A program made the translations under genes and the position numbers. The notes below the pieces were generated by a model. It worked only from the letters and a program-made list of their open reading frames with translations. It was not told where the DNA came from and made no database searches. A DNA stretch of 64,000 nucleotides from Psychroserpens luteolus (GTDB taxonomy: Bacteria > Bacteroidota > Bacteroidia > Flavobacteriales > Flavobacteriaceae), in the NCBI RefSeq assembly GCF_021032705.1, contig NZ_JAHVXI010000003.1, positions 124,001-188,000 on the forward strand, written 5' to 3'. Positions 1 to 64,000 of the stretch are shown here, piece after piece (position 1 is the stretch's first letter; each line of letters opens with the position of its first letter).

Positions 1-2973
1 TGAGGTTGAAACGTCTAGCATTAATTGTAATGGGAATGTTAAGTTAAAATCCCTATGGTAATCGAAAGGTCCCCAATCATTAATTTTTACATGTGTTCGT
101 AGACTCATTTTCTTGTAAATCATTCTGATATCTGCGCCAAAACGATCAATTGTTCTATCACTATCACCATTAGCTTGTCCATTTCCGTAGTAGAAATTAC
201 CAATCAACCCTAATTCTGGGCTAATTTTAGATACCATTCTAGAATGTAGCTCCCATAAGTCGTCAGCAGGTACTGATGTTGGGAATGCAAAAAATGTACG
301 ATTAGCTTGGAAACCAATATGAGCATCCATTGTTGTAGGAAGGTGGCGGAATACAAATCCTAAATTCATTGCAAATTTAGCGTCTTCGGCTCTATCATTA
401 TCCCACGAATACATCCATGTTCCAGGCGTTGGATCGTAGGTAAGTAATAATTCAGCTCCTGTGGTTTCTCTATTACCATTTCTTACCGCGAAAGGATCGC
501 TAATAACATTTCTTAATCTCCCAGGTGCATCACCACCGTTGGGCATAGGGTCAACTAACGGTTTTTGATACATAAAGTTTGGTGCAATTTGAAAATCGCC
601 AATTGTATATGTAAAACCACTTAAAATACTAGACACATTTCCACTACCTGAATCTCTCAATTTCCATCCCGTGAAGGTTTGAGTTTGATCGGCTCCACCA
701 TTAGCAACTAAGCCCATGATAGCACCTTGAGCATACCAATTAAACTTACCACCTCCATAAGTGATTTTTGCTTTAGCACCCCAATTGTCTTTGCCTTGTA
801 CTTGATCTAATACAACTTCTCCGTTGTCGATATCTTGATATGTACTACCATTTAATGGACTTCCACCCCAGATTGCCCCGAGTGTCACTCCTACTTTTCC
901 AAAATCTCTTTCTACAACAAGTGTTGCGCGTTCTGTTGGCCACGCTGGTATAATACCACTTCGCACTTGATTGGCATCCAATACACGTTGACCGTTTTCA
1001 TCAAATTCTAAATCGGTTTCAATATCTCTATGGTATATACCAGTAATTTCATAATTACCAACTTTACGTTGATACTTCAATAAAGCGGTTGGATTAGCTC
1101 CCCACCATAATTGAGGTCCGAATGCCGCTTTTAAACCATTAAGAGATCCTTTACCGTTGAATTCCATCCCAAGTATCTCACCATTATAAATATCTAAGTT
1201 TGGACCATAGTTAGCTTCAGGATACAATCCGAAGAAATCGCCTTCATATCCCCAATGGTAATGCCCAGTTCTGTAAAAACCTTTAATATCAGCATATTTT
1301 GTATTCCATTCGAATTCAGCATTATAAACTCTTAGTCTGTTAAAGTCATCGATTTCTACATCTAAATCATTTCCTCCTTCAACGCCAACAACAGTAATTG
1401 GTCTACCTACATTCTCATAAAATATTTCATCAATTGGGTTTTCTGCTACATTACCCAAAATATTAAAGTTTAAATTAGCTCTCATATTTGGTGCTGGATT
1501 ACCTTCAATTCCAACGAAATACGACTGCATATGATCAAAACCTAATTGATTAGGAAACACATTGGCATTTGGGTCTTCAGTTTCAGGAGTAGTTATCAAA
1601 CTCCCACCTGTACTAAATGTTGTAAAACGAGCACCTAGATTACTAATTCTTATTTTCTGACTTCCGCCGCCTCCTAAAGCAGCTTTATCTCCTCTTGCTC
1701 TGAGTACAGCGTCCATTAATTCAATATTATTAAAGTAATTTGACATGAACTCTGGAGTCATTTCAGGGTTATACGGATCTAATTTATGTACTTCTTTAAG
1801 CGCATAATAAGCAGCTCTAGGATATAATGTGTATAATCCTCTAGCATCTGTTGGTCCTTTTGCACAAATACCAAACCACTCTTCATTCATATTGAGATCA
1901 CCTTCTTTTGCTTGATCTCTACTATATCCTCCATTTGGCCAAACAGCAACATTATCATGAACATCTAAGTTTTCAGTTTGTTTATATTTCCACCAACCAT
2001 CACTGAATTGGAATGTAAAACCACCAATAGAATTATTAGCCTTACCCATTCCAGACGCATTTTCATATATGTCTTTCCAATTTCCAACATTGTAATAGGC
2101 TTGAGAATATTGATCTTCTTGATTATCACGTGCATTAAATGCATCACCACCAAATTCTGCAAATAGGATTGGTAAGTTTAATTTATCCTTAACTTCTTGA
2201 AAAGCATCACCAAACGAAACACCTCTATACATATTAGTACCATATATATCTATATCTGTACACTCATCTTTTACCAAATCTATATACAGTAAATCTCCAT
2301 TACAAATTGCAACTGGATGAGATTGGTCTATAGCCTTAACTTCAAGAGTTGCATCATTGAATGCTTTATATAAAGCGCGAGCTGCTGCAATTTTATTAGG
2401 GTCTTCGGCACCATCAATGGGAATGGCTTCGGTTTCTGCACCAGTCCATGACAAATGATAGTTATTTTCATTACCTATCATATATAATAATAGTCCTGGT
2501 GTATTTTTATAAGTATTTGCCATATCTCTTGCTTCTTTCATCAAGATTTCTCTGGTGGCTTGATCTGCATAATTGGTTTGTGGAGTCCAGGCACCATCAA
2601 TTGTTAAACCATAAGCACCAAACGTAATATTAAGCATCGTGTAGATACCATAGTTTTCATAGATATAGGTAATCCATTTAGGAGGAAGCCCATATGTTCT
2701 TATGGCATTAACTCCCATATTTTTAAGTAATGGCATTTCGCCATCTAGAGCAGCTCTAATAACGTCATCAGACTCTGCCCAAATACCAGCATCTGTAATT
2801 GTTGTCCCAATAGGTACATAATCCCAATTGACACCATTGACCATGAAATCTTTTCCATCCACTTTTAATTTCATTCCGTCATTACTTTTATCAACAACAA
2901 CGTTGTTTGATTGAGCTAAAACTGAAAATGTTACTAGGAAAAGAAAGAGTACAAGAAAATTGTTCTTCATCAT
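1..2973 (-). CDS. Glycoside hydrolase (GH2-type TIM barrel) with C-terminal outer-membrane-like beta-barrel, partial
   Basis: The gene is open at the left edge: the frame runs from the ATG at 2973 through position 1 without a stop, giving 991 codons, so the C-terminus is missing. A signal peptide ending near FSVLAQ is followed by a catalytic region at about residues 30-420. It carries VNAIRTYG, then GNENNY (candidate acid/base Glu) and LFAEFGGDAF (candidate nucleophile Glu), as in clan GH-A TIM barrels and the C-terminal domain of GH2 enzymes. From about residue 480 onward the chain changes to alternating polar/hydrophobic strands rich in Tyr, Trp and Phe with short Asn/Asp/Gly turns, the pattern of an outer-membrane beta-barrel. 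The start could also be the next ATG at 2970. The substrate is not readable; a beta-glucan is a guess. It is probably controlled by the regulator encoded just upstream (3301-6102) through sites at 3165-3298. Confidence 0.75.
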   Translation of the reverse strand, partial: MMKNNFLVLFLFLVTFSVLAQSNNVVVDKSNDGMKLKVDGKDFMVNGVNWDYVPIGTTITDAGIWAESDDVIRAALDGEMPLLKNMGVNAIRTYGLPPKWITYIYENYGIYTMLNITFGAYGLTIDGAWTPQTNYADQATREILMKEARDMANTYKNTPGLLLYMIGNENNYHLSWTGAETEAIPIDGAEDPNKIAAARALYKAFNDATLEVKAIDQSHPVAICNGDLLYIDLVKDECTDIDIYGTNMYRGVSFGDAFQEVKDKLNLPILFAEFGGDAFNARDNQEDQYSQAYYNVGNWKDIYENASGMGKANNSIGGFTFQFSDGWWKYKQTENLDVHDNVAVWPNGGYSRDQAKEGDLNMNEEWFGICAKGPTDARGLYTLYPRAAYYALKEVHKLDPYNPEMTPEFMSNYFNNIELMDAVLRARGDKAALGGGGSQKIRISNLGARFTTFSTGGSLITTPETEDPNANVFPNQLGFDHMQSYFVGIEGNPAPNMRANLNFNILGNVAENPIDEIFYENVGRPITVVGVEGGNDLDVEIDDFNRLRVYNAEFEWNTKYADIKGFYRTGHYHWGYEGDFFGLYPEANYGPNLDIYNGEILGMEFNGKGSLNGLKAAFGPQLWWGANPTALLKYQRKVGNYEITGIYHRDIETDLEFDENGQRVLDANQVRSGIIPAWPTERATLVVERDFGKVGVTLGAIWGGSPLNGSTYQDIDNGEVVLDQVQGKDNWGAKAKITYGGGKFNWYAQGAIMGLVANGGADQTQTFTGWKLRDSGSGNVSSILSGFTYTIGDFQIAPNFMYQKPLVDPMPNGGDAPGRLRNVISDPFAVRNGNRETTGAELLLTYDPTPGTWMYSWDNDRAEDAKFAMNLGFVFRHLPTTMDAHIGFQANRTFFAFPTSVPADDLWELHSRMVSKISPELGLIGNFYYGNGQANGDSDRTIDRFGADIRMIYKKMSLRTHVKINDWGPFDYHRDFNLTFPLQLMLDVSTS

Positions 2974-3164
2974 TTAGTTGTTTTTAAGTTAGTAATTAAA
3001 GGATTGGGCTTTATGGTTTTGATTAAAAACCTCTTCATTTCAATTTGGAAAATCTTACCACACCTTTTTAGGATACTTGATAGGTAAATGTAATCCTACA
3101 TATTAATAAAATGCTAAAAATGACCTCAACAAAAAACATACATCGTAAAAAAAACGTCCATTTT

Positions 3165-3298
3165 TTGCGAAATACGCAGTTATCGTTCTGTTTAACACAT
3201 ATTAAAACTACGTTAAACAATACAACTACAACGATGTAATTTGTTAAAAAAACCTAAATGTATAGGAATTGTATAGGTGAAATAGCCAAGTGTATAGT
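3165..3298 (-). promoter_or_regulatory. Regulatory region of the glycosidase gene, shared with the susC promoter
   Basis: The 327-base gap 2974-3300 holds no gene. It contains three blocks also found upstream of susC in the same order. TTGCGAAATAC lies at 3165-3175. ACAACTACAACGATGTA lies at 3222-3238 and includes the dyad CTACA-N4-TGTA(A/G). TGTATAGGTGA lies at 3270-3280. Block offsets are 57 and 48 bp here and 58 and 44 bp at susC. TGTATAG occurs three times (3259, 3270, 3291), at spacings of 11 and 21 bp, close to helical phase. On the minus strand the dyad lies about 60 bp upstream of GTATTTCGCAA, which could be a -7-like element. Binding by the neighbouring LuxR-type regulator is inferred. 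Confidence 0.6.
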
Positions 3299-3300
3299 GA

Positions 3301-6102
3301 CTAAATTTCTAGAATATAATTTGTTAAGCTAGACTCGTGTGGTAATTCCATTTTTTTTCGAAGTCTATAGCGTTTAACTTCTACACTTCGTGATGAAATA
3401 TTTAGTAAAGGAGCGATTTCTTTTGAAGACAGATTTAACCGCAAATATGCACAAAGTTTAAGATCATTAGGTGTTAATGACGGATGTTTTGCCTTTACTT
3501 TTTTCAAGAAATCCTTATCAGCATTATTAAATGCCTCTTCAAAAAATTTCCAATCGTCTGTATTGTTTAGGTTTTTATCAATAATCTTAATCACTGGATT
3601 TAAACCTTCAGTTTCATTGACACTTTTGAGTTCTTCTTTGATGTTATTTAAAAACTCGTTCTTTTTAATTAGACTCATAGTTGATATAGCCAGCTCACGA
3701 TTTTTATTATCTATATCTTGTTTTAACTGCTCATTTCTTAACGACATCAGTTGTTGTTCATTCTCTAATTCTTTAAGCTCTAATTCTCGCTCGGCTTCTA
3801 TAATTAGCTTCTCTTTCTGTTTCTTATAATTTCTTTTATAAACGTTATGCATAATAATTGAGAACGTCATTATTGACAGTACATAAAGAAAAACCATAAA
3901 ATTGGACAAGTACCATGGTTTATCTATCGTGAATGAGTATTCGGCCACATTATCAGTCATTTGATTACCTACTCTACCTCTTACATAAAACGTATAGTCA
4001 CCAAAAGGCAAATTTTTAAATAATTCTGAAGGAGAACTGGACCATGAGCTCCATTTATTGTAGTTTCCATCAAGTCTATATTGATATTCAGACTCTAGAA
4101 ATTTATCAAATTCGGCAATACTATATGTAAATCCGAAATTATTATTCTTATTATGAAACTCACTTTTAGTAGTAGGTTCTATCATTTTACTCTCAGAATC
4201 CAATGCATAATTAGATATGGAGTTGATTTCTATACGGTAGGATTGGTTTCTCATCTTAGACAAGTCTACAATAATATATCCCGATGATGTTCCAATAAGA
4301 TATTCTTGATTGTCAATAGGAATAATATTTTCATAGCCTGTTAAACTCTCCCTTAACTCACTAGATAATGGTATTCTATTAATTTGTGGTGTATCACTAA
4401 GGAGTCCAGGCGATATATAATTGACATTTCTTTTTGAAAAACTCCAAAGTTTATTAGGCGTATTGACCAATTTACCTGATACATACGTTTCTGTATTATA
4501 AACCTTACTTAAGATGGTGTCTTTTTGAAATGAATTAGATGAAACATCGTAAGAATAAATCCCTTGACTGTAGGCATACAATACATCTGAATTATATTTA
4601 ATCAAACTAGAGTGCAGTCCTTTTTTAACAGAACTTTCCTTTTTCACCTTCAATACTTTAGTGTAATCATCATTAATATCCAATTTAAAAACGCCTTTAT
4701 ACTCATGACTTACAAACACCTGACTACTATCGAGTAGTTCAAAAAATTTAGATGAGATATCAAACCCGTCAATCTTATTTCTAAACTGCCATTCATTATT
4801 AACCTTTTGTAAAACGCTTAAACCAGCATAACTCCCTTTCAACAATAAATCTTCATTATTAGGCACTTGTTTTATTCTCCAAGTCCCATCAATATCTGAT
4901 ATTTCCTGTATACCTGTTTCGTTAATTACGAAAGTTCCAAGGTCATGACCACAAAAGAGTGTGTTATCATAAACTTCTAGACACCAGACCTGACCTTTGG
5001 TACCATCTACAAGTTTAAATTCTTCTAAAGAGTTGAGAGGTTTAACAAAAAGTCCTTGATTTGTCCCTAAATACAATTTATCATCATAGACTTTTGCTGC
5101 ATGTACAGCACCCAATTGACCTTTTTTATCATCATATACTCTAAATGGTGATGAACTATTAATACAATTAATTCCATTATCTAAGCCCAACCATATATTA
5201 TCGTTCTTATCTTCAAAAACAGAAAGCACTGTATTATTTGACAGTCCGTTATTTTGATTCAATGCATACGATATGTTTCCTTCTTTATTAAGATTAATAA
5301 TTCCGTTGGAAATCGTGCCAATTGCAAAACTTCCATCCTCTAGCCTAACACTGCTATATACTGTAAGATTTGAAATGATGTCATTGGCTGGTATATTCCA
5401 TTTAGACAATTGGTCATTATCATATACAAAAAATCCTTTTTGATTAGTTTGTATGATAAATTGGCCATCGATATTAAAAATATTTATAATTCTGTTAGAT
5501 TTTAGAATATCATCATCTGAAAACAATGTTTCTTTACCATTTTCGATTTTAAATATTCCTTGATCCAATTTTTGATAATAAATAGTATTATTGACCTCAA
5601 CCATCTTAGTCAAGGTTGTTTCAGAACTAATAATTTTGAATTCTTTCGAATTTGTATCATAACTATAGAGTCTATCTAAAGATTGAAATATTATAAACTT
5701 GTCTAAAGCTATAATATTCCAAACCTGTTCATCTTCAATCATTGGAGATGGAAGATCTTTAGATAATGACGTATAGGTTAATTGATTAAAACTATTACGT
5801 TCCCAATAGCCGAACTCCATGTAACAGCCTGTATATATTTTATCTCCAACAGCTTTAACCGAACGCAATATGGTTTGATTAGGAGTTTCATATAACTTCC
5901 ATTCGGCGCCATTAAACTCTAATAGACCAATATTATTAGCAACATAGATGTAATCATTGTCGGATTGAGTAATAGACCAATTTTGAGTTTCGGCCTTGTA
6001 AACATCGGGTGGATAGATTTGTATAGGTAGGATTTCCTGCGCACTAGCAAGAACACCTATTGAAAAACTGATAAAAATTAGTACATTTCGAATTATTGAC
6101 AT
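3301..6102 (-). CDS. Membrane-spanning propeller/Y_Y_Y/LuxR-type transcriptional regulator
   Basis: A 933-aa one-component-style sensor and regulator. The N-terminal hydrophobic segment is a signal peptide. Residues about 25-640 form a two-component-regulator-type beta-propeller (repeated blocks such as NIWLGLDNGIN), expected in the periplasm. A Y_Y_Y domain follows at about 690-745 (YQYRLDGNYNKWSSW). A membrane helix lies near 752-775, then a charged coiled coil near 785-850, then a LuxR-type helix-turn-helix at about 870-933 (LNLSSKEIAPLLNISSRSVE). There is no histidine kinase, receiver or AraC domain, so it differs from hybrid two-component systems and resembles other flavobacterial glycan regulators. 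It lies directly upstream of the glycosidase gene, same strand. It probably senses a glycan fragment and activates the glycosidase and the distant susCD operon; this is inferred from shared promoter blocks. The ligand is unknown. Confidence 0.85.
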   Translation of the reverse strand: MSIIRNVLIFISFSIGVLASAQEILPIQIYPPDVYKAETQNWSITQSDNDYIYVANNIGLLEFNGAEWKLYETPNQTILRSVKAVGDKIYTGCYMEFGYWERNSFNQLTYTSLSKDLPSPMIEDEQVWNIIALDKFIIFQSLDRLYSYDTNSKEFKIISSETTLTKMVEVNNTIYYQKLDQGIFKIENGKETLFSDDDILKSNRIINIFNIDGQFIIQTNQKGFFVYDNDQLSKWNIPANDIISNLTVYSSVRLEDGSFAIGTISNGIINLNKEGNISYALNQNNGLSNNTVLSVFEDKNDNIWLGLDNGINCINSSSPFRVYDDKKGQLGAVHAAKVYDDKLYLGTNQGLFVKPLNSLEEFKLVDGTKGQVWCLEVYDNTLFCGHDLGTFVINETGIQEISDIDGTWRIKQVPNNEDLLLKGSYAGLSVLQKVNNEWQFRNKIDGFDISSKFFELLDSSQVFVSHEYKGVFKLDINDDYTKVLKVKKESSVKKGLHSSLIKYNSDVLYAYSQGIYSYDVSSNSFQKDTILSKVYNTETYVSGKLVNTPNKLWSFSKRNVNYISPGLLSDTPQINRIPLSSELRESLTGYENIIPIDNQEYLIGTSSGYIIVDLSKMRNQSYRIEINSISNYALDSESKMIEPTTKSEFHNKNNNFGFTYSIAEFDKFLESEYQYRLDGNYNKWSSWSSSPSELFKNLPFGDYTFYVRGRVGNQMTDNVAEYSFTIDKPWYLSNFMVFLYVLSIMTFSIIMHNVYKRNYKKQKEKLIIEAERELELKELENEQQLMSLRNEQLKQDIDNKNRELAISTMSLIKKNEFLNNIKEELKSVNETEGLNPVIKIIDKNLNNTDDWKFFEEAFNNADKDFLKKVKAKHPSLTPNDLKLCAYLRLNLSSKEIAPLLNISSRSVEVKRYRLRKKMELPHESSLTNYILEI

Positions 6103-6171
6103 CTGTAGCTAGAAAATTGAATTGTGTACAATATACGATTTTGTATGGTTTATATAAATAGTAAATTACAA

Positions 6172-6179
6172 CCTATACA
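6172..6179 (-). promoter_or_regulatory. Possible autoregulatory box upstream of the LuxR-type regulator
   Basis: CCTATACA, the reverse complement of the TGTATAGG box repeated near the glycosidase and susC promoters, lies about 70 bp upstream of the regulator start. A related TTGTATGG is at 6141-6148. The site is short and in AT-rich DNA, so chance occurrence is possible. The dyad CTACA-N4-TGTAG is absent here. Confidence 0.25.
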
Positions 6180-6216
6180 AATGATTTTCGTCATAAATCA
6201 ATTTTAGCAAATAAAA

Positions 6217-7662
6217 TTAATGCCTTAACTGTTCAGCTATTTTATGTTCAAATTCTAAGAATTGTTCATTTAATGTATTTAGAGATTTCTTCTTATCATT
6301 CTCATTCATGAATGAATAATGTATACTGTTATAGACATACTCTTTTATTTTTTCGTACGAAGGTTTATAAGTAGAAGCCAATAGCATATATTCATTAGAT
6401 AAATTATTTCTTGAGACACCAGAGTCATCAGTTGAAATAACCAAAGGCACCTCAAAACTAGAGTAAATTAAATACGGATGTTCTCTCCCTTCAACACCAA
6501 GTATAAATTTATTACTTGTTAAATTTATTTCAATTGCCGATTGGTCCTTTAATTTTGATAATAATTCGTAAGAATCTTTTTCGTATGGTAAATCAACTCC
6601 ATGACCTATTCGCTGAGCTTGAGCTATGTCTAAGGCTTGGTTAATGTGAAATAATAGATTTTTAGGTCTCACCATCCCTGAAGTCAATTCTCCTGCGTGT
6701 AAAGCTCTATTAACATCTGGATGTTTTCTTTTTAGATAATTGAACATTTGCATGTGCAGTGTATAGTCTTTAAGAGCAGTATGATTATTCTCAGGAGCTA
6801 CAATATTAACACCTACCAGTAGCGGTGATTTTGTAGCTGCAACATATGCCGAAAGAAGGTCTGTATATACTTGTAACGGCTCTAATACCCTAACACCATA
6901 GCTTTGAAATCGCATTGTGAAATTTTCAGTATCTATACCATTATGATCTTTTGTGAACTTATCTACAAACTCAACAATCTCCTCATCAAACGATTTATTA
7001 TTAAAATATATCGAGTCTATATCTTTCAATATGTTATCAACTTCTTGCTGAGTTTTTGCCTTTCTTAATAAGGCATTAAAATTATTATCTACAGAAAAAT
7101 AGTCCTCACTAGATACGCCAACAGCACTTAGCATAGTCTCTATATATGAGACATTTTCGTTAATGGCTCTTTCTTTTAATATATTAAGTCCTACATCCAT
7201 ATATTCATCGGAAACAGCTCCGAAATAACCAAAAGTGTTGAAAAACTGTAAATCTGGCGGTTGTTCAGAATGATTATGATTACCAAAATCTAAATCAGAC
7301 CACAGCTCTAATAATTGTCTATAAAGCATTGTATTCTCTATAACTTCGTCTACTGTAAGTAATTTGCAGGTTTCAGCTTTAGTTTTGTCAGTAATTATTT
7401 TTAAACTACAACTATCAATTCTCCAATCTTTCTGTTTTACCCAATTCAAATAAGTTTCAGCATATATAGATCCAGTATAATGATGATGAATATCCCCACC
7501 TTTGGGCATGTTAGTAAAAAATTGATTAAGCTTTGCAATGTCATTCTTTTCTATCATCATTTCATAGAACTCAGATGTCGCCTCAAAATCAGATTTTTCT
7601 TTAGGCTTATTACAGCTTAATATGCAAAGGCAAAAACTTAATAATACAATAGTGTTTTTCAT
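6217..7662 (-). CDS. Adenosine deaminase family lipoprotein
   Basis: A 481-aa amidohydrolase-fold protein predicted to deaminate adenosine (or a related nucleoside) to inosine. The N-terminus is a lipoprotein signal with lipobox ILSC, so it should sit in the periplasm or on the cell surface. The full catalytic set of the adenosine deaminase family is visible: the metal-binding PKGGDIHHHYTGS near residue 55, HAGE near 315, RIGHG near 340 and STDDSG near 405. The length exceeds cytosolic adenosine deaminases (about 330-350 aa) and resembles the secreted ADGF/CECR1-type group. It is the last gene of a five-gene operon, 37 bp after the nucleoside-hydrolase-like gene. The deaminase family call is strong; exact substrate and localisation are inferred. 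Confidence 0.85.
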   Translation of the reverse strand: MKNTIVLLSFCLCILSCNKPKEKSDFEATSEFYEMMIEKNDIAKLNQFFTNMPKGGDIHHHYTGSIYAETYLNWVKQKDWRIDSCSLKIITDKTKAETCKLLTVDEVIENTMLYRQLLELWSDLDFGNHNHSEQPPDLQFFNTFGYFGAVSDEYMDVGLNILKERAINENVSYIETMLSAVGVSSEDYFSVDNNFNALLRKAKTQQEVDNILKDIDSIYFNNKSFDEEIVEFVDKFTKDHNGIDTENFTMRFQSYGVRVLEPLQVYTDLLSAYVAATKSPLLVGVNIVAPENNHTALKDYTLHMQMFNYLKRKHPDVNRALHAGELTSGMVRPKNLLFHINQALDIAQAQRIGHGVDLPYEKDSYELLSKLKDQSAIEINLTSNKFILGVEGREHPYLIYSSFEVPLVISTDDSGVSRNNLSNEYMLLASTYKPSYEKIKEYVYNSIHYSFMNENDKKKSLNTLNEQFLEFEHKIAEQLRH

Positions 7663-7699
7663 AAGATTGGTTTATTTTTTTACAGCTACTGCAATAGCT

Positions 7700-8683
7700 C
7701 TAAACATTCATTTTTAATTGTCCCAAAACATAATCATAAAATGCATCTGAATTTTTCATATTGAAATACACAGATTGGGGGTTTCTATTTTCCATTTGAT
7801 GGATCCAACCTTGAGTATCATTGCCCCATTCGTCTATTGTTAATGATATTTCTTCAGGATCAGCAAATATTGTACTTGCAGAAGTTCCTAAAAAACAAGT
7901 GGCTAAAGTGTTCCACATTTCATAAAATGGTTCATCCTTAACCAAGCCATAGGCCTCGCTAACAAATTGTGACAGATTATACGTCTTTGCTTGAGAAGCC
8001 AAAGCTGTTTTGAATTTATCAGTAATCTTTGCTTTATCTGTGATATCTAAAGGAAACATATGCACACCACTAAACCGATCGAACATTTCGTTAACAGCAA
8101 AAGGGTCCCAAAACGCATTCCATTCGGCTTTATCATTTGCTATTTCTCGTGGTATAGACACTGTTTTGTCATAGAGATTTCCTTTAACAAATATCGCTCC
8201 ACCCATCCAAATAACATCTTTAATACCTTTAATAAGTTCTGGGCGTTTTTTTAGAACGTTAGTAATTGCCGTAATTGGACCTGTTGCTAATACAACCACA
8301 GGGTCTTGCATTATCATTGCTTCCAATAATAATGTCTCTATCATTTCTTCTCCCGATTGATAAGGAGGTTCTACATGGCTTTTATAAGGATATAGAGATT
8401 CTATGGTTCCCATGGTAATACAATCTTTTCGATAAGCCCATGGGAAAGCATTCCATCCACGCGACATGCTTAAGGTTAATGGAATGCCTTTTTTATCTAA
8501 ACCGAGAAATTGGTGGACCTTACTTGATGTGTCCATAGCAGGAGTTGCAATACAATCTGCATTTGTTACTACGATACCTTTTATTTCAATATTTGGCATT
8601 GAGCTTAGTACTGCAGTTGAAACAAAATCATCTATAGCGGCACTATGGTTAAAAATTACTGGTGTTGGTTTTGATGTTGTCAT
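7700..8683 (-). CDS. Nucleoside-hydrolase-like protein with altered calcium site
   Basis: A 327-aa member of the inosine/uridine-preferring nucleoside hydrolase family by its middle region: VVLATGPITAIT, DVIWMGGA, AEWNAFWDP and FPLDITDKAKIT all match. The usual N-terminal calcium and catalytic motif DxDxGxDD reads NHSAAIDD (residues 12-19), so the catalytic Asp (D10 in the Crithidia enzyme) is Ser14. The C-terminal HD motif (H241-D242) reads WN (codons at 7910-7915). Three key positions are therefore changed while the last two Asp of the first motif are kept. No signal peptide is seen, so it is probably cytoplasmic. It lies 20 bp after the xanthine-dehydrogenase-like gene and 37 bp before the adenosine deaminase. 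It may use a different substrate or have a non-hydrolytic role; plain ribohydrolase activity is doubtful. Confidence 0.75.
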   Translation of the reverse strand: MTTSKPTPVIFNHSAAIDDFVSTAVLSSMPNIEIKGIVVTNADCIATPAMDTSSKVHQFLGLDKKGIPLTLSMSRGWNAFPWAYRKDCITMGTIESLYPYKSHVEPPYQSGEEMIETLLLEAMIMQDPVVVLATGPITAITNVLKKRPELIKGIKDVIWMGGAIFVKGNLYDKTVSIPREIANDKAEWNAFWDPFAVNEMFDRFSGVHMFPLDITDKAKITDKFKTALASQAKTYNLSQFVSEAYGLVKDEPFYEMWNTLATCFLGTSASTIFADPEEISLTIDEWGNDTQGWIHQMENRNPQSVYFNMKNSDAFYDYVLGQLKMNV

Positions 8684-8703
8684 ATCTTTATTTTTACAAA
8701 TGT

Positions 8704-11700
8704 TTATTTAAGAGTCATATCTTTTAATGCTACATGGCAAGCTGTTTGAATTTTGCTTATTGTAGCTGGTGCTGTCATTTCTACCCATCCATCATATCCA
8801 ACTTCTTTGTAAAAAGCTAGTATAGCTTGCTTGATGGCAAAGAACACTGAATTTGCAAGAACTAATGGTGGCTCTCCAATACCTTTAGATGATTTGACTG
8901 CTCTTGCTGCCAGTTTTGGGTCAAGTCTTTCTGAAGGTGTTAATCTGTCATCAAAAATTGAAATTCTAAAATCTGTAGGAATGGATTTTGCTCCAGGTGG
9001 TTTGTAATCCCAGGTATTCACTGAGGTAATTGCGTTTTTTGGAATCCCTTTTATTGGAGCTTCTTTTGGCCCTTGTTTAATTAATTCTTCGGTTGTTAAA
9101 TAACCTAATCCTTGGATAAATGCTCCTTCTAATTGACCAACATCTATTAATGGATTAAGACTTTTTCCTAGATCAAATAAGATATCAGTACGCTTAGTTT
9201 CAAATTCTCCCGTAAGGATATCTACTTCAACCTCACTTACTGCTGCTGAGTAAGTAAAATAAAAGAATGGTCTTCCAATTGGATGTGTATTATCTACAAC
9301 TTCATGATGAGGCGCTCTATACCTGGCTGATTCACTCAAATTTATTCTACTAGTATAAGCCCATTCAATAATCAATGGCCATACATGAGACCAATGATCT
9401 CTCCAATTACGCACAATAGTTTTAACCTTTAAAACATCTTCAGAATCTCCTTCATCTGATTCAGCAAAATACAAGGCATTTTCTTCAAGCTCAACACACA
9501 TCTGCTCTAAGCGCGCTCTTAATGCCATACATGCTTTTTGAACAGCTCCACCGTTAAGATCTGATCCTGTTGATGCCGCTGTAGCAGAAGCATTATTAAC
9601 AATATTTGTATTTGTTTCTGCCATTTTAATATACTCAATAGGTATCCCTAAGGTTTTAGACGCTATTTGTGCCATTTTAGTTTGAATACCTTGTCCCATT
9701 TCAACACCTCCATGATGCACTAAAACTGAACCATCTCCAGAATAAATAAGAACGTATGCACCACCTTGATTTAAAGCTCCTCTCGGACCATTAAATGAAA
9801 TACCATATTTTAAAGGAATCATAGATATTCCTCTCTTCTTCCATTTATTATTGGCATTAAAGTCATTAATATCTGTTTTCCTTTTTTCAAAATCTGAAGA
9901 CGTCTTCAAATCTGTCCATATCTGATTAATATTATTCCACTTTAGCCCTGTTAAATAAGGCGTATAATCATAAGATGTGGTACTAAAATCTTTTAGAGTT
10001 ATAAGTCTATCAATATTTGATGGCCCAATGAAAGCTTCAATATTATGTGTGTTAATGGCCTTTTCTAATTCAAGTTCATCTTTATAAGTTTCGCCTTGCA
10101 AAGCCCTTAAACTGTGTAGTGTTGATTTATCAAAGCCATACGTCTCTAAAACATCTAAAGTCCAGTCTGTAATTTCAAAACTGCCCCATTTAACTTGGCC
10201 ATCTTTATACAAATTCAATTCTCTAAGTTTTTCCGGACTTATACCACATTCAAAAGCTGTTTTTTCAATACACTCTTCAAGTATATTCATACTTTGTACT
10301 AAACCAAAGGCTCTAAATGCTGTACTACTAATCTCATTAGTCTGACACACATTTCCTGTGACTTTTAAGTTTTTTATGTTATAGGCGTTATCAGCACTTA
10401 ATACTGATAAATCCATCACTGGAAACGACAGATCATATGTATTTCCTCCATTAGAAACATAGTTCATCACCATACCTGTTATTTTTCCAGATGGTTCAAA
10501 TTGGGTTGCAAAATGACCATAAAAAGGATGTCGGTTTCCGCACATAATAAAATTCGTTTCTCGAGTCATTTTTAAACGTACTGGACAATTGTGCTTACTG
10601 GAAGCGATAGCAATTGGACCCGATATAAATCGTGCACGAGATTGTCTACCTCCAAAGCCGCCTCCCAATCGTTGTACAACTACTTTTACGTCGGAAGCGT
10701 CTATGCCAAGTATACTGGCAACCACACTCTGATCATCTGCCAAATTTTGCGTTGTAGAATACAGTATCATGTCTTTATTTTCTCCCGGAATAATTAGACC
10801 AGTCATGGTTTCCATGTAGAAATGGTTTTGATATCCTGTAGATTGTTTTCCAGAAGCAAAACCTTTTTTAGAATTGACGTTACCACTTATATGTTTTTCT
10901 AAGGTATTTATAACATCTTGTTTACTACCAGGTCTTAGCATTTCCTCTATATGTGTTAAACCTGGATTTGTACTAGGTGCCTGAGGGAAATAATGTTTCT
11001 CTTTTAAGGCTTCTTCAATATAAATACCAGGATACTCAGAATATACTATACAATGTTGTCTAACATATTCGGCAATGGTATTTGATTGTGTTTCTGTACT
11101 TGCTAAAACAATAGCAAGAGGTGCTCCTATTGTAGATATTTCTCTAGGAGAAAAAATATCGGAGTGTTCTCCTTTTTCAAGAATTATTGATGGGATATCA
11201 TCATCTTCAGAAGGCACAAATAAAGGATCATCAAGTCCAGCTCCTCCCCAATTATTTATTTGATTATCGCTATGAATATCCTTATAGGTAATCAAATCAA
11301 CAAAACCCAAATACTTATTGTCTAGAAAGTTTATTAACTCTTGCAGACCTACTTTTTTCTTATTAGGCAAACAGTAATGAAAAGTTCCTCTAGAAATAGT
11401 ACTATACACAAAAGCTGCTTCTAAGGTATTTGGAGGAGTTAGTACACTTGAGGTATATATGGCCTCACCAGTAGCTTGCATAAAAGCTGAAAGCTTTACA
11501 AACGGAGCAGATACAGGCAACTCTTCTTCATAAGAATTGTAAAACTGAATTCCAGATGAAACTTCATTATTTAAAGGATTGTTTAAAGACGTTATTTTTG
11601 CTGGCACCTCTATATCACGTTGTTTACATACAGCAATAAAAAATTTGTAGAATAAAGAGGATACTAATTGTTGGCGGTATGAAAATGATATTTGGTCTAT

Positions 11701-13242
11701 TTCTATGCTTTCATTTGAATCGTTCTTTGGAGGTGCATAGCTTTTAATTTCATCTGCAATATGATGCAGTGTATGGCTTAATGTATCTTCGTTCCATTCC
11801 TTTCCTATTAATGCCTCAGATACACTAGATAACAATATTGGTGTAAACTTCAATCCTTCGGATGTATCCTTATAATCTGCATGAATACCATTTACTACAA
11901 AACGACTTGAGGCGATCTCCTCTTTAGCATTAAATGTAACTCTAAATCCAGCATTTACAATGGCATGACAATCTTCTACACGTCGTCGAATTTTAAAAGT
12001 CTTGATATAATCATTCGTTTGAGTAAACGGTATTGTTATTGAATAATAAAACGCATTTTTACTTAATTCTGAAGCTTTTGGTAAATCAAGAATAGGAAAA
12101 GTAAACGTTTCATTATTGGTTTTTACAGTCACTGTCGCTTCAAGTGTTGCTAACACCAATACTAAATCGGAAAGAAACCCTTTATTGGTTCCAATAAAAA
12201 TATTCCCAGCCAAAGTAGCTTCATTTCGTACCTGGAGATTCGCCACTTTATGAAGGTGTTCGCTTAAAGCTATCAAACCTTTAGATTTATTTTTGTCTTG
12301 CTTTTCTATTTCAGTTTGAAGTATTTCTAAAAATCGAGACAGCGTAATTTGCCCTCCTACTGTAAGACTGCTTTCGGTTGACTTAACAGATTGGAGTTCG
12401 GTTATTTTAGAAATATCAATACTACATTTAGGATCTTGGTAGGATTCATTATAATTAGCTTTGGTAGGATAAATTCCAACGGCTGTATTACCACTCATTA
12501 ACTGAAGATTAGGGCCAACTGGACCATATTTATCCAATAAATCAAATAATTGTGATGCTATAGTTGGCCTGAAATAGTTATACATATCATTTGAAAAATG
12601 AATGCTTTCAGGGTTTTCCATATACTGAACAAAGCCTTTCGGAATGGTAACCTTTGTAGAATGAGGTGCTTCCTTTGGTTTATAGTTTGGATCTAATTTT
12701 ATTTCGGGTATATGCTTAGGCGGCTTATAATCACAAGCTAGTTTTTTAAAACCATCTAAGATTGGACGATAACCTGTACATCGACAAATATTACCATCAA
12801 ACAAATCTTCGACTTCCTTTAAAGTAGGTTTTGCATCTTCTTGCATTCTGGTAAACATATTCATCACAAAACCAGGTGTGCAATAACCACATTGCGATCC
12901 ATTATTAGCTGCAATAGTCCATTGCACTTCATCTACGGCTGTTTTGACATTTCCAATACCTTGAGTTGTTGTAATCAATGTACCATCCAAAGAAGATAGT
13001 GGACGTAAACAAGCATTAATTGCACGATGAATCATTTTGCATTGAGCACTATCATAACTCGTTAGCATCACTGTACAAGCACCACAACCTCCTTGTCCGC
13101 AAGCAATTTTAGTTCCGCCTTTACCTATCTCAGGCAAGTGTAAAAAATCTATCAATCGCATTTTAGGAGACACCTTAAATAGTGTCATTTTTTTACCATC
13201 GAGATAGAACGTGAGTTTATTTTTATACTCAGAAGCTTCCAT
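8704..13242 (-). CDS. Single-chain xanthine-dehydrogenase-family molybdenum hydroxylase
   Basis: About 1512 aa with the eukaryote-like fused layout. The N-terminal plant-type 2Fe-2S domain has CGQGGCGACTV. The second 2Fe-2S domain has CGYCTPGFV and CRCTGYRP. An FAD domain follows at about 220-480, then the molybdopterin domains with GGGFGGRQ, NRHPFYG, AFRAFG, GVEMGQG and GIGEPPL. Equivalents of bovine Arg880, Phe914, Phe1009 and Glu1261 are kept. The purine-binding Glu802 is Asn here (GYQNHFYMET for GGQEHFYLET), and Thr1010 is Asn (GISFN). This argues against ordinary xanthine specificity. I chose the ATG at 13242 because the longer frame from 13308 overlaps the upstream gene and adds 22 residues with no family match. 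It is the third gene of the operon, 19 bp after the 380-aa gene. No XdhC-type maturation gene is in the window. Confidence 0.9.
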   Translation of the reverse strand: MEASEYKNKLTFYLDGKKMTLFKVSPKMRLIDFLHLPEIGKGGTKIACGQGGCGACTVMLTSYDSAQCKMIHRAINACLRPLSSLDGTLITTTQGIGNVKTAVDEVQWTIAANNGSQCGYCTPGFVMNMFTRMQEDAKPTLKEVEDLFDGNICRCTGYRPILDGFKKLACDYKPPKHIPEIKLDPNYKPKEAPHSTKVTIPKGFVQYMENPESIHFSNDMYNYFRPTIASQLFDLLDKYGPVGPNLQLMSGNTAVGIYPTKANYNESYQDPKCSIDISKITELQSVKSTESSLTVGGQITLSRFLEILQTEIEKQDKNKSKGLIALSEHLHKVANLQVRNEATLAGNIFIGTNKGFLSDLVLVLATLEATVTVKTNNETFTFPILDLPKASELSKNAFYYSITIPFTQTNDYIKTFKIRRRVEDCHAIVNAGFRVTFNAKEEIASSRFVVNGIHADYKDTSEGLKFTPILLSSVSEALIGKEWNEDTLSHTLHHIADEIKSYAPPKNDSNESIEIDQISFSYRQQLVSSLFYKFFIAVCKQRDIEVPAKITSLNNPLNNEVSSGIQFYNSYEEELPVSAPFVKLSAFMQATGEAIYTSSVLTPPNTLEAAFVYSTISRGTFHYCLPNKKKVGLQELINFLDNKYLGFVDLITYKDIHSDNQINNWGGAGLDDPLFVPSEDDDIPSIILEKGEHSDIFSPREISTIGAPLAIVLASTETQSNTIAEYVRQHCIVYSEYPGIYIEEALKEKHYFPQAPSTNPGLTHIEEMLRPGSKQDVINTLEKHISGNVNSKKGFASGKQSTGYQNHFYMETMTGLIIPGENKDMILYSTTQNLADDQSVVASILGIDASDVKVVVQRLGGGFGGRQSRARFISGPIAIASSKHNCPVRLKMTRETNFIMCGNRHPFYGHFATQFEPSGKITGMVMNYVSNGGNTYDLSFPVMDLSVLSADNAYNIKNLKVTGNVCQTNEISSTAFRAFGLVQSMNILEECIEKTAFECGISPEKLRELNLYKDGQVKWGSFEITDWTLDVLETYGFDKSTLHSLRALQGETYKDELELEKAINTHNIEAFIGPSNIDRLITLKDFSTTSYDYTPYLTGLKWNNINQIWTDLKTSSDFEKRKTDINDFNANNKWKKRGISMIPLKYGISFNGPRGALNQGGAYVLIYSGDGSVLVHHGGVEMGQGIQTKMAQIASKTLGIPIEYIKMAETNTNIVNNASATAASTGSDLNGGAVQKACMALRARLEQMCVELEENALYFAESDEGDSEDVLKVKTIVRNWRDHWSHVWPLIIEWAYTSRINLSESARYRAPHHEVVDNTHPIGRPFFYFTYSAAVSEVEVDILTGEFETKRTDILFDLGKSLNPLIDVGQLEGAFIQGLGYLTTEELIKQGPKEAPIKGIPKNAITSVNTWDYKPPGAKSIPTDFRISIFDDRLTPSERLDPKLAARAVKSSKGIGEPPLVLANSVFFAIKQAILAFYKEVGYDGWVEMTAPATISKIQTACHVALKDMTLK

Positions 13243-13261
13243 ATAACTAGTATTGATTATT

Positions 13262-14404
13262 TTAATGAGGACATGTATCGGACGTCGCTGGTGCTTTATT
13301 AGAAGCACTCATATGTGGACATACAACATCTTGCATTACCGGACCTAATAAATCTACCTGACCAGATAGGTCATCTCTTGGCTGACTATGATCAGTTAGA
13401 ATCATAGCTGCAGCAGATCTATCTTCTAAGATTCTAGCTAAAAAATGTAAGGCAGGGTCTACATCTGTAAGGTTGGTAACAATCAAAAGATGTTCATCTA
13501 AGGCTTCTTCTTTATCTGCCATCTCAGGTAAAATACATTGTGCAATTGAATTTAATTTTCGAGTTACCCATTCTCCTTGCACTATAACATATAAATTCTT
13601 CCAATCTTCTTCTGAAAATGTGTTTCTCCATGTTTTCATCAATGAACTTATCCCTAATTGCTGAGTTGATGCTGCAATGACTTGGGATTGTACAATAAGT
13701 TTATAAAGTGTATCATCTGGATTATCATTATCATCACTGGACATATTACACCATTTTTGAAATACTTCTGCAGGAGATTCGTCATCACTTAATTTCAAAG
13801 CTGTGTTATCGACAAAATCAATTGAAGATTTCAATAAATCTTTCATTACTTTTATAATATGAGGTACAACTGTACTTTCATCTACATGTGGTGGTGCATC
13901 ATCAAATTCACCAGTAACATTGTTTAAATCTAACACCAATTTCTTCTTTAATGTGTCATCAATTTGATAGCCCTCTTCAACATCTATATCGTCTATTGTT
14001 GATAAGGCTTTTGCCAATACATTTCGATAATCTTCCATTGGTGCTCTCCAGCCTTGATTTTTAGGATCTGTACTATAGGGGCCAAAACATCCAAAAATAC
14101 CAAGAGGTGCATGAGCAATAGATTTGGCCATATAAAACAGTCTTGCAACAGGTTCTACAGTATATCTTGCCTCTTCACCATATTCATTTCTAACTAAAGT
14201 GAATTTTCCACCACCAGGTGTGAATTGAGCAACAATTACAGGTTGGAATTTTGTCAAGTCGGCCTGGACTTTATCTTGTAAATCGTCCATATGCGCCAGC
14301 ATTTCTGTATCCACTTTAATGACATTGGCAATAGCTTCTGCGTTTAAACTTGAATCAACAATTGAGATATGATCTTTCCAGTTAAATTTTGAATTCGTTT
14401 CCAT
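13262..14404 (-). CDS. Unknown 380-aa protein in purine-like operon, twin CPH tail
   Basis: I do not recognise a family. The protein is acidic, has no signal peptide or membrane helix and is probably cytoplasmic. It has a Gly/Pro-rich stretch near residue 62 (FTPGGGKF), a region GIFGCFGPYSTDP near 100 and a mostly helical middle. The last 20 residues contain two CPH motifs (CPHMSASNK...DTCPH), which could bind a metal or tether a cofactor. It lies between the guanine-deaminase-like gene (27 bp upstream) and the molybdenum hydroxylase gene (19 bp downstream), so it is almost certainly co-expressed with them. Possible roles are a partner or maturation factor for the molybdenum enzyme, or an extra pathway enzyme; neither is shown by the sequence. 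Confidence 0.75.
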   Translation of the reverse strand: METNSKFNWKDHISIVDSSLNAEAIANVIKVDTEMLAHMDDLQDKVQADLTKFQPVIVAQFTPGGGKFTLVRNEYGEEARYTVEPVARLFYMAKSIAHAPLGIFGCFGPYSTDPKNQGWRAPMEDYRNVLAKALSTIDDIDVEEGYQIDDTLKKKLVLDLNNVTGEFDDAPPHVDESTVVPHIIKVMKDLLKSSIDFVDNTALKLSDDESPAEVFQKWCNMSSDDNDNPDDTLYKLIVQSQVIAASTQQLGISSLMKTWRNTFSEEDWKNLYVIVQGEWVTRKLNSIAQCILPEMADKEEALDEHLLIVTNLTDVDPALHFLARILEDRSAAAMILTDHSQPRDDLSGQVDLLGPVMQDVVCPHMSASNKAPATSDTCPH

Positions 14405-14431
14405 TTGAAATAATGTTTTTAGTTTTTCAGG

Positions 14432-15175
14432 TTAATAATCAGTGTGAGGTACAACTTTCCATGTATTAAAAGCATCAAGTGAGTTTGGAGTGCTACATTG
14501 AAATACTTTCATCTGCCTTTGATAATAGGGTTTAGACAGTTCATTATAAATTTCTTCATCAGAAAAATTGACACCTTGAACTGCAGCATCATAACGTGTC
14601 GCAGAAAAATACATGTGCTGCAAACTGGCCCAACTAATGGCCGAAAAACACATAGGACAAGGCTCTGCAGAACTAAAAATCACACAATGAGAGGTTGCGC
14701 CTTTTTGAGGTAATTTTGAATGCTCCTTTTCTATTTTAGATAAATCAAATACACCTAGGGATGCACAAACACTACGAATGGTCATCACTTCGGCATGAGC
14801 GGTTGGATCATTTATGGCCGTCACTTGATTATGGTTTTTCCAATACCGTATTATTTCTTGAGTGTCATCATCAATTTGAACAATTACTGCTCCAAATGGT
14901 CCACCTTCTTCCCCTATCGATTCTCTAGCTTCATCACAAGCCATTTCAATCCATTTATTACTTTTAATTCGTATTTTTTCATAAACTTCATCTACAATAA
15001 TATTCGCTGTTTGCGCCGGAAAATATTTGCATTGATCATGATCTTCTAAGGTACACTTCGGAACAAGTCCGCTCCATGGTTGTGTTGCCGACGGATCAAC
15101 AGGGTCATGCTCTACATGAAATATTTCACCGTTCCCAGGAATGGGCTGTGATAAGTAAGGCTTTTTTTGGTACAT
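14432..15175 (-). CDS. Nucleoside/guanine deaminase (CMP-dCMP deaminase fold)
   Basis: A 247-aa zinc deaminase. It carries the zinc and catalytic motifs PTAHAEV (residues about 125-131) and EPCPMC (about 172-177). The following segment, RYDAAVQGVNFSDEEIY, closely follows the bacterial guanine deaminase pattern, so guanine to xanthine is the best guess. Tad-type tRNA deaminases and cytidine deaminases fit less well. An N-terminal extension of roughly 65 residues, with several His, Cys and Asp (FHVEHDPVDP, LEDHDQCKYF), precedes the core and is not part of the usual 155-aa enzyme. It is the first gene of the five-gene operon. A candidate promoter lies at 15388-15414, about 210 bp upstream. Confidence 0.8.
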   Translation of the reverse strand: MYQKKPYLSQPIPGNGEIFHVEHDPVDPSATQPWSGLVPKCTLEDHDQCKYFPAQTANIIVDEVYEKIRIKSNKWIEMACDEARESIGEEGGPFGAVIVQIDDDTQEIIRYWKNHNQVTAINDPTAHAEVMTIRSVCASLGVFDLSKIEKEHSKLPQKGATSHCVIFSSAEPCPMCFSAISWASLQHMYFSATRYDAAVQGVNFSDEEIYNELSKPYYQRQMKVFQCSTPNSLDAFNTWKVVPHTDY

Positions 15176-15387
15176 AATTTTTAATTTATTTAAACTTGAA
15201 TGTATTAGTCTTTTACTATTTAATCTACCACAAGAATAAGTCTTAACACCACTTACTTTTGATAATAGTGTCTCAAAAAAATCCTAGAATTACTTTATAA
15301 ATTATCAAGTAAAATAAAGATGATTTTTATAGACTAAATACTGTTGTAATTATTAAGATCTAAGCTTGGCTGAACTGGGAGTCATCT

Positions 15388-15414
15388 CAAAGGTATAGCA
15401 TTGCATAATGTCAA
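15388..15414 (-). promoter_or_regulatory. Candidate Bacteroidota promoter of the purine-like operon
   Basis: On the minus strand TTG (15412-15414) is followed after 16 bp by TACCTTTG (15388-15395). This matches the TTG / TAnnTTTG pattern known from Flavobacterium and Bacteroides, with a slightly short spacer. Transcription would start near 15381 and leave a leader of about 200 bases. Confidence 0.5.
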
Positions 15415-15419
15415 ACAAT

Positions 15420-15433
15420 AGGTATATATACCT
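15420..15433. promoter_or_regulatory. Perfect 14-bp palindrome AGGTATATATACCT
   Basis: A perfect inverted repeat lying immediately upstream of the -33 element of the candidate operon promoter, where an activator would bind. The divergent AraC-type regulator is the obvious candidate, although AraC proteins usually use direct repeats, so another factor is possible. Confidence 0.4.
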
Positions 15434-15649
15434 GAATTCGATACCATGTTTTTTCTAAAATTGGTGTCTAAATAAACCTTTGAAATAATGTGATAGCTAT
15501 TGATAAAGGCTTGTAATTACGCTCTAGTAGGAAAAATCTTGTTCCTACTATTTTCTACTACTAATATATTGGCAACAGCACCTTTTTAAAGATTCTCTGT
15601 AACAATTTTAGATAATCCGTGTCATTATTTAAAGTAACCTTATGTTGTT

Positions 15650-16756
15650 ATGGGGAATTTGAAAATTTGGACGATTATATTTCTATGCATTGCAGTGCAA
15701 GGCTTTTTTTTGAGCTTTTTGATTGCGACACGTAAAAATCAAAACAATAAACAAATTGATTTCTTTTTAAGTGCCTTCATTGTAGTATTCTCTATTATAA
15801 TGTTGTTCTGGGTTGGTCATTGGAACGACTTATTTAATGAACACAGTATATTCACTTATATCTATAGACCAATCCCTCTTTTGTTGGGACCATTTCTATT
15901 TTATTATGTGAAACGCTTTTTCGGAAAAGTAATCTTAAAAGATGTTATTCACCTTGTGCCTTTTATTCTAATTGTTTTATACTTCTTGCCTCTGTATTTA
16001 AATTTCAATACATCTGAAGATATTACAAGTCTTCTTTGGAAATGGGATATTCTGGGTACCTTTATTGCAACATTAAATACTGTATCTATTCTATTCTATA
16101 GTATTTACCTGTTTGTTTTTTATGGAATCAGAAGAAAATCCCAAACTTCAAAATTTAAGTACGAAACTCTAAAACTACTTCGACTAATAATTACCTTTTT
16201 TAGTGTCTTTTCATTCGTCGCTCTCATCAACTTATGGGTTAGAATGACACTCTCAAATCATCCCATAATCATAGACTTTGCATTGGCATTATTGATAAGT
16301 TTATTTATTTATGCCATTGGATATTTAGGATTCAATGCATCTTCATTCATGCAAAATTTTGATAAAAATATTTCGAAAATGTATTCGGGTTCAAGTTTAA
16401 ATGCAAATGATGCACAGCTCCTATTATCCAATATCATTTCTCATTTAGAACAACACCAATCCTATTTAAATGAAGATTACAAGATTAGCCAACTATCCAA
16501 TGAAACTAATATTTCTTCTCATCATATATCTGAACTACTTAATAAGTACTACAAAAAAAGTTTTTCTGATGTCATCAACGGTTATCGCATTGAAGAAGCC
16601 AAAAGATTATTGACTTCTGAAGATTATCGCAATAAAAAAGTATCCTCTATCGGTTTCGATGTTGGTTTCAATTCTCCTTCCACATTTTATTCGTGGTTTA
16701 AAAAAATTACTGGGACTTCTCCAGCCAATTTTCAGAAGAACAATTCATTTCATTGA
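15650..16756 (+). CDS. AraC-family regulator with N-terminal membrane domain
   Basis: A 368-aa protein. About seven hydrophobic helices span residues 1-235. A cytoplasmic C-terminal AraC/XylS helix-turn-helix domain lies at about 265-365, with ISQLSNETNISSHHISELLN as the first helix-turn-helix and IGFDVGFNSPSTFYSWFKK as the signature second half. This membrane-AraC layout is common in Flavobacteriaceae. It is divergent from the purine-like operon across 474 bp and upstream of two S41-type genes on its own strand (155 bp gap). It could control either side; the operon is the more likely target because of the shared intergenic region. The signal sensed is unknown. Confidence 0.85.
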   Translation: MGNLKIWTIIFLCIAVQGFFLSFLIATRKNQNNKQIDFFLSAFIVVFSIIMLFWVGHWNDLFNEHSIFTYIYRPIPLLLGPFLFYYVKRFFGKVILKDVIHLVPFILIVLYFLPLYLNFNTSEDITSLLWKWDILGTFIATLNTVSILFYSIYLFVFYGIRRKSQTSKFKYETLKLLRLIITFFSVFSFVALINLWVRMTLSNHPIIIDFALALLISLFIYAIGYLGFNASSFMQNFDKNISKMYSGSSLNANDAQLLLSNIISHLEQHQSYLNEDYKISQLSNETNISSHHISELLNKYYKKSFSDVINGYRIEEAKRLLTSEDYRNKKVSSIGFDVGFNSPSTFYSWFKKITGTSPANFQKNNSFH

Positions 16757-16911
16757 TTAGTCCCATAGTGATTAAATATTCCATTGATACTGTTTGCTCT
16801 ATTTGTAAAGTTGAAAGATTAAAATTTTTATTTCCTACATAATTATATAGTAGATTTTTTCTAAATCGTCTACTTAGATTTACAATTCAACCTAAATACG
16901 ATACAGATTAA

Positions 16912-18633
16912 ATGAAACTTATTTATCATAAAAAAATACTTCTGCTATTCTTCATAATTAATGTAACGATACTAACTGGACAAACAACACAAAGTAAGTT
17001 ATCAACTCAAGAATGGATAGAGGATTTAGACTTCTTGGTGAACACTATAAAAACGGAACATTACAAACCGTATACAACGGTTTCGGAAAAGACTATAGAT
17101 AGTTTAAGCGAAGATATAAGGCAAAAGATCGCAACTTATTCTGATGAAAAAATAATATGTGAGTTTTCTAAATTGACTGCGCTATTAAAATGGGGTCATA
17201 CCCGATTTAGTCTTCCAGTAAATAATGATCATTTAGGGCTCTATTTAGGTCATCTAAGAGAAAAAAGACCTAAAGAGAATATCGCTATGTTTTCAACATT
17301 ACCTGTTAGGTTTGTTAAATTTTCTGACGGTATATATGTAGAAAGTACCACTTTATATAACGTTAGTTTATTAGGAAAAAGACTCACACATATTGGAGAT
17401 TATACAGTAGAAGAAGCAATCAAAAGAATGTCTTCTTATATATCCTATGAAAATGAATCTGCATTTAATCTTTTGGCACCTTCATATCTTTCCATTGCTG
17501 AACTTCTATATGCTGAGGGCATCTCTAACTCTAAAACCAGTATTAAACTAACCTTTCATAATGATGATCAGGTCATTATAAAACCGATTAAATTCAATAA
17601 TGACAGTAATTGGATTGATTATTTGACTAAGCACAATATATCAAAACCCAAATGGCTTAAGAATACCGACAATGGGATATGGAAAATTGTAACAAACGAT
17701 GAATTCTACACAAAAGTAGACCAATACTACTGGTACGATTTCAATCCTGAAGATAAATCGTTCTATATCAAAATAAATTATCTATTTCATCATCCAGAAA
17801 AAAGTCTTGGGATATTTATGAATGAAGCTATGGCAACAGCTACTGAAAAAAATGCAGAAAAGATCATACTTGATCTTAGACATAATCGTGGTGGCTCTTC
17901 AGATATGAATCGAGCTGTTAAACTGGCACTACAACGCTGGTCAAAAATATCCGATTTCGGGCGCGTATTTGTGATTATTGGTCGTCATTCCTATTCTGCG
18001 TCCATAATGCTTGCTATGGATCTTGAAAAAGACTTTAATGTGCTATTTATAGGTGAAGAATTAGGTGGGAAACCTAAACATATTGGAGATTCTCAGCGGT
18101 TTTCTCTACCCAATAGTGGTTTGACATTTAGAATCTCTGTTAGAGAACATCACGACTGGACAGGTTTATCTAATCGTTCCTCTGTCTGGTTACATTATAA
18201 AACACCATTGACTTTTTCCGACTATAAACAAGGCATTGACCCATCCTTGCAGTTTGCTAAAAACTATCTATTTAAAGATGTGGAAACTGAAATCGTCAAT
18301 CTCTACAAAACAACAAATATTAATGTAGCGCTATTGTTGTATTACCATTTACTGACTGATCCAAAGTCTGCAGTAAAAGACTATTCTGGCGTTCCTTATG
18401 CATTAGCCAACTATCTCTACAAGGAAGAGGAAAAAGACCGTTGGGCAGCATCTATTTTAGGAGTCAACTTGGAATATTATGCGAAGCACGTGCCGTCATT
18501 ACTCCTACTTAGTGAGATTCAACTGAAATTAAAAAACATAGAAGAAGCCAAGGAAAACTTGAACAAAGTGTTGTCTATTGATTCCAGTAATAGCGAGGCC
18601 AGAGCATTATTAAATAGGATTATTAAAGAATAG
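16912..18633 (+). CDS. Secreted S41-type peptidase homologue with TPR-like tail
   Basis: A 573-aa exported protein. The signal peptide ends near ILTGQ. The S41 (tail-specific protease) core lies at about residues 290-440, with LDLRHNRGGSS and the candidate nucleophile serine in RHSYSASIMLAMD. The N-terminal 250 residues resemble the helical cap of S41 proteins (WGHTRFSLP). No obvious PDZ domain is seen. The last 45 residues look like a TPR repeat (LNKVLSIDSSNSEARALL). It is followed after 30 bp by a second S41 homologue and is probably cotranscribed with it. The peptide substrate is unknown; proteolytic activity is inferred from the family. Confidence 0.75.
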   Translation: MKLIYHKKILLLFFIINVTILTGQTTQSKLSTQEWIEDLDFLVNTIKTEHYKPYTTVSEKTIDSLSEDIRQKIATYSDEKIICEFSKLTALLKWGHTRFSLPVNNDHLGLYLGHLREKRPKENIAMFSTLPVRFVKFSDGIYVESTTLYNVSLLGKRLTHIGDYTVEEAIKRMSSYISYENESAFNLLAPSYLSIAELLYAEGISNSKTSIKLTFHNDDQVIIKPIKFNNDSNWIDYLTKHNISKPKWLKNTDNGIWKIVTNDEFYTKVDQYYWYDFNPEDKSFYIKINYLFHHPEKSLGIFMNEAMATATEKNAEKIILDLRHNRGGSSDMNRAVKLALQRWSKISDFGRVFVIIGRHSYSASIMLAMDLEKDFNVLFIGEELGGKPKHIGDSQRFSLPNSGLTFRISVREHHDWTGLSNRSSVWLHYKTPLTFSDYKQGIDPSLQFAKNYLFKDVETEIVNLYKTTNINVALLLYYHLLTDPKSAVKDYSGVPYALANYLYKEEEKDRWAASILGVNLEYYAKHVPSLLLLSEIQLKLKNIEEAKENLNKVLSIDSSNSEARALLNRIIKE

Positions 18634-18663
18634 GTGTTTTAAATATGTGTCAATACTAACTGC

Positions 18664-20103
18664 ATGAAAATTTCAAATACCTTACTTTACATTTTAACGA
18701 TAGCATACTTGATAATTCATAGTTGTACAGCACAAAGTGTTGATACCTTTGTCTCTCCTGAACAACAACGAGAAGATTTTAAGATATTAAGGAACATACT
18801 TGAAGAAGCTTGTCCAATATTAAGTGTCCATCGAACAGAAGAAGAAATAGACGCTCATTTCAAAAAAGTCGAAGAAAGTTTTAAGAAACCTGAACGCACT
18901 TCAGGTTTCTACTTAAAAATTGGTAATGCACTTTCATTTTTTCATGATGGTCATTTAAGAGCATATATTGGAAACGATTTTTATGATGCTGCGGCAAATG
19001 AAAAAAGTCATATCCCAATTCTAATAACCTTTTTAAATGAAAAAATTTATATCAAGAACAACTATTCGGATTCTGAATTATTGAAACCAAAACGTGAAAT
19101 ACTCTCAATAAATGGAGTTTCAGCAAAACAAATTATTACTGATTTTAAAAATTTCCACAGCGCAGATGGAAACAATAATCATTTTAAATACCATAGAATG
19201 AATACTGAGTTTCGATCTTACTTAACCTATTACTTTAAATTTCCAACGGAATACAAGATCCGTATTAAACCTAATCAAATATCTGAGGAGCAGGTCACTG
19301 TTCAAGCAATGAGCGCTTCTGAGATTAAAAAAAGTAGACAAACCTCTAACCAAAGGGAAGACAAAGACCTTTTTTCAATTACATATGATGATAAAAGGAA
19401 AACAGCAGTTTTTAGATTTGTTACTTTCGGAGATCAAGATGGGGAAAAAAAACTTCGAAAAATCTTGGAAAGGCTCGTGCGTAATTGCAAGAAACGAGGG
19501 ATAAAAAACCTGATTTTAGATATTAGAGATAATGGCGGAGGATTTGATGATAATGCAGCTGTAGTATATAGCTATTTTGCATCAACGCCGTTCAAAGCAT
19601 TAAATGGGCGTTTCTTAAAAACTAAACAACTTTCGTTTGATGAATACCTTCTCAATAAAGATATTGAAGAAACCTTAACCTCAGTACCAACATTAAAATT
19701 TGGTGAAGAATTTAAACTTGATATGGCATTAGACCATAGTGTTCAACCAAGTGAAACCGTATTTACAGGAGCTGTATATTTACTCATTAATCGAGCTACT
19801 TTCTCTACTGCTGCATTGTTTGCGAATATATTTCATAATAATGAGAGAGGGTTAATAATTGGGCAAGACTGCGGTGGAGGTTATCATGGCGACTCTGGAG
19901 GCATTGCTTATATCGAATTACCGCACTCAAAAATGACAATCCAGATTCCACTGGTACGAAATGAATATATTGTTGAAGATAAGCATGCTAATTGGACAAC
20001 TATTAAACCAGACATATCAGTTCCATTGAGTATTAAGGACATCAACTCTGAAACAGATGAAGTCATGAATGCAGTGTTAGAGAAAATTGATTTTAAGCCT
20101 TAA
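18664..20103 (+). CDS. Secreted S41-type peptidase homologue
   Basis: A 479-aa exported protein with a hydrophobic leader ending IIHSCTAQ, possibly a lipobox. The S41 core has LDIRDNGGGFDDNA near residue 285 and the candidate nucleophile in NRATFSTAALFANIF near 380, followed by GGGYHGDSGG. The N-terminal part has the S41 cap motif FFHDGHLRA. It is only weakly similar to its upstream neighbour, so the two are a family pair rather than a recent duplication. It ends before a non-coding region with terminator-like hairpins. Confidence 0.75.
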   Translation: MKISNTLLYILTIAYLIIHSCTAQSVDTFVSPEQQREDFKILRNILEEACPILSVHRTEEEIDAHFKKVEESFKKPERTSGFYLKIGNALSFFHDGHLRAYIGNDFYDAAANEKSHIPILITFLNEKIYIKNNYSDSELLKPKREILSINGVSAKQIITDFKNFHSADGNNNHFKYHRMNTEFRSYLTYYFKFPTEYKIRIKPNQISEEQVTVQAMSASEIKKSRQTSNQREDKDLFSITYDDKRKTAVFRFVTFGDQDGEKKLRKILERLVRNCKKRGIKNLILDIRDNGGGFDDNAAVVYSYFASTPFKALNGRFLKTKQLSFDEYLLNKDIEETLTSVPTLKFGEEFKLDMALDHSVQPSETVFTGAVYLLINRATFSTAALFANIFHNNERGLIIGQDCGGGYHGDSGGIAYIELPHSKMTIQIPLVRNEYIVEDKHANWTTIKPDISVPLSIKDINSETDEVMNAVLEKIDFKP

Positions 20104-20320
20104 TTACGTATTTCAGAAGAAAACGTACAGCAATATATTATTAATTGGAAACAGTTACTGCACAATACAGAAAATGAGATTATAGATTTTATAAGAACTT
20201 GAATGTTGAAGATACAAATTTGGTACAGTAAGAATCAAAAACATCCAAATTAGGCATACAACTAAACCATTTTTGGATTGATACAAACATGACGTTCGAT
20301 TCTACTAATTTCAAAAAACA

Positions 20321-20350
20321 GAACCCATAACCTTCCCGTGCTATGGGTTC
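20321..20350. terminator. Hairpin 1 (GAACCCATA / TATGGGTTC)
   Basis: A perfect 9-bp stem with a 12-base loop, followed on the plus strand by a T-containing stretch and preceded by an A-run (T-run on the minus strand). It is probably a bidirectional terminator for the convergent genes. The element with its flanks (about 20311-20370) recurs at 20463-20520. Confidence 0.5.
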
Positions 20351-20470
20351 TTTATAAAACCTATTGTCTTTACGACAAGAAGTTTCTAGGCACAACTCAT
20401 TGGTATTATTACCCCTTTTAAATAATCCCAATGACTAAATTGTGCTTTTTTTACCATTCTCATTTAAAAA

Positions 20471-20506
20471 ATAGAACCCATAGCAATATTGCAGCTATGG
20501 GTCTAT
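20471..20506. terminator. Hairpin 2, diverged copy of hairpin 1
   Basis: A stem of 13 bp with one bulged A (ATAGAACCCATAGC / GCTATGGGTCTAT) and a 9-base loop. Preceded by an A-run, it would end minus-strand transcripts. Stem and flank match hairpin 1 about 150 bp away. Confidence 0.5.
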
Positions 20507-20507
20507 C

Positions 20508-20537
20508 AAAACCTCTTGCCTCAAAAGAAGAGGTTTT
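20508..20537. terminator. Hairpin 3 (AAAACCTCTT / AAGAGGTTTT)
   Basis: A perfect 10-bp stem with a 10-base loop directly after hairpin 2, ending in TTTT. It is terminator-like in both directions. Confidence 0.5.
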
Positions 20538-20710
20538 AGCTATCAATCATTAGAGAGTGATTTCTTATTTTACTATACATCTAAGCTTATAAATTGTATA
20601 ACTCTAGAATGTCTTAGTAAAAAATCAAATAGCTTATATACCCTGCTAATATGTAAAATGTCACTAGAAATAATTCTAATTTATATCGTCTCAAATAAGC
20701 TTTCATCCTA

Positions 20711-21550
20711 TTAATGCTTTACCAACTTAATTGTTTTACTTGATGCTGCAATACTTTTGAGCTTTACCAAATACACACCTGACTCCAATTGGCTAATGTC
20801 TATACGCTCAAAAGAATGTGTTTGTACCAATACTTGTTTTCCATTGATATCATATAATTCAATGCCCGATAGGTCATTCGTATTTCCTTTTATGTATACC
20901 TCGTCCTTTGCTGGGTTTGGATATAAACTAATATTCAATATTTCTGCATCTATCTCCTCTGTTGACAAGGTTTCAAAGCTATATGCATTCGTCCCACTTA
21001 CCATATTAAACTCATTGGTAAAATTTACGGTTGCATCATCGGTTATATCTGCCTGTATAAAAGCATCTAAAGCTCCATTTATTGCTGGATGACTCGCTAA
21101 ATTTGAGTCGTTCTCTAATAACCTTATCTCTCCTGAGGTTGGTGCTCCGTTTACAGTGAACGTTACCAAAGGGATTGTTTCACCACTCCCATGGGCACTT
21201 AATGTGCCGCCTGAAGTATCGGTAGTAATTAAAAACAAGTCCTTATCTGCCATGCTTGCATCTAATCCGGCTACATTAGTTCCTGGAATAGGTGTCACTG
21301 TTTCATTGGTTCCTGAAGGTAATACCTGGTCTACAGTTATGGTAAAACCATCAGGCAAGACCAATACAAATCCATAGGACTGAGTACGAGGCTCGAAGCT
21401 ACCTGAATCAAATTGTGACACTGCGGCCAATGTGAAATTATAATCGCTGTTCTGTATCAAGGCAAAATCATAATTTTGGGATCTACTTTTTGTTGATAGC
21501 ATAGTCAGTGTTAGTATCACTATCATTTTTAAAGGGGTTATTGGTTTCAT
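20711..21550 (-). CDS. Small T9SS-sorted surface protein, cohesin-like, partner of giant adhesin
   Basis: About 279 aa from the ATG at 21550; I preferred this to the ATG at 21595 because it gives a normal short n-region before the hydrophobic core of the signal peptide. Residues about 26-190 form one beta-rich domain: FVLVLPDGFTITV, then GSGETIPLVTFTVNG and PTSGEIRLLEND. This strand pattern resembles cohesin-type domains, but that is a judgement by eye. The C-terminus is a type A type IX secretion sorting domain (ISLYPNPAKDEVYIKG ... SGVYLVKLKS ... KTIKLVKH), so the protein is exported by the Por system and fixed to the cell surface. It lies 50 bp (5 bp from the earlier ATG) after the giant gene. 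A role as surface anchor for the giant protein is inferred. Confidence 0.75.
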   Translation of the reverse strand: MKPITPLKMIVILTLTMLSTKSRSQNYDFALIQNSDYNFTLAAVSQFDSGSFEPRTQSYGFVLVLPDGFTITVDQVLPSGTNETVTPIPGTNVAGLDASMADKDLFLITTDTSGGTLSAHGSGETIPLVTFTVNGAPTSGEIRLLENDSNLASHPAINGALDAFIQADITDDATVNFTNEFNMVSGTNAYSFETLSTEEIDAEILNISLYPNPAKDEVYIKGNTNDLSGIELYDINGKQVLVQTHSFERIDISQLESGVYLVKLKSIAASSKTIKLVKH

Positions 21551-21600
21551 TTTTGTTCTATTTAATTTGTTATTATTTTTTACTTGCTTAGACATAGGGC

Positions 21601-24600
21601 TTAATTTTTACTATTTTCATACTGGTTTCGAAGTTCCATGTAACGCGATAAATTAGTTGGTAACTGTGCATTGATAGGCCAAGTACTCAAGCCTAAGAAA
21701 TTACCTGGGTAACTAAATACATTTTGTAGTATAAATGGTAGCTCTGAATTTGAACCCGCATACTGTATAATACCATCCATATTGACATCACTATTGGAAT
21801 ATCCGCTAGATTGATGTGTAGGTAAACCAAGAAAGTTAGTAGCATCGTTTAACACCGTTGATAAAATACCAGATGTATCCGGAAATCCGCCCGAATACTG
21901 TATAATATCATCACCATTGGCATCACCAGCCCACAACCCTTGGACACCTATTGGCATCCCTAAGGTCGTTTGGGCATTGGTACCATAAGTAGGCACACTA
22001 CCATCGGTAAAGTCTACCACAAGGGGGCTTGTAAATAAAGACACCGTGGAAGCACTCATAATTCCCAAGTGGTTACGATGTTTTATCACCACGTAGTAAT
22101 CATCTATAGGTAAATCAAAACTTAGTGCCGTTAAACCCGTACCTAGTACATCGCCATCACGTTGTAATAATCCTGATTTTTCTGCAACTATGATTGTACT
22201 ATTATCCTTATCTCGTAATTCTACCCAAACCCAATCAACTATGGCATCATTACCCGTAGTAACAAACACCGAGGCATCTACTGTTGCTCCGTCTCCATAA
22301 GGGGATGTTATAGGTAATAGTCCAGCCACACGAAGATCATCACGCATTAAGTTTTCTTCACCAGCATTTGGGTTCAAGGCTGCACCTTGCAAATACACGT
22401 ATGGTACGACGTAAATTGTTGTTGGGCAATTGAGGCCACTATCATCAATAGTCCATCCATAAGTATCTATTAAATCTTGTCTCTGGGTTTCTGACGCACA
22501 ATATTGGCTGCTACCGCCTTCAAACAGAACATTGGTAGGAATTTGTGTTTCTCCTGTATCTAAAGTTGCCCAGCCTATTAATGTATTATCATAATTCTCT
22601 AATGATATTCCAGCATTAGTGAACATGCCAGCCATACCTAAGTTACCTGAAACCATACTACTCAGGTCCCAGCTACTCAACTCTTGATCAAAAGCTGTAG
22701 CGTTGGCAAACATGTCTTTCATTTGCTCTACCTCAGCGACATCCCAATTATTTATAGGTTGATTGAAAATAGTTGCTCCGGAGAACATACCCCACATGGA
22801 TCTTACCTTAGATACGTTCCAATTGTTCATTGGTTGATCATAGTCTTTGGCATTTTGGAACATTCTTAACATAAATTCCGCATCAGAAACATTCCAGTTA
22901 TTTATATTTTGATTAAACCTTGATGCTCCAGAAAACATCTCTATGAAGTTCTCGACCTTAGAAACATTCCAGTTATTTAAAGGTTGATTAAATGTTATAG
23001 CCCCATGGAACATAGAGTTCATACTTCTTACGTTAGAGACGTTCCAGCTGTTTAACGGTTGATCAAAATCCTCTGCGCCATGAAACAGGGAGGTCATTTC
23101 CGTGACATTGGATACGTTCCAATTGTCTATATTTTGATTAAAGCTTTTGGCATTCGTAAACAAAAATCCCATGTTGTCAACATTAGACACATTCCAATTA
23201 TTTAAAGGTTGATTAAATACTTCAGCTCCAGTGAACATTGAAAATATCTGTGTGACATTGGACATATTCCAATTGTTTAAAGGTTGGTTAAATAACCTTG
23301 CACCGGCAAATGCGGATCGCATATCATCGATAGTGCTTACGTCCCATGAGTTAATATCGGTTGTTCCTACAAGATTGTAGCAATTATTGAATATTTGGGT
23401 AAGTTTGGTCACATTACTTAAATCTGGTAAGTCCGTAGCTGTGACATCTAAATTTTCGCAACCATAAAAAGCTCTATCCATAGTACTCCATGAAATAGTT
23501 CCCCATTGCTTGACCTCTATAATTTTAAGACGATCGGCACCTGGTTGTAAACTACCAGTAGTGATAAGCATGGCATTATTAAAGAGGATACGAGGGAAGT
23601 CACCTGTTATGGTTACATCATAGGTTCCCGCTGCACTATACGTATGCTCAATGAGTCCTGTCACTCCAATGTCTACCGTACCATCTCCCCAATCTACATT
23701 ATAATTGAACGTAGCGTTCGTAGCTGGTATTCTAATGCTATTATCATTAGTACCTCCTTGGTTGTCAGTTTTCCAGGTGGTAATAAATGCATCATTACAA
23801 CTTGACCCAGCATCATTAATTGTCCAATTAAGTCCTGTAATGTCTGTTAAGGTTGTTCTGGCAGCTTCGCCTAAACAATATTGACTGCTACCTGCATTGA
23901 ACGTAATGTTAGACGGAATTTGTGTTTCTCCTGTATTCAAGGTATTCCATCCGATTAATAATTTATCGTAGTTATTCGTAGATAACCCTGCATTGGCAAA
24001 CATGTCTTCTGCCGTTTGCAGACTAGAAATATCCCAGTTTCCTAAGTCTTGATCAAAGTTCGTTGCGCTATTGAACATATCTTCCATAGAAGTTACAGAA
24101 GACACATTCCAGCCGCTTATATCCTGATTAAAATTATCAGCAAACATGAACATAAACTCCATCGTTTCAGCAGCTGAAACGTTCCAGTTGCTAATATCCT
24201 GATCAAAAAGTGTTGTATTAAAAAACAATGCAAGCATGTCGGTAATAGTACTCACATCCCAACTATTAAAAGCTGAAGTTCCTACCAAGCTGGTGCAATC
24301 CGCAAACATATTGAACATGCTTGTGGCATTTGACAAATCAGGAGTATCTGTAGCAGTAACATCTAAATTACGACATCCACTAAACGCTAAATCCATACTT
24401 GTCCAGGGGTTTGATCCCCATTGTACGACCTCAATAAGCTTAAGTTTATCTGAGGTATCTCCTGGTGTATTTGGTGTATTTGTAGTAATTCGAGGAAAAG
24501 TACCCGCAATTGACACAGTATACGTTCCTGGTGTTGTATAGGTATGGGTGATATCTCCTGTTACTCCGGAGTTTGATGTACCATCGCCCCAGAACACCGT

Positions 24601-27600
24601 GTAATTGTAAGTCTCGCTTGTCACGGTCGTAATCTTAACCTGGTTATCTCCAGAATTTCCTGCATTATCCGTTTTCCACTTTGTAATGAAGAACGAATCA
24701 CAATTCAATCCACTATCTGTAATGGTCCAGTTAAACCCGGACGGATCTGTCATTGTGTTCCTTCCACTCTCACCAAAACAGTAGCTAGCATCCGTACCGA
24801 AAGAAACATCATTCTGAAGACTTAACTGGCTCCAATCGGTCAGTAGTTGATCATAGTTTATTATTGAAAAAGCTGTTCCGACAAGCATTGCATTGGCAGC
24901 AGCAACATTAGATACGTTCCAACCTGAAATATCCTGATTAAAGTTTGTAGCGCCATTAAACATCCATCCCATATCGGTTACCAGACCTACATTCCAACCT
25001 GAAATATCTTGGTTGAAGTTTACGGCATTTTGGAACATGGCATACATGGTCGTTACCTGAACTGTATTCCAATTGGAAATATTTCCATCAAAATTAGTAG
25101 CGCCTAAGAACATGAAGTCCATTTCTAGTACCTGGCTTACATTCCAGCTATTCAAATCTTGGTTAAAGTCTTCTGCATTATTAAACATCCAACTCATATC
25201 GGTAACATTGGCGACATTCCAATTACCGGTTGCACCATTAAAGTCTAATGCACCTGTAAACATAAAGTCCATAAATTCCACCTGGCTAGTATTCCAACTG
25301 TTCAAGTTTTGGTTAAACGATTCGGCAGTATTAAACATGCTGGTCATATTAGTAACATTGCCTACATTCCAATTGTTTAAAGGTTGATTAAAATTGAATG
25401 CAGAAGCGAACATTAACTGCATATTCTGTACATTGCTCACATTCCAATTGTTGATAGTCGCATTACCTGTAAGAGTTTGACAATTATCGAACATTCTGTA
25501 TAAGCTCGTCACATTAGAAAGATCAGGAGTGTCTGTTGCCAATAGTTCCATATTTTCACACTCCACAAAGGCTTCTTCAAAAGAAGACCAAGTATTTGTA
25601 CCCCATTGATCGATACTAATGAGTTTTTCGGCATCTCCAAAGAAGGAACCGTTAGAGATAAAACGTGGGAATGTTCCCGTAATTCCTATGGTATAGGTTC
25701 CTGCTGTTGTATAGGTATGTGTAATATCACCGGTGACGTTTAAGTTTGAAGTCCCATCGCCCCAAACGATATTATAGCTATAGGTCTCATCACTATCGGT
25801 AAAGATGGTGATTTGATTGTCGGCACTACTTCCTGAATTATCCGTTTTCCATGTGGTCACGAAAATATCTGTACCCATACCTAAAGATATGGATGGATTA
25901 ATTTGTCCGTAGGTACCTGCTTCAGTAGGGACTACATTAAATTGAGTACCATCTATTACCGTGCCTGTATTATCGTAAATATTAGAATTACTTGCAGATA
26001 TTTGGAAAAAGTCGCCTATACTTCCCTCTCTAAAAATGGCACCAGGAATACTTCCTATGCTTGATAGATTGACACCGCCAAAATCGGTACCATAAGTAAC
26101 GCTTACTGGGCAACATGCTCCTCCATCACCAACACCAACGGCATCAAATACGGTCCCAAAGGATGACAAGTCATCAGCAACACCATCGTTATCTGTATCG
26201 ATATCTGTCACATCTACCGTTCCACTAAAAGAACTCACTAATACTGCTGTATGGGTTGGGTTTGTTAAGTTTGGAACGGTCACCGTAAGTATGCCATCGG
26301 CATTAAAGTCTCCTGAAATATTTGACACATCAGTAACCACTCCTCTACCGTTTCTACTGTTATCACCATCAATAATAACAAAGGCGCCACTAAAAGATTC
26401 ATCTGCCGGTCCTTTAAATTCTATGGTTTGAGGTGTGTCGGCGTCAAATGTAACGGGTTGGTATTCACTTATTAAAATTGAAACCAAGTTATTCGGATCT
26501 GGAGACAAGGTCACATCGTTTCCGTCTCCACCCACATAACTGATAATACCATTGTAATTGCCAAAGGAGATCGATGCCCCTTCAGGTAAACCATTGAATG
26601 TACCAGATACAGAATCTGGTCCGTTATTGGTAATAATTGTTATATCACCAGCCATTTGCGCAATAAATCCACCTGTTGGTGCTAGATTGGCATCGTCAAG
26701 GGTAATGGTTCCATCTGTGGTTAATGAATCAAAATCAGATCCTGGACCAACACCATCACCTACGATACGAGGTGCGAAAGTTCCCCCGGTATTTATAAGA
26801 AGGTCGTCAAACGTATAATCAAACCCAGTAGTTCCTCCTCCAGGAGTGATCGTAGCATCATTTGAAATGGTAGCAAGCGCGCCTTCTACGAATGGTAACC
26901 CAGTCAATAAGGTATTTTCTCCTGAGAAATTGGCAGCATCCAAAATATTGATTATGATATCTCCTGCACCTATATTACCTGTACCATTAAGCGTTCCAAA
27001 AGTAAAACTTTTGCCAGGACCACCTCCAGGAAAACCTGTAACGTCACTGTTTAGATTCGTAATGGTTCCTGCAGCACCGTTATAGGTTACTCTTCCGCTA
27101 AAATCATTGGTAGCACCATTAAAGTTAATGGTTCCAGCATTATGATTGAAAACCGCCGTTCCTGTGCCATTATTGATATCTATATCCGCATTAAAGGTAC
27201 TGGTGCCTGACCCATGCTTTGTAATGAGTGTAAAATTGGGTTCTAAATCAAATTGAGGTGCTGTTAGCGTAAACTCATCTACAACAATGTCTGCTAAAAA
27301 CGTATTCGTTGCATTGGTAAAAGACAAATTGGTAAATGCGCTTTCTGTAGTATTGATTGGATTTACAGCAGCTATTGCCCCAACAGTATTAGCTTGATCT
27401 AATACAGCTGTTCCTGAACCATTTCCTCTAAGTATTAAAAAACCTTGGTTAATAATACCACTATGTTGGAAAATACCGTCGTTACTTGCTATGAATAAAT
27501 TGGTATTGGCATTGGTTACACTTACATTACCATCTAAAGTTACAGTACCAGGTGAAGCTACTAAGAAGTTTTGAAGCGGATCAGTTGCTGAGATCGTAAT

Positions 27601-30600
27601 CTCACTAAATGTAATATTGGCTCCTGCAGAAAATGTTATTCTATTGGCGTCTATATTGATTGCACCGCCAAACGAGTGATTCCCTTCACCATCGTTTAAC
27701 GCGATTTGCCCGGAAGCTGAGAATGTCGAAACTCCTGTAACTGTTATGGCACTTCCAACATCTATAATTTCAATAAATCCTACAATATTTAAATCTCCTG
27801 TATTGATGGCGTCAAGCCCAATAATTGCAGTATCATCGCCTTGGATATCAATTGCTGTTGCTGAAGAAGTTTCAACAGTAACCGCATTGGTTCCGCCTTT
27901 AGTATTTATTATAATCCCTCCTGTGAACAGTGACATGTCTACAGTCACTGTAGTATCATCTACCAACACTGGTCCTCCAGAAACTTCTAACGGTGCAGTT
28001 AAATTGCTAATGGTTAACGTAGTACCATCATCAGATAGTGTGAAATCATCATCAGAAACTCCACCATTCACATCTTCGATAGTTAAAACATCACTATCGA
28101 TGCTTACTAAGGTTTCCGGAAACGTAACTGTGACAGTAAATGAACAAATCGTTTCGTTTCCACAGACATCTGTAATGGAGAATGTATTTGTAGTAATACC
28201 TTCTGGGAAAACCTCTCCCGAGGCTAAGCCTTCTGTTTGTGTAATGGCAACATCACCACACACATCACTTGCTGTTGGTAAATCGTAAGTTATAATAGCA
28301 TCTGTATCACTTGGTGCCAATTCGAATATAATATCTTCTGGACATGAATCGAGTACTGGAGGTGCAGTATCTGTTATTGTTATCGTTTGAACACAGTTGC
28401 TCGAATTTTCTGAAGTATCTGTAGCGGTCCAAGTACGCGTAATCGTTTGTGAAATACCACATCCATTAACTAACACATCACTAAATGTTATTGTAGGCGT
28501 TCCTGAAGCATCGGTTGCAGTTGGGATTCCCATTGCAGAAGGATCCGTATTTATAACGCCAGGAACTGCATCAGGGTCTAAAGCTTCAATATTGATCTGC
28601 CAGGATACTAATGTTCCTGTATCTTGACCAGCTTGATCTCGTAAACTTAAAGTCCAATCGCCATTGAATGAACTTCCATTAGTATTGATCGCATTTATAA
28701 GCTGTGCAAAAGCATCAACACCACCCATCGCTGTATATTCGCAAATATTATCTGTTTCGCAAGCGGCTTCTGAATTCTCAATCGTCTCTCCTATGTCATC
28801 TGCAGATACACCTGCAGTATCTGTAAATGTAATTGGGAAGTTAGAATTTAAATTACTGCTTTCGCTCAGCGATTCAGCAAATAATACTGCTGTTTCTCCT
28901 CCAGGTGCTATAAGATCAATAGATAAATCTCCTGTCCAGGTATGGTCAATTGCTACTTGAACAGTAATTATAGAAACCTCCAAATCAGAATCTATACCTG
29001 TAATGTTTGCGGTACTCGAAATACCCGTATCGTCATTATCTGGAATATCAATAGGTGTATCTACACTAATACCTGCTGCAAAGACGGTAGCTGCATCAGT
29101 ACAATCAATGGTCTGATCTGCTGGGCATATGATTACTGGTGCTTGCAAATCTCTCGATAATGTTATATCATTCCCATCGCCACCGACATAGCTTATGGTA
29201 ATAATATCGCTTGTACCTGTTAAATTTACTTGACTTCCCTCTGGCAACCCATTGAAGGTGCCACTAATAGCATCGCTACCATCATTATTCACAATTATTA
29301 TCTCTTCTATATCAGAGTTATTGCTAAAACCTCCTGTAGGCGCAAAGTCGGCATCAGTTAAAGTGACTGTACCTACTACATTTAATTGGTCGAATGCATC
29401 ATCGCTATCAATAAATGGCGCAAATGTTCCTTCATCAAATTCGACACTCTGTATGGTTAATGTCGATGGGGTTGTGCCATTGCCAGGAGCAATAGTTCCA
29501 TCTAACTCGACTGTTGTTGAAGTACCTGTAAATGTTCCAGCACCTGACAAAACACTATTAAATCGATCTATTAATAGCTCATCAAAAACTTCAATATTAA
29601 TACCGCTAAAACCAATATTTAAAGGGGCGTGTATCGCTAAGGTTCCAAATTCTAATGAAAGATCTAAATCATTAAAAGTCGTATTACCATCTAAGAATCG
29701 CGTCCTTGTTCCTGAAACGCCGCGATAGTTTAACTTTTCAACTGTAATTGTACTTCCAAAAAATTCTACAAAACCTGCATTATGTTCAATATTAGCTACA
29801 GAATTATTTGTTGGATTGGTAATATTAATTGTACTTGTTTCTGTACCTATGGTTAATGCCCCTGTTCCATTTTTAAGAATATCTGTATTCTCCGTGAGAT
29901 TCATAGTTGATGCAAAAAGACTTGCATCTCCAATAGTTAATAGACCAATCTCCATATCATCGATATCATTGAATACAATGAGTCCCATAGTACGCCCAGT
30001 TTCTACTTCAATTATGTTTATATCATTATTTCCAAAGAATAGAGCTACTGTATCTCCGTTATCGCTTCCATCAAAAACTAGCTTATCTGTTGTAATGGTT
30101 CCTGAAGGTTTATTAATAGTATTCTCCGCTCTTAAATAGAGGTCGGAGTCTCCGCCTGTTACTATATCTGCTGTTAAGGTTAAATCGCCAGAACCTACAT
30201 AAATTTCATTCCTTCTGCTATCATCAGTATCTGTCGAAGTAATAGTACCAAGTTCTAAAGATTGAGAAGATGCAACGTAAAATGATTCTGCGCTTATAGT
30301 TACTAATCCACCAAAAGTATGTGGTGCTGTAGCTCCAAGACTTATGTCGACATTTTCAGTTGTTTGGATATTTGTAGTACCTGTTATAGTTATTGGATAT
30401 CCTGGAGATTGATCGGTTAAAGAATTTATTCCTGTTACATTAAAACTGTCTGCCGTTAAAGCCCTTTGAATTATAAGATCTAGTGCTATACTCTCAGAAA
30501 CTTTAAAAGCTCCTGTAATTGTAATGGCTCCATTTTGTGCATATGCACTTATATTTTTAATGTCAAAGTCTCCATTAATATTTATATCGGAATCTATAGA

Positions 30601-32265
30601 AATACTATTATCTCCATTACCACCAATAAATTCAATACCATTAGTAATATTAGACATTGGAACAGTAACCGTAGTTGCATCTGTTTTAATAACACCAGAA
30701 CCTGAAACAGTTGGCACAACCAAATCACTTATAGTTAGTGTTATACCATCGTTGGATAAAGTGATTTGATCATCTGAATCATTTTCAATATCTGTAATCG
30801 TCAGTTTTCCACCACTAAGTTCAACTAAAGTTTCGAATGGATTTTCAACTACCGTCACATCAAATTCGCAAGTACCAACATTACCAAAACCATCAGTAGC
30901 CTCAAAGGTATTTGTAGTTGTCCCTAAAGGGAATACACTTCCTGAAGTAAGCCCAGTTGTTTGAGTTATTGTGGATTGAGATAACTCAATGAGATACGTT
31001 TTTGGATTGTTATTATTTCGATCATTCCATCTACCACCACCGTTCATGGTTGTATAATCTTCACCTGCACCAGCATCATTAGGTTCAGCCGTTGACCAAT
31101 TTGAGTAGGTAGAAGTAGCATTAGGATCATGCCAAACAAAAGTATCCTCTACATCTATATCATTATATCCAATCAGAAAGTCAAACCCAAGACCTGCATC
31201 AGACACTGCAGATCGAATAAATTCATTATGCTCAGCATTTTCTATAGTTGCTACATATCCACCTAATGACTCTGCATTGCTATATGCTTGACTCGGTAGA
31301 ATACTATTCTGAGACAGAAAATAGCTTTTACCATTCCAAACACCTAAAAGGTCAAAGCCACTAGGCGTTTCAACAGAACAATCATCGTATAAAATATCAT
31401 CATAATTAACCACTGCTGGTACTCCAGGATCTGTAAATACCGTCATGTCGCCAGGACAAGTTAATTCTGGGGCTGTTTGATCTAAAATGGTAACCGTAGC
31501 CTGACAACTAGCACTATTACCATTTTGATCCATCAAAAATAAGGTGACTGTATTATCTCCTATATCATCACAATCAAAGCTGTTTTGAGAAATCCCAAAA
31601 GACGCAATACCAGAGTCAGCATCTGTTGAGTTATTGTTAATGTTAGACGGCGAGATATTAACTGTTCCGTTAGTTCCTAATGTTCTTGTAATATTTCTGC
31701 AATTCGCAATAGGCCTTACTTCGTCTAAATAATGTACTTGAAATCTAATATCCCAATCTTCAGAAATAGGATCGAAATTCCAAAAATTACCTGTAAATAT
31801 TTCTCCACCAGGATAAACATCGGTAGCTTCATGCGTTCGTAAATCTACTGTTTTATCATTATCGTTCTTTACTACTCTAAAAGCATATAGCTCACCAGAA
31901 TTTACCGAGGATTCATTATTAAACTGGAAATAATGTTCTTGTTGTGATCCACTAAAAGGAAGATCTAAAGTTTGTGAGTTGATAAGTGTTCGAGTACTAC
32001 TGCTTAATGGTTGCGACCATAATTCTAAAGTAACGGAAACACCTCCTATGGTTCCACCGGTTACTCTACGAGTCCAGAAAGAAATACCTTCTATTTTACC
32101 AGAACACGTTGCGGTAAAACTGTTACCTGCCGGCAGTAAGAATGAAGGCAGATCATTATCAAAATCATCTTGAATTATGTCATTGGTTCCATCGCATTGT
32201 GCGATAATGTTTGTGCTCCAAAAAAAGAAAACACATAATAGTACTAAAGGGGTTCTAGCATTCAT
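21601..32265 (-). CDS. Giant 3554-aa surface protein: HYR, C-type lectin, P-domain, PKD-like and BspA repeats, dockerin-like end
   Basis: The signal peptide ends at IIAQ. Approximate layout by residue: HYR domain 180-280; C-type lectin domain 295-432 (VWNGKSYFLS ... WSTAEPNDAGAGEDY ... NDRNNNNPKTYLIEL); beta-strand repeats 480-1060; proprotein-convertase P-domain 1070-1225 (HTWTGDLSIDLIAPGG); HYR again; more beta repeats; a lamin-tail-like segment near 1930-2090; then three blocks, each with a PKD-like unit (WGDGT) and 25-residue BspA/DUF285 repeats (FNQPLNNWNVSNV...MF). The C-terminal 110 residues carry two similar repeats beginning GDANGDDIIQY and SDVNMDGIIQY, resembling calcium-binding dockerin repeats. 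No T9SS domain ends the chain; the next gene has one. It is probably an adhesin binding glycans or proteins, expressed from its own promoter under the adjacent two-component system. Confidence 0.85.
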   Translation of the reverse strand: MNARTPLVLLCVFFFWSTNIIAQCDGTNDIIQDDFDNDLPSFLLPAGNSFTATCSGKIEGISFWTRRVTGGTIGGVSVTLELWSQPLSSSTRTLINSQTLDLPFSGSQQEHYFQFNNESSVNSGELYAFRVVKNDNDKTVDLRTHEATDVYPGGEIFTGNFWNFDPISEDWDIRFQVHYLDEVRPIANCRNITRTLGTNGTVNISPSNINNNSTDADSGIASFGISQNSFDCDDIGDNTVTLFLMDQNGNSASCQATVTILDQTAPELTCPGDMTVFTDPGVPAVVNYDDILYDDCSVETPSGFDLLGVWNGKSYFLSQNSILPSQAYSNAESLGGYVATIENAEHNEFIRSAVSDAGLGFDFLIGYNDIDVEDTFVWHDPNATSTYSNWSTAEPNDAGAGEDYTTMNGGGRWNDRNNNNPKTYLIELSQSTITQTTGLTSGSVFPLGTTTNTFEATDGFGNVGTCEFDVTVVENPFETLVELSGGKLTITDIENDSDDQITLSNDGITLTISDLVVPTVSGSGVIKTDATTVTVPMSNITNGIEFIGGNGDNSISIDSDININGDFDIKNISAYAQNGAITITGAFKVSESIALDLIIQRALTADSFNVTGINSLTDQSPGYPITITGTTNIQTTENVDISLGATAPHTFGGLVTISAESFYVASSQSLELGTITSTDTDDSRRNEIYVGSGDLTLTADIVTGGDSDLYLRAENTINKPSGTITTDKLVFDGSDNGDTVALFFGNNDINIIEVETGRTMGLIVFNDIDDMEIGLLTIGDASLFASTMNLTENTDILKNGTGALTIGTETSTINITNPTNNSVANIEHNAGFVEFFGSTITVEKLNYRGVSGTRTRFLDGNTTFNDLDLSLEFGTLAIHAPLNIGFSGINIEVFDELLIDRFNSVLSGAGTFTGTSTTVELDGTIAPGNGTTPSTLTIQSVEFDEGTFAPFIDSDDAFDQLNVVGTVTLTDADFAPTGGFSNNSDIEEIIIVNNDGSDAISGTFNGLPEGSQVNLTGTSDIITISYVGGDGNDITLSRDLQAPVIICPADQTIDCTDAATVFAAGISVDTPIDIPDNDDTGISSTANITGIDSDLEVSIITVQVAIDHTWTGDLSIDLIAPGGETAVLFAESLSESSNLNSNFPITFTDTAGVSADDIGETIENSEAACETDNICEYTAMGGVDAFAQLINAINTNGSSFNGDWTLSLRDQAGQDTGTLVSWQINIEALDPDAVPGVINTDPSAMGIPTATDASGTPTITFSDVLVNGCGISQTITRTWTATDTSENSSNCVQTITITDTAPPVLDSCPEDIIFELAPSDTDAIITYDLPTASDVCGDVAITQTEGLASGEVFPEGITTNTFSITDVCGNETICSFTVTVTFPETLVSIDSDVLTIEDVNGGVSDDDFTLSDDGTTLTISNLTAPLEVSGGPVLVDDTTVTVDMSLFTGGIIINTKGGTNAVTVETSSATAIDIQGDDTAIIGLDAINTGDLNIVGFIEIIDVGSAITVTGVSTFSASGQIALNDGEGNHSFGGAINIDANRITFSAGANITFSEITISATDPLQNFLVASPGTVTLDGNVSVTNANTNLFIASNDGIFQHSGIINQGFLILRGNGSGTAVLDQANTVGAIAAVNPINTTESAFTNLSFTNATNTFLADIVVDEFTLTAPQFDLEPNFTLITKHGSGTSTFNADIDINNGTGTAVFNHNAGTINFNGATNDFSGRVTYNGAAGTITNLNSDVTGFPGGGPGKSFTFGTLNGTGNIGAGDIIINILDAANFSGENTLLTGLPFVEGALATISNDATITPGGGTTGFDYTFDDLLINTGGTFAPRIVGDGVGPGSDFDSLTTDGTITLDDANLAPTGGFIAQMAGDITIITNNGPDSVSGTFNGLPEGASISFGNYNGIISYVGGDGNDVTLSPDPNNLVSILISEYQPVTFDADTPQTIEFKGPADESFSGAFVIIDGDNSRNGRGVVTDVSNISGDFNADGILTVTVPNLTNPTHTAVLVSSFSGTVDVTDIDTDNDGVADDLSSFGTVFDAVGVGDGGACCPVSVTYGTDFGGVNLSSIGSIPGAIFREGSIGDFFQISASNSNIYDNTGTVIDGTQFNVVPTEAGTYGQINPSISLGMGTDIFVTTWKTDNSGSSADNQITIFTDSDETYSYNIVWGDGTSNLNVTGDITHTYTTAGTYTIGITGTFPRFISNGSFFGDAEKLISIDQWGTNTWSSFEEAFVECENMELLATDTPDLSNVTSLYRMFDNCQTLTGNATINNWNVSNVQNMQLMFASAFNFNQPLNNWNVGNVTNMTSMFNTAESFNQNLNSWNTSQVEFMDFMFTGALDFNGATGNWNVANVTDMSWMFNNAEDFNQDLNSWNVSQVLEMDFMFLGATNFDGNISNWNTVQVTTMYAMFQNAVNFNQDISGWNVGLVTDMGWMFNGATNFNQDISGWNVSNVAAANAMLVGTAFSIINYDQLLTDWSQLSLQNDVSFGTDASYCFGESGRNTMTDPSGFNWTITDSGLNCDSFFITKWKTDNAGNSGDNQVKITTVTSETYNYTVFWGDGTSNSGVTGDITHTYTTPGTYTVSIAGTFPRITTNTPNTPGDTSDKLKLIEVVQWGSNPWTSMDLAFSGCRNLDVTATDTPDLSNATSMFNMFADCTSLVGTSAFNSWDVSTITDMLALFFNTTLFDQDISNWNVSAAETMEFMFMFADNFNQDISGWNVSSVTSMEDMFNSATNFDQDLGNWDISSLQTAEDMFANAGLSTNNYDKLLIGWNTLNTGETQIPSNITFNAGSSQYCLGEAARTTLTDITGLNWTINDAGSSCNDAFITTWKTDNQGGTNDNSIRIPATNATFNYNVDWGDGTVDIGVTGLIEHTYSAAGTYDVTITGDFPRILFNNAMLITTGSLQPGADRLKIIEVKQWGTISWSTMDRAFYGCENLDVTATDLPDLSNVTKLTQIFNNCYNLVGTTDINSWDVSTIDDMRSAFAGARLFNQPLNNWNMSNVTQIFSMFTGAEVFNQPLNNWNVSNVDNMGFLFTNAKSFNQNIDNWNVSNVTEMTSLFHGAEDFDQPLNSWNVSNVRSMNSMFHGAITFNQPLNNWNVSKVENFIEMFSGASRFNQNINNWNVSDAEFMLRMFQNAKDYDQPMNNWNVSKVRSMWGMFSGATIFNQPINNWDVAEVEQMKDMFANATAFDQELSSWDLSSMVSGNLGMAGMFTNAGISLENYDNTLIGWATLDTGETQIPTNVLFEGGSSQYCASETQRQDLIDTYGWTIDDSGLNCPTTIYVVPYVYLQGAALNPNAGEENLMRDDLRVAGLLPITSPYGDGATVDASVFVTTGNDAIVDWVWVELRDKDNSTIIVAEKSGLLQRDGDVLGTGLTALSFDLPIDDYYVVIKHRNHLGIMSASTVSLFTSPLVVDFTDGSVPTYGTNAQTTLGMPIGVQGLWAGDANGDDIIQYSGGFPDTSGILSTVLNDATNFLGLPTHQSSGYSNSDVNMDGIIQYAGSNSELPFILQNVFSYPGNFLGLSTWPINAQLPTNLSRYMELRNQYENSKN
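21690..21935 (-). other. Two dockerin-like repeats at the C-terminus of the giant protein
   Basis: The encoded repeats share the pattern D.N.D.IIQY.G, then IL..V, then FLGL, with about 43-46 residues per unit. The D-x-N-x-D start matches the calcium loop of dockerins and type 3 thrombospondin repeats. The twelfth loop position is Gly rather than Asp. Confidence 0.45.
22540..25560 (-). repeat. Three arrays of 75-bp (25-aa) BspA/DUF285 repeats
   Basis: Each unit encodes a variant of FNQPLNNWNVSNVTNM..MF..A. The arrays lie at about 24820-25560, 23940-24420 and 22540-23500; the last has nine to ten units. DNA-level similarity between units makes this stretch prone to recombination and assembly error. 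Confidence 0.85.
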
Positions 32266-32320
32266 GATTATTACATTTTAAAATCATGTGCAAGTTATGA
32301 CCGTCTTTAGGGTTACGAAA

Positions 32321-32354
32321 TAAGAGACGACTCGTAAATACTACGTAGTGACAC
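32321..32354 (-). promoter_or_regulatory. 34-bp regulatory motif upstream of giant adhesin gene
   Basis: It lies in the 94-bp gap between the response regulator and the adhesin gene, 56 bp upstream of the adhesin start. It matches 25 of 34 positions without gaps to 36995-37028 upstream of the kinase operon. Shared cores are TAAGA, CG, CTCGTA and TACGTA. Here it includes the perfect palindrome ACTACGTAGT (32340-32349). It is probably the binding site of the LuxR-type response regulator, and suggests the adhesin has its own promoter. Confidence 0.6.
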
Positions 32355-32359
32355 GTAGT

Positions 32360-33007
32360 TTATTGAGAAAATATGGTAGTTCTATTAATTAAAGCCCAAT
32401 TAGTCAATACATTATTCCCTTTTTTCAAGCCTAGTTTCTCAATGATATTACTACGGTGTTTTTCAATAGTTCTGATAGATAATGATAATGTGTCTGCGAT
32501 CTCTTGATTAGAAACTCCTTTGGCAATAAATTTTAATATTTTGATCTCGGAAAGTGTCAATAAGTTGAGTCGTTTTAACTCTTCACTAGCTGTATTTAAA
32601 GGTTGTTCTTCAATAGATTTACTGAAGTAAACATTCCCTTTCAACACTTCACTAATACAATGTTCTATTTCAAAAAATGTGTCTTCTTTAAGTAAATAAC
32701 CATCAATCTGAAAGGTCTTAGCTTGAACTATATAATAGGTTTCTTTATGAAAAGATAAAATAATAAACTTGGTTTTAGAGCCTTTTTCTCTAGCCATCTT
32801 AATGACTTCAAAACCCGTAAGCATAGGCATATCAATATCCAATAATGCTATTACGGGTTTTAATTTTAATATGAGTTCTAGAGCCTGAATACCATTATTA
32901 GCCTGCCCGATGATATTAAAGCCATTAGTTATTAACTCATCATTCAAACCCTTCAATAGCATTGGATGATCATCCGCAGTAATGATTGTAATTTCTTTTC
33001 TATCCAT
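32360..33007 (-). CDS. NarL/LuxR-family response regulator
   Basis: A 215-aa two-domain regulator. The receiver domain has the acidic pair ADDH near residue 12, phosphoacceptor Asp in ALLDIDMP (about 57) and the conserved Lys in GYLLKED (about 107). The C-terminal LuxR helix-turn-helix has GVSNQEIADTLSLSIRTIE. It is the third gene of an operon: the second kinase ends 3 bp upstream. The single regulator presumably receives phosphate from both kinases. The shared 34-bp motif suggests it controls its own operon and the adhesin gene. Confidence 0.9.
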   Translation of the reverse strand: MDRKEITIITADDHPMLLKGLNDELITNGFNIIGQANNGIQALELILKLKPVIALLDIDMPMLTGFEVIKMAREKGSKTKFIILSFHKETYYIVQAKTFQIDGYLLKEDTFFEIEHCISEVLKGNVYFSKSIEEQPLNTASEELKRLNLLTLSEIKILKFIAKGVSNQEIADTLSLSIRTIEKHRSNIIEKLGLKKGNNVLTNWALINRTTIFSQ

Positions 33008-33010
33008 AAT

Positions 33011-34852
33011 TTAAATTGGAATATTCAATGTCATCACAGTACCTCTATCTATTCTACTATCTAAGTTTAGTTGTGCACCTATCATTTTAGCACGCTCTAA
33101 TAAGGTTTTTAACCCTAAACTCATACTCTTATACTTTGATTCAAAATCAAAGCCTTTACCATTATCACTAACCGTAATATTTATTGCATGCTTCATTTTA
33201 TCTACTTCCATTTTCACAGCTTTAGCTTCAGAATGTTTGACAATGTTACTTAATGTTTCTTGAATAATTCTATATATATGCAATTCAGATTCCTTAGTCA
33301 TTACATTATCGATATTATCAATCCTGTCTGTAAAAAACAATTCTGTGTTGGCATTAATATTATAAACCAGTGCATTTATGGACTCTGTAAGCCCTAGGCG
33401 CTCTAAATTTGACGGATGTAAACCTCTAGAGATATCCCGTACTTCTTCTAATGTTGTAGTAGCCAAACTTTCTATCTTACTATCTCCAATAGTTTTACTC
33501 TGCTTTGATAATAACATCAATTTTTGCCCCACACTATCGTGTAAGTCTCGAGCTAAACGTGCTCGTTCTTTCTCTTGTTCCTTAATTAAACCTCTGGAAA
33601 ATTTTTCTTGCATTTTCTTTTTTCGATTAGCAAATTCTCTTGCTTTAAACAAGTATACTATTATAAATACTATTAATACTGCTATTCCTCCAAACATTAA
33701 CCACTGTGTTTTTACTTTATTTTTAGCAGCCAAAGTTTCTATTTGGGCATCCGAAAGTTCTTTTTCTTTCTGAAATTCATTCCTAAGCTCCAATTCTTTA
33801 ATTTTTCGAGTGTTTTCTTTATTAAACACTGAATCAGAATATATTTTATGAAGCTTAGCACTTTGATAAGCTAGTTTATAGTTTTGAAGTTGTTCTTGTA
33901 TTTCACTATTCTGCAAATACCCAGCAGATATCCATTGCTTGTAATCCTCGGTTAAGGCTATATCTAGTGATTGCTTATTATAGATTAACGCTTTATTATA
34001 ATCTTCAGATACCATATAAGCCCCAGCTATTTTCGAAGCATAAATACTCTGAAAACCTTTTACATCTTTGTTTCTAAAATAATGCAAGCATTCTTTAAAT
34101 AGGGTTATGCACTTTTTATAGTCACCTTGCTTAAGGTAAAAATCTGCAATAATGCCCTTAAGGCTATAAAGACCAAATTCATCATTTATTAGGTTAAAAT
34201 TATGTCTTGATTTTTCAAAGTAAAATAAGGCCGAATCCGGTACATTTAGATTACTATAAAACTCTCCAAATATTTTATAATTGTGTCCCAAACCTTCAGG
34301 TTCATTAAGCTTTTCATTAATTGCTATAGCAGCTTCAATATTGCGCTTTTGTTCTTCCCTATTACCTTGATATCGGTGAAGTATTGAAATATTGTGATAG
34401 ATATTTGAAATGGCAATCGAATCTTTATATTTTTCGAGAAGATTTTTAGCTTTACTGTAATGTACCATGGCCTCTGTATAACGGCCTTTATCGGTATACA
34501 AAGCTGCTAGATATCTATACGTATCACCTAATAACTCTGAGTGTTCTGATGAAGCATTATTAAGTGTCTCAACGGCTTCCATAAAATAGTGCTCTGATTT
34601 AAAAGAGTCTATTTCCCATAAATATACACCTAGCCTATACATGAGCCGTGCTTTAGTAGTATCTACAGTAGCGTCCTTTAACATTTGCTCTAACTTAACA
34701 CGTGTAGTATCTATATCTTTTACCTGACTCTTATTCCATATTTGGTTAGATAATTTATTGATCTCTACTTTTGCTGTTACTTCATAGGGTATAAACCATA
34801 AAATAATTACTATAAAAAATAAACTCTTTAAAGTCTTACTCATACCATTCAT
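33011..34852 (-). CDS. TPR-containing sensor histidine kinase (HisKA_3), second of pair
   Basis: A 613-aa kinase. An N-terminal hydrophobic signal or anchor is followed by TPR repeats at about residues 50-345, probably periplasmic. A membrane helix lies near 378-400 and a charged linker follows. The HisKA_3 dimerisation domain has the phosphoacceptor His in LARDLHDSVGQKL (about 432). The C-terminal HATPase domain has NIVKHSEA, DNGKGFDF and SLGLKTLLERA. From the linker to the end it is nearly the same as the upstream kinase, while the TPR parts differ. The gene ends 3 bp before the response regulator and starts 10 bp after the first kinase. Confidence 0.9.
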   Translation of the reverse strand: MNGMSKTLKSLFFIVIILWFIPYEVTAKVEINKLSNQIWNKSQVKDIDTTRVKLEQMLKDATVDTTKARLMYRLGVYLWEIDSFKSEHYFMEAVETLNNASSEHSELLGDTYRYLAALYTDKGRYTEAMVHYSKAKNLLEKYKDSIAISNIYHNISILHRYQGNREEQKRNIEAAIAINEKLNEPEGLGHNYKIFGEFYSNLNVPDSALFYFEKSRHNFNLINDEFGLYSLKGIIADFYLKQGDYKKCITLFKECLHYFRNKDVKGFQSIYASKIAGAYMVSEDYNKALIYNKQSLDIALTEDYKQWISAGYLQNSEIQEQLQNYKLAYQSAKLHKIYSDSVFNKENTRKIKELELRNEFQKEKELSDAQIETLAAKNKVKTQWLMFGGIAVLIVFIIVYLFKAREFANRKKKMQEKFSRGLIKEQEKERARLARDLHDSVGQKLMLLSKQSKTIGDSKIESLATTTLEEVRDISRGLHPSNLERLGLTESINALVYNINANTELFFTDRIDNIDNVMTKESELHIYRIIQETLSNIVKHSEAKAVKMEVDKMKHAINITVSDNGKGFDFESKYKSMSLGLKTLLERAKMIGAQLNLDSRIDRGTVMTLNIPI

Positions 34853-34862
34853 ATTAGTTATT

Positions 34863-36911
34863 CTATATGGGAATATTTAAAGTTACTTTAGTGCCTCCAC
34901 CATTTACTTGACTATTTAGATATATTTCTGCCCCTATAATTTTAGCACGTTCAAATAAGGTTTTTAAACCTAAACTTATATTCTTATACTTTGTTTCACT
35001 ATCAAATCCTTTACCATTATCACTTACTTCAATATTAATAGTATTTGCAGTTTTACTAATATTCATTTTTACCGCTTTCGCTTCAGAGTGCTTAACAATA
35101 TTGCTTAACGTCTCCTGAATAATTCGATAAGTGTGTAGTTCAGCATCTTTAGATAAGATATTGTCAATATTGTCTATTTCATCTGTAAAAAACAAATCTG
35201 TATTGGCATTAATATTATAGACTAATGCATTTATAGATTCCGTTAGGCCCAAACGCTCTAAATTGGAAGGGTGCAAACCTCTTGAGATACTTCGTATCTC
35301 TTCCAAAGTTATATCCGCTAAATTTTCCACATTAGAATCTCCAGAGTTCTTGGTCTGTTTAGAGAGTAACATTAACTTCTGCCCTACACTATCATGGAGT
35401 TCTCTTGCCAAACGTGTACGTTCCTTTTCTTGTTCATTAATCAAATCTTGAGAAAACTGCTCTTGCAATATTTGCTTAGAGTCGGCATATTTTTGAGAAC
35501 GCAATAAATACAATATTGTGAACAATGCCAACAAGCCTATTCCTCCAAATAGCATCCACTGTGTTTTTATTTTATTTTTTGAATCCAATATTTCAATTTC
35601 AGATTCTTTTGATACAATTTCTGCATCTCGTTTCTCGGTTTCATATAAGGTTTGATAATATGAAAGCGCTTTAGACCGCTTTAAACTAAGAATAGAATCA
35701 TTAATATTTGTAGCCTCTTCATAGTGATCTAAAGCTAACTTATAATTCCCCATGGCTTCATGTATACTATAAAGTAAATAGTGCACACCTTTGATATTTT
35801 CAATTACATTATTTTTAATTTGATAATTGTAATGTTTTTGAGCATAATCTAATGCCTTTGGAAAGTCTTTTTTTGCATAAAAATAATACGATAAGCCTTT
35901 TATATGCTCGTCCTCAAAAATGCCTTTTGTATAACGTTCGGGATTACGTTGTATCTCTTTAAGAATTTCGGTTGCTTTTCCTAAACTATCAGCTATAGAA
36001 TACTCTTCTAATAATTTATTAAGTATATGAGGTTCATATCTATTTTTAACCTCATCTGAATTTTTTGCATATTCAAGAGCTAGGTTCAAATTTATAATCG
36101 CTTGTATATGATTATCTGTATTACTATTGTCTATTGATGAATTTAAAAGTGTAGATATTAATCCTGATTCATAATGTACTATTTTTGCTAACTCGATAGC
36201 TTCATCACGTTCTAATTTTGCTTCATCATAGAATCCATTCATACTATATAAATCAGCTCTAGAACTTTTAGTATTTACCAATCGTATGGTATCGTTTGTT
36301 TTAATATATATGTCTTCAACTTCCTTGAGTATTTTAGAAGCCTCAACAAGATTCCCAGTACGTATATAAGCATCGGCAATGTACTTTTTTGAGGTTCCGT
36401 ACAATATTGAGTCTTCTAATTTAATGGCATATTTTGAAGCTAAATTATATATTTCAATAGCCTTCTCTATCTCTTCAGAAAAGTAATAACTATCACCTCC
36501 ATTAAGATAAAATCTAGCTAGCAATGCATTATCTGTTACTGGCAATTGTCGCGCGTCAAACTCTTCAAAAAAAGTTTTGCCTTCATTGGGTCTTCCTAAT
36601 CTATTAGTTAAAGACCAAATGAATCTTGCCGCTTGCCTATTAGCAATATCAAATGAATCTAACTCTATTGCATATTCTATTGTTACCTTAACAATAGAAT
36701 CGTATTTAAGTTCTATTCTATCTCTAGTAATCCTGCATAAACTATCTAATAATTTAAGTTTTTGAACACCAGAAGTATTGTGAATATGATTCTTTAAATC
36801 ATCAATATTTAATTCCTTTTGTTGTTTTTGAGAATAACTCAAAGAAGAAGAAAACAAGAATAAACAAACGATAAATTTTAATATATATAAGTAGTGCTTT
36901 TTAGTATTCAT
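34863..36911 (-). CDS. TPR-containing sensor histidine kinase (HisKA_3), first of pair
   Basis: A 682-aa kinase with an N-terminal signal or anchor, TPR repeats at about residues 60-440, a membrane helix near 455-475, HisKA_3 with LARELHDSVGQKL (about 505) and HATPase with DNGKGFDSETK. The catalytic part is closely similar to the next gene, so the two arose by tandem duplication and then diverged in their sensing TPR region. It is the first gene of the kinase-kinase-regulator operon. Upstream are an inverted repeat at 36937-36959 and the 34-bp motif at 36995-37028, which suggests autoregulation. Confidence 0.9.
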   Translation of the reverse strand: MNTKKHYLYILKFIVCLFLFSSSLSYSQKQQKELNIDDLKNHIHNTSGVQKLKLLDSLCRITRDRIELKYDSIVKVTIEYAIELDSFDIANRQAARFIWSLTNRLGRPNEGKTFFEEFDARQLPVTDNALLARFYLNGGDSYYFSEEIEKAIEIYNLASKYAIKLEDSILYGTSKKYIADAYIRTGNLVEASKILKEVEDIYIKTNDTIRLVNTKSSRADLYSMNGFYDEAKLERDEAIELAKIVHYESGLISTLLNSSIDNSNTDNHIQAIINLNLALEYAKNSDEVKNRYEPHILNKLLEEYSIADSLGKATEILKEIQRNPERYTKGIFEDEHIKGLSYYFYAKKDFPKALDYAQKHYNYQIKNNVIENIKGVHYLLYSIHEAMGNYKLALDHYEEATNINDSILSLKRSKALSYYQTLYETEKRDAEIVSKESEIEILDSKNKIKTQWMLFGGIGLLALFTILYLLRSQKYADSKQILQEQFSQDLINEQEKERTRLARELHDSVGQKLMLLSKQTKNSGDSNVENLADITLEEIRSISRGLHPSNLERLGLTESINALVYNINANTDLFFTDEIDNIDNILSKDAELHTYRIIQETLSNIVKHSEAKAVKMNISKTANTINIEVSDNGKGFDSETKYKNISLGLKTLFERAKIIGAEIYLNSQVNGGGTKVTLNIPI

Positions 36912-36936
36912 AACAATCTCTAGCGCTAATTTTTGA

Positions 36937-36959
36937 CAATCAACTTTTACAGTTGATTG
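36937..36959. promoter_or_regulatory. Inverted repeat CAATCAAC-N7-GTTGATTG
   Basis: A perfect 8-bp inverted repeat 26 bp upstream of the first kinase start. It could be an operator or a hairpin in the mRNA leader near the ribosome binding site. Confidence 0.35.
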
Positions 36960-36994
36960 CTAACAAATTTACAACAAAAGATAAGGATATTAAA

Positions 36995-37028
36995 TAAGAA
37001 TCGCCTCGTATATTATACGTACTGGTAC
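36995..37028 (-). promoter_or_regulatory. 34-bp regulatory motif upstream of kinase-kinase-regulator operon
   Basis: An ungapped match (25 of 34) to 32321-32354 upstream of the adhesin gene, 84 bp from the kinase start. It contains CTCGTA and TACGTA about 11 bp apart, one helical turn. It is a likely response-regulator site. Confidence 0.55.
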
Positions 37029-37116
37029 TTATGTTTTATTAAACACCAACACATTTTAAATCATTTGCAAAACAATAAACTCCTACCTTAAGATTTGAAT
37101 TCGGATATAGTAAGAA

Positions 37117-38508
37117 TTATTTCCCGATACAGAAATTAGCAAAAATATTCCCTAACAAATCATCGTTGGTAATCTCGCCTGTGATTTCTCCAAAATGGTA
37201 TAAGGCTTGACGAATATCTATCGCAAGTAAGTCTCCAGATAATCCAGTTTCTAACCCGTGTTTTACTTTCTGAATTTCCTCAAAAGCCTTTAATAAGGCA
37301 TCATAGTGGCGTGAGTTAGTCACGATAGTCTCATTATTCCGTAGTGCTCCAGTGTTAATTAACTCCAAAAGCGAATTGGTTAACGCTTCTACTCCAAATC
37401 CTGTTTTAGCAGATAGTAATTGGATATTTTCTATTTCAGATTGAAGACCTGCCAATTGTGAGTCATCTAACTGATCTATTTTATTAGCAATAATCAACAG
37501 CGGTTTTTGTGGATACTTATTTTTTATTTTTTCGATTTCAACCTGAATTGTTTTTAAATCTGAAATCGACTTGGAGCTGTCAAACAGGTAAATAACCACT
37601 TGTGCTTGGTCTATTTTCTCAAACGTTTTTTTGATACCAATGCTTTCTACCACGTCTTTAGTATCTCTAATTCCAGCAGTATCTATAAACCGAAACCCAA
37701 TACCTCCAATCGAGATTTCATCTTCAATAGTATCTCTAGTTGTTCCTGCGATTTCTGATACAATAGCACGTTCTTCATTTAAAAGTGCATTGAGCAGTGT
37801 TGATTTTCCAACATTTGGTTCGCCAACAATGGCTACAGGAATTCCATTTTTGATGACATTACCAACGGCAAAGGAATCTATAAGACGTTTGAGGACGAAC
37901 GTAATTCTGTCCACTAATTCTTTAAATTGCGAACGATCAGCAAATTCAACATCTTCTTCAGCAAAATCAAGTTCTAATTCTATCAATGAGGCAAAATTGA
38001 GTAGTTCCTCTCTTAGTTTAGCTATTTCCGAAGAAAAACCACCACGCATTTGCTGCATAGCTACTTGATGTGAGGCTTCATTATCACTAGCGATTAAATC
38101 GGCCACAGCTTCAGCTTGCGACAAATCTAATTTTCCATTTAAAAAGGCGCGTAAGGTAAATTCTCCTGCGTTTGCCATTCGGCATCCTTTCCGAAGAAAT
38201 AATTGTATAATTTCTTGTTGAATGTACAAACTACCATGACAGGATATCTCGACAACATCTTCACCTGTGTAAGAATTAGGGTTTTTAAACACAGAAACCA
38301 AAACTTCATCAAAAACACGACCATCTTCAATAATATGACCTAAATGAATCGTGTGTGTTGCCTGATTTACCAAAGTCTTGCCATCAATAACCGATTTAAA
38401 ACAGTTGTCAACAATTGAGATCGCATCGTTACCCGAAAGTCGTATCACAGCAATAGCTCCGCTTCCAGAAGCTGTAGCTAATGCAACAATTGTATCTTGG
38501 TGAGTCAT
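37117..38508 (-). CDS. mnmE: tRNA uridine-5-carboxymethylaminomethyl modification GTPase MnmE
   Basis: A 463-aa protein of normal family length. The N-terminal formyl-THF-binding domain starts DTIVALATASGSGAIAVIRL. The G domain has GEPNVGKST (P-loop, about residue 228), DTAGIRDT and NKID. The C-terminal FCIGK is the conserved catalytic Cys motif (CxGK). With MnmG, MnmE modifies U34 of certain tRNAs in the cytoplasm. It is a single gene; its neighbours are unrelated. Confidence 0.97.
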   Translation of the reverse strand: MTHQDTIVALATASGSGAIAVIRLSGNDAISIVDNCFKSVIDGKTLVNQATHTIHLGHIIEDGRVFDEVLVSVFKNPNSYTGEDVVEISCHGSLYIQQEIIQLFLRKGCRMANAGEFTLRAFLNGKLDLSQAEAVADLIASDNEASHQVAMQQMRGGFSSEIAKLREELLNFASLIELELDFAEEDVEFADRSQFKELVDRITFVLKRLIDSFAVGNVIKNGIPVAIVGEPNVGKSTLLNALLNEERAIVSEIAGTTRDTIEDEISIGGIGFRFIDTAGIRDTKDVVESIGIKKTFEKIDQAQVVIYLFDSSKSISDLKTIQVEIEKIKNKYPQKPLLIIANKIDQLDDSQLAGLQSEIENIQLLSAKTGFGVEALTNSLLELINTGALRNNETIVTNSRHYDALLKAFEEIQKVKHGLETGLSGDLLAIDIRQALYHFGEITGEITNDDLLGNIFANFCIGK

Positions 38509-38618
38509 CCTATATATTTTTTACAAAAGTATTGCAATTTTAGCTTTATAAAATAAATTTGAAGAGTTCTTTAAGTTTTTATTAATAAATGTGATTAATT
38601 TTCTTTTATTGAACTTAT

Positions 38619-38626
38619 TATATTTG
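38619..38626 (+). promoter_or_regulatory. Candidate -7 element TATATTTG of the TlpA-like gene
   Basis: It matches TAnnTTTG 19 bp upstream of the ATG at 38645. No TTG sits at the expected 17-23 bp distance, so the call is weak. Confidence 0.3.
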
Positions 38627-38644
38627 TACTACTAAAATTATTAC

Positions 38645-39805
38645 ATGATGAAAAAGATAGTTACAATTTTTTGCTTAAGTGTTTTATTGTTCAACTGTAA
38701 GACTGAAGGCAGTTCTGAAGAAGTTGTTAGAGACACCTATTTAATTACTGGAGAAGCTCCTGGCGTTTATAATGGCATTAGAGCACACCTACAAACCACC
38801 GATCAACGTGGTCGAAAAATTAATGTAGATACTGCTATCGTCATGAATGAACGTTTTGTATTTGAAGGTAAAGTTGAGACACCTCAAATGTGGAACTTGA
38901 ATATCAATAGTGTTAAAGGAGACCTTCCACTAATTGTTGAAAACAAAGCCATAACTATTGATGTTGATAATACTAATTTATCTAAATCAAAGATTAAAGG
39001 CACAAAAGCAAACGATGACCTTATGTCATTAAATGCACAAGTCGAAGAACTCAATGCAAAAGCCACTAAACTAAACGAACAAATTCGTGCGACTAGTGAT
39101 AAGAATGTAAAAAGTCAGCTAGCTCAAGAGTTCACGCAACTCACAAGAGATATGAGAGCCTTGCCTATAGCTTATGCTAAAGAAAACAAAAGCAGCTTAT
39201 ACTCATTGGTTGTAATTGATAATTTATTTAAAACGAACCAACCAGACCTTGACAATATTTCGTCACTTTTTGATGGTTTGGATGCATCAATTAAAAGCAC
39301 TAAACTTGGTAAGAACATTGAAGCAAAAATAACTGGGTTACAACAACAAAGAGCACTATTAAGTGCCACAGAAATTGGAAAACCAGCACCTGATTTCACA
39401 TCGACTAAGCCTGATGGAAGTCCGTTGGCATTAAAAGATGTTATGGGAAAAGTGACTATTATCGATTTTTGGGCTGCGTGGTGTGGGCCATGCCGACGTG
39501 AAAACCCTAATGTTGTTAAAGTATATAATAAGTATCACTCTAAAGGGTTAGAAATTATTGGTGTATCTCTAGATGGTACAACAAGACAACAAGATCCAAA
39601 AGCGGCTTGGTTACAAGCTATCGAACAAGATAAACTGACTTGGAACCATGTCTCAAGTTTAAACTATTTTAATGACCCTGTGGCTAGAGCCTATAATATT
39701 AGATCAATTCCTGCGACATTTATTTTAGATGAAAATGGAACGATTGTAGCGAAAAATTTGAGGGGACCTGCTCTTGAAGCAAAAATTGCTGAGTTGCTTA
39801 ACTAA
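38645..39805 (+). CDS. TlpA-like thioredoxin lipoprotein with DUF4369 domain
   Basis: A 386-aa lipoprotein (lipobox LLFNC near residue 19). The N-terminal beta-rich DUF4369-type domain spans about 28-110, a helical linker about 112-165, and the TlpA/AhpC-type thioredoxin domain about 245-386 with the redox motif WCGPC (AAWCGPCRRE) and the cis-Pro loop RSIPATFIL. It should act in the periplasm, facing away from the cytoplasm, as a thiol-disulfide reductant. Such proteins are abundant in Bacteroidota and individual roles are mostly unknown. The start could be the first or second Met. It is followed by a strong terminator. Confidence 0.88.
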   Translation: MMKKIVTIFCLSVLLFNCKTEGSSEEVVRDTYLITGEAPGVYNGIRAHLQTTDQRGRKINVDTAIVMNERFVFEGKVETPQMWNLNINSVKGDLPLIVENKAITIDVDNTNLSKSKIKGTKANDDLMSLNAQVEELNAKATKLNEQIRATSDKNVKSQLAQEFTQLTRDMRALPIAYAKENKSSLYSLVVIDNLFKTNQPDLDNISSLFDGLDASIKSTKLGKNIEAKITGLQQQRALLSATEIGKPAPDFTSTKPDGSPLALKDVMGKVTIIDFWAAWCGPCRRENPNVVKVYNKYHSKGLEIIGVSLDGTTRQQDPKAAWLQAIEQDKLTWNHVSSLNYFNDPVARAYNIRSIPATFILDENGTIVAKNLRGPALEAKIAELLN

Positions 39806-39826
39806 TAGCTGTCACCAATAAAATTT

Positions 39827-39861
39827 AAGCCTTCTCTCTTAAAAGACTGAAGGCTTTTTTT
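39827..39861. terminator. Rho-independent terminator after TlpA-like gene
   Basis: Stem AAGCCTTC / GAAGGCTT with a 14-base loop, followed by seven T. It lies between convergent genes, and an A-rich 5' flank may let it serve the rhomboid gene too. Confidence 0.8.
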
Positions 39862-39863
39862 AT

Positions 39864-40523
39864 TTATATCTTCCCTAATTTATGCATTACAAACAAGATA
39901 ATAATAGGTACAGCCAGTAACCCAACCATTAGCAGATCAGTTTCAAACAACGAAGGCTGCAAAATAAGCGTAATAACATAACCTCCAATGGCACCTCCAA
40001 AATGAGCATCATGACCAATATTACCAACACGATTTTTCATGCCGTAAATTGAATATAAGAGATACATGATTCCGAAGATATAACCAGGAATTTCAAATGG
40101 AATAAAGAACATATAAATACCACGTTGAGGCTCTAACAAAATAGACGCATATAGAATTCCCATTACTGCACCACTTGCGCCTACTGCGCTGTAATGGTAC
40201 TCATTTTTATGAAAGTAAAGAGACAATAAACTACCCAAAGCCAAGCTTCCTACATATACGACTAAAAATCCGAGCTCTCCTAAATCGCCAATAACAGCAT
40301 TAGCAAAAAAGAAAAGTGTCATCATATTAAATAATAAATGCGTCGTATCTGCATGCAAAAACCCAGAGCTAAACATTCTAAACTGTTCACCACGTCTGAC
40401 ACCTCCTACGTTAAATTTATAGCGTTCGAAGAAACCATAGTCTTCAAACCCTTTATATGATATTATTACATTTGCTGCAATAATGATAATTGTAAATAAA
40501 CTTAAACCACCTAAACTACCCAT
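39864..40523 (-). CDS. Rhomboid-family intramembrane serine protease
   Basis: A 219-aa, about six-helix membrane protein. Visible rhomboid features are HLLFNMMTLFFF (HxxxN in helix 2), the catalytic serine in GASGAVMG and the catalytic histidine in DAHFGGAIGG. The protease should cleave transmembrane substrates in the inner membrane. The substrate is unknown. It is divergent from the acyltransferase gene across 46 bp. Confidence 0.92.
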   Translation of the reverse strand: MGSLGGLSLFTIIIIAANVIISYKGFEDYGFFERYKFNVGGVRRGEQFRMFSSGFLHADTTHLLFNMMTLFFFANAVIGDLGELGFLVVYVGSLALGSLLSLYFHKNEYHYSAVGASGAVMGILYASILLEPQRGIYMFFIPFEIPGYIFGIMYLLYSIYGMKNRVGNIGHDAHFGGAIGGYVITLILQPSLFETDLLMVGLLAVPIIILFVMHKLGKI

Positions 40524-40537
40524 AGACTTTAATTACA

Positions 40538-40559
40538 TATATTTGCCACTGCAAATCTA
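40538..40559. promoter_or_regulatory. Overlapping divergent -7 elements
   Basis: TATATTTG on the plus strand (40538-40545) and TAGATTTG on the minus strand (40552-40559) lie in the 46-bp gap between the rhomboid and acyltransferase genes. Both match TAnnTTTG and give leaders of about 20 bases. Matching -33 TTG elements at ideal spacing are not clear. Confidence 0.35.
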
Positions 40560-40569
40560 ACATATAAAA

Positions 40570-41463
40570 ATGCAATTTATTATCTACATCTTAGTTTATC
40601 CATTTTTATGGTTAATATCTATTCTTCCGTTTAGATTGCTATACGCATTTTCAGATGTATTATACCTATTTATATATCGCATTTTTGGCTATAGAAAAAA
40701 AACCGTCCAGGATAATTTAAGACTGGTTTTTCCAGAAAAGGAATCTAAAGAGATCAATTTAATTACAAAACAATTCTACCATCACTTATGTGATATGATA
40801 GTTGAGGCTATCAAATCATTATCGATTTCAGAAGCTGAAATGAAGAAGCGATTCACATTTACCAATGTCGAATTGATTCAAGGTATAGAAGCTAAAGATA
40901 GAAGCATTGTACTCATGTGCGCACATTACGGAAGCTGGGAGTGGATATTTATTCTTCAAACTTATGTAAAATCTAGAGGAAATGCAATTTATAAGCGGAT
41001 ACAAAATAAGTACTTTGACCGATTAGTTAAACGTATTAGAGCAAAATATAATAGCCATTTAATTACGACTAAAGAGACCATTCCTGAATTAATTAGGCTA
41101 AAAAATAGAGGGGTTTCTACGATTAACGGATTTGTATCAGACCAGACACCTAAACCTCAAAAAGCATTTCATTGGACCGAGTTTATGAATATAAGAGTGC
41201 CCGTGCACACAGGTGCCGAAATGTTAGCAAAACGTCTGGATATGTCTGTTGTATTCTTTAGCGTAAAACGCCTCAAACGCGGATATTATGAAACCACATT
41301 TGAGACGTTAGCAGACTATCCAAATGATTATAAAGATTATGAAATCACGGATCAATTTTTAAAGCTTGTCGAACAACAAATTTATGAAGCGCCACAATAC
41401 TACTTATGGACACATAAACGTTGGAAACATAAAGACAAGAATCCTGAAGACTATAATAATTAA
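40570..41463 (+). CDS. LpxL-like lysophospholipid/lipid A acyltransferase
   Basis: A 297-aa inner-membrane acyltransferase of the HtrB/LpxL family. An N-terminal membrane anchor is followed by the catalytic HYGSWEW (HxxxxE/D type) near residue 119 and VSDQTPKP further on. It should add a secondary acyl chain to lipid A, or acylate a related lipid, using acyl-ACP. The stop overlaps the convergent SGBP gene by 4 bp. Confidence 0.9.
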   Translation: MQFIIYILVYPFLWLISILPFRLLYAFSDVLYLFIYRIFGYRKKTVQDNLRLVFPEKESKEINLITKQFYHHLCDMIVEAIKSLSISEAEMKKRFTFTNVELIQGIEAKDRSIVLMCAHYGSWEWIFILQTYVKSRGNAIYKRIQNKYFDRLVKRIRAKYNSHLITTKETIPELIRLKNRGVSTINGFVSDQTPKPQKAFHWTEFMNIRVPVHTGAEMLAKRLDMSVVFFSVKRLKRGYYETTFETLADYPNDYKDYEITDQFLKLVEQQIYEAPQYYLWTHKRWKHKDKNPEDYNN

Positions 41464-42437
41464 TCTAAGTCTGGCGGATCTGTTGAATATCTATGATACC
41501 AGGCTAATACTGGGTTTAAACCATCTATTGTTCGTACATATAAGGTGTTTTCTGTTATTGAAAGAATCTCATAGGATGATGAGCTTACAAAATAGCCCAT
41601 AAATGCATCGTTAGTAAAATTCATGACTGTTCCTCTCGGATTAAAGTCCGGATCTGGAACAGCTGACCAATCTACAGAAGTTGGTGCTAAAGACACATTA
41701 CTAACTCCTGACGTATCAAAATCAAAACAAGCATCTTCTCCAGCATCTTCTCCAATTACAGATTGATGACCTGCATTAAAAAATGTTTGTCCGTTATTAT
41801 TTAACTGAAATGTTAATTGGTTATCGACATCTAATGAAAAGGTTAATTCATCATCACATAGACAATCGCTAATCTCGTCATTACACTTCTCAAATGGTGT
41901 CGCTGAGAAAAAACTTGGAAACCAAAAGGCATCTGCCGAAATTTCTGGCGTACCACCTACACCTAAATGACCAGGTTGAGAAGCCGCTAAATACCATATT
42001 TTAGACGATCCTGCACCTCCAGACAAAAAGTCTTTGGCTTCTTGATCATCAAATGCGCTAAACACATCAACAGCAACTGATGTACTTGTCGTGACTCCTC
42101 CAGTTCCAGAAGCAATTACAGTAACGTTATAGGTGTTAAGTCCTGTGAGGTTAAATCTGTGCGTTATTTCACCAGATGGCGTGACCTCAACATTGGTATT
42201 ATCTCCAAAATCGTATCTGTAGGTAATGGCATTATCTGCACTTGCACTAAACGTGACAAATCCGGAGCCATCGCCATTAGGATTCATTAAATCCTGTCCT
42301 ATAACTTCGAAGTTAAGTACTAAATTAGTTGGCGTAGTAATCTCACCAAATTCCTGATCTTCGTCTTGACATGTAAATAATGTCATCATCACTAAAAGTG
42401 ATAAGCCGCTATTGAATATTTTTTTTATTGTCATCAT
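41460..42437 (-). CDS. PKD-domain surface glycan-binding lipoprotein (SGBP-like)
   Basis: A 325-aa lipoprotein (lipobox TLFTC). A PKD-like domain lies at about residues 35-125 (YRYDFGDNT, THRFNLTGLNTYNVTV). The C-terminal part has a SGGAGSSKIWYLA motif and a Cys-rich stretch (FEKCNDEISDCLCDD), typical of accessory proteins encoded after SusD. It is the last gene of the susC-susD-SGBP-SGBP operon, 13 bp after its neighbour. It probably binds the glycan at the surface together with SusCD. The ligand is not readable. Confidence 0.75.
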   Translation of the reverse strand: MMTIKKIFNSGLSLLVMMTLFTCQDEDQEFGEITTPTNLVLNFEVIGQDLMNPNGDGSGFVTFSASADNAITYRYDFGDNTNVEVTPSGEITHRFNLTGLNTYNVTVIASGTGGVTTSTSVAVDVFSAFDDQEAKDFLSGGAGSSKIWYLAASQPGHLGVGGTPEISADAFWFPSFFSATPFEKCNDEISDCLCDDELTFSLDVDNQLTFQLNNNGQTFFNAGHQSVIGEDAGEDACFDFDTSGVSNVSLAPTSVDWSAVPDPDFNPRGTVMNFTNDAFMGYFVSSSSYEILSITENTLYVRTIDGLNPVLAWYHRYSTDPPDLD

Positions 42438-42450
42438 GATCTTTTTACGC

Positions 42451-44538
42451 TTAGAGTTTTACGAGTTTATATTGCCAAAATACACCAGAACCAGATTCGA
42501 CATAGACTTCTATAGTATTACTGTCTACTAATGTCACATTATAAGTAATTGAACTTGGAACAGCAACATTTGGTAATTCACCTTGATTGTTAGCTTTTGG
42601 TAAGCCAATATAAGCGCCTACTCCATTTAAAGTTAACTCTCCCGAGCTTGAATTATACGTATATGTTGCTGGATTTGATCCGTCATGTGGAGCTACTGGA
42701 GTACCACAACCATCAGATCCACCTTGCCATCCTTCGATCCAGCTTTCAGATCCCAAATTATTGGTAAACGATCCGTCTGCACCAAAGACATAAGTATCAT
42801 CAAAATAACATGCTCTATCTGCAACACAAACAGCATCACAAGAGAACCACTGCGTATCTCCAACGCTTGGTCCAACTCCTAGCGATCCAGCTTCAGGAGC
42901 CATTTGCCATGTTCCTGCTAATGGGTTTGGCGCTTCAGATTCTTTAACCAATCTGTACTGCCAAAATACGCCAGATCCAGATTCGATATATACATCCATA
43001 TTATTATTATCAACTAAAGTCACATTATAAGTTATCGAACTTGGAACAGCAACATTTGGTAATTCACCTTGATTATTTGCCTTAGCTAAGCCAATATAAG
43101 CTCCAGTTCCATTTAAGGTAATTGTTCCAGCACCTGCATCATAGGTATATGTGGCAGGATTAGAACCATCATGTGGTGCAACTGGTGTACCACAACCATC
43201 ACTACCTCCTTGCCATCCTTCGATCCATGACTCAGCTCCTAAATCATTTACAAATGATCCATCTATTCCGAAGAAATACGTGTCATCAAAATAACATGCT
43301 CTATCAGTAACACAAACATCATCACAAGAGAACCACTGTGTATCTCCAACACTTGGTCCTACTCCTAGAGATCCGGCTTCAGGAGCCATTTTCCATGTTC
43401 CAGTAATTGTCGGAGCCATAGATGGTGATTTATAGAAATAAACATTATCAATAAAGAAATCAAATGTCCCTACAGGTACACCAGAAAAAATAAGCTGTTG
43501 TATAGAACTGATAGAAGTCATTCCTGCATCGGTAAAATCACTCATTGGAATCTCTAAGGACACCCATTCATTTTGTGGTAAATCATCAAAAACGATTTCA
43601 GCTTCAGTAGCTGTACCTCCAAGATCTACTAGTTTTATTCTAAATGTCGTTGCATTCACTGACCAGAAGTCTAAGTGAAAAAATTCCATTTCGGTAGCAT
43701 CAACAGCATCAGCACCATAAAACTCTACACCAACAAAATCAGCATCAGCATAAAACTTAGTGTCGTTACCATCAATCTGCAAGTCTGTTAGTGTACTTGT
43801 ACTCCAATCTGATCGCCAAGAACTCACATTAACATCAAGCGTATAAGTGTTACTAAACATTGAAATCACATCTTCATCTGCTCTACTAGGCGGCACAGGA
43901 GCACCAGCCAAAGGCTGTAAAATTTCTGTTACCAAGAAATCTTCAGTATATGTTGTCGTTTCAATTGCCGCGCTAAATGCTGTTACCGTAATGGTATAGG
44001 TTCCGGCTTCATCGTACGTAAAAGAAACGCCCTCATCGATATTCGCCATCATAGTAGTATTGTTAGGATCTCCAAAATTCACTTCATAATTCATAGCAAA
44101 CTCAGCCGATGCAGTTACGTTAACTTGCCTTGAGACTGCCGTATCATTTTCAATGGTAACCATTAAATTTTGCGGAGCTAAAAATGCGACGATTATTGTT
44201 TGCGTCACTGTAGTCACTTTTCCGTTAAGACCAGTTGCCGTGACAACTACATCATAAGAACCTTCCTCATAAGTATGTTGTACACTTTCACCAGGATTTA
44301 ATTCTCCTGAAGAACCCGAATTGTCACCAAACTCTAAATCAAATTTTACCGCACCTTCACCTGATGGTGTTAGTGTGACTAAACCCGAATTATCTGGTGT
44401 CACCACTGATAATAATGAAATATTTGATGGTGCAGGCAGGTTGTTAACAAAGTTAGTATCATTGTCATCATCTGTACAGCCATAGATAATAGCAGTAAGT
44501 AATGCTATACTCAGTACGTATTTTAAAATCTTCATCAT
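42451..44538 (-). CDS. PKD and CBM-like surface glycan-binding lipoprotein with duplicated C-terminal module
   Basis: A 695-aa lipoprotein (lipobox IIYGC). Two PKD-like domains span about residues 35-205. A beta-sandwich resembling a carbohydrate-binding module lies at about 215-375 (DNVYFYKS at its end). Two nearly identical modules of about 150 residues follow; each starts MAPEAGSLGVGPSVGDTQWF and holds conserved cysteines (FSCD.VCV.DRACYF, SDGCG). The duplication is visible in the DNA with a 486-bp period. It is the third gene of the susCD operon, 22 bp after susD. It probably captures the glycan on the cell surface; the doubled module would raise avidity. Confidence 0.8.
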   Translation of the reverse strand: MMKILKYVLSIALLTAIIYGCTDDDNDTNFVNNLPAPSNISLLSVVTPDNSGLVTLTPSGEGAVKFDLEFGDNSGSSGELNPGESVQHTYEEGSYDVVVTATGLNGKVTTVTQTIIVAFLAPQNLMVTIENDTAVSRQVNVTASAEFAMNYEVNFGDPNNTTMMANIDEGVSFTYDEAGTYTITVTAFSAAIETTTYTEDFLVTEILQPLAGAPVPPSRADEDVISMFSNTYTLDVNVSSWRSDWSTSTLTDLQIDGNDTKFYADADFVGVEFYGADAVDATEMEFFHLDFWSVNATTFRIKLVDLGGTATEAEIVFDDLPQNEWVSLEIPMSDFTDAGMTSISSIQQLIFSGVPVGTFDFFIDNVYFYKSPSMAPTITGTWKMAPEAGSLGVGPSVGDTQWFSCDDVCVTDRACYFDDTYFFGIDGSFVNDLGAESWIEGWQGGSDGCGTPVAPHDGSNPATYTYDAGAGTITLNGTGAYIGLAKANNQGELPNVAVPSSITYNVTLVDNNNMDVYIESGSGVFWQYRLVKESEAPNPLAGTWQMAPEAGSLGVGPSVGDTQWFSCDAVCVADRACYFDDTYVFGADGSFTNNLGSESWIEGWQGGSDGCGTPVAPHDGSNPATYTYNSSSGELTLNGVGAYIGLPKANNQGELPNVAVPSSITYNVTLVDSNTIEVYVESGSGVFWQYKLVKL
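42463..43401 (-). repeat. In-frame tandem duplication, period 486 bp
   Basis: Units at about 42463-42915 and 42949-43401 encode almost the same 150-residue module, separated by a short linker. The offset of 486 bp equals 162 codons, so the reading frame is kept. High DNA similarity points to a fairly recent duplication. Confidence 0.85.
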
Positions 44539-44560
44539 ATGTCTTTTTATAGTTGTTTTT

Positions 44561-46024
44561 TTAATATCCAGGATTTTGTTCCCATTGATTTCCAGCTAAT
44601 TGAATTTCAATAGAAGGTATTGGAAACAGTTCATGCTTACCAGCTTGAAAACCATTTATCTCACTTGCAGCTCTACCAGTTCTAACTAAGTCAAAAAAGT
44701 GATGTCCTTCTCCAACAAGCTCTACACGTCTTTCATGATATATTGCTGAAGTTAATGTTGTTCCAGTTGCAGTCACGTTATTATCAGAATTTCCAAAAGC
44801 ACGTTCTCTAACTCTATTTAAATATTGCTGTGCTCTCATATCATCTATTCCACCTCTGTTAAGTGCCTCGGCAGCCATCAATAAGACATCTGCAAAACGA
44901 ATAGATCTATAATTATTAGGATTTGTTAAGTTGGCATCCCCAGTATTAGCATCACCTTGACGCGCTATATACTTTCTATTATAATACCCTGTGTGCTCAA
45001 ACCCGGTTGAAAATGTAGCGCCAGTATCATTGGCCCAAGTATCAATATCTAAAATTGCTGTTTCAAATCGGTTGTCGCCTGGTTCAAACTCATCAACAAC
45101 TTCTTGAGTCGGTACATTAAAGCTAAATCCCGATTCAAAAACTGGACCTGTATAACTTCTTATACCATTAAATCCAACGGCTACATTACCTTCACTACAT
45201 TGAAGACATCCAAAACCTGCACCTTCTTGATCTGAATACTGTACTTCAAAAACAGATTCGATGTTATTCTCATTATCATTTTCAAACATAGTACTGTAAT
45301 CTGTGAGGAGATCGTGCGGACCATTATTTATTAAGTCTTCCAGAACATTTGCTGCTTCTGAGAACTTATCTTGGTATAAATACACTTTTCCTAATAAAGC
45401 TTGGGCTGCTCCTTTAGTAACACGACCAGTTTCTGCCTGAACATAAGGTAAATTATCAGCAGCAAAAATGAGATCTTCTTCCATTTGTGCATAGATTTCT
45501 GTCTTTGGTGTTCGTGGAATAGAAAACTGATCGCCAAAAAGTATTCTTCTGTCAACAGCAAATGGTACGTCTCCAAACCATTTTACCAATTCAAAATAAT
45601 AATATGCTCTTAAGAATCGTGTTTGAGCCAAAACACCTGCTTTTCCTTCGAAATCAGTTTTATCTTGAAATTCCATGATATAGTTTGCGCGATTAACACC
45701 ACTGTACATCCATCCCCAAATGTCTCTCAATTGCTGATTAATAGGCGTATGAATCATGTCATCAACCTCTTGGATTCCTGGAACATCAATTGCGCTTTCT
45801 CCTCCAGCTAAGGTGTTATCAGACGCAATTTCTCCCAACATAACGTTTAAGTATGTTGATTGCAATAGGTCATATGCACCAATTAATGCGTTTTGGTAAT
45901 CTTCTTCAGTATTAAAGAAGTCTTCAGAATTTTGATCTTGCGAATCGACATCGACAAAATCGTCACTACATGATGTAAAAATGAGTAGTGCTAAACCTAT
46001 ATATGTTATTCTTGTTAGTTTCAT
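44561..46024 (-). CDS. SusD/RagB-family glycan-binding lipoprotein
   Basis: A 487-aa lipoprotein (lipobox IFTSC). It has SusD features: the N-terminal SQDQNSEDFFNTEEDYQNAL region, TPR-like helices (FLRAYYYFELVKWFGDVPF, ALLGKVYLYQDKF), and the C-terminal RFADVLLMAAEALNR and RRVELVGEGHHFFDLVRTG motifs ending in NPGY. It forms the lid of the SusC channel on the cell surface and binds glycan. It lies 6 bp after susC and is clearly cotranscribed. Confidence 0.95.
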   Translation of the reverse strand: MKLTRITYIGLALLIFTSCSDDFVDVDSQDQNSEDFFNTEEDYQNALIGAYDLLQSTYLNVMLGEIASDNTLAGGESAIDVPGIQEVDDMIHTPINQQLRDIWGWMYSGVNRANYIMEFQDKTDFEGKAGVLAQTRFLRAYYYFELVKWFGDVPFAVDRRILFGDQFSIPRTPKTEIYAQMEEDLIFAADNLPYVQAETGRVTKGAAQALLGKVYLYQDKFSEAANVLEDLINNGPHDLLTDYSTMFENDNENNIESVFEVQYSDQEGAGFGCLQCSEGNVAVGFNGIRSYTGPVFESGFSFNVPTQEVVDEFEPGDNRFETAILDIDTWANDTGATFSTGFEHTGYYNRKYIARQGDANTGDANLTNPNNYRSIRFADVLLMAAEALNRGGIDDMRAQQYLNRVRERAFGNSDNNVTATGTTLTSAIYHERRVELVGEGHHFFDLVRTGRAASEINGFQAGKHELFPIPSIEIQLAGNQWEQNPGY

Positions 46025-46030
46025 CTTTAA

Positions 46031-49000
46031 TTAAAATTTTAAGTTCATACCTAATAAAAATGTTTTCGGAGTTGGGTAGAAACCGTAATCGATTCCACCA
46101 CCTATAGCCTCTCCAGTTGAAGCTGTTGGATCATAGCCTCTATATTCTGTAAGTGTAAGTAAGTTAGAAGCAGATATATAAAATCGCAATTTTGTTATTT
46201 TTGAGTCCTCTAAAAACTCATCTGATAATGAATACCCTAACTGTACATTTTGCAATCTTATGAAGTCTCCATCTTCAACAAAGAAATCTGAAAACAAACC
46301 GTTTGAGTTTGCTCCTGAAGTCACTCTTGGAAAGCTGTTACTTGTACCTTCACCAGTCCATCGATCTAAATAATAAACACTACGATTGGTTAATGGTTGG
46401 TTTCTCTCATAATTTCTTACAATATCATTTCCTACTGAAGCAAATGCATAGGCTTGAAAATCGAAATTCTTATATTCGAAATTAAAATTCAATCCCATTG
46501 TGGCATCAGGTAATGGATCTCCAATGTTCGTTTTGTCATTGTCATCGATAACGCCATCATTATTGATATCTACAAATCGTAAATCACCTGCTTGTACAGC
46601 ATCATTTAATGTTGGATAAGCATCAACCTCTCCTTGATTTTGAAATATCCCATCTGTTACAAAACCTCTGAAATACCCGATAGGAAAACCTTCTTCCATT
46701 CTAGCTGGTGGGTCTTGACCAACACCAAATGCACCTCCAGATAGAAAATCTCCATCTGCGCTTACTTCTACAACTGTATTGTCTAGAGTGGCTATATTAT
46801 ATCTAATACTATAGTTAAAATCGTCATTAACAACCTTACTGTAACCTACTGAAAATTCAAAACCTTGATTTTCTACAATACCAGCATTAACGACTGGCGG
46901 CGTAGCTCCAGGAGCAGTAACACCTAAAATTCCCGAAACTTGAGGAACAATTAATAAGTCCTCTGTTCTTTTCTTATAATAATCTGCTGTAATATCTAAT
47001 TGGTTATTAAATAATTTGGCATCAATTCCTATATCTAATGTTTTTTGTTTTTCCCAGCGTATTTCTGGATTCGATACAGCTCCAATAGCAGTACCAAATA
47101 CAAGTTCATCGTCTATCACATAAGTACCTTCTCCATTTAAGAGTGATACAAATCTGAAATCTGGTATTCTATCATTTCCTAGAACACCATAAGAACCTCT
47201 TAACTTTAGAAAGCTTATAGTATTACTATCACTTAAAAAGTCCTCATCTGAAATAATCCATCCTACAGATGCTGATGGGAAGAAACCAAATTTGTTTTCT
47301 GGTCCAAACTTGGTAGAACCATCACGTCGTAATACAGCTGAAAGAAGATATTTTCCTTTATAGTCATATTGTAGTCTAGTAAAATACGAGAGTAGTCTCG
47401 CATCAAACTGTGCATTTCCGTTAGGGAAAATATTTTGTATATCAGAAGCTTGATCGAGAGTTGCGTTCTCAACAGTGTTGCCTGGAATATCAAACCCAAC
47501 AAATCCACTAAAGAAACCTTCTGTTTTAAATACTGATGTACCAACCAGCAGACTTAAATTGTGAACATCATTAAATTTGTTTTCATATTTTAAAAAGGCG
47601 TCAAAAGTATAGTCTCTAAAAATATTGTTATTGATCACAACTTCATTTCTATCTCTGTTGAATACTTTACCACTTCCGAAAAAAGCAATAGGATTGAAAA
47701 CATTGCTTTCGACCTCTGAATAATTAAACTGATAATTAGCTTGAGCAGTAAAATTTTCTAAGAAATTATAAGACAAGCTTATATTTCCTGCAATTTTATC
47801 CACAAAAGACCTATTGAAGGTATTATCGATTTGCGCTAATGGATTGATAACCTCATTGCCTAAGCCTTCGGCTATAGTATAAGCCCCATTTTCATCTCTT
47901 ACTGAAAAGGTAGGTGCCATATTTAATGCGTTAAATAATACTGAACCTAATCCATTTTCAGCAAGCGCTTTTCTGCTCGTATGTGTAAAAATTAACCCTG
48001 AGTTCAATTTAAAATTTTCAAGAAAATCTAAACCATAATTTAAACGTTGTGTATATCTTGAAAAGTTTGACTTACTACCTCCTACAATACCATCTTGAGA
48101 CAAAAATGATGCTGCATATGCATACGATGACTTTTCTCCTCCTCCAGATAATGTTGCGTTAACATTATATTGTGCTGCGTTTTGAAATACCTCGTCTTGC
48201 CAGTCTGTGCCTTGCCCCAAGTTTGAAACATCGGGAAAAACAAGATCTTCGCCATTTGCTGCAAAAGCTTCATTTACTAACAATGCGTATTCGGTAGCAT
48301 TTAAAGAAGGAATCTCGCGTGTTGTTTGTTGAAAACCAGCATAAGTATTAATTTCAATACTAAGAGGTCTATTCTTTCTACCTGTCTTGGTTGTAATTAA
48401 TATAACACCGTTTGCAGCTCTTACGCCATAAATTCCAGCAGTAGCATCTTTTAATACATTGAGCGTCTCAATATCATTTGGATTGATAACACTCAAGTCT
48501 TCAATTACATTACCATCAACTAGTATTAATGGTCTGTTATCTCCATTTGTGGATACACCACGTATACTAATAGTTGCTGCGGCTCCAGGAGAACCCGATT
48601 GTGATGTAATGTTAACACCAGCCACTTGACCTTGCAGTGCTTGTTCAATACGTGTTGGTTTCAAGTTTTCGATGGTTTCACTTGACACCACAGCTACAGC
48701 TCCAGTTATTTCCTTTTTCTTCTGGGTACCATAACCTATAACCACAACTTCATCTAAAGACTCTGTGTCTTCTAAAAGTTGTATGGTTATTGGGTTGCTG
48801 TCTGTAACTACGAACTCCTGATCCTTATATCCTAAATAGGTGAATACTAGAGTGGAGTTGATAGACACATCAGAAATAGTGAAATTACCGTCAAAATCTG
48901 TTGACGCACCTTTGGCAGTGTTCTTGACCAGAATATTAACTCCTGGCAGAGGTTGTCCAGTTGCTTGATCTACAACTGTACCTTTTACTGTAACATTTTG

Positions 49001-49057
49001 ACTAAATGTCAATGCTGTAAATAGTAAGAATACTAGTGAAAAGAGTTTTGTTGTCAT
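46031..49057 (-). CDS. SusC/RagA-family TonB-dependent outer-membrane transporter
   Basis: A 1008-aa TonB-dependent transporter. The signal peptide ends at TFSQ. A carboxypeptidase-regulatory-like domain follows at about 22-105 (VKGTVVDQATGQPLPGVN). The plug domain spans about 110-235 (VVVIGYGTQKKKEITGAV, VLKDATAGIYGVRAANGV). The rest is the 22-strand barrel ending NLKF. With SusD it imports oligosaccharides across the outer membrane. It is the first gene of a four-gene operon; the upstream region shares three motif blocks with the glycosidase promoter at 3.2 kb. The substrate class is unknown, and a beta-glucan is only a guess. Confidence 0.96.
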   Translation of the reverse strand: MTTKLFSLVFLLFTALTFSQNVTVKGTVVDQATGQPLPGVNILVKNTAKGASTDFDGNFTISDVSINSTLVFTYLGYKDQEFVVTDSNPITIQLLEDTESLDEVVVIGYGTQKKKEITGAVAVVSSETIENLKPTRIEQALQGQVAGVNITSQSGSPGAAATISIRGVSTNGDNRPLILVDGNVIEDLSVINPNDIETLNVLKDATAGIYGVRAANGVILITTKTGRKNRPLSIEINTYAGFQQTTREIPSLNATEYALLVNEAFAANGEDLVFPDVSNLGQGTDWQDEVFQNAAQYNVNATLSGGGEKSSYAYAASFLSQDGIVGGSKSNFSRYTQRLNYGLDFLENFKLNSGLIFTHTSRKALAENGLGSVLFNALNMAPTFSVRDENGAYTIAEGLGNEVINPLAQIDNTFNRSFVDKIAGNISLSYNFLENFTAQANYQFNYSEVESNVFNPIAFFGSGKVFNRDRNEVVINNNIFRDYTFDAFLKYENKFNDVHNLSLLVGTSVFKTEGFFSGFVGFDIPGNTVENATLDQASDIQNIFPNGNAQFDARLLSYFTRLQYDYKGKYLLSAVLRRDGSTKFGPENKFGFFPSASVGWIISDEDFLSDSNTISFLKLRGSYGVLGNDRIPDFRFVSLLNGEGTYVIDDELVFGTAIGAVSNPEIRWEKQKTLDIGIDAKLFNNQLDITADYYKKRTEDLLIVPQVSGILGVTAPGATPPVVNAGIVENQGFEFSVGYSKVVNDDFNYSIRYNIATLDNTVVEVSADGDFLSGGAFGVGQDPPARMEEGFPIGYFRGFVTDGIFQNQGEVDAYPTLNDAVQAGDLRFVDINNDGVIDDNDKTNIGDPLPDATMGLNFNFEYKNFDFQAYAFASVGNDIVRNYERNQPLTNRSVYYLDRWTGEGTSNSFPRVTSGANSNGLFSDFFVEDGDFIRLQNVQLGYSLSDEFLEDSKITKLRFYISASNLLTLTEYRGYDPTASTGEAIGGGIDYGFYPTPKTFLLGMNLKF

Positions 49058-49156
49058 ATAATTGATTGTTATGACGTAAACTTACAGCGGGAATTTGGCA
49101 ATTCAATAAAAAAAACCTATACAATAATCATACAATTCAAAAAAACATGTATAATA

Positions 49157-49269
49157 TTGCGAAATACTTAAAAATCAAGGATTTTCAGTGCTTTTTAATT
49201 AATACAAAATAAGCACAACTACAACGATGTAGTGTGAAAAAGAATAATGTTGTGGTAATGTATAGGTGA
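49157..49269 (-). promoter_or_regulatory. susC promoter region with blocks shared with the 3.2-kb locus
   Basis: The 355-base gap 49058-49412 holds no gene. TTGCGAAATAC is at 49157-49167. ACAACTACAACGATGTA is at 49215-49231, within a near-palindrome ACTACA-ACGA-TGTAGT (49218-49233). TGTATAGGTGA is at 49259-49269. Order and spacing match the glycosidase promoter. CCTATACA at 49116-49123 is a reverse copy of the box. This suggests control by the 933-aa regulator. Confidence 0.6.
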
Positions 49270-49412
49270 TGTAATGTTTTCCTACAACAACTTTGCTTTT
49301 AGGTATAGTTAAAAAAAAGCTTCAATTACACTAAATACAGTATGTTCTTAATGTAAGGAACTCAAAAACTATTATGAAAGAAATATATTGTAGTGTCTAT
49401 AGAAATGGTTTT

Positions 49413-50921
49413 TTACAATTTAAACCATGAGTCAATCACCTCATCATCAGAAGATTTTTGAGATGCCAAAGATTGATGTATAAACTCATTGGTTTTGCCT
49501 TGATATTCATAAGCTTTTGACCAATCTTTATGATGTTTTGCTAATGATTTAATACTCTCACAAACATAGGCCATTTCTTCATTAGTTGTCGTTGGATGTA
49601 TGGACATTCGAATCCAACCCGGTTTACGCACAAGATCTCCGATAGATATTTCATTAGTCAATTCGTTACTAGTTTGCTGATCTACATGCAACAAGAAGTG
49701 TCCATAGGTCCCAGCACAACTACAACCGCCTCGCGTTTGAATTCCGAAACGGTCATTTAGTAGTTTTACACCTAAGTTATAATGCAAATCATCAATATAA
49801 AATGAAATCACACCCAAACGATCTTGATGTTGGCCTGCGAGAATATGCAAATTATCTTGAGAAGATAACTCACTAAATACTTTACTCACCAACTCATGTT
49901 CACGCTCTAGAATGTTGGCAACACCCATTTGCTCCTTAAGTTTTATTGCTAAGGCTGTTTTTATAGTTTGCAGAAATCCTGGTGTACCACCATCTTCCCT
50001 ATCTTCTATGTTATCTATATACTTATGCTCTCCCCAAGGATTTGTCCAACTTACGGTTCCTCCTCCTGGACAATCAGGAATCATGTTTTTATATAACTTC
50101 TTATTAAAAATTAAAACACCTGAAGTCCCTGGTCCACCTAAAAATTTATGTGGTGAAAAGAAAATAGCATCCAAATTCTGAAGTTCATTTTCTGGATGCA
50201 TGTCAATATCGACATAAGGTGCCGAACAGGCAAAATCCACAAAACACACGCCGCCATGCTTATGCATTAATTCTGCAATATCATGATATGGTGTTTGTAT
50301 CCCAGTCACATTAGAACCTCCAATTACCGAAGCTATCTTTAATGTACAGTCTTTATATTTATCTAGTAAGACTTCTAAATTCTCTAAACTGAATAAACCA
50401 TCAGCATCAGGTGGAATCACTTCTACCTTAGCAATAGTTTCTAACCAAGAGGTTTGATTAGAATGATGCTCCATGTGCGTCACAAAAACTACAGGTCTAA
50501 TCTCATCAGGAACAGTAGTATACTTTCTAAGGTTCTCAGGGACTTTTAAACCCAAGATTCTTTGAAATTTATTGACAACACCTGTCATCCCATTTCCAGA
50601 TACGATGAGCACATCATCATCTGTGCAATTCACGTGCTTTTTAATAATATGTTTGGCTTCATGATATGCTTTGGTCATTGCTGTTCCAGAAACCGTAGTT
50701 TCGGTATGCGTATTTGCCACAAAAGGTCCAAACTCGTTACACAACTTTTCTTCAATGGGTCTATACAAGCGTCCAGAAGCAGTCCAATCGGTATAAATGA
50801 TTTTTTGTGTTCCAAAAGGAGATTCAAACTCCTGATTGACACCTATAATATGTTGTCTGAATTGATTGAAATACAATTCAAGTTCAGATGGTTTAGACGC
50901 TGTAGTTTCCGTAGAAATCAT
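49413..50921 (-). CDS. Class V aminotransferase / cysteine-desulfurase-like PLP enzyme
   Basis: A 502-aa PLP-dependent fold-type I enzyme. Features are HMEHHSNQTSW (as in NifS/SufS), FVDFACSAPYVDIDMHP, the PLP lysine in SPHKFLGGPGTSG near residue 260, and RGGCSCAGTYGH, where a Cys sits at the position of the desulfurase loop. It is longer than SufS (about 405 aa). It could be a cysteine desulfurase-like or selenocysteine-lyase-like enzyme; the substrate is not certain. It is encoded 26 bp after glmM on the same strand. Confidence 0.85.
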   Translation of the reverse strand: MISTETTASKPSELELYFNQFRQHIIGVNQEFESPFGTQKIIYTDWTASGRLYRPIEEKLCNEFGPFVANTHTETTVSGTAMTKAYHEAKHIIKKHVNCTDDDVLIVSGNGMTGVVNKFQRILGLKVPENLRKYTTVPDEIRPVVFVTHMEHHSNQTSWLETIAKVEVIPPDADGLFSLENLEVLLDKYKDCTLKIASVIGGSNVTGIQTPYHDIAELMHKHGGVCFVDFACSAPYVDIDMHPENELQNLDAIFFSPHKFLGGPGTSGVLIFNKKLYKNMIPDCPGGGTVSWTNPWGEHKYIDNIEDREDGGTPGFLQTIKTALAIKLKEQMGVANILEREHELVSKVFSELSSQDNLHILAGQHQDRLGVISFYIDDLHYNLGVKLLNDRFGIQTRGGCSCAGTYGHFLLHVDQQTSNELTNEISIGDLVRKPGWIRMSIHPTTTNEEMAYVCESIKSLAKHHKDWSKAYEYQGKTNEFIHQSLASQKSSDDEVIDSWFKL

Positions 50922-50947
50922 TTGAAAAAAGCTTTTTTGCGAAGATA

Positions 50948-52336
50948 CTAAATATTTGCGATTACCTTGATTTCAGATATAATACGATCTGCTAAATCAT
51001 CAGCTTCCTTCTGCGTAGGTGCTTCAGTATAAATTCTAATAATTGGTTCTGTATTACTTTTTCTCAAATGTACCCAAGAGTTAGCAAAATCTATTTTCAC
51101 ACCATCAATAGTGGTTAGATTTTCATTAGCATACTTGTTTTCCATAGTTTTCAATAACCCGTCTACGTCCAAATCAGGTGTTAACTGAATCTTCTTCTTA
51201 CTCATAAAATAGTTAGGATAAGAAGCTCGTAACTCACTTACAGAGCTATTTCCTTCGGCTAATAAGCTCAAGAATAGTGCAACACCAACAAGCGCGTCTC
51301 TTCCGTAGTGTAATTCTGGATAAATAATCCCTCCATTACCTTCTCCACCAATAACAGCGTTGTTTTTCTTCATCAAATTAACAACATTAACTTCACCTAC
51401 TGCGCTGGCTTCATAGGTACCACCATGCTTTTCGGTTATATCACGAAGAGCTCTTGTAGAACTCATGTTACTCACAGTATTTCCCGGTGTTTTGCTCAAT
51501 ACATAATCTGCACAAGCTACCAATGTATATTCTTCTCCAAACATCTCTCCGTTTTCATCCATAAAGGCTAAACGATCAACATCTGGATCCACCACAATAC
51601 CAAAATCAGCTCCTTCCTTCACTACTTCTTCAGAAAGATCTGTTAAATGCTCTTTTAAAGGTTCTGGGTTATGCGGAAAATGACCATTAGGTTCACAATA
51701 CAACTTTATAGGATGTACTCCAAGTCGCTCTAATAACAACGGAATAGCTATACCTCCTGTAGAATTCACACCATCTACAACTACTTTGAAATTGGCTTTT
51801 TCTATAGCCTCTTTATTTACCAGGTCCATAGCTAAGACTTCATCAATGTGCATATCGATATACGCATCATTTACACTAATCTCTCCTAAACTATCAACAT
51901 CTGCAAAAGACATATCGGTTCCTTCGGCAAGTTTCAGAATCTTTGCACCTTCTTCTCCATTTAAAAATTCACCTTTAGCATCTAAAAGCTTTAATGCATT
52001 CCATTGCTTTGGATTGTGACTTGCTGTTAGAATAATTCCACCATCGGCATGCTCCATTGGCACGGCAACTTCAACAGTTGGTGTTGTCGATAAACCAAGA
52101 TCAATCACATGAATACCAAGACCAACCAAAGTGTTCATGACTAGATTTTGAATCATTTCACCAGAAATTCGTGCATCTCTACCAACGACAACACGATAGT
52201 TTTCTTTAAGACGTTGTTGTTTGATCCAAGTGCCATAAGCCGAAGCAAATTTTACGGCATCAATTGGTGTGAGGTTATCACCAACTTGTCCGCCAATAGT
52301 ACCTCGTATTCCTGAGATTGATTTTATAAGTGTCAT
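50948..52336 (-). CDS. glmM: Phosphoglucosamine mutase
   Basis: A 462-aa alpha-D-phosphohexomutase. The N-terminus has SGIRGTIGG, the catalytic phosphoserine loop is LTASHNPKQWNALK (about residue 100), the metal loop is DPDVDRLAF (about 245), the sugar loop is GGEGNGG, and the C-terminal phosphate loop is RKSNTEPIIRIY. It converts glucosamine-6-phosphate to glucosamine-1-phosphate for peptidoglycan and LPS precursors in the cytoplasm. The start overlaps the upstream acyltransferase stop by 1 bp (TAATG), suggesting translational coupling. Phosphomannomutase activity is an alternative within the family. Confidence 0.88.
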   Translation of the reverse strand: MTLIKSISGIRGTIGGQVGDNLTPIDAVKFASAYGTWIKQQRLKENYRVVVGRDARISGEMIQNLVMNTLVGLGIHVIDLGLSTTPTVEVAVPMEHADGGIILTASHNPKQWNALKLLDAKGEFLNGEEGAKILKLAEGTDMSFADVDSLGEISVNDAYIDMHIDEVLAMDLVNKEAIEKANFKVVVDGVNSTGGIAIPLLLERLGVHPIKLYCEPNGHFPHNPEPLKEHLTDLSEEVVKEGADFGIVVDPDVDRLAFMDENGEMFGEEYTLVACADYVLSKTPGNTVSNMSSTRALRDITEKHGGTYEASAVGEVNVVNLMKKNNAVIGGEGNGGIIYPELHYGRDALVGVALFLSLLAEGNSSVSELRASYPNYFMSKKKIQLTPDLDVDGLLKTMENKYANENLTTIDGVKIDFANSWVHLRKSNTEPIIRIYTEAPTQKEADDLADRIISEIKVIANI

Positions 52337-53424
52337 TATCTAAACTTTGTTTTCAGTTTTAAAAAATAGGTTTCAAAATATGTATACGACAAATGTGCAA
52401 AAAGTATCGTCAATACAAAAGTCAATATATTAATTAGAAGTATTGTTATAGTATCATTAAAAATTTCATAAGCTCGAGCTTTCAGCATAACAAAAACAAC
52501 GATATTCATTGCGATGACATGAAACATATAAATGCCATAAGACATATGTCCTAAATGATTCCACAACTTATTTTTAATCGTTATTCCAAAGTTATTATGT
52601 GCTAAGGTGTGTACAAACAGGCAAAATACAACCATCGTGACAAGATGAGTCAACCAACGTGCTTCAAATTGAAACACATTTGTTGTAAAATACAGAAGCA
52701 TCGCAATTACTATCACAATCGGGATTAGTATTGAGTATTTTAAAAACTCCAATTGCTTTTGCTCCTCCAAAATAGCGATTACACCTCCAGAAAATAAAAA
52801 GAAATACACAAATCTATAGGTATACAAGAATTGAAAAGCATCTAAATGAAATACAATAAAATAGACAATAGTAAGTACAGATAATACAAGTAATATTTTG
52901 GTTTTTCGTATAAAGAAAAGTAAAGGAGCAATCATAAGGTAAAATTGTTCTTCAATACCAATAGACCATAACACTTCTAGAATACCACCTGGCTCATATA
53001 GTTTTCCGAAAACATTAGGTAAGAAAAATGTAGTCAATAGAATTCCTTCTCTCAGGTTATAATTATTTTCAAACGGCATATTCAAAGCAGGCAAAATGAG
53101 CCAATAAAATAAAAAACCGAAAATAACAATAAGGTAATACAAAGGGAATATTCTCAACATGCGTCGGATGTAAAACTTCTTAATAGAAAACGCATCACGT
53201 TGCTTATAACGGTAAATCAATCTAATAATCAAAAACCCACTCAAAACAAAGAATACATAAACAGCTTCAGTCCCTCTATTAAATATGGGAGCATCTGAAA
53301 AATATGGAAGTCCTTGATTTCTGCTTAGATGCGGAATATGAAAAATCATCACCAACGAAGCCAAGATAAAACGTAAGGGATCTAAATTTGGTAATCTATC
53401 CAAGTATAAACATTTAGAACTCAA
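52336..53424 (-). CDS. Acyltransferase family 3 membrane protein
   Basis: A 362-aa multi-helix membrane acyltransferase (OafA/YrhL type). It begins PNLDPLRFILASLVMIFHI, containing the LR...A...V...H pattern with the conserved His, followed by FFVLSGFLI and SIGIEEQFYL. Such proteins O-acetylate surface glycans or peptidoglycan using a cytoplasmic acyl donor. It is coupled to glmM, so a role in cell-envelope sugars fits. The acceptor is unknown. Confidence 0.88.
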   Translation of the reverse strand: MSSKCLYLDRLPNLDPLRFILASLVMIFHIPHLSRNQGLPYFSDAPIFNRGTEAVYVFFVLSGFLIIRLIYRYKQRDAFSIKKFYIRRMLRIFPLYYLIVIFGFLFYWLILPALNMPFENNYNLREGILLTTFFLPNVFGKLYEPGGILEVLWSIGIEEQFYLMIAPLLFFIRKTKILLVLSVLTIVYFIVFHLDAFQFLYTYRFVYFFLFSGGVIAILEEQKQLEFLKYSILIPIVIVIAMLLYFTTNVFQFEARWLTHLVTMVVFCLFVHTLAHNNFGITIKNKLWNHLGHMSYGIYMFHVIAMNIVVFVMLKARAYEIFNDTITILLINILTFVLTILFAHLSYTYFETYFLKLKTKFR

Positions 53425-53443
53425 AAATACATATATTTATTGA

Positions 53444-54052
53444 ATGAATTTTCTAGCCCATATTTATCTATCTCAAGATGACGACTTGATTACTATTGGT
53501 AATTTTATCGCTGATGGTATTAGAGGAAAACACTATAAAAAATTTCCTTTAGGAATTCAAAAGGGCATCCTACTACATCGTCAAATAGATACATATACTG
53601 ATGCTCACCCAACAGTAAGACAGAGTACAAAACGCCTGCACAAAAATTATGGCCATTACAGTGGTGTCATCGTCGATATCTTGTACGATCACTTTTTGGC
53701 CAAGAATTGGAGTTCTTATTCAGATATTCCATTACCCGATTACGTAGACAAATTCTACGATCTTATGGGAATTCATTTTGATATTCTTCCTTCTCGTATT
53801 CAAAAAATGATGCCGCATATGATTGCTGGCAATTGGTTACTTAGTTACGCTGAGATAGAAGGTATTCAAAAGGTTTTAGATGGAATGAACCGTAGAACTC
53901 AGAACAAATCGGGAATGCATACAGCCACAGTAGAGCTCAAAGAATTTTATACCGAATTTGAAACCGAATTCACCTCGTTTTTTGAAGAACTAAGAGCATT
54001 TGCCAAAGCAGCTTTAAAAGACATCGAAATCCAATTATTAAATGAAAATTAA
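53444..54052 (+). CDS. Acyl carrier protein phosphodiesterase (AcpH-like)
   Basis: A 202-aa protein starting MNFLAHIYLS, with GNFIADGIRGK, HRQIDTYTDAHP and DILYDHFLAKNW. These His/Asp-rich helices are the hallmark of the AcpH family (DUF479), which removes phosphopantetheine from acyl carrier protein. It is cytoplasmic. It is divergent from the acyltransferase gene (19 bp) and overlaps the next gene by 11 bp. Confidence 0.88.
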   Translation: MNFLAHIYLSQDDDLITIGNFIADGIRGKHYKKFPLGIQKGILLHRQIDTYTDAHPTVRQSTKRLHKNYGHYSGVIVDILYDHFLAKNWSSYSDIPLPDYVDKFYDLMGIHFDILPSRIQKMMPHMIAGNWLLSYAEIEGIQKVLDGMNRRTQNKSGMHTATVELKEFYTEFETEFTSFFEELRAFAKAALKDIEIQLLNEN

Positions 54053-55760
54053 ACTTTACTTTATATTATTTTTATGTATCATCTTTTCTTGTAAAAAGGA
54101 AGCTCCCATAACGCGTGGATTGATCACTAAAAATGCTATGGTGGTGTCTGCACGTGCCGAAGCTTCTAAAATAGGGAGTGATATCCTCGAACAAGGCGGT
54201 AATGCTTTTGATGCGATGTTTGCGACGGAAATGGCTTTAGCCGTCACCTATCCTTATGCCGGAAATCTTGGAGGAGGTGGTTTTATGGTCTATCGTCTTA
54301 ATACAGGTGAAACTGGAGCTCTGGACTATCGTGAAAAAGCACCTTTAGCAGCGAGTCGTGATATGTATTTGGATTCTCTCGGAAATGTGATTCCTAATAA
54401 AAGTACGGTTGGTGCTTACGCTGTTGGTGTTCCAGGAACCATTGCAGGTATTTTTACGGCTCATGAGAGGTTTGGAAGTCTTCCCATAGAAACCCTATTG
54501 AAACCTGTTATTGCATTGGCCGAAAATGGATTTACAGTCACAAAAAAGCAACACAAGCGCTTTATGAAATATGATAGCATCATAACAGCTGTTAATGGTA
54601 AAACAACACTAGTAAATAAAGATGTGCCAGCACAATCAACATTTAAAAATGTAGCATTGGCCGAAACATTAAAACGTATCTCTAAGCATGGTCGTGACGA
54701 GTTCTATAAAGGTGAAACCGCAAAGCAACTTGTGGCATTTCTTAGTGAGAAAGGCGGCATTATTACCTCAGAAGACCTTGCTCTATACGAAGCTCAATGG
54801 CGCGATCCTATTCGATTTGCCTATGACGATCTTACTATCATTTCGATGTCTCCGCCTTCGAGTGGCGGACTTTGCCTTGCACAGATTATGAAAATGACAG
54901 AGCCTTTTGATGTAAGCCAATATGGTCAAAACAGCTTAGAAGCCATTCAAGTTATGGTTGAAGCCGAAAAACAAGCCTATGCTGATCGCAGCTATTATTT
55001 AGGTGATCCTGATTTTGTAAATATCCCTGTAGACAAGCTTCTTGATCATACCTATCTCAACAATCGAATGCAGCATTTTTCGTTTGACAAACCAACGCCT
55101 TCAGACTCAATTTCTTATGGAACACTGCCTAACTATACCATGGAAATAAAAGACAACATCTCGTATCAAGAACACAACGAAACGACGCATTATTCTATTG
55201 TTGATCAGTTTGGAAATGCAGTGGCAGTTACCACAACGCTCAATGGTGCCTATGGCTCAAAACTCTATGCTGAAAATCTAGGCTTTTTCCTAAATAATGA
55301 AATGGATGATTTTAGTAGTAAACCTGGTGTTCCTAATGTTTACGGGCTCCTAGGCGGAAAAGCCAATGCCATTGCACCACAAAAACGAATGCTAAGTGCT
55401 ATGACACCGACTATTGTAGAAAAGAATGGTGAACTCTACATGGTTGTAGGAACACCAGGAGGCTCAACAATCATTACCTCTGTATTTCAAACCATACTCA
55501 ACGTTCATGAATTTGGAATGACCATGCATGACGCCGTAAATGCACCACGTTTTCATCACCAATGGCTACCCGAAGAAATACGAATGGAACCTAATCGTTT
55601 TGATGATACACTTTTAGAACAACTGAAGAACTTAGGCTATACAATAAATGAAACACGAACACCTGTAATAGGGAAAGTAGATGCCATTCTTATCTTGAAT
55701 GATGGTACTTTAGAAGGCGGTGCCGATTACAGAGGCGATGATGCCGCTGTAGGATTTTGA
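54042..55760 (+). CDS. ggt: Gamma-glutamyltransferase lipoprotein
   Basis: A 572-aa proenzyme of the Ntn-hydrolase fold. The lipobox is IIFSC. Features are GGNAFDAMFATEMAL and NLGGGGFMVYR near the N-terminus, the autoprocessing site with the catalytic Thr in NETTHYSIVDQFGNAVAV (about residue 385), and GTPGGSTIITSVFQT near the C-terminus. It cleaves glutathione and other gamma-glutamyl compounds in the periplasm. The start overlaps the AcpH-like gene by 11 bp. Confidence 0.93.
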   Translation: MKIKLYFILFLCIIFSCKKEAPITRGLITKNAMVVSARAEASKIGSDILEQGGNAFDAMFATEMALAVTYPYAGNLGGGGFMVYRLNTGETGALDYREKAPLAASRDMYLDSLGNVIPNKSTVGAYAVGVPGTIAGIFTAHERFGSLPIETLLKPVIALAENGFTVTKKQHKRFMKYDSIITAVNGKTTLVNKDVPAQSTFKNVALAETLKRISKHGRDEFYKGETAKQLVAFLSEKGGIITSEDLALYEAQWRDPIRFAYDDLTIISMSPPSSGGLCLAQIMKMTEPFDVSQYGQNSLEAIQVMVEAEKQAYADRSYYLGDPDFVNIPVDKLLDHTYLNNRMQHFSFDKPTPSDSISYGTLPNYTMEIKDNISYQEHNETTHYSIVDQFGNAVAVTTTLNGAYGSKLYAENLGFFLNNEMDDFSSKPGVPNVYGLLGGKANAIAPQKRMLSAMTPTIVEKNGELYMVVGTPGGSTIITSVFQTILNVHEFGMTMHDAVNAPRFHHQWLPEEIRMEPNRFDDTLLEQLKNLGYTINETRTPVIGKVDAILILNDGTLEGGADYRGDDAAVGF

Positions 55761-55810
55761 TTTACAGATGAGTTAACAACGAAATATTAATCAAACAATA
55801 CTAATCATAT

Positions 55811-56338
55811 ATGTACAGACTTATTTTTTTAACACTAGTGCTTTCAATTTCGGCTAATGCCCAGCAAAATGAGTTTATCACAGACTATTTAGAACGATTG
55901 GAAAACTCCCGGAAATATTTAATTCTCGTCGCAGAGACTATGCCTGAGGACAAATATAATTTTAAAGCAACACCAGAATCAATGAGTTTTGCTGAAAATT
56001 TAATGCATATTGGCTGGGCTATGGATTGGCATTGCCAATCGCTATTAGGAGACCGAGAAGCAAGAGATTGGAATACTGACACCGAACTTAAGGTTGACGA
56101 AAAATCTAAAAAAGAAATGATCGCTACTATCGATAAAACCTTCGATAAAACGATAGAGTTTATTACAAAATTTGACATCACTAAACTTAAAGACAGATTA
56201 GACTATTTAGGCTTAAATAGAACAAAAAGGCAAATTTTACTATTACTAACTGATCATATAACGCATCACAGAGGTCAAATGTTAGTTTATATGCGGCTTA
56301 ATGGATTAAAACCACCCAGGTATATCCTCTACCAGTAG
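55811..56338 (+). CDS. Exported DinB-like protein
   Basis: A 175-aa protein with a signal peptide ending ANAQ and a DinB/YfiT-type four-helix bundle. Metal-binding histidines are in LMHIGWAMDWH and DHITHHRGQM. It is a putative metal-dependent hydrolase or thiol transferase-like protein in the periplasm; the function is unknown. Confidence 0.8.
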   Translation: MYRLIFLTLVLSISANAQQNEFITDYLERLENSRKYLILVAETMPEDKYNFKATPESMSFAENLMHIGWAMDWHCQSLLGDREARDWNTDTELKVDEKSKKEMIATIDKTFDKTIEFITKFDITKLKDRLDYLGLNRTKRQILLLLTDHITHHRGQMLVYMRLNGLKPPRYILYQ

Positions 56339-56446
56339 TCTTATGATGTCATAGAAATAAAGCTATAGTCATTTTCAAATTGTAATTTACAACTCTTAAA
56401 AATTGACAATACTCCTACTCTTTAAATACATTTTTTAATGAAATAA

Positions 56447-56493
56447 TTGCGCAAGTGATTACTTTCATATATATTTGCAAGTAATCACTTGCG
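56447..56493 (+). promoter_or_regulatory. Promoter with flanking 13-bp inverted repeat upstream of ArsR gene
   Basis: CGCAAGTGATTAC (56450-56462) and GTAATCACTTGCG (56481-56493) form a perfect inverted repeat with an 18-bp centre. A promoter overlaps it: TTG at 56447-56449, 20 bp spacer, TATATTTG at 56470-56477. An autorepressing ArsR-type regulator bound here would block the -33 to start region. Confidence 0.75.
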
Positions 56494-56508
56494 TGTTAAA
56501 TAAAAATT

Positions 56509-56838
56509 ATGAAAAGAGATGTCTTCAATGCTATAGCAGATCCTACAAGAAGAAGCATACTTATGTCGCTTACAAATGAATCACAAAATGTCAACGCATT
56601 GGCAAATAAGTTTGATATGACCAGACAAGCAGTATCATTACATATTAAATATCTCCAAGAATGTGGTGTCATCACTATAAAAAAAGAAGGTCGGGAACGT
56701 CACTGTAACCTCGACGTTCAAAAACTAACAGAAATTGCCGATTGGCTCGAGCCTTTTAGAAAGATGTGGACAGCGAAATTTAATCAACTTAACATCGTAT
56801 TGGACGACTTGCAATCTAAACCTAATGACAAATTATAA
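56509..56838 (+). CDS. ArsR-family transcriptional regulator
   Basis: A 109-aa winged-helix protein: DVFNAIADPTRRSILMSL, then TRQAVSLHIKYLQECGVI as the recognition helix and the wing KKEGRERHCNL. The metal-binding Cys of classical ArsR is absent, as is usual for the group paired with SRPBCC proteins. It probably represses itself and the next gene via the 13-bp inverted repeat just upstream. Confidence 0.92.
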   Translation: MKRDVFNAIADPTRRSILMSLTNESQNVNALANKFDMTRQAVSLHIKYLQECGVITIKKEGRERHCNLDVQKLTEIADWLEPFRKMWTAKFNQLNIVLDDLQSKPNDKL

Positions 56839-56849
56839 ACACAACAATC

Positions 56850-57290
56850 ATGGATAGTAAACCATTAATAATTGAACAAGAATTCAATGCGCCATTAGAA
56901 CTTGTTTGGCGTGCCATCACCGAAAAGGAATTAATGAAACAATGGTATTTTGATATCTCCGATTTCAAACCAGAAGTGGGCTGTAAGTTTCATTTTGAAG
57001 GTGGCGAGGAAGATAAGCGATATATGCATTTATGTGAGGTTTTAGAAGTTATTCCTAATAAAAAACTCAAGTACTCATGGGCATATGAAGGCTATCCCGG
57101 AATATCTTTTGTGACCTTCGAATTATCATCTGTTGGCAAAAAAACCAAAGTAAAGCTCATTCATGAAGGAATCGAAACATTCACAAACCCTGATTTTAAA
57201 AGAGACAATTTTGTCGGAGGATGGAACTACCTCATTCACGAATCCTTAAAAGAATATTTAGAAAATGGTAAAGCACTTAGATATTGGTGA
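56850..57290 (+). CDS. SRPBCC (AHSA1-type) domain protein
   Basis: A 146-aa protein with the START-like AHSA1 signature: IEQEFNAPLELVWRAIT at the start, FEGGEEDKRYMHLCEVLE in the middle and GGWNYLIHESLKEYLE at the end. It offers a hydrophobic pocket for an unknown ligand. It is paired with the ArsR regulator (11 bp gap), a very common arrangement; the ligand and function are unknown. Confidence 0.9.
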   Translation: MDSKPLIIEQEFNAPLELVWRAITEKELMKQWYFDISDFKPEVGCKFHFEGGEEDKRYMHLCEVLEVIPNKKLKYSWAYEGYPGISFVTFELSSVGKKTKVKLIHEGIETFTNPDFKRDNFVGGWNYLIHESLKEYLENGKALRYW

Positions 57291-57297
57291 CCTATAA

Positions 57298-57489
57298 GCA
57301 GAACACATAAAGTTCAATGATAAAGAGTTTTTAAATGCTGGAGAACTAGAGAACCTATACAGTTATTATCTAAAAGGAATTCCAACTAATAAGTATAACG
57401 TATTAAAAAATGTGAATCTGTCTAAAATGCAACAAAAATTTGTTAATACCAATCAATCGCATATGCCATTGGAACCAGAAAGCGTTTAG
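57298..57489 (+). pseudogene. Possible gene remnant
   Basis: An open stretch of about 63 codons without an ATG near its start. It translates to a protein-like sequence including FLNAGELENLYSYYLKG and NTNQSHMPLEPESV before TAG. A stop lies just upstream in frame. The composition looks coding, and it may be the decayed C-terminus of a lost gene. I do not recognise the family, and chance is possible. Confidence 0.3.
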
Positions 57490-57526
57490 AGAAAAAATCA
57501 ACCAAATAACATATAATAATAAGTAT

Positions 57527-58108
57527 ATGACAATGAACCCACTAAAGAAATTTAAACAATGGCATACGGCGTATACAAAAATAGCTGCTACCAAACTCCC
57601 TTCAGCCTGCTGCTTAACCTCAATAGGTAGTGATGGCTATCCCAACTCGAGATTTGTATCTCTTAAAGAAATCATTGAGAATACGTTTGTGATAACAGGA
57701 TCACTTACCTCTAGAAAAGGAATAGAATTACTAGCCAACCCTAAAGCATCTCTTACATTTTGGTGGCCAGAGACACAACAACAAATTAGAATTCAAGGTG
57801 ATGCTTCTCAAATTGATCAAGCGCTTGCCAATACTTACTTTAAAGGACGACATAAAGAGGCTCAGATAGTGAGTCACATTTGTCAGCAAGGCATTGAAAT
57901 TGATAATATAGCTGATTTGACCACTTTATTTGAACAGAAAAAAATAGAGTTCAAAAATATCGACATTCCCAAACCAAATGATTGGTCTGGTTTTTATATA
58001 GATCCAAAGCATATTGAATTTATGGAATTCAAAAGCAATCGATTTCATTACAGAGAATTATACACAAAAGAACAGAACAGTTGGAGCAAAATGATTTTAC
58101 AGCCCTAA
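57527..58108 (+). CDS. Pyridoxamine 5'-phosphate oxidase family protein (PdxH-like)
   Basis: About 193 aa from the ATG at 57527; the open frame extends 29 codons upstream but those residues do not match the family. It carries PSACCLTSIGSDGYPNSRFV and LTFWWPETQQQIRIQG (FMN-binding region), then the C-terminal FYIDPKHIEFMEF and FHYRELY. PdxH oxidises pyridoxine or pyridoxamine phosphate to PLP using FMN. The usual C-terminal motif of PdxH (RLAP) is replaced, so another flavin reductase role is possible. Confidence 0.8.
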   Translation: MTMNPLKKFKQWHTAYTKIAATKLPSACCLTSIGSDGYPNSRFVSLKEIIENTFVITGSLTSRKGIELLANPKASLTFWWPETQQQIRIQGDASQIDQALANTYFKGRHKEAQIVSHICQQGIEIDNIADLTTLFEQKKIEFKNIDIPKPNDWSGFYIDPKHIEFMEFKSNRFHYRELYTKEQNSWSKMILQP

Positions 58109-58197
58109 TATGCTTTTTAACAATTCCAAACTAAAACCCTCTTTTCATTTTCGTATCTTTAGGTTTATAATTAACATCCGTTAAAACCAACCACAAC

Positions 58198-61100
58198 ATG
58201 AAACGATTACTCATCGCCTTTTTAGGCATGTGCACTATTGTAGCTTCTGCACAAACCAAACTATTACGTCAACCCACATTACATGGAAACGATGTGGTCT
58301 TTATTTATGCTAATGACCTATGGAAAGCTTCAACTTCCGGAGGAACAGCTATCAGACTCACAAGTGATGATGGTTATGAATTGAGTCCGCACTTCTCCAA
58401 CGATGGAAAATGGATTGCCTTCTCAGCGCAATACGACGGAAATTTCGATGTCTTTATTATTCCAAGTCAAGGTGGTGAGCCTAAACGACTTACCTACCAC
58501 TCTGCAGGTGATTTTGTTGAAGGCTGGACACCAAATGGCGATATTCTATTTCGTTCTAATCGTGAAGGTCGCCCTACACAAACCAATAAATTTTTCACAG
58601 TATCTACCAAAGGTGGATTGCCAAAAGCTATGGATATTCCTCGCGCAGCTTTTGGTGAAATTTCAGCAGATGGAAAACATATAGCATACACGCCAATCAC
58701 GTCTTGGGATGCAGAATGGCGTAATTATCGTGGTGGTCAAGCCATGCCAATCTGGATCGTCAACCTAAAGACCAAAGATCTCATAACAACACCTCAATTA
58801 GATAAAGAACGTCACTTGTATCCTGTTTGGTTAAATGGTATCGTTTACTATTTGTCTGAACGCGATTATACCAGTAATATTTGGTCATTTGATCCAAAAA
58901 CAAAAACCGAAAAACAACTAACGTTTCATAAAAAATTCGATGTTAAAAGCTTAGATGCTAGTTCCAGTATGATCGTTTATGAACAAGGTGGAATGCTGCA
59001 TATACTCAACCCTTCAAATGGGACAACACAAACATTAAACATTGATGTTAAAGCCGATTTAAACTTCTCTCGTACGCGATGGGAAAATGTATCTGGTAGA
59101 CAATTGACAAATCCTAACATTTCTCCTAAAGGAAAGCGTGCAGTCTTTGAGCATCGTGGTGATATTTTTACAGTACCAAAAGAAAATGGTACATGGCGCA
59201 ACTTAACGAACTCTTCGGGAGTTGCCGATCGTGCTCCAATATGGTCGCCTAAAGGGGATAAAATCGCCTGGTTTTCTGATAAAAGTGGAGAATATCAAAT
59301 GATTATTGCAGATCAAGATGGTCAAAACCAATCGAGCATCAAACTCCCAAATAATACGTTTTACTTTCAACCAGATTGGTCTCCAGATGGTAAATACATT
59401 GCTTATACAGATACCGATTTCAATATTTGGGTCATGAATTTAGACGCTAAGAAAGCTGTTAAGGCCGATACTGAAGGTTATGCTCACCCTAACCGTTCAA
59501 TGAACCCTGTTTGGTCTCCAGATAGTAAATGGATTGCTTATGCCAAACAAAATAACAGCAATTTTAAATCTATATATGCCTATAACGTCGATACAAAAAA
59601 GATAATTCCTATTACCGATCCTATTGCAGACGCCATTAGTCCTGTTTGGGATGCTTCTGGAAAGTATTTGTATACATTGGCAAGTACTAATTACGGTTTG
59701 GCCACAGGTTGGTTAGACATGAGTTCGTACGACCCAGAAACAACACGTAGTTTATATGCAGTCGTATTAAGTGCTTCTGATAAAGCACCTAATCATATCA
59801 AAACAGATGAAGAAGACGTAAAAAAAGAAACGAAAAAAGATGATAAAGCTTCCGAAGATAAAAAAGAAGATAAAGCCACTGGTGTAACTGTGACTATTGA
59901 TACTAATGGTTTATTTGATAGAGCTGTTGCACTAAGTCTGCCTAATGGCAATTATGTTGCTTTGGCTAAAGCACCAAAAGGTCATGTCTTTGTTGCCGAA
60001 GCTGTTGATGGTGGAAACGGTGTGAAAATTCATAATTACGATACTGAAAAAGATAAAGCTGAAGATTTTGCAGATGGTATTCAGCAAATGATTGTTTCTG
60101 AAGATCGAAATTCTATACTCATAAATAAAGGCGGACAATGGGCTATTTCTGGAACAAAAGGAAAACCAAATGTTTCAAAAGACAAGATCGCTACCAACCT
60201 TAAAATTAAGGTTAATCCTAAAGAGGAATACAAACAAATCTTTAAAGAAGGCTGGCGTTATATGCGCGACTTTCTCTATGTAGATAATGTACATGGTGCA
60301 CCTTGGGACGATGTGTATAAATGGTATTCGCCATGGATTGATCATGTTCGTCATAGAACCGATTTGAATTATGTTGTCGATATCATGAGTGGTGAAGTTG
60401 CTATCGGACATTCGTATGTGTCTGGTGGTGATATGCCAAATGTAGATTTTGTTCCTGTTGGTTTAATTGGTGCAGATATAAAAGCAGCCAATGGTTATTA
60501 TCAAATCACAAAAATTTATTCTGGCGAACGTTGGAATCCTGGTACCGAAGCGCCTCTCGCTCAACCTGGAATGAATATCAATGAAGGTGATTATATTTTA
60601 GCAATTAATGGTACTAATGTATCTGCAAATGTGAATCCGTATCAACTACTTGAACAAACTGCTGGTCGCGAAATTAATATCACTATAAATAGCAAACCTT
60701 CTATGGATGGTGCAAAAACCCATCTCATTAAACCGGTAAGAAGCGAGCGTAACCTTCGTTACGTCGATTGGGTTGAAGGCAATCGTCGTAAGGTTGATGA
60801 ACTTTCTAACGGCAAATTAGCCTATATCTATGTGCCTAATACTGGTGGTGGTGGTTTCACGTCATTTAATCGCTACTATTTCTCGCAACAAGATAAAAAA
60901 GGAGCTATTATTGACGAACGAAATAATGGAGGTGGCTCTGCTGCCGACTATATGATTGATATTATGAATCGTAAGCTCTTCGGATATTTTAATAGTAAGA
61001 CCGAAAGTAATAGACCATGGACAACTCCTATGGCAGGAATTTGGGGACCAAAAGTGATGATCATAAATGAACGTGCTGGTTCTGGAGGTGACTTATTGCC

Positions 61101-61449
61101 TTACATGTTCAAAATGGCAGATATAGGAACCTTAGTCGGCACAAGGACGTGGGGAGGACTAGTTGGAACTTGGGATACACCTCGCTTTATTGATGGCGGA
61201 CGTATGGTTGCGCCTCGTGGCGGATTTTATGATGTCGACGGAAATTGGGCTGTTGAAGGTGAAGGAATTGCTCCAGATATTGAAGTGATTCAGCATCCTA
61301 AATTAGTACTTCAAGGAAAAGACCCACAATTAGAACGTGCTGTCGAAGAAGCTATGAAAGCATTGCGAAATAATGAGTTTGAATTAAAGCCTGAACCTGC
61401 AGCACCTATAAGATCTATGCGTCCTAAAGGTTATAAAAACGACAACTAA
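58198..61449 (+). CDS. Tricorn-like S41 protease with beta-propeller and PDZ domains
   Basis: A 1083-aa exported protein (signal peptide ending ASAQ). PD40-type propeller repeats cover residues about 30-530 (WSPDGKYIAYTDTD, PVWSPDSKWIAYAK). A Lys/Glu-rich linker lies near 540-565. The C-terminal part has a tricorn core region, a PDZ domain at about 755-850 (GMNINEGDYILAINGTNVS) and the S41 catalytic domain with IIDERNNGGGSAADY and the nucleophile in NERAGSGGDLLPY (about 960). It probably trims peptides in the periplasm. The next gene starts 1 bp after its stop. Confidence 0.93.
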   Translation: MKRLLIAFLGMCTIVASAQTKLLRQPTLHGNDVVFIYANDLWKASTSGGTAIRLTSDDGYELSPHFSNDGKWIAFSAQYDGNFDVFIIPSQGGEPKRLTYHSAGDFVEGWTPNGDILFRSNREGRPTQTNKFFTVSTKGGLPKAMDIPRAAFGEISADGKHIAYTPITSWDAEWRNYRGGQAMPIWIVNLKTKDLITTPQLDKERHLYPVWLNGIVYYLSERDYTSNIWSFDPKTKTEKQLTFHKKFDVKSLDASSSMIVYEQGGMLHILNPSNGTTQTLNIDVKADLNFSRTRWENVSGRQLTNPNISPKGKRAVFEHRGDIFTVPKENGTWRNLTNSSGVADRAPIWSPKGDKIAWFSDKSGEYQMIIADQDGQNQSSIKLPNNTFYFQPDWSPDGKYIAYTDTDFNIWVMNLDAKKAVKADTEGYAHPNRSMNPVWSPDSKWIAYAKQNNSNFKSIYAYNVDTKKIIPITDPIADAISPVWDASGKYLYTLASTNYGLATGWLDMSSYDPETTRSLYAVVLSASDKAPNHIKTDEEDVKKETKKDDKASEDKKEDKATGVTVTIDTNGLFDRAVALSLPNGNYVALAKAPKGHVFVAEAVDGGNGVKIHNYDTEKDKAEDFADGIQQMIVSEDRNSILINKGGQWAISGTKGKPNVSKDKIATNLKIKVNPKEEYKQIFKEGWRYMRDFLYVDNVHGAPWDDVYKWYSPWIDHVRHRTDLNYVVDIMSGEVAIGHSYVSGGDMPNVDFVPVGLIGADIKAANGYYQITKIYSGERWNPGTEAPLAQPGMNINEGDYILAINGTNVSANVNPYQLLEQTAGREINITINSKPSMDGAKTHLIKPVRSERNLRYVDWVEGNRRKVDELSNGKLAYIYVPNTGGGGFTSFNRYYFSQQDKKGAIIDERNNGGGSAADYMIDIMNRKLFGYFNSKTESNRPWTTPMAGIWGPKVMIINERAGSGGDLLPYMFKMADIGTLVGTRTWGGLVGTWDTPRFIDGGRMVAPRGGFYDVDGNWAVEGEGIAPDIEVIQHPKLVLQGKDPQLERAVEEAMKALRNNEFELKPEPAAPIRSMRPKGYKNDN

Positions 61450-61450
61450 T

Positions 61451-62353
61451 TTGAAGACAATTTTTGATGTGGTTATACTCACTGATAGCCGCTACCTCAA
61501 CGATTCAAAAACTGATGACTATAAACACAATGTCTACTATGAAGATCGCTTGGTTTATCACGCTTTGGAAGAAGTAGGATTGAAAACTTTGCGTCTCGCT
61601 TGGGATGATATGTTTTTTGATTGGTCTACAACCAAATCAGTGTTGTTTCGTACAACATGGGATTATTTTGATCGCTTCGATGAGTTTTCAAAATGGCTAG
61701 AAATCGTCTCCCAACAAACAACACTATTAAACTCTGAAGCGATCATCCGTTGGAATATTGATAAGCATTACCTTTTAGATTTACAAAGTAATGGTGTTCA
61801 TATTGCCGAAAGCCATTTCATTGAAAAAGGTGCTCAAGTAACACTAATGCAGCTTCATGATATTCTCAATTGGAAAGAAACAGTACTCAAACCCTGTGTA
61901 TCTGGTGCTGCCAGACATACGTATAAATTAAACCTTGATAATTTAAATGAGCATGAGGCTATTTTTCAAGAATTGATTGCTAATGAAGCAATGATGTTGC
62001 AACCTTTTCAATATAATATTGTTAGCAAAGGTGAGATTTCTATGATGGTTTTCAATGGTATGTTTACTCATGCCATTCTGAAAAAGGCAAAAGCTGGTGA
62101 TTTTAGAGTTCAGGATGATTTTGGCGGAAGTATTGAAAATTATAAACCTACAGATGAAGAAATTGCTTTTGCTGAGGCATCAGTAAAAGCCTGTGCCGAA
62201 TTACCTATCTATGCCAGAGTTGATATTTTTGAGGACAATGAAGGCAATATTGCACTTTCAGAATTGGAACTTATTGAACCAGAATTGTGGTTTAGACATT
62301 ATAAACCTGCAGCCCTTATGTTGGCAAAAGGCATAAAAGAAAGATTAAGCTAA
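61451..62353 (+). CDS. ATP-grasp domain protein
   Basis: A 300-aa cytoplasmic protein. It has ATP-grasp features: an N-terminal Rossmann-like part, TVLKPCVSGAARHTYKL (phosphate/ATP lysine region), QPFQYNIVSKGEISMMVF, and LSELELIEPELWFRH (metal-binding acidic residues). It resembles small ATP-grasp proteins of the RimK/glutathione-synthetase type; the acceptor is unknown. The start is TTG, one base after the stop of the tricorn-like gene; no in-frame ATG exists before residue about 54. Translational coupling is likely. Confidence 0.8.
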   Translation: MKTIFDVVILTDSRYLNDSKTDDYKHNVYYEDRLVYHALEEVGLKTLRLAWDDMFFDWSTTKSVLFRTTWDYFDRFDEFSKWLEIVSQQTTLLNSEAIIRWNIDKHYLLDLQSNGVHIAESHFIEKGAQVTLMQLHDILNWKETVLKPCVSGAARHTYKLNLDNLNEHEAIFQELIANEAMMLQPFQYNIVSKGEISMMVFNGMFTHAILKKAKAGDFRVQDDFGGSIENYKPTDEEIAFAEASVKACAELPIYARVDIFEDNEGNIALSELELIEPELWFRHYKPAALMLAKGIKERLS

Positions 62354-62380
62354 TTACCTACATTTGTAAAAAAATATAAA

Positions 62381-63478
62381 GTGCCAAAACCAAAAAAAAT
62401 CCTCAAGATCATTGGAGGTGTGATCATCTTTTTTACACTGCCTTCGCTCCTATTCTTTGCTTTTATGTATTTTAAATACAATGAAGACCTACCTACTGGT
62501 GAGCAAAGCCTAGCAGCAGATAAATTAGCGGTACGAATGCTTAATGCACTTAATCATGATGCATATAAAGCAACCGATTATATTGAATTTACGTTTAAAA
62601 AGCGCCATCATTTTAAATGGAATAAAGCTGAAAACACTTGTGAGGTCTACTGGAAAAACATTAGAGTTAACCTCGATCTTACCAATCATGATAATTCTGA
62701 GGTTTATGTTTCTGAAGAACTCTATACAGGTGAGAAAGTTCATGATTATATTCATAAGGCTGAAGATCTTTTTAATAATGACACGTTTTGGTTGGTAGCG
62801 CCATACAAAGTGTTCGATGAAGGTGTCGAACGCCGACTGGTAAAAACGGAAGATGGCAAAGATGCCCTTTTAGTGACCTATACGAATGGTGGTTCTACTC
62901 CTGGAGATTCTTATTTATGGCATTTTGATGATAATGGAAAACCAACAAGCTATCAAATGTGGGTAGATATTTTACCTATTGACGGACTGGAAGCTTCATG
63001 GAGCGATTGGACCACAACTGAAACTGGAATGCAGTTACCTACATTTCATAAGTTATTGGTTTTAGGATTGGAAATTGAAGGAATTAAAACCGAACAATTA
63101 GAACTAAAGGATGGAGACATCACCAATATGGATGTTGTATTTATGAAAACTGGAATATCCAGTCCTATTTCAATTCAAGATATGCAATTAAGATATATGT
63201 ATGCCGAACATGATGAAAATGTGTTTCAAAAGACAATTAAAAATAGATACTTTTTAAATACCTTCAAAAAGAAGTTTTCTGAGTTAAAATCAACTAAAGA
63301 AGATGGACGTTTTATGGACGCAAGGTTTTCAATTTTGATAAACTATAAATCAAAACCAACAGATACGCTTGCTCTTGGTGAACATGGCACTATAGCTTTA
63401 AATGATGTTAAGCATGAATTTTCTGAAGAATTAGTTAATATGGTTAAAGACGAGTTATTGTATTATATAAAGTATTAA
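62381..63478 (+). CDS. Membrane-anchored protein of unknown function
   Basis: A 365-aa protein with a GTG start, 27 bp after the ATP-grasp gene. A positively charged N-terminus and one hydrophobic helix (residues about 7-30) anchor a mostly beta-rich soluble part on the outside of the inner membrane. Features are FTFKKRHHFKWNKAENTCEVYW and SYLWHFDDNGKPTSYQMW. The last 120 residues read as a second region. I do not recognise a family. Confidence 0.75.
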   Translation: MPKPKKILKIIGGVIIFFTLPSLLFFAFMYFKYNEDLPTGEQSLAADKLAVRMLNALNHDAYKATDYIEFTFKKRHHFKWNKAENTCEVYWKNIRVNLDLTNHDNSEVYVSEELYTGEKVHDYIHKAEDLFNNDTFWLVAPYKVFDEGVERRLVKTEDGKDALLVTYTNGGSTPGDSYLWHFDDNGKPTSYQMWVDILPIDGLEASWSDWTTTETGMQLPTFHKLLVLGLEIEGIKTEQLELKDGDITNMDVVFMKTGISSPISIQDMQLRYMYAEHDENVFQKTIKNRYFLNTFKKKFSELKSTKEDGRFMDARFSILINYKSKPTDTLALGEHGTIALNDVKHEFSEELVNMVKDELLYYIKY

Positions 63479-63526
63479 AATCATTGCCTTTTCAAACTAA
63501 GATAATAACCAAAAAATAAAGAGTTT

Positions 63527-63901
63527 ATGAAAGAGATATTTGACCTCACATATAAACTCTTAATGTTTCTATCAAGAATCACAGGCTTTAGCTATAAAGA
63601 GATCAATATCATCATCTGGTTTATTATTATCCCATTATCATGGGCTTTCCTTATAGACAAAATTAGAGGCAAACACTTTTTTAAGATAGGCTTTATACTA
63701 ATCACAATGCTAGCATTACTATTCATAAAAGATTTTTCAGAATTCTCTAATACTCTATTCGATGCTTCTGCTGAGTTTTTAAGAGGCTTTGATAGTATTG
63801 GAAGTAATTATACAACCTCGTCAGTAGTGCTCTGTGTATTAGTTCCTTTAGTTATATATATACTTCTAATTAAGAAAGCTTATTTTAGAAAAACTACATA
63901 A
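63527..63901 (+). CDS. Small multi-helix membrane protein, unknown
   Basis: A 124-aa protein with about three hydrophobic helices: INIIIWFIIIPLSWAFLI, FFKIGFILITMLALLFI and SVVLCVLVPLVIYILLI. No family recognised. It follows the unknown anchored protein after 48 bp. Confidence 0.65.
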   Translation: MKEIFDLTYKLLMFLSRITGFSYKEINIIIWFIIIPLSWAFLIDKIRGKHFFKIGFILITMLALLFIKDFSEFSNTLFDASAEFLRGFDSIGSNYTTSSVVLCVLVPLVIYILLIKKAYFRKTT

Positions 63902-63904
63902 CAT

Positions 63905-64000
63905 CTATTTACTCCGCTGCCCAACAAATTGCTGAGATTTCAGTTTAAACAATACATTAAACGTTGTTAGACTTCCGTAGCTACGTGTGATATATTGTTG
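63905..64000 (-). CDS. C-terminal end of an outer-membrane beta-barrel protein, partial
   Basis: The last 31 codons before the TAG at 63905-63907 are open at the right edge. The residues (SYGSLTTFNVLFKLKSQQF and a short tail GQRSK) show the alternating pattern of a terminal barrel strand, as in TonB-dependent-receptor-like or outer-membrane barrel family proteins. It is convergent with the small membrane protein gene, 3 bp apart. The call rests on few residues. Confidence 0.5.
   Translation of the reverse strand, partial: QQYITRSYGSLTTFNVLFKLKSQQFVGQRSK

Follow-up and report, generated by a model that had tools for sequence, protein, structure and literature searches.

The stretch of DNA analysed here (the window, 64,000 nucleotides of Psychroserpens luteolus) raises the question of how a glycosidase operon and an importer operon that lie 46 kb apart could be placed under one control. 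Judged from its sequence, the window very probably holds two promoters of a single laminarin (beta-1,3/1,6-glucan) regulon, governed by a membrane-spanning one-component activator that is encoded at 3301-6102. Both promoters and the regulator gene lie on the minus strand, with promoter A directed toward the gene that starts at 2973 and promoter B toward susC, which starts at 49057.

Shared promoter blocks

The sequence-only reading had described three identical blocks that occur in the same order upstream of both genes, and a position check confirmed them. The block TTGCGAAATAC is located at 3165-3175 and 49157-49167 (minus strand: GTATTTCGCAA), the 17-mer ACAACTACAACGATGTA at 3222-3238 and 49215-49231, and TGTATAGGTGA at 3270-3280 and 49259-49269, giving offsets of 57/58 and 48/44 bp. 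None of 5000 dinucleotide-shuffled pairs of the two intergenic regions shared a 17-mer (longest: 16), and none reached the 39 bases of the colinear chain of blocks (maximum: 22). A fourth common element, proximal to the genes, had been missed, namely TGTATGTTTTTTGTTGAGGT at 3123-3142 and TGTATGATTATTGTATAGGT at 49115-49134. The GTATTTCGCAA block, assigned at promoter B by the shared-block comparison, could be traced, by visual inspection, in only some of the close relatives. It was ruled out as core promoter because the conserved -7 box is found about 75-80 bp closer to the gene.

Gene content of the two loci

The gene behind promoter A (1-2973, minus strand) was assigned by domain searches to a GH2-like TIM-barrel enzyme of 1060 aa when complete, and it is the first gene of a degradation operon. 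Beyond the window, this operon continues with a 508-aa Big_2 protein, GH16, a PKD protein, an 1155-aa protein, GH17 and GH30, after which an MFS transporter and a second GH17 follow. An NCBIfam match (1804 bits versus a cut-off of 1150) identifies the 1155-aa protein as a GH149 beta-1,3-glucan phosphorylase.

Promoter B precedes susC, susD and two genes for PKD proteins, all on the minus strand. According to a domain search, susC (46031-49057) encodes the TonB-dependent importer. The nearest solved structure to the susD product (44561-46024) is 6gcz of the SusD family (PDB search, E 2.6e-67), which we take to be a marine laminarin-binding SusD. Both PKD-domain proteins were recognized by domain search; the one of 695 aa (42451-44538) is probably a surface glycan-binding protein, and the other comprises 325 aa (41460-42437). 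In relatives, GH16 or GH149 genes come after the same susC-susD-PKD operon (e.g. L057, L064, L078 and L101). The gene set of a laminarin PUL, i.e. GH16, GH17, GH30 and GH149 together with a SusCD-PKD importer, is present, with enzymes and importer 46 kb apart in this genome. By gene content, locus A is a predicted laminarin operon, and locus B encodes a type of SusCD-PKD importer that accompanies such genes elsewhere.

No PDB match at E 0.01 was obtained for the GH2-like enzyme or the 695-aa PKD protein. In the structural model of the former (1-2973; L052 9791-12973), the N-terminal TIM barrel is followed by about 23 strands, mostly of 9-13 residues. The predicted fold has a low confidence (mean pLDDT 56.7) and raises the possibility of a glycosidase joined to an outer-membrane barrel.

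The regulator

The regulator (3301-6102, minus strand) had been read as a propeller/Y_Y_Y/LuxR protein devoid of kinase domains, and this was upheld by Pfam, where Reg_prop, Y_Y_Y and GerE are matched and neither a histidine kinase nor a receiver domain appears at E 0.001. The GerE match (residues 876-927) is only just above the cut-off (23.8 versus 23.5 bits). Besides the hydrophobic N-terminus, hydropathy indicates one more hydrophobic stretch at about residues 732-757, and a coiled-coil-like stretch was noticed by eye. The sensor part has PDB relatives in 3v9f (phmmer, E 1.4e-27) and 4a2l. The names of these nearest structures designate two-component sensor histidine kinase proteins, a hybrid one in the case of 3v9f. 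Pfam, PDB relatives and hydropathy together describe a periplasmic propeller/Y_Y_Y sensor, one membrane span and a C-terminal LuxR-type HTH. The C-terminal part also gives a weak NCBIfam BT3442-family match (29 bits versus a cut-off of 940), and a search for the family NF053779 returned seven weak relatives in the P. luteolus genome, this part of the regulator included.

The regulator gene adjoins only one of the two loci, as had been stated. Directly upstream of it, on the same strand, a purine-catabolism cluster is found (6217-15175) with adenosine deaminase-like, nucleoside hydrolase, xanthine dehydrogenase-like and deaminase genes; parts of this cluster are also present in L055 and L060.

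Operator architecture

Orthologues of the regulator (47-95% identical) were collected from named genome records, and the best 80 of 281 encoding stretches were used. At most of these 80 loci the regulator gene is situated about 230-450 bp upstream of the GH2-like operon or of susC. With the window included, the downstream gene is GHtim in 24 rows, SusC in 51 and neither or unknown in six, and on a quick regulator tree this neighbour switches at least nine times.

A de novo EM search that did not assume the previously proposed motif was run on 79 promoter segments, two of the 81 (L120 and L125) having been dropped for want of a target gene behind them. The resulting motif TGTATgTTTTTTGTtGaGGT scored 2218.6 (30 starts), compared to 706-755 in 12 letter-shuffled sets (10 starts each). 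Its reverse complement, e.g. ACCTCAACAAAAAACATACA, amounts to two copies of the unit type that occurs upstream as ACCTATACATTACCACAACA, so that the promoters carry a forward and a reverse tandem pair with a period of 11 bp. The core operator is thereby predicted to consist of 11-bp units ACC(N3)ACA(N2), arranged in two tandem pairs, rather than of a dyad. The forward pair contains the TGTATAGGTGA block, which is half of a tandem repeat, while the reverse pair falls outside the interval that was originally described. The reverse pair is the stronger of the two and is located 115-175 bp nearer to the gene.

In promoter A, the forward (distal) pair is ACCTATACAATTCCTATACA (3259-3278, minus strand), which overlaps the TGTATAGGTGA block, is one of two perfect genome-wide matches and was scored along with 78 promoters. 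A third, outlying unit, CTATACA (3291-3297, minus strand), corresponds to a lag-21 signal in the 80 promoters. The reverse (proximal) pair is the fourth shared element TGTATGTTTTTTGTTGAGGT, which was recovered by the de novo motif and is one of three perfect matches in the genome. It is followed after 30 nt by a predicted -7 box, TACATTTA (3085-3092, minus strand). In promoter B, pattern matching and scoring identified the forward pair ACCTATACATTACCACAACA (49248-49267, minus strand) and pattern matching the reverse pair TGTATGATTATTGTATAGGT, with the predicted -7 box TAAGTTTA (49077-49084, minus strand) again 30 nt further on.

Within the stretch examined, both pairs were found in 78 of 83 promoters (those of the 80 orthologue loci and three of the window genome). 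Among the remaining five, L088 shows both pairs over a longer stretch, only the forward pair is recognizable in L117 and L126, and no pair is present in L120 and L125. The best forward-pair scores range from 16.1 to 31.7, versus 10.9 for the largest shuffled score. Reverse pairs were accepted above a score of 12 and the largest of 415 shuffles reached 13.2, which makes the very weakest pairs (such as L089) doubtful. Since the scoring matrices were derived from the same promoters, the tests that follow weigh more. One of these is an agnostic repeat test on the 80 orthologue promoters, in which lag 11 stood out with a z of 11.5, followed within the range of 7-25 by lags 21 (z 7.7) and 16 (z 4.2). 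Another concerns the distance to the promoter box: in 67 of the 78 promoters, TAnnTTT follows the reverse pair at 28-34 nt (at 30 nt in 65 of them), compared to a mean of 5.7 and a maximum of 11 in 200 shuffles. It was not at the expected place in the other 11. The part of PMC9723704 considered here places the TAnnTTTG box of flavobacterial sigma-A promoters at -12 to -5, by which the reverse pair would be positioned at about -62 to -43.

The spacing between the two pairs is clustered, but the highest peak of its periodogram is at 12-12.5 instead of 10.5 bp. Helical phasing in the strict sense is therefore not claimed, and looping is left without support from the spacing.

Both pairs were also seen at loci from MAGs titled Cyclobacteriaceae, Prolixibacteraceae and Chitinophaga (L115, L118, L119 and L132), and in L118 they stand directly before a GH149 gene. 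If the MAG titles are right, the operator system may reach beyond the Flavobacteriaceae.

Specificity within the genome and a probable third target

In the 3.84-Mb genome, the forward pattern ACCNNNACANNNCCNNNACA matches without mismatch at exactly two places, which are the two window promoters. Judged from the one-mismatch counts, about one perfect match is expected by chance, so the location of the two matches, rather than their number, is the evidence. With up to one mismatch, 39 matches are obtained versus 48 for the reversed control. The reverse pattern TGTATNNTTNTTGTNNNGGT has exactly three perfect matches, where about 0.1 would be expected from the two-mismatch count: both window promoters and C32:111488. 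With up to two mismatches its count is 97, versus 117 for the reversed control. Once mismatches are allowed, the matches to the single patterns do not rise above the reversed control.

The reverse pair at C32:111488 precedes a gene for a 504-aa T9SS-tailed protein at the far end of the GH cluster (L054 9874-11388), and a forward pair with one mismatch is located 133 bp upstream of it. From this arrangement, the 504-aa protein is predicted to be the third regulon target of the window genome. In a PDB search only its sorting tail was matched. A further candidate, the one-mismatch match at C54:135298 with a glutamate-synthase-domain gene behind it, was set aside: the same bases fit both patterns, and no second pair is listed nearby.

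Family-wide distribution and link to the regulator

Across 149 genomes of the family, a strict form of the reverse pattern, TGTATNNTTTTTGTWNWGGT, has 56 matches in 43 genomes, compared to one match for the reversed control. It occurs in 39 of 81 genomes with a regulator orthologue and in four of 68 without; the Fisher p of 4.9e-9 is too small, as the compared genomes are related. Orthologues were defined by E below 1e-200, and G015, with a fragment that is 62% identical, was counted among those without. The remaining 42 of the 81 orthologue-bearing genomes gave no strict reverse-pair match. As for the four matches in genomes lacking an orthologue, three share one apparently coding context and none is accompanied by a forward pair.

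Of the 56 strict matches, 24 are located away from the regulator, and all of these were inspected. Seven have a forward pair as well and stand before GHtim (four), SusC (one) or T9SS-tailed proteins (two). The other 17 have none; these stand in part before GH16 (two genes), a susC-like gene or T9SS-tailed proteins (several), and at least three appear to be in coding DNA. A reverse pair unaccompanied by a forward pair was observed before GH16 and T9SS-tailed genes in L256, L262, L263, L271 and L274, four of which share the sequence TGTATGGTTTTTGTATAGGT. These five are possible single-site members of the regulon.

When both elements are combined into one pattern, 64 matches are found in 61 of 397 family genomes, and none for the control. 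Thirty of the 64 were examined, and all precede SusC, GHtim or PKD-like genes. The regulator is adjacent in 24 cases (12 SusC, 12 GHtim), and in six there is no regulator within 1.5 kb (three PKD-like, two GHtim, one SusC). TAnnTTT is found 30-31 nt after the reverse pair in 25 of the 30 and is missing in five. The two-element pattern is narrow: in the window genome it detects the third promoter only, both window promoters being missed, and in genome G123 (see below) it detects nothing. Common descent may account for the sites adjacent to the regulator. Scatter over unrelated genes, which had been named as a finding that would refute a common regulon, is not what the two-element operator displays, as the matches examined stand before laminarin-type genes. 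The proposal of one regulon split across two loci is supported.

Correspondence with published laminarin induction

The gene order of G123 agrees with the locus tags given in the part of PMC6246565 considered here (SusD 10080, GH16 24690, GH17A 24720 and GH30 24730), and G123 is presumably Formosa strain B. Both pairs are found before three PULs, of which one is adjoined by the regulator and two are located about 0.33 and 1.4 Mb along the contig. PUL 1 has the order regulator-susC-susD-PKD-PKD-GH16-764-aa protein, and PUL 2 the order GHtim-GH16-PKD-GH149-GH17-GH30. The third locus is another susC-susD-PKD-PKD, which is probably PUL 3. At all three loci, TAnnTTT follows 30-31 nt after the reverse pair.

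The three reverse pairs have two, one and no mismatches to the pattern. With up to two mismatches there are 57 matches in this genome (control: 65), so two of these pairs are recognized by their place and by the forward pair. For the forward pattern, two mismatches give 556 matches versus 657 for the control, which is uninformative. A further partial site was noticed at 608 kb. The same portion of PMC6246565 reports that all three laminarin PULs of Formosa strain B are most strongly expressed on laminarin, and the operator pairs before the three PULs of G123 are consistent with this induction.

Paralogous regulators

Twenty paralogous regulators (L342-L361, about 30-34% identical), nearly all taken from the top of 51 weaker matches, were compared with the laminarin class. 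All 20 genes are located 209-281 bp upstream of another susC, and lag 11 again stands out in their promoters (z 14.5). A forward pair was found by pattern in 16 of the 20, and in L342, L352 and L353 it was assigned by eye. The half-sites are of the TACGTCA type in 13 and of the TACATCA type in six, with L357 fitting neither cleanly. A reverse element is present in 19 of 20, and TAnnTT(T/A/G) follows 29-31 nt later in all 19, a looser box pattern than that of the laminarin set and one used without a shuffle control. In the 16 paralogues with both pairs matched, the pairs are spaced by 99-114 bp, compared to 115-175 bp in the laminarin class.

The recognition helix varies along with the half-site. 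In the laminarin class it reads S-V/I-E-(V/I)-K-R in all 75 sequences that could be read, the pattern not catching six of the 81. In the TACGTCA group it is G-(V/L)-E-T followed by H (11), Q (1) or N (1) in 13 of 13, and in the TACATCA group G-V-E-I-H in six of six. As these are three groups of related proteins, the match between helix and half-site amounts to three points rather than 94. The pattern TACGTCANNANTACGTCA has nine matches in 149 genomes and none for its control, with eight of the nine directly behind paralogous regulators. Downstream of the paralogues, 19 proteins from five genomes include members of the putative glucoamylase family PF10091, GH3, GH43, GH2 and sulfatases, by which these regulators would serve another glycan.

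A predicted grammar for the propeller/Y_Y_Y/LuxR class of the Bacteroidota is moderately probable on this basis. It would consist of facing 11-bp tandem pairs (approximately AC-N5-CATT), with the near pair ending about 30 bp upstream of the sigma-A -7 box and the five inner bases set by two or three residues of the recognition helix. In the residue-to-base pairing that forms part of this grammar, S-V-E-(V/I)-K would specify CTATA/CACAA, G-(V/L)-E-T-H TACGT, and G-V-E-I-H TACAT.

The dyad and other explanations

The operator had at first been sought in the dyad CTACA-N4-TGTAG, which is located in both window promoters as TTACATCGTTGTAG (3226-3239, minus strand) and CTACATCGTTGTAG (49219-49232, minus strand; pattern match). 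It is improbable that this dyad is the regulator's operator and the flanking blocks accessory. Allowing up to two mismatches to CTACAACGTTGTAG, CTACAAGGTTGTAG or CTACATCGTTGTAG (three reference forms picked after the loci and alignment had been seen), the dyad is present in 24 of the 78 operator-bearing promoters versus 0.06% of letter shuffles. One of its halves, CTACAAC, resembles the tandem unit, and its distance to the start of the forward pair is confined to 29, 35-40 or 49 bp. However, it is absent from the other 54 promoters and from the third target of the same genome, and it was therefore rejected as the main site. In addition, it changes at least five times on the regulator tree, its bearers being Psychroserpens-titled, Lutibacter-titled and some other loci, and genome-wide CTACAACGATGTAG with up to two mismatches gives 23 matches, below the 48 of the pattern read backwards. 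The comparison of promoters instead suggests a real but clade-specific accessory element between the pairs, for the regulator or for another protein. At no or one mismatch, the dyad occurs beyond the two promoters at C22:211788 and inside a gamma-glutamyltranspeptidase gene (55436-55449 of the window). The former (G000:C22:211788-211801; L002, L196) is the perfect palindrome CTACAACGTTGTAG, which enters the counts for both strands and sits in a stretch of about 4 kb devoid of ORFs of 80 aa; it precedes a DUF3817 gene by about 155 bp and has a mechanosensitive channel gene as neighbour. An rRNA operon had been suspected at this place, but Rfam gave no match there at gathering scores.

The tandem pairs themselves might be bound by a different, perhaps global, regulator, the propeller/LuxR gene merely adjoining them, and a LacI-type gene is also present near the end of the GH cluster. 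Against this, the pairs track the regulator orthologues across genomes, and the paralogues combine the same layout with another half-site and with recognition-helix residues that vary accordingly, if only over three groups; such a regulator is very improbable. That the shared blocks are functionless remnants of a duplicated intergenic cassette is hardly credible. The regulator and its downstream region do behave like a cassette, which is found before GHtim or before susC, but promoters A and B have little in common outside the blocks. Moreover, the blocks can be recognized down to about 50% regulator identity with the distance of about 30 nt to the -7 box kept, and sites away from the regulator are seen again in other genomes.

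Proposed mechanism and known systems

The sequence comparisons support the operator anatomy, the near-fixed distance to the -7 box, the position before laminarin-type genes in the matches examined, the co-occurrence with the regulator and the layout in the paralogues. From here we infer the ligand, the transmembrane signalling, direct binding, activation as opposed to repression and the contribution of the far pair. A periplasmic laminarin oligosaccharide would bind the propeller/Y_Y_Y sensor, and by way of the single span the signal would reach the cytoplasm, where the LuxR-type HTH would read the 11-bp units ACC(N3)ACA(N2). The near (reverse) pair would serve as the activating site against RNA polymerase, while the far (forward) pair would raise the occupancy, perhaps by looping. 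Three promoters of the window genome would qualify: those of the GH operon, the susCD-PKD operon and the T9SS-tailed protein.

The periplasmic Reg_prop/Y_Y_Y sensor resembles that of hybrid two-component systems. Unlike these, the regulator has no histidine kinase, receiver or AraC HTH, and a LuxR-type HTH follows the membrane span. MalT-type activators bind asymmetric sites in arrays through a LuxR-type HTH, which is a likeness to the regulator described here. MalT is cytoplasmic and uses other boxes, whereas the present regulator is a membrane protein, and no homology is claimed.

In the portion of PMC3878776 considered here, SusR and SusR-like proteins of Bacteroides are described as membrane proteins with a periplasmic sensor and a cytoplasmic DNA-binding domain that activate SusCD loci. 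The membrane sensor/DNA-binding layout, the SusCD loci and the prediction of operators as direct repeats are thus shared with the system proposed here. The predicted SusR motifs comprise two direct sites whose centres are separated by 67 or 77 bp, in contrast to tandem pairs of 11-bp period that face each other at 99-175 bp. According to the same portion, no known factor is significantly similar to the DNA-binding domain of SusR, whereas the regulator at 3301-6102 matches LuxR/GerE.

Gene content and order are similar to those of the laminarin PULs 1-3 of Formosa strain B (PMC6246565) and of Muricauda (PMC13188888), as given in the parts of these papers considered here, where laminarin is reported to induce separate PULs. 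PMC13188888 further notes that many clusters begin with a LuxR-annotated gene, which is read there as an indication of coregulation. In those parts of the two papers no operator is named, and the co-induction of separate PULs is left without an explanation. Among the papers listed by full-text searches of the open literature, none was recognizable as a source of an operator for the propeller/Y_Y_Y/LuxR class.

Implications

The analysis names a likely regulator and a precise predicted operator for laminarin genes. It also corrects a natural mistake, as the conspicuous palindrome is predicted to be other than the core site. An operator shared by remote loci would explain how enzyme and importer genes are controlled together, and it agrees with the proteomics published for one genome. 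In the paralogues the layout recurs with other half-sites and other recognition helices, which offers a route to regulon prediction for this class of regulators. If the grammar is true, their targets, distant PULs included, would be readable from the genome sequence.
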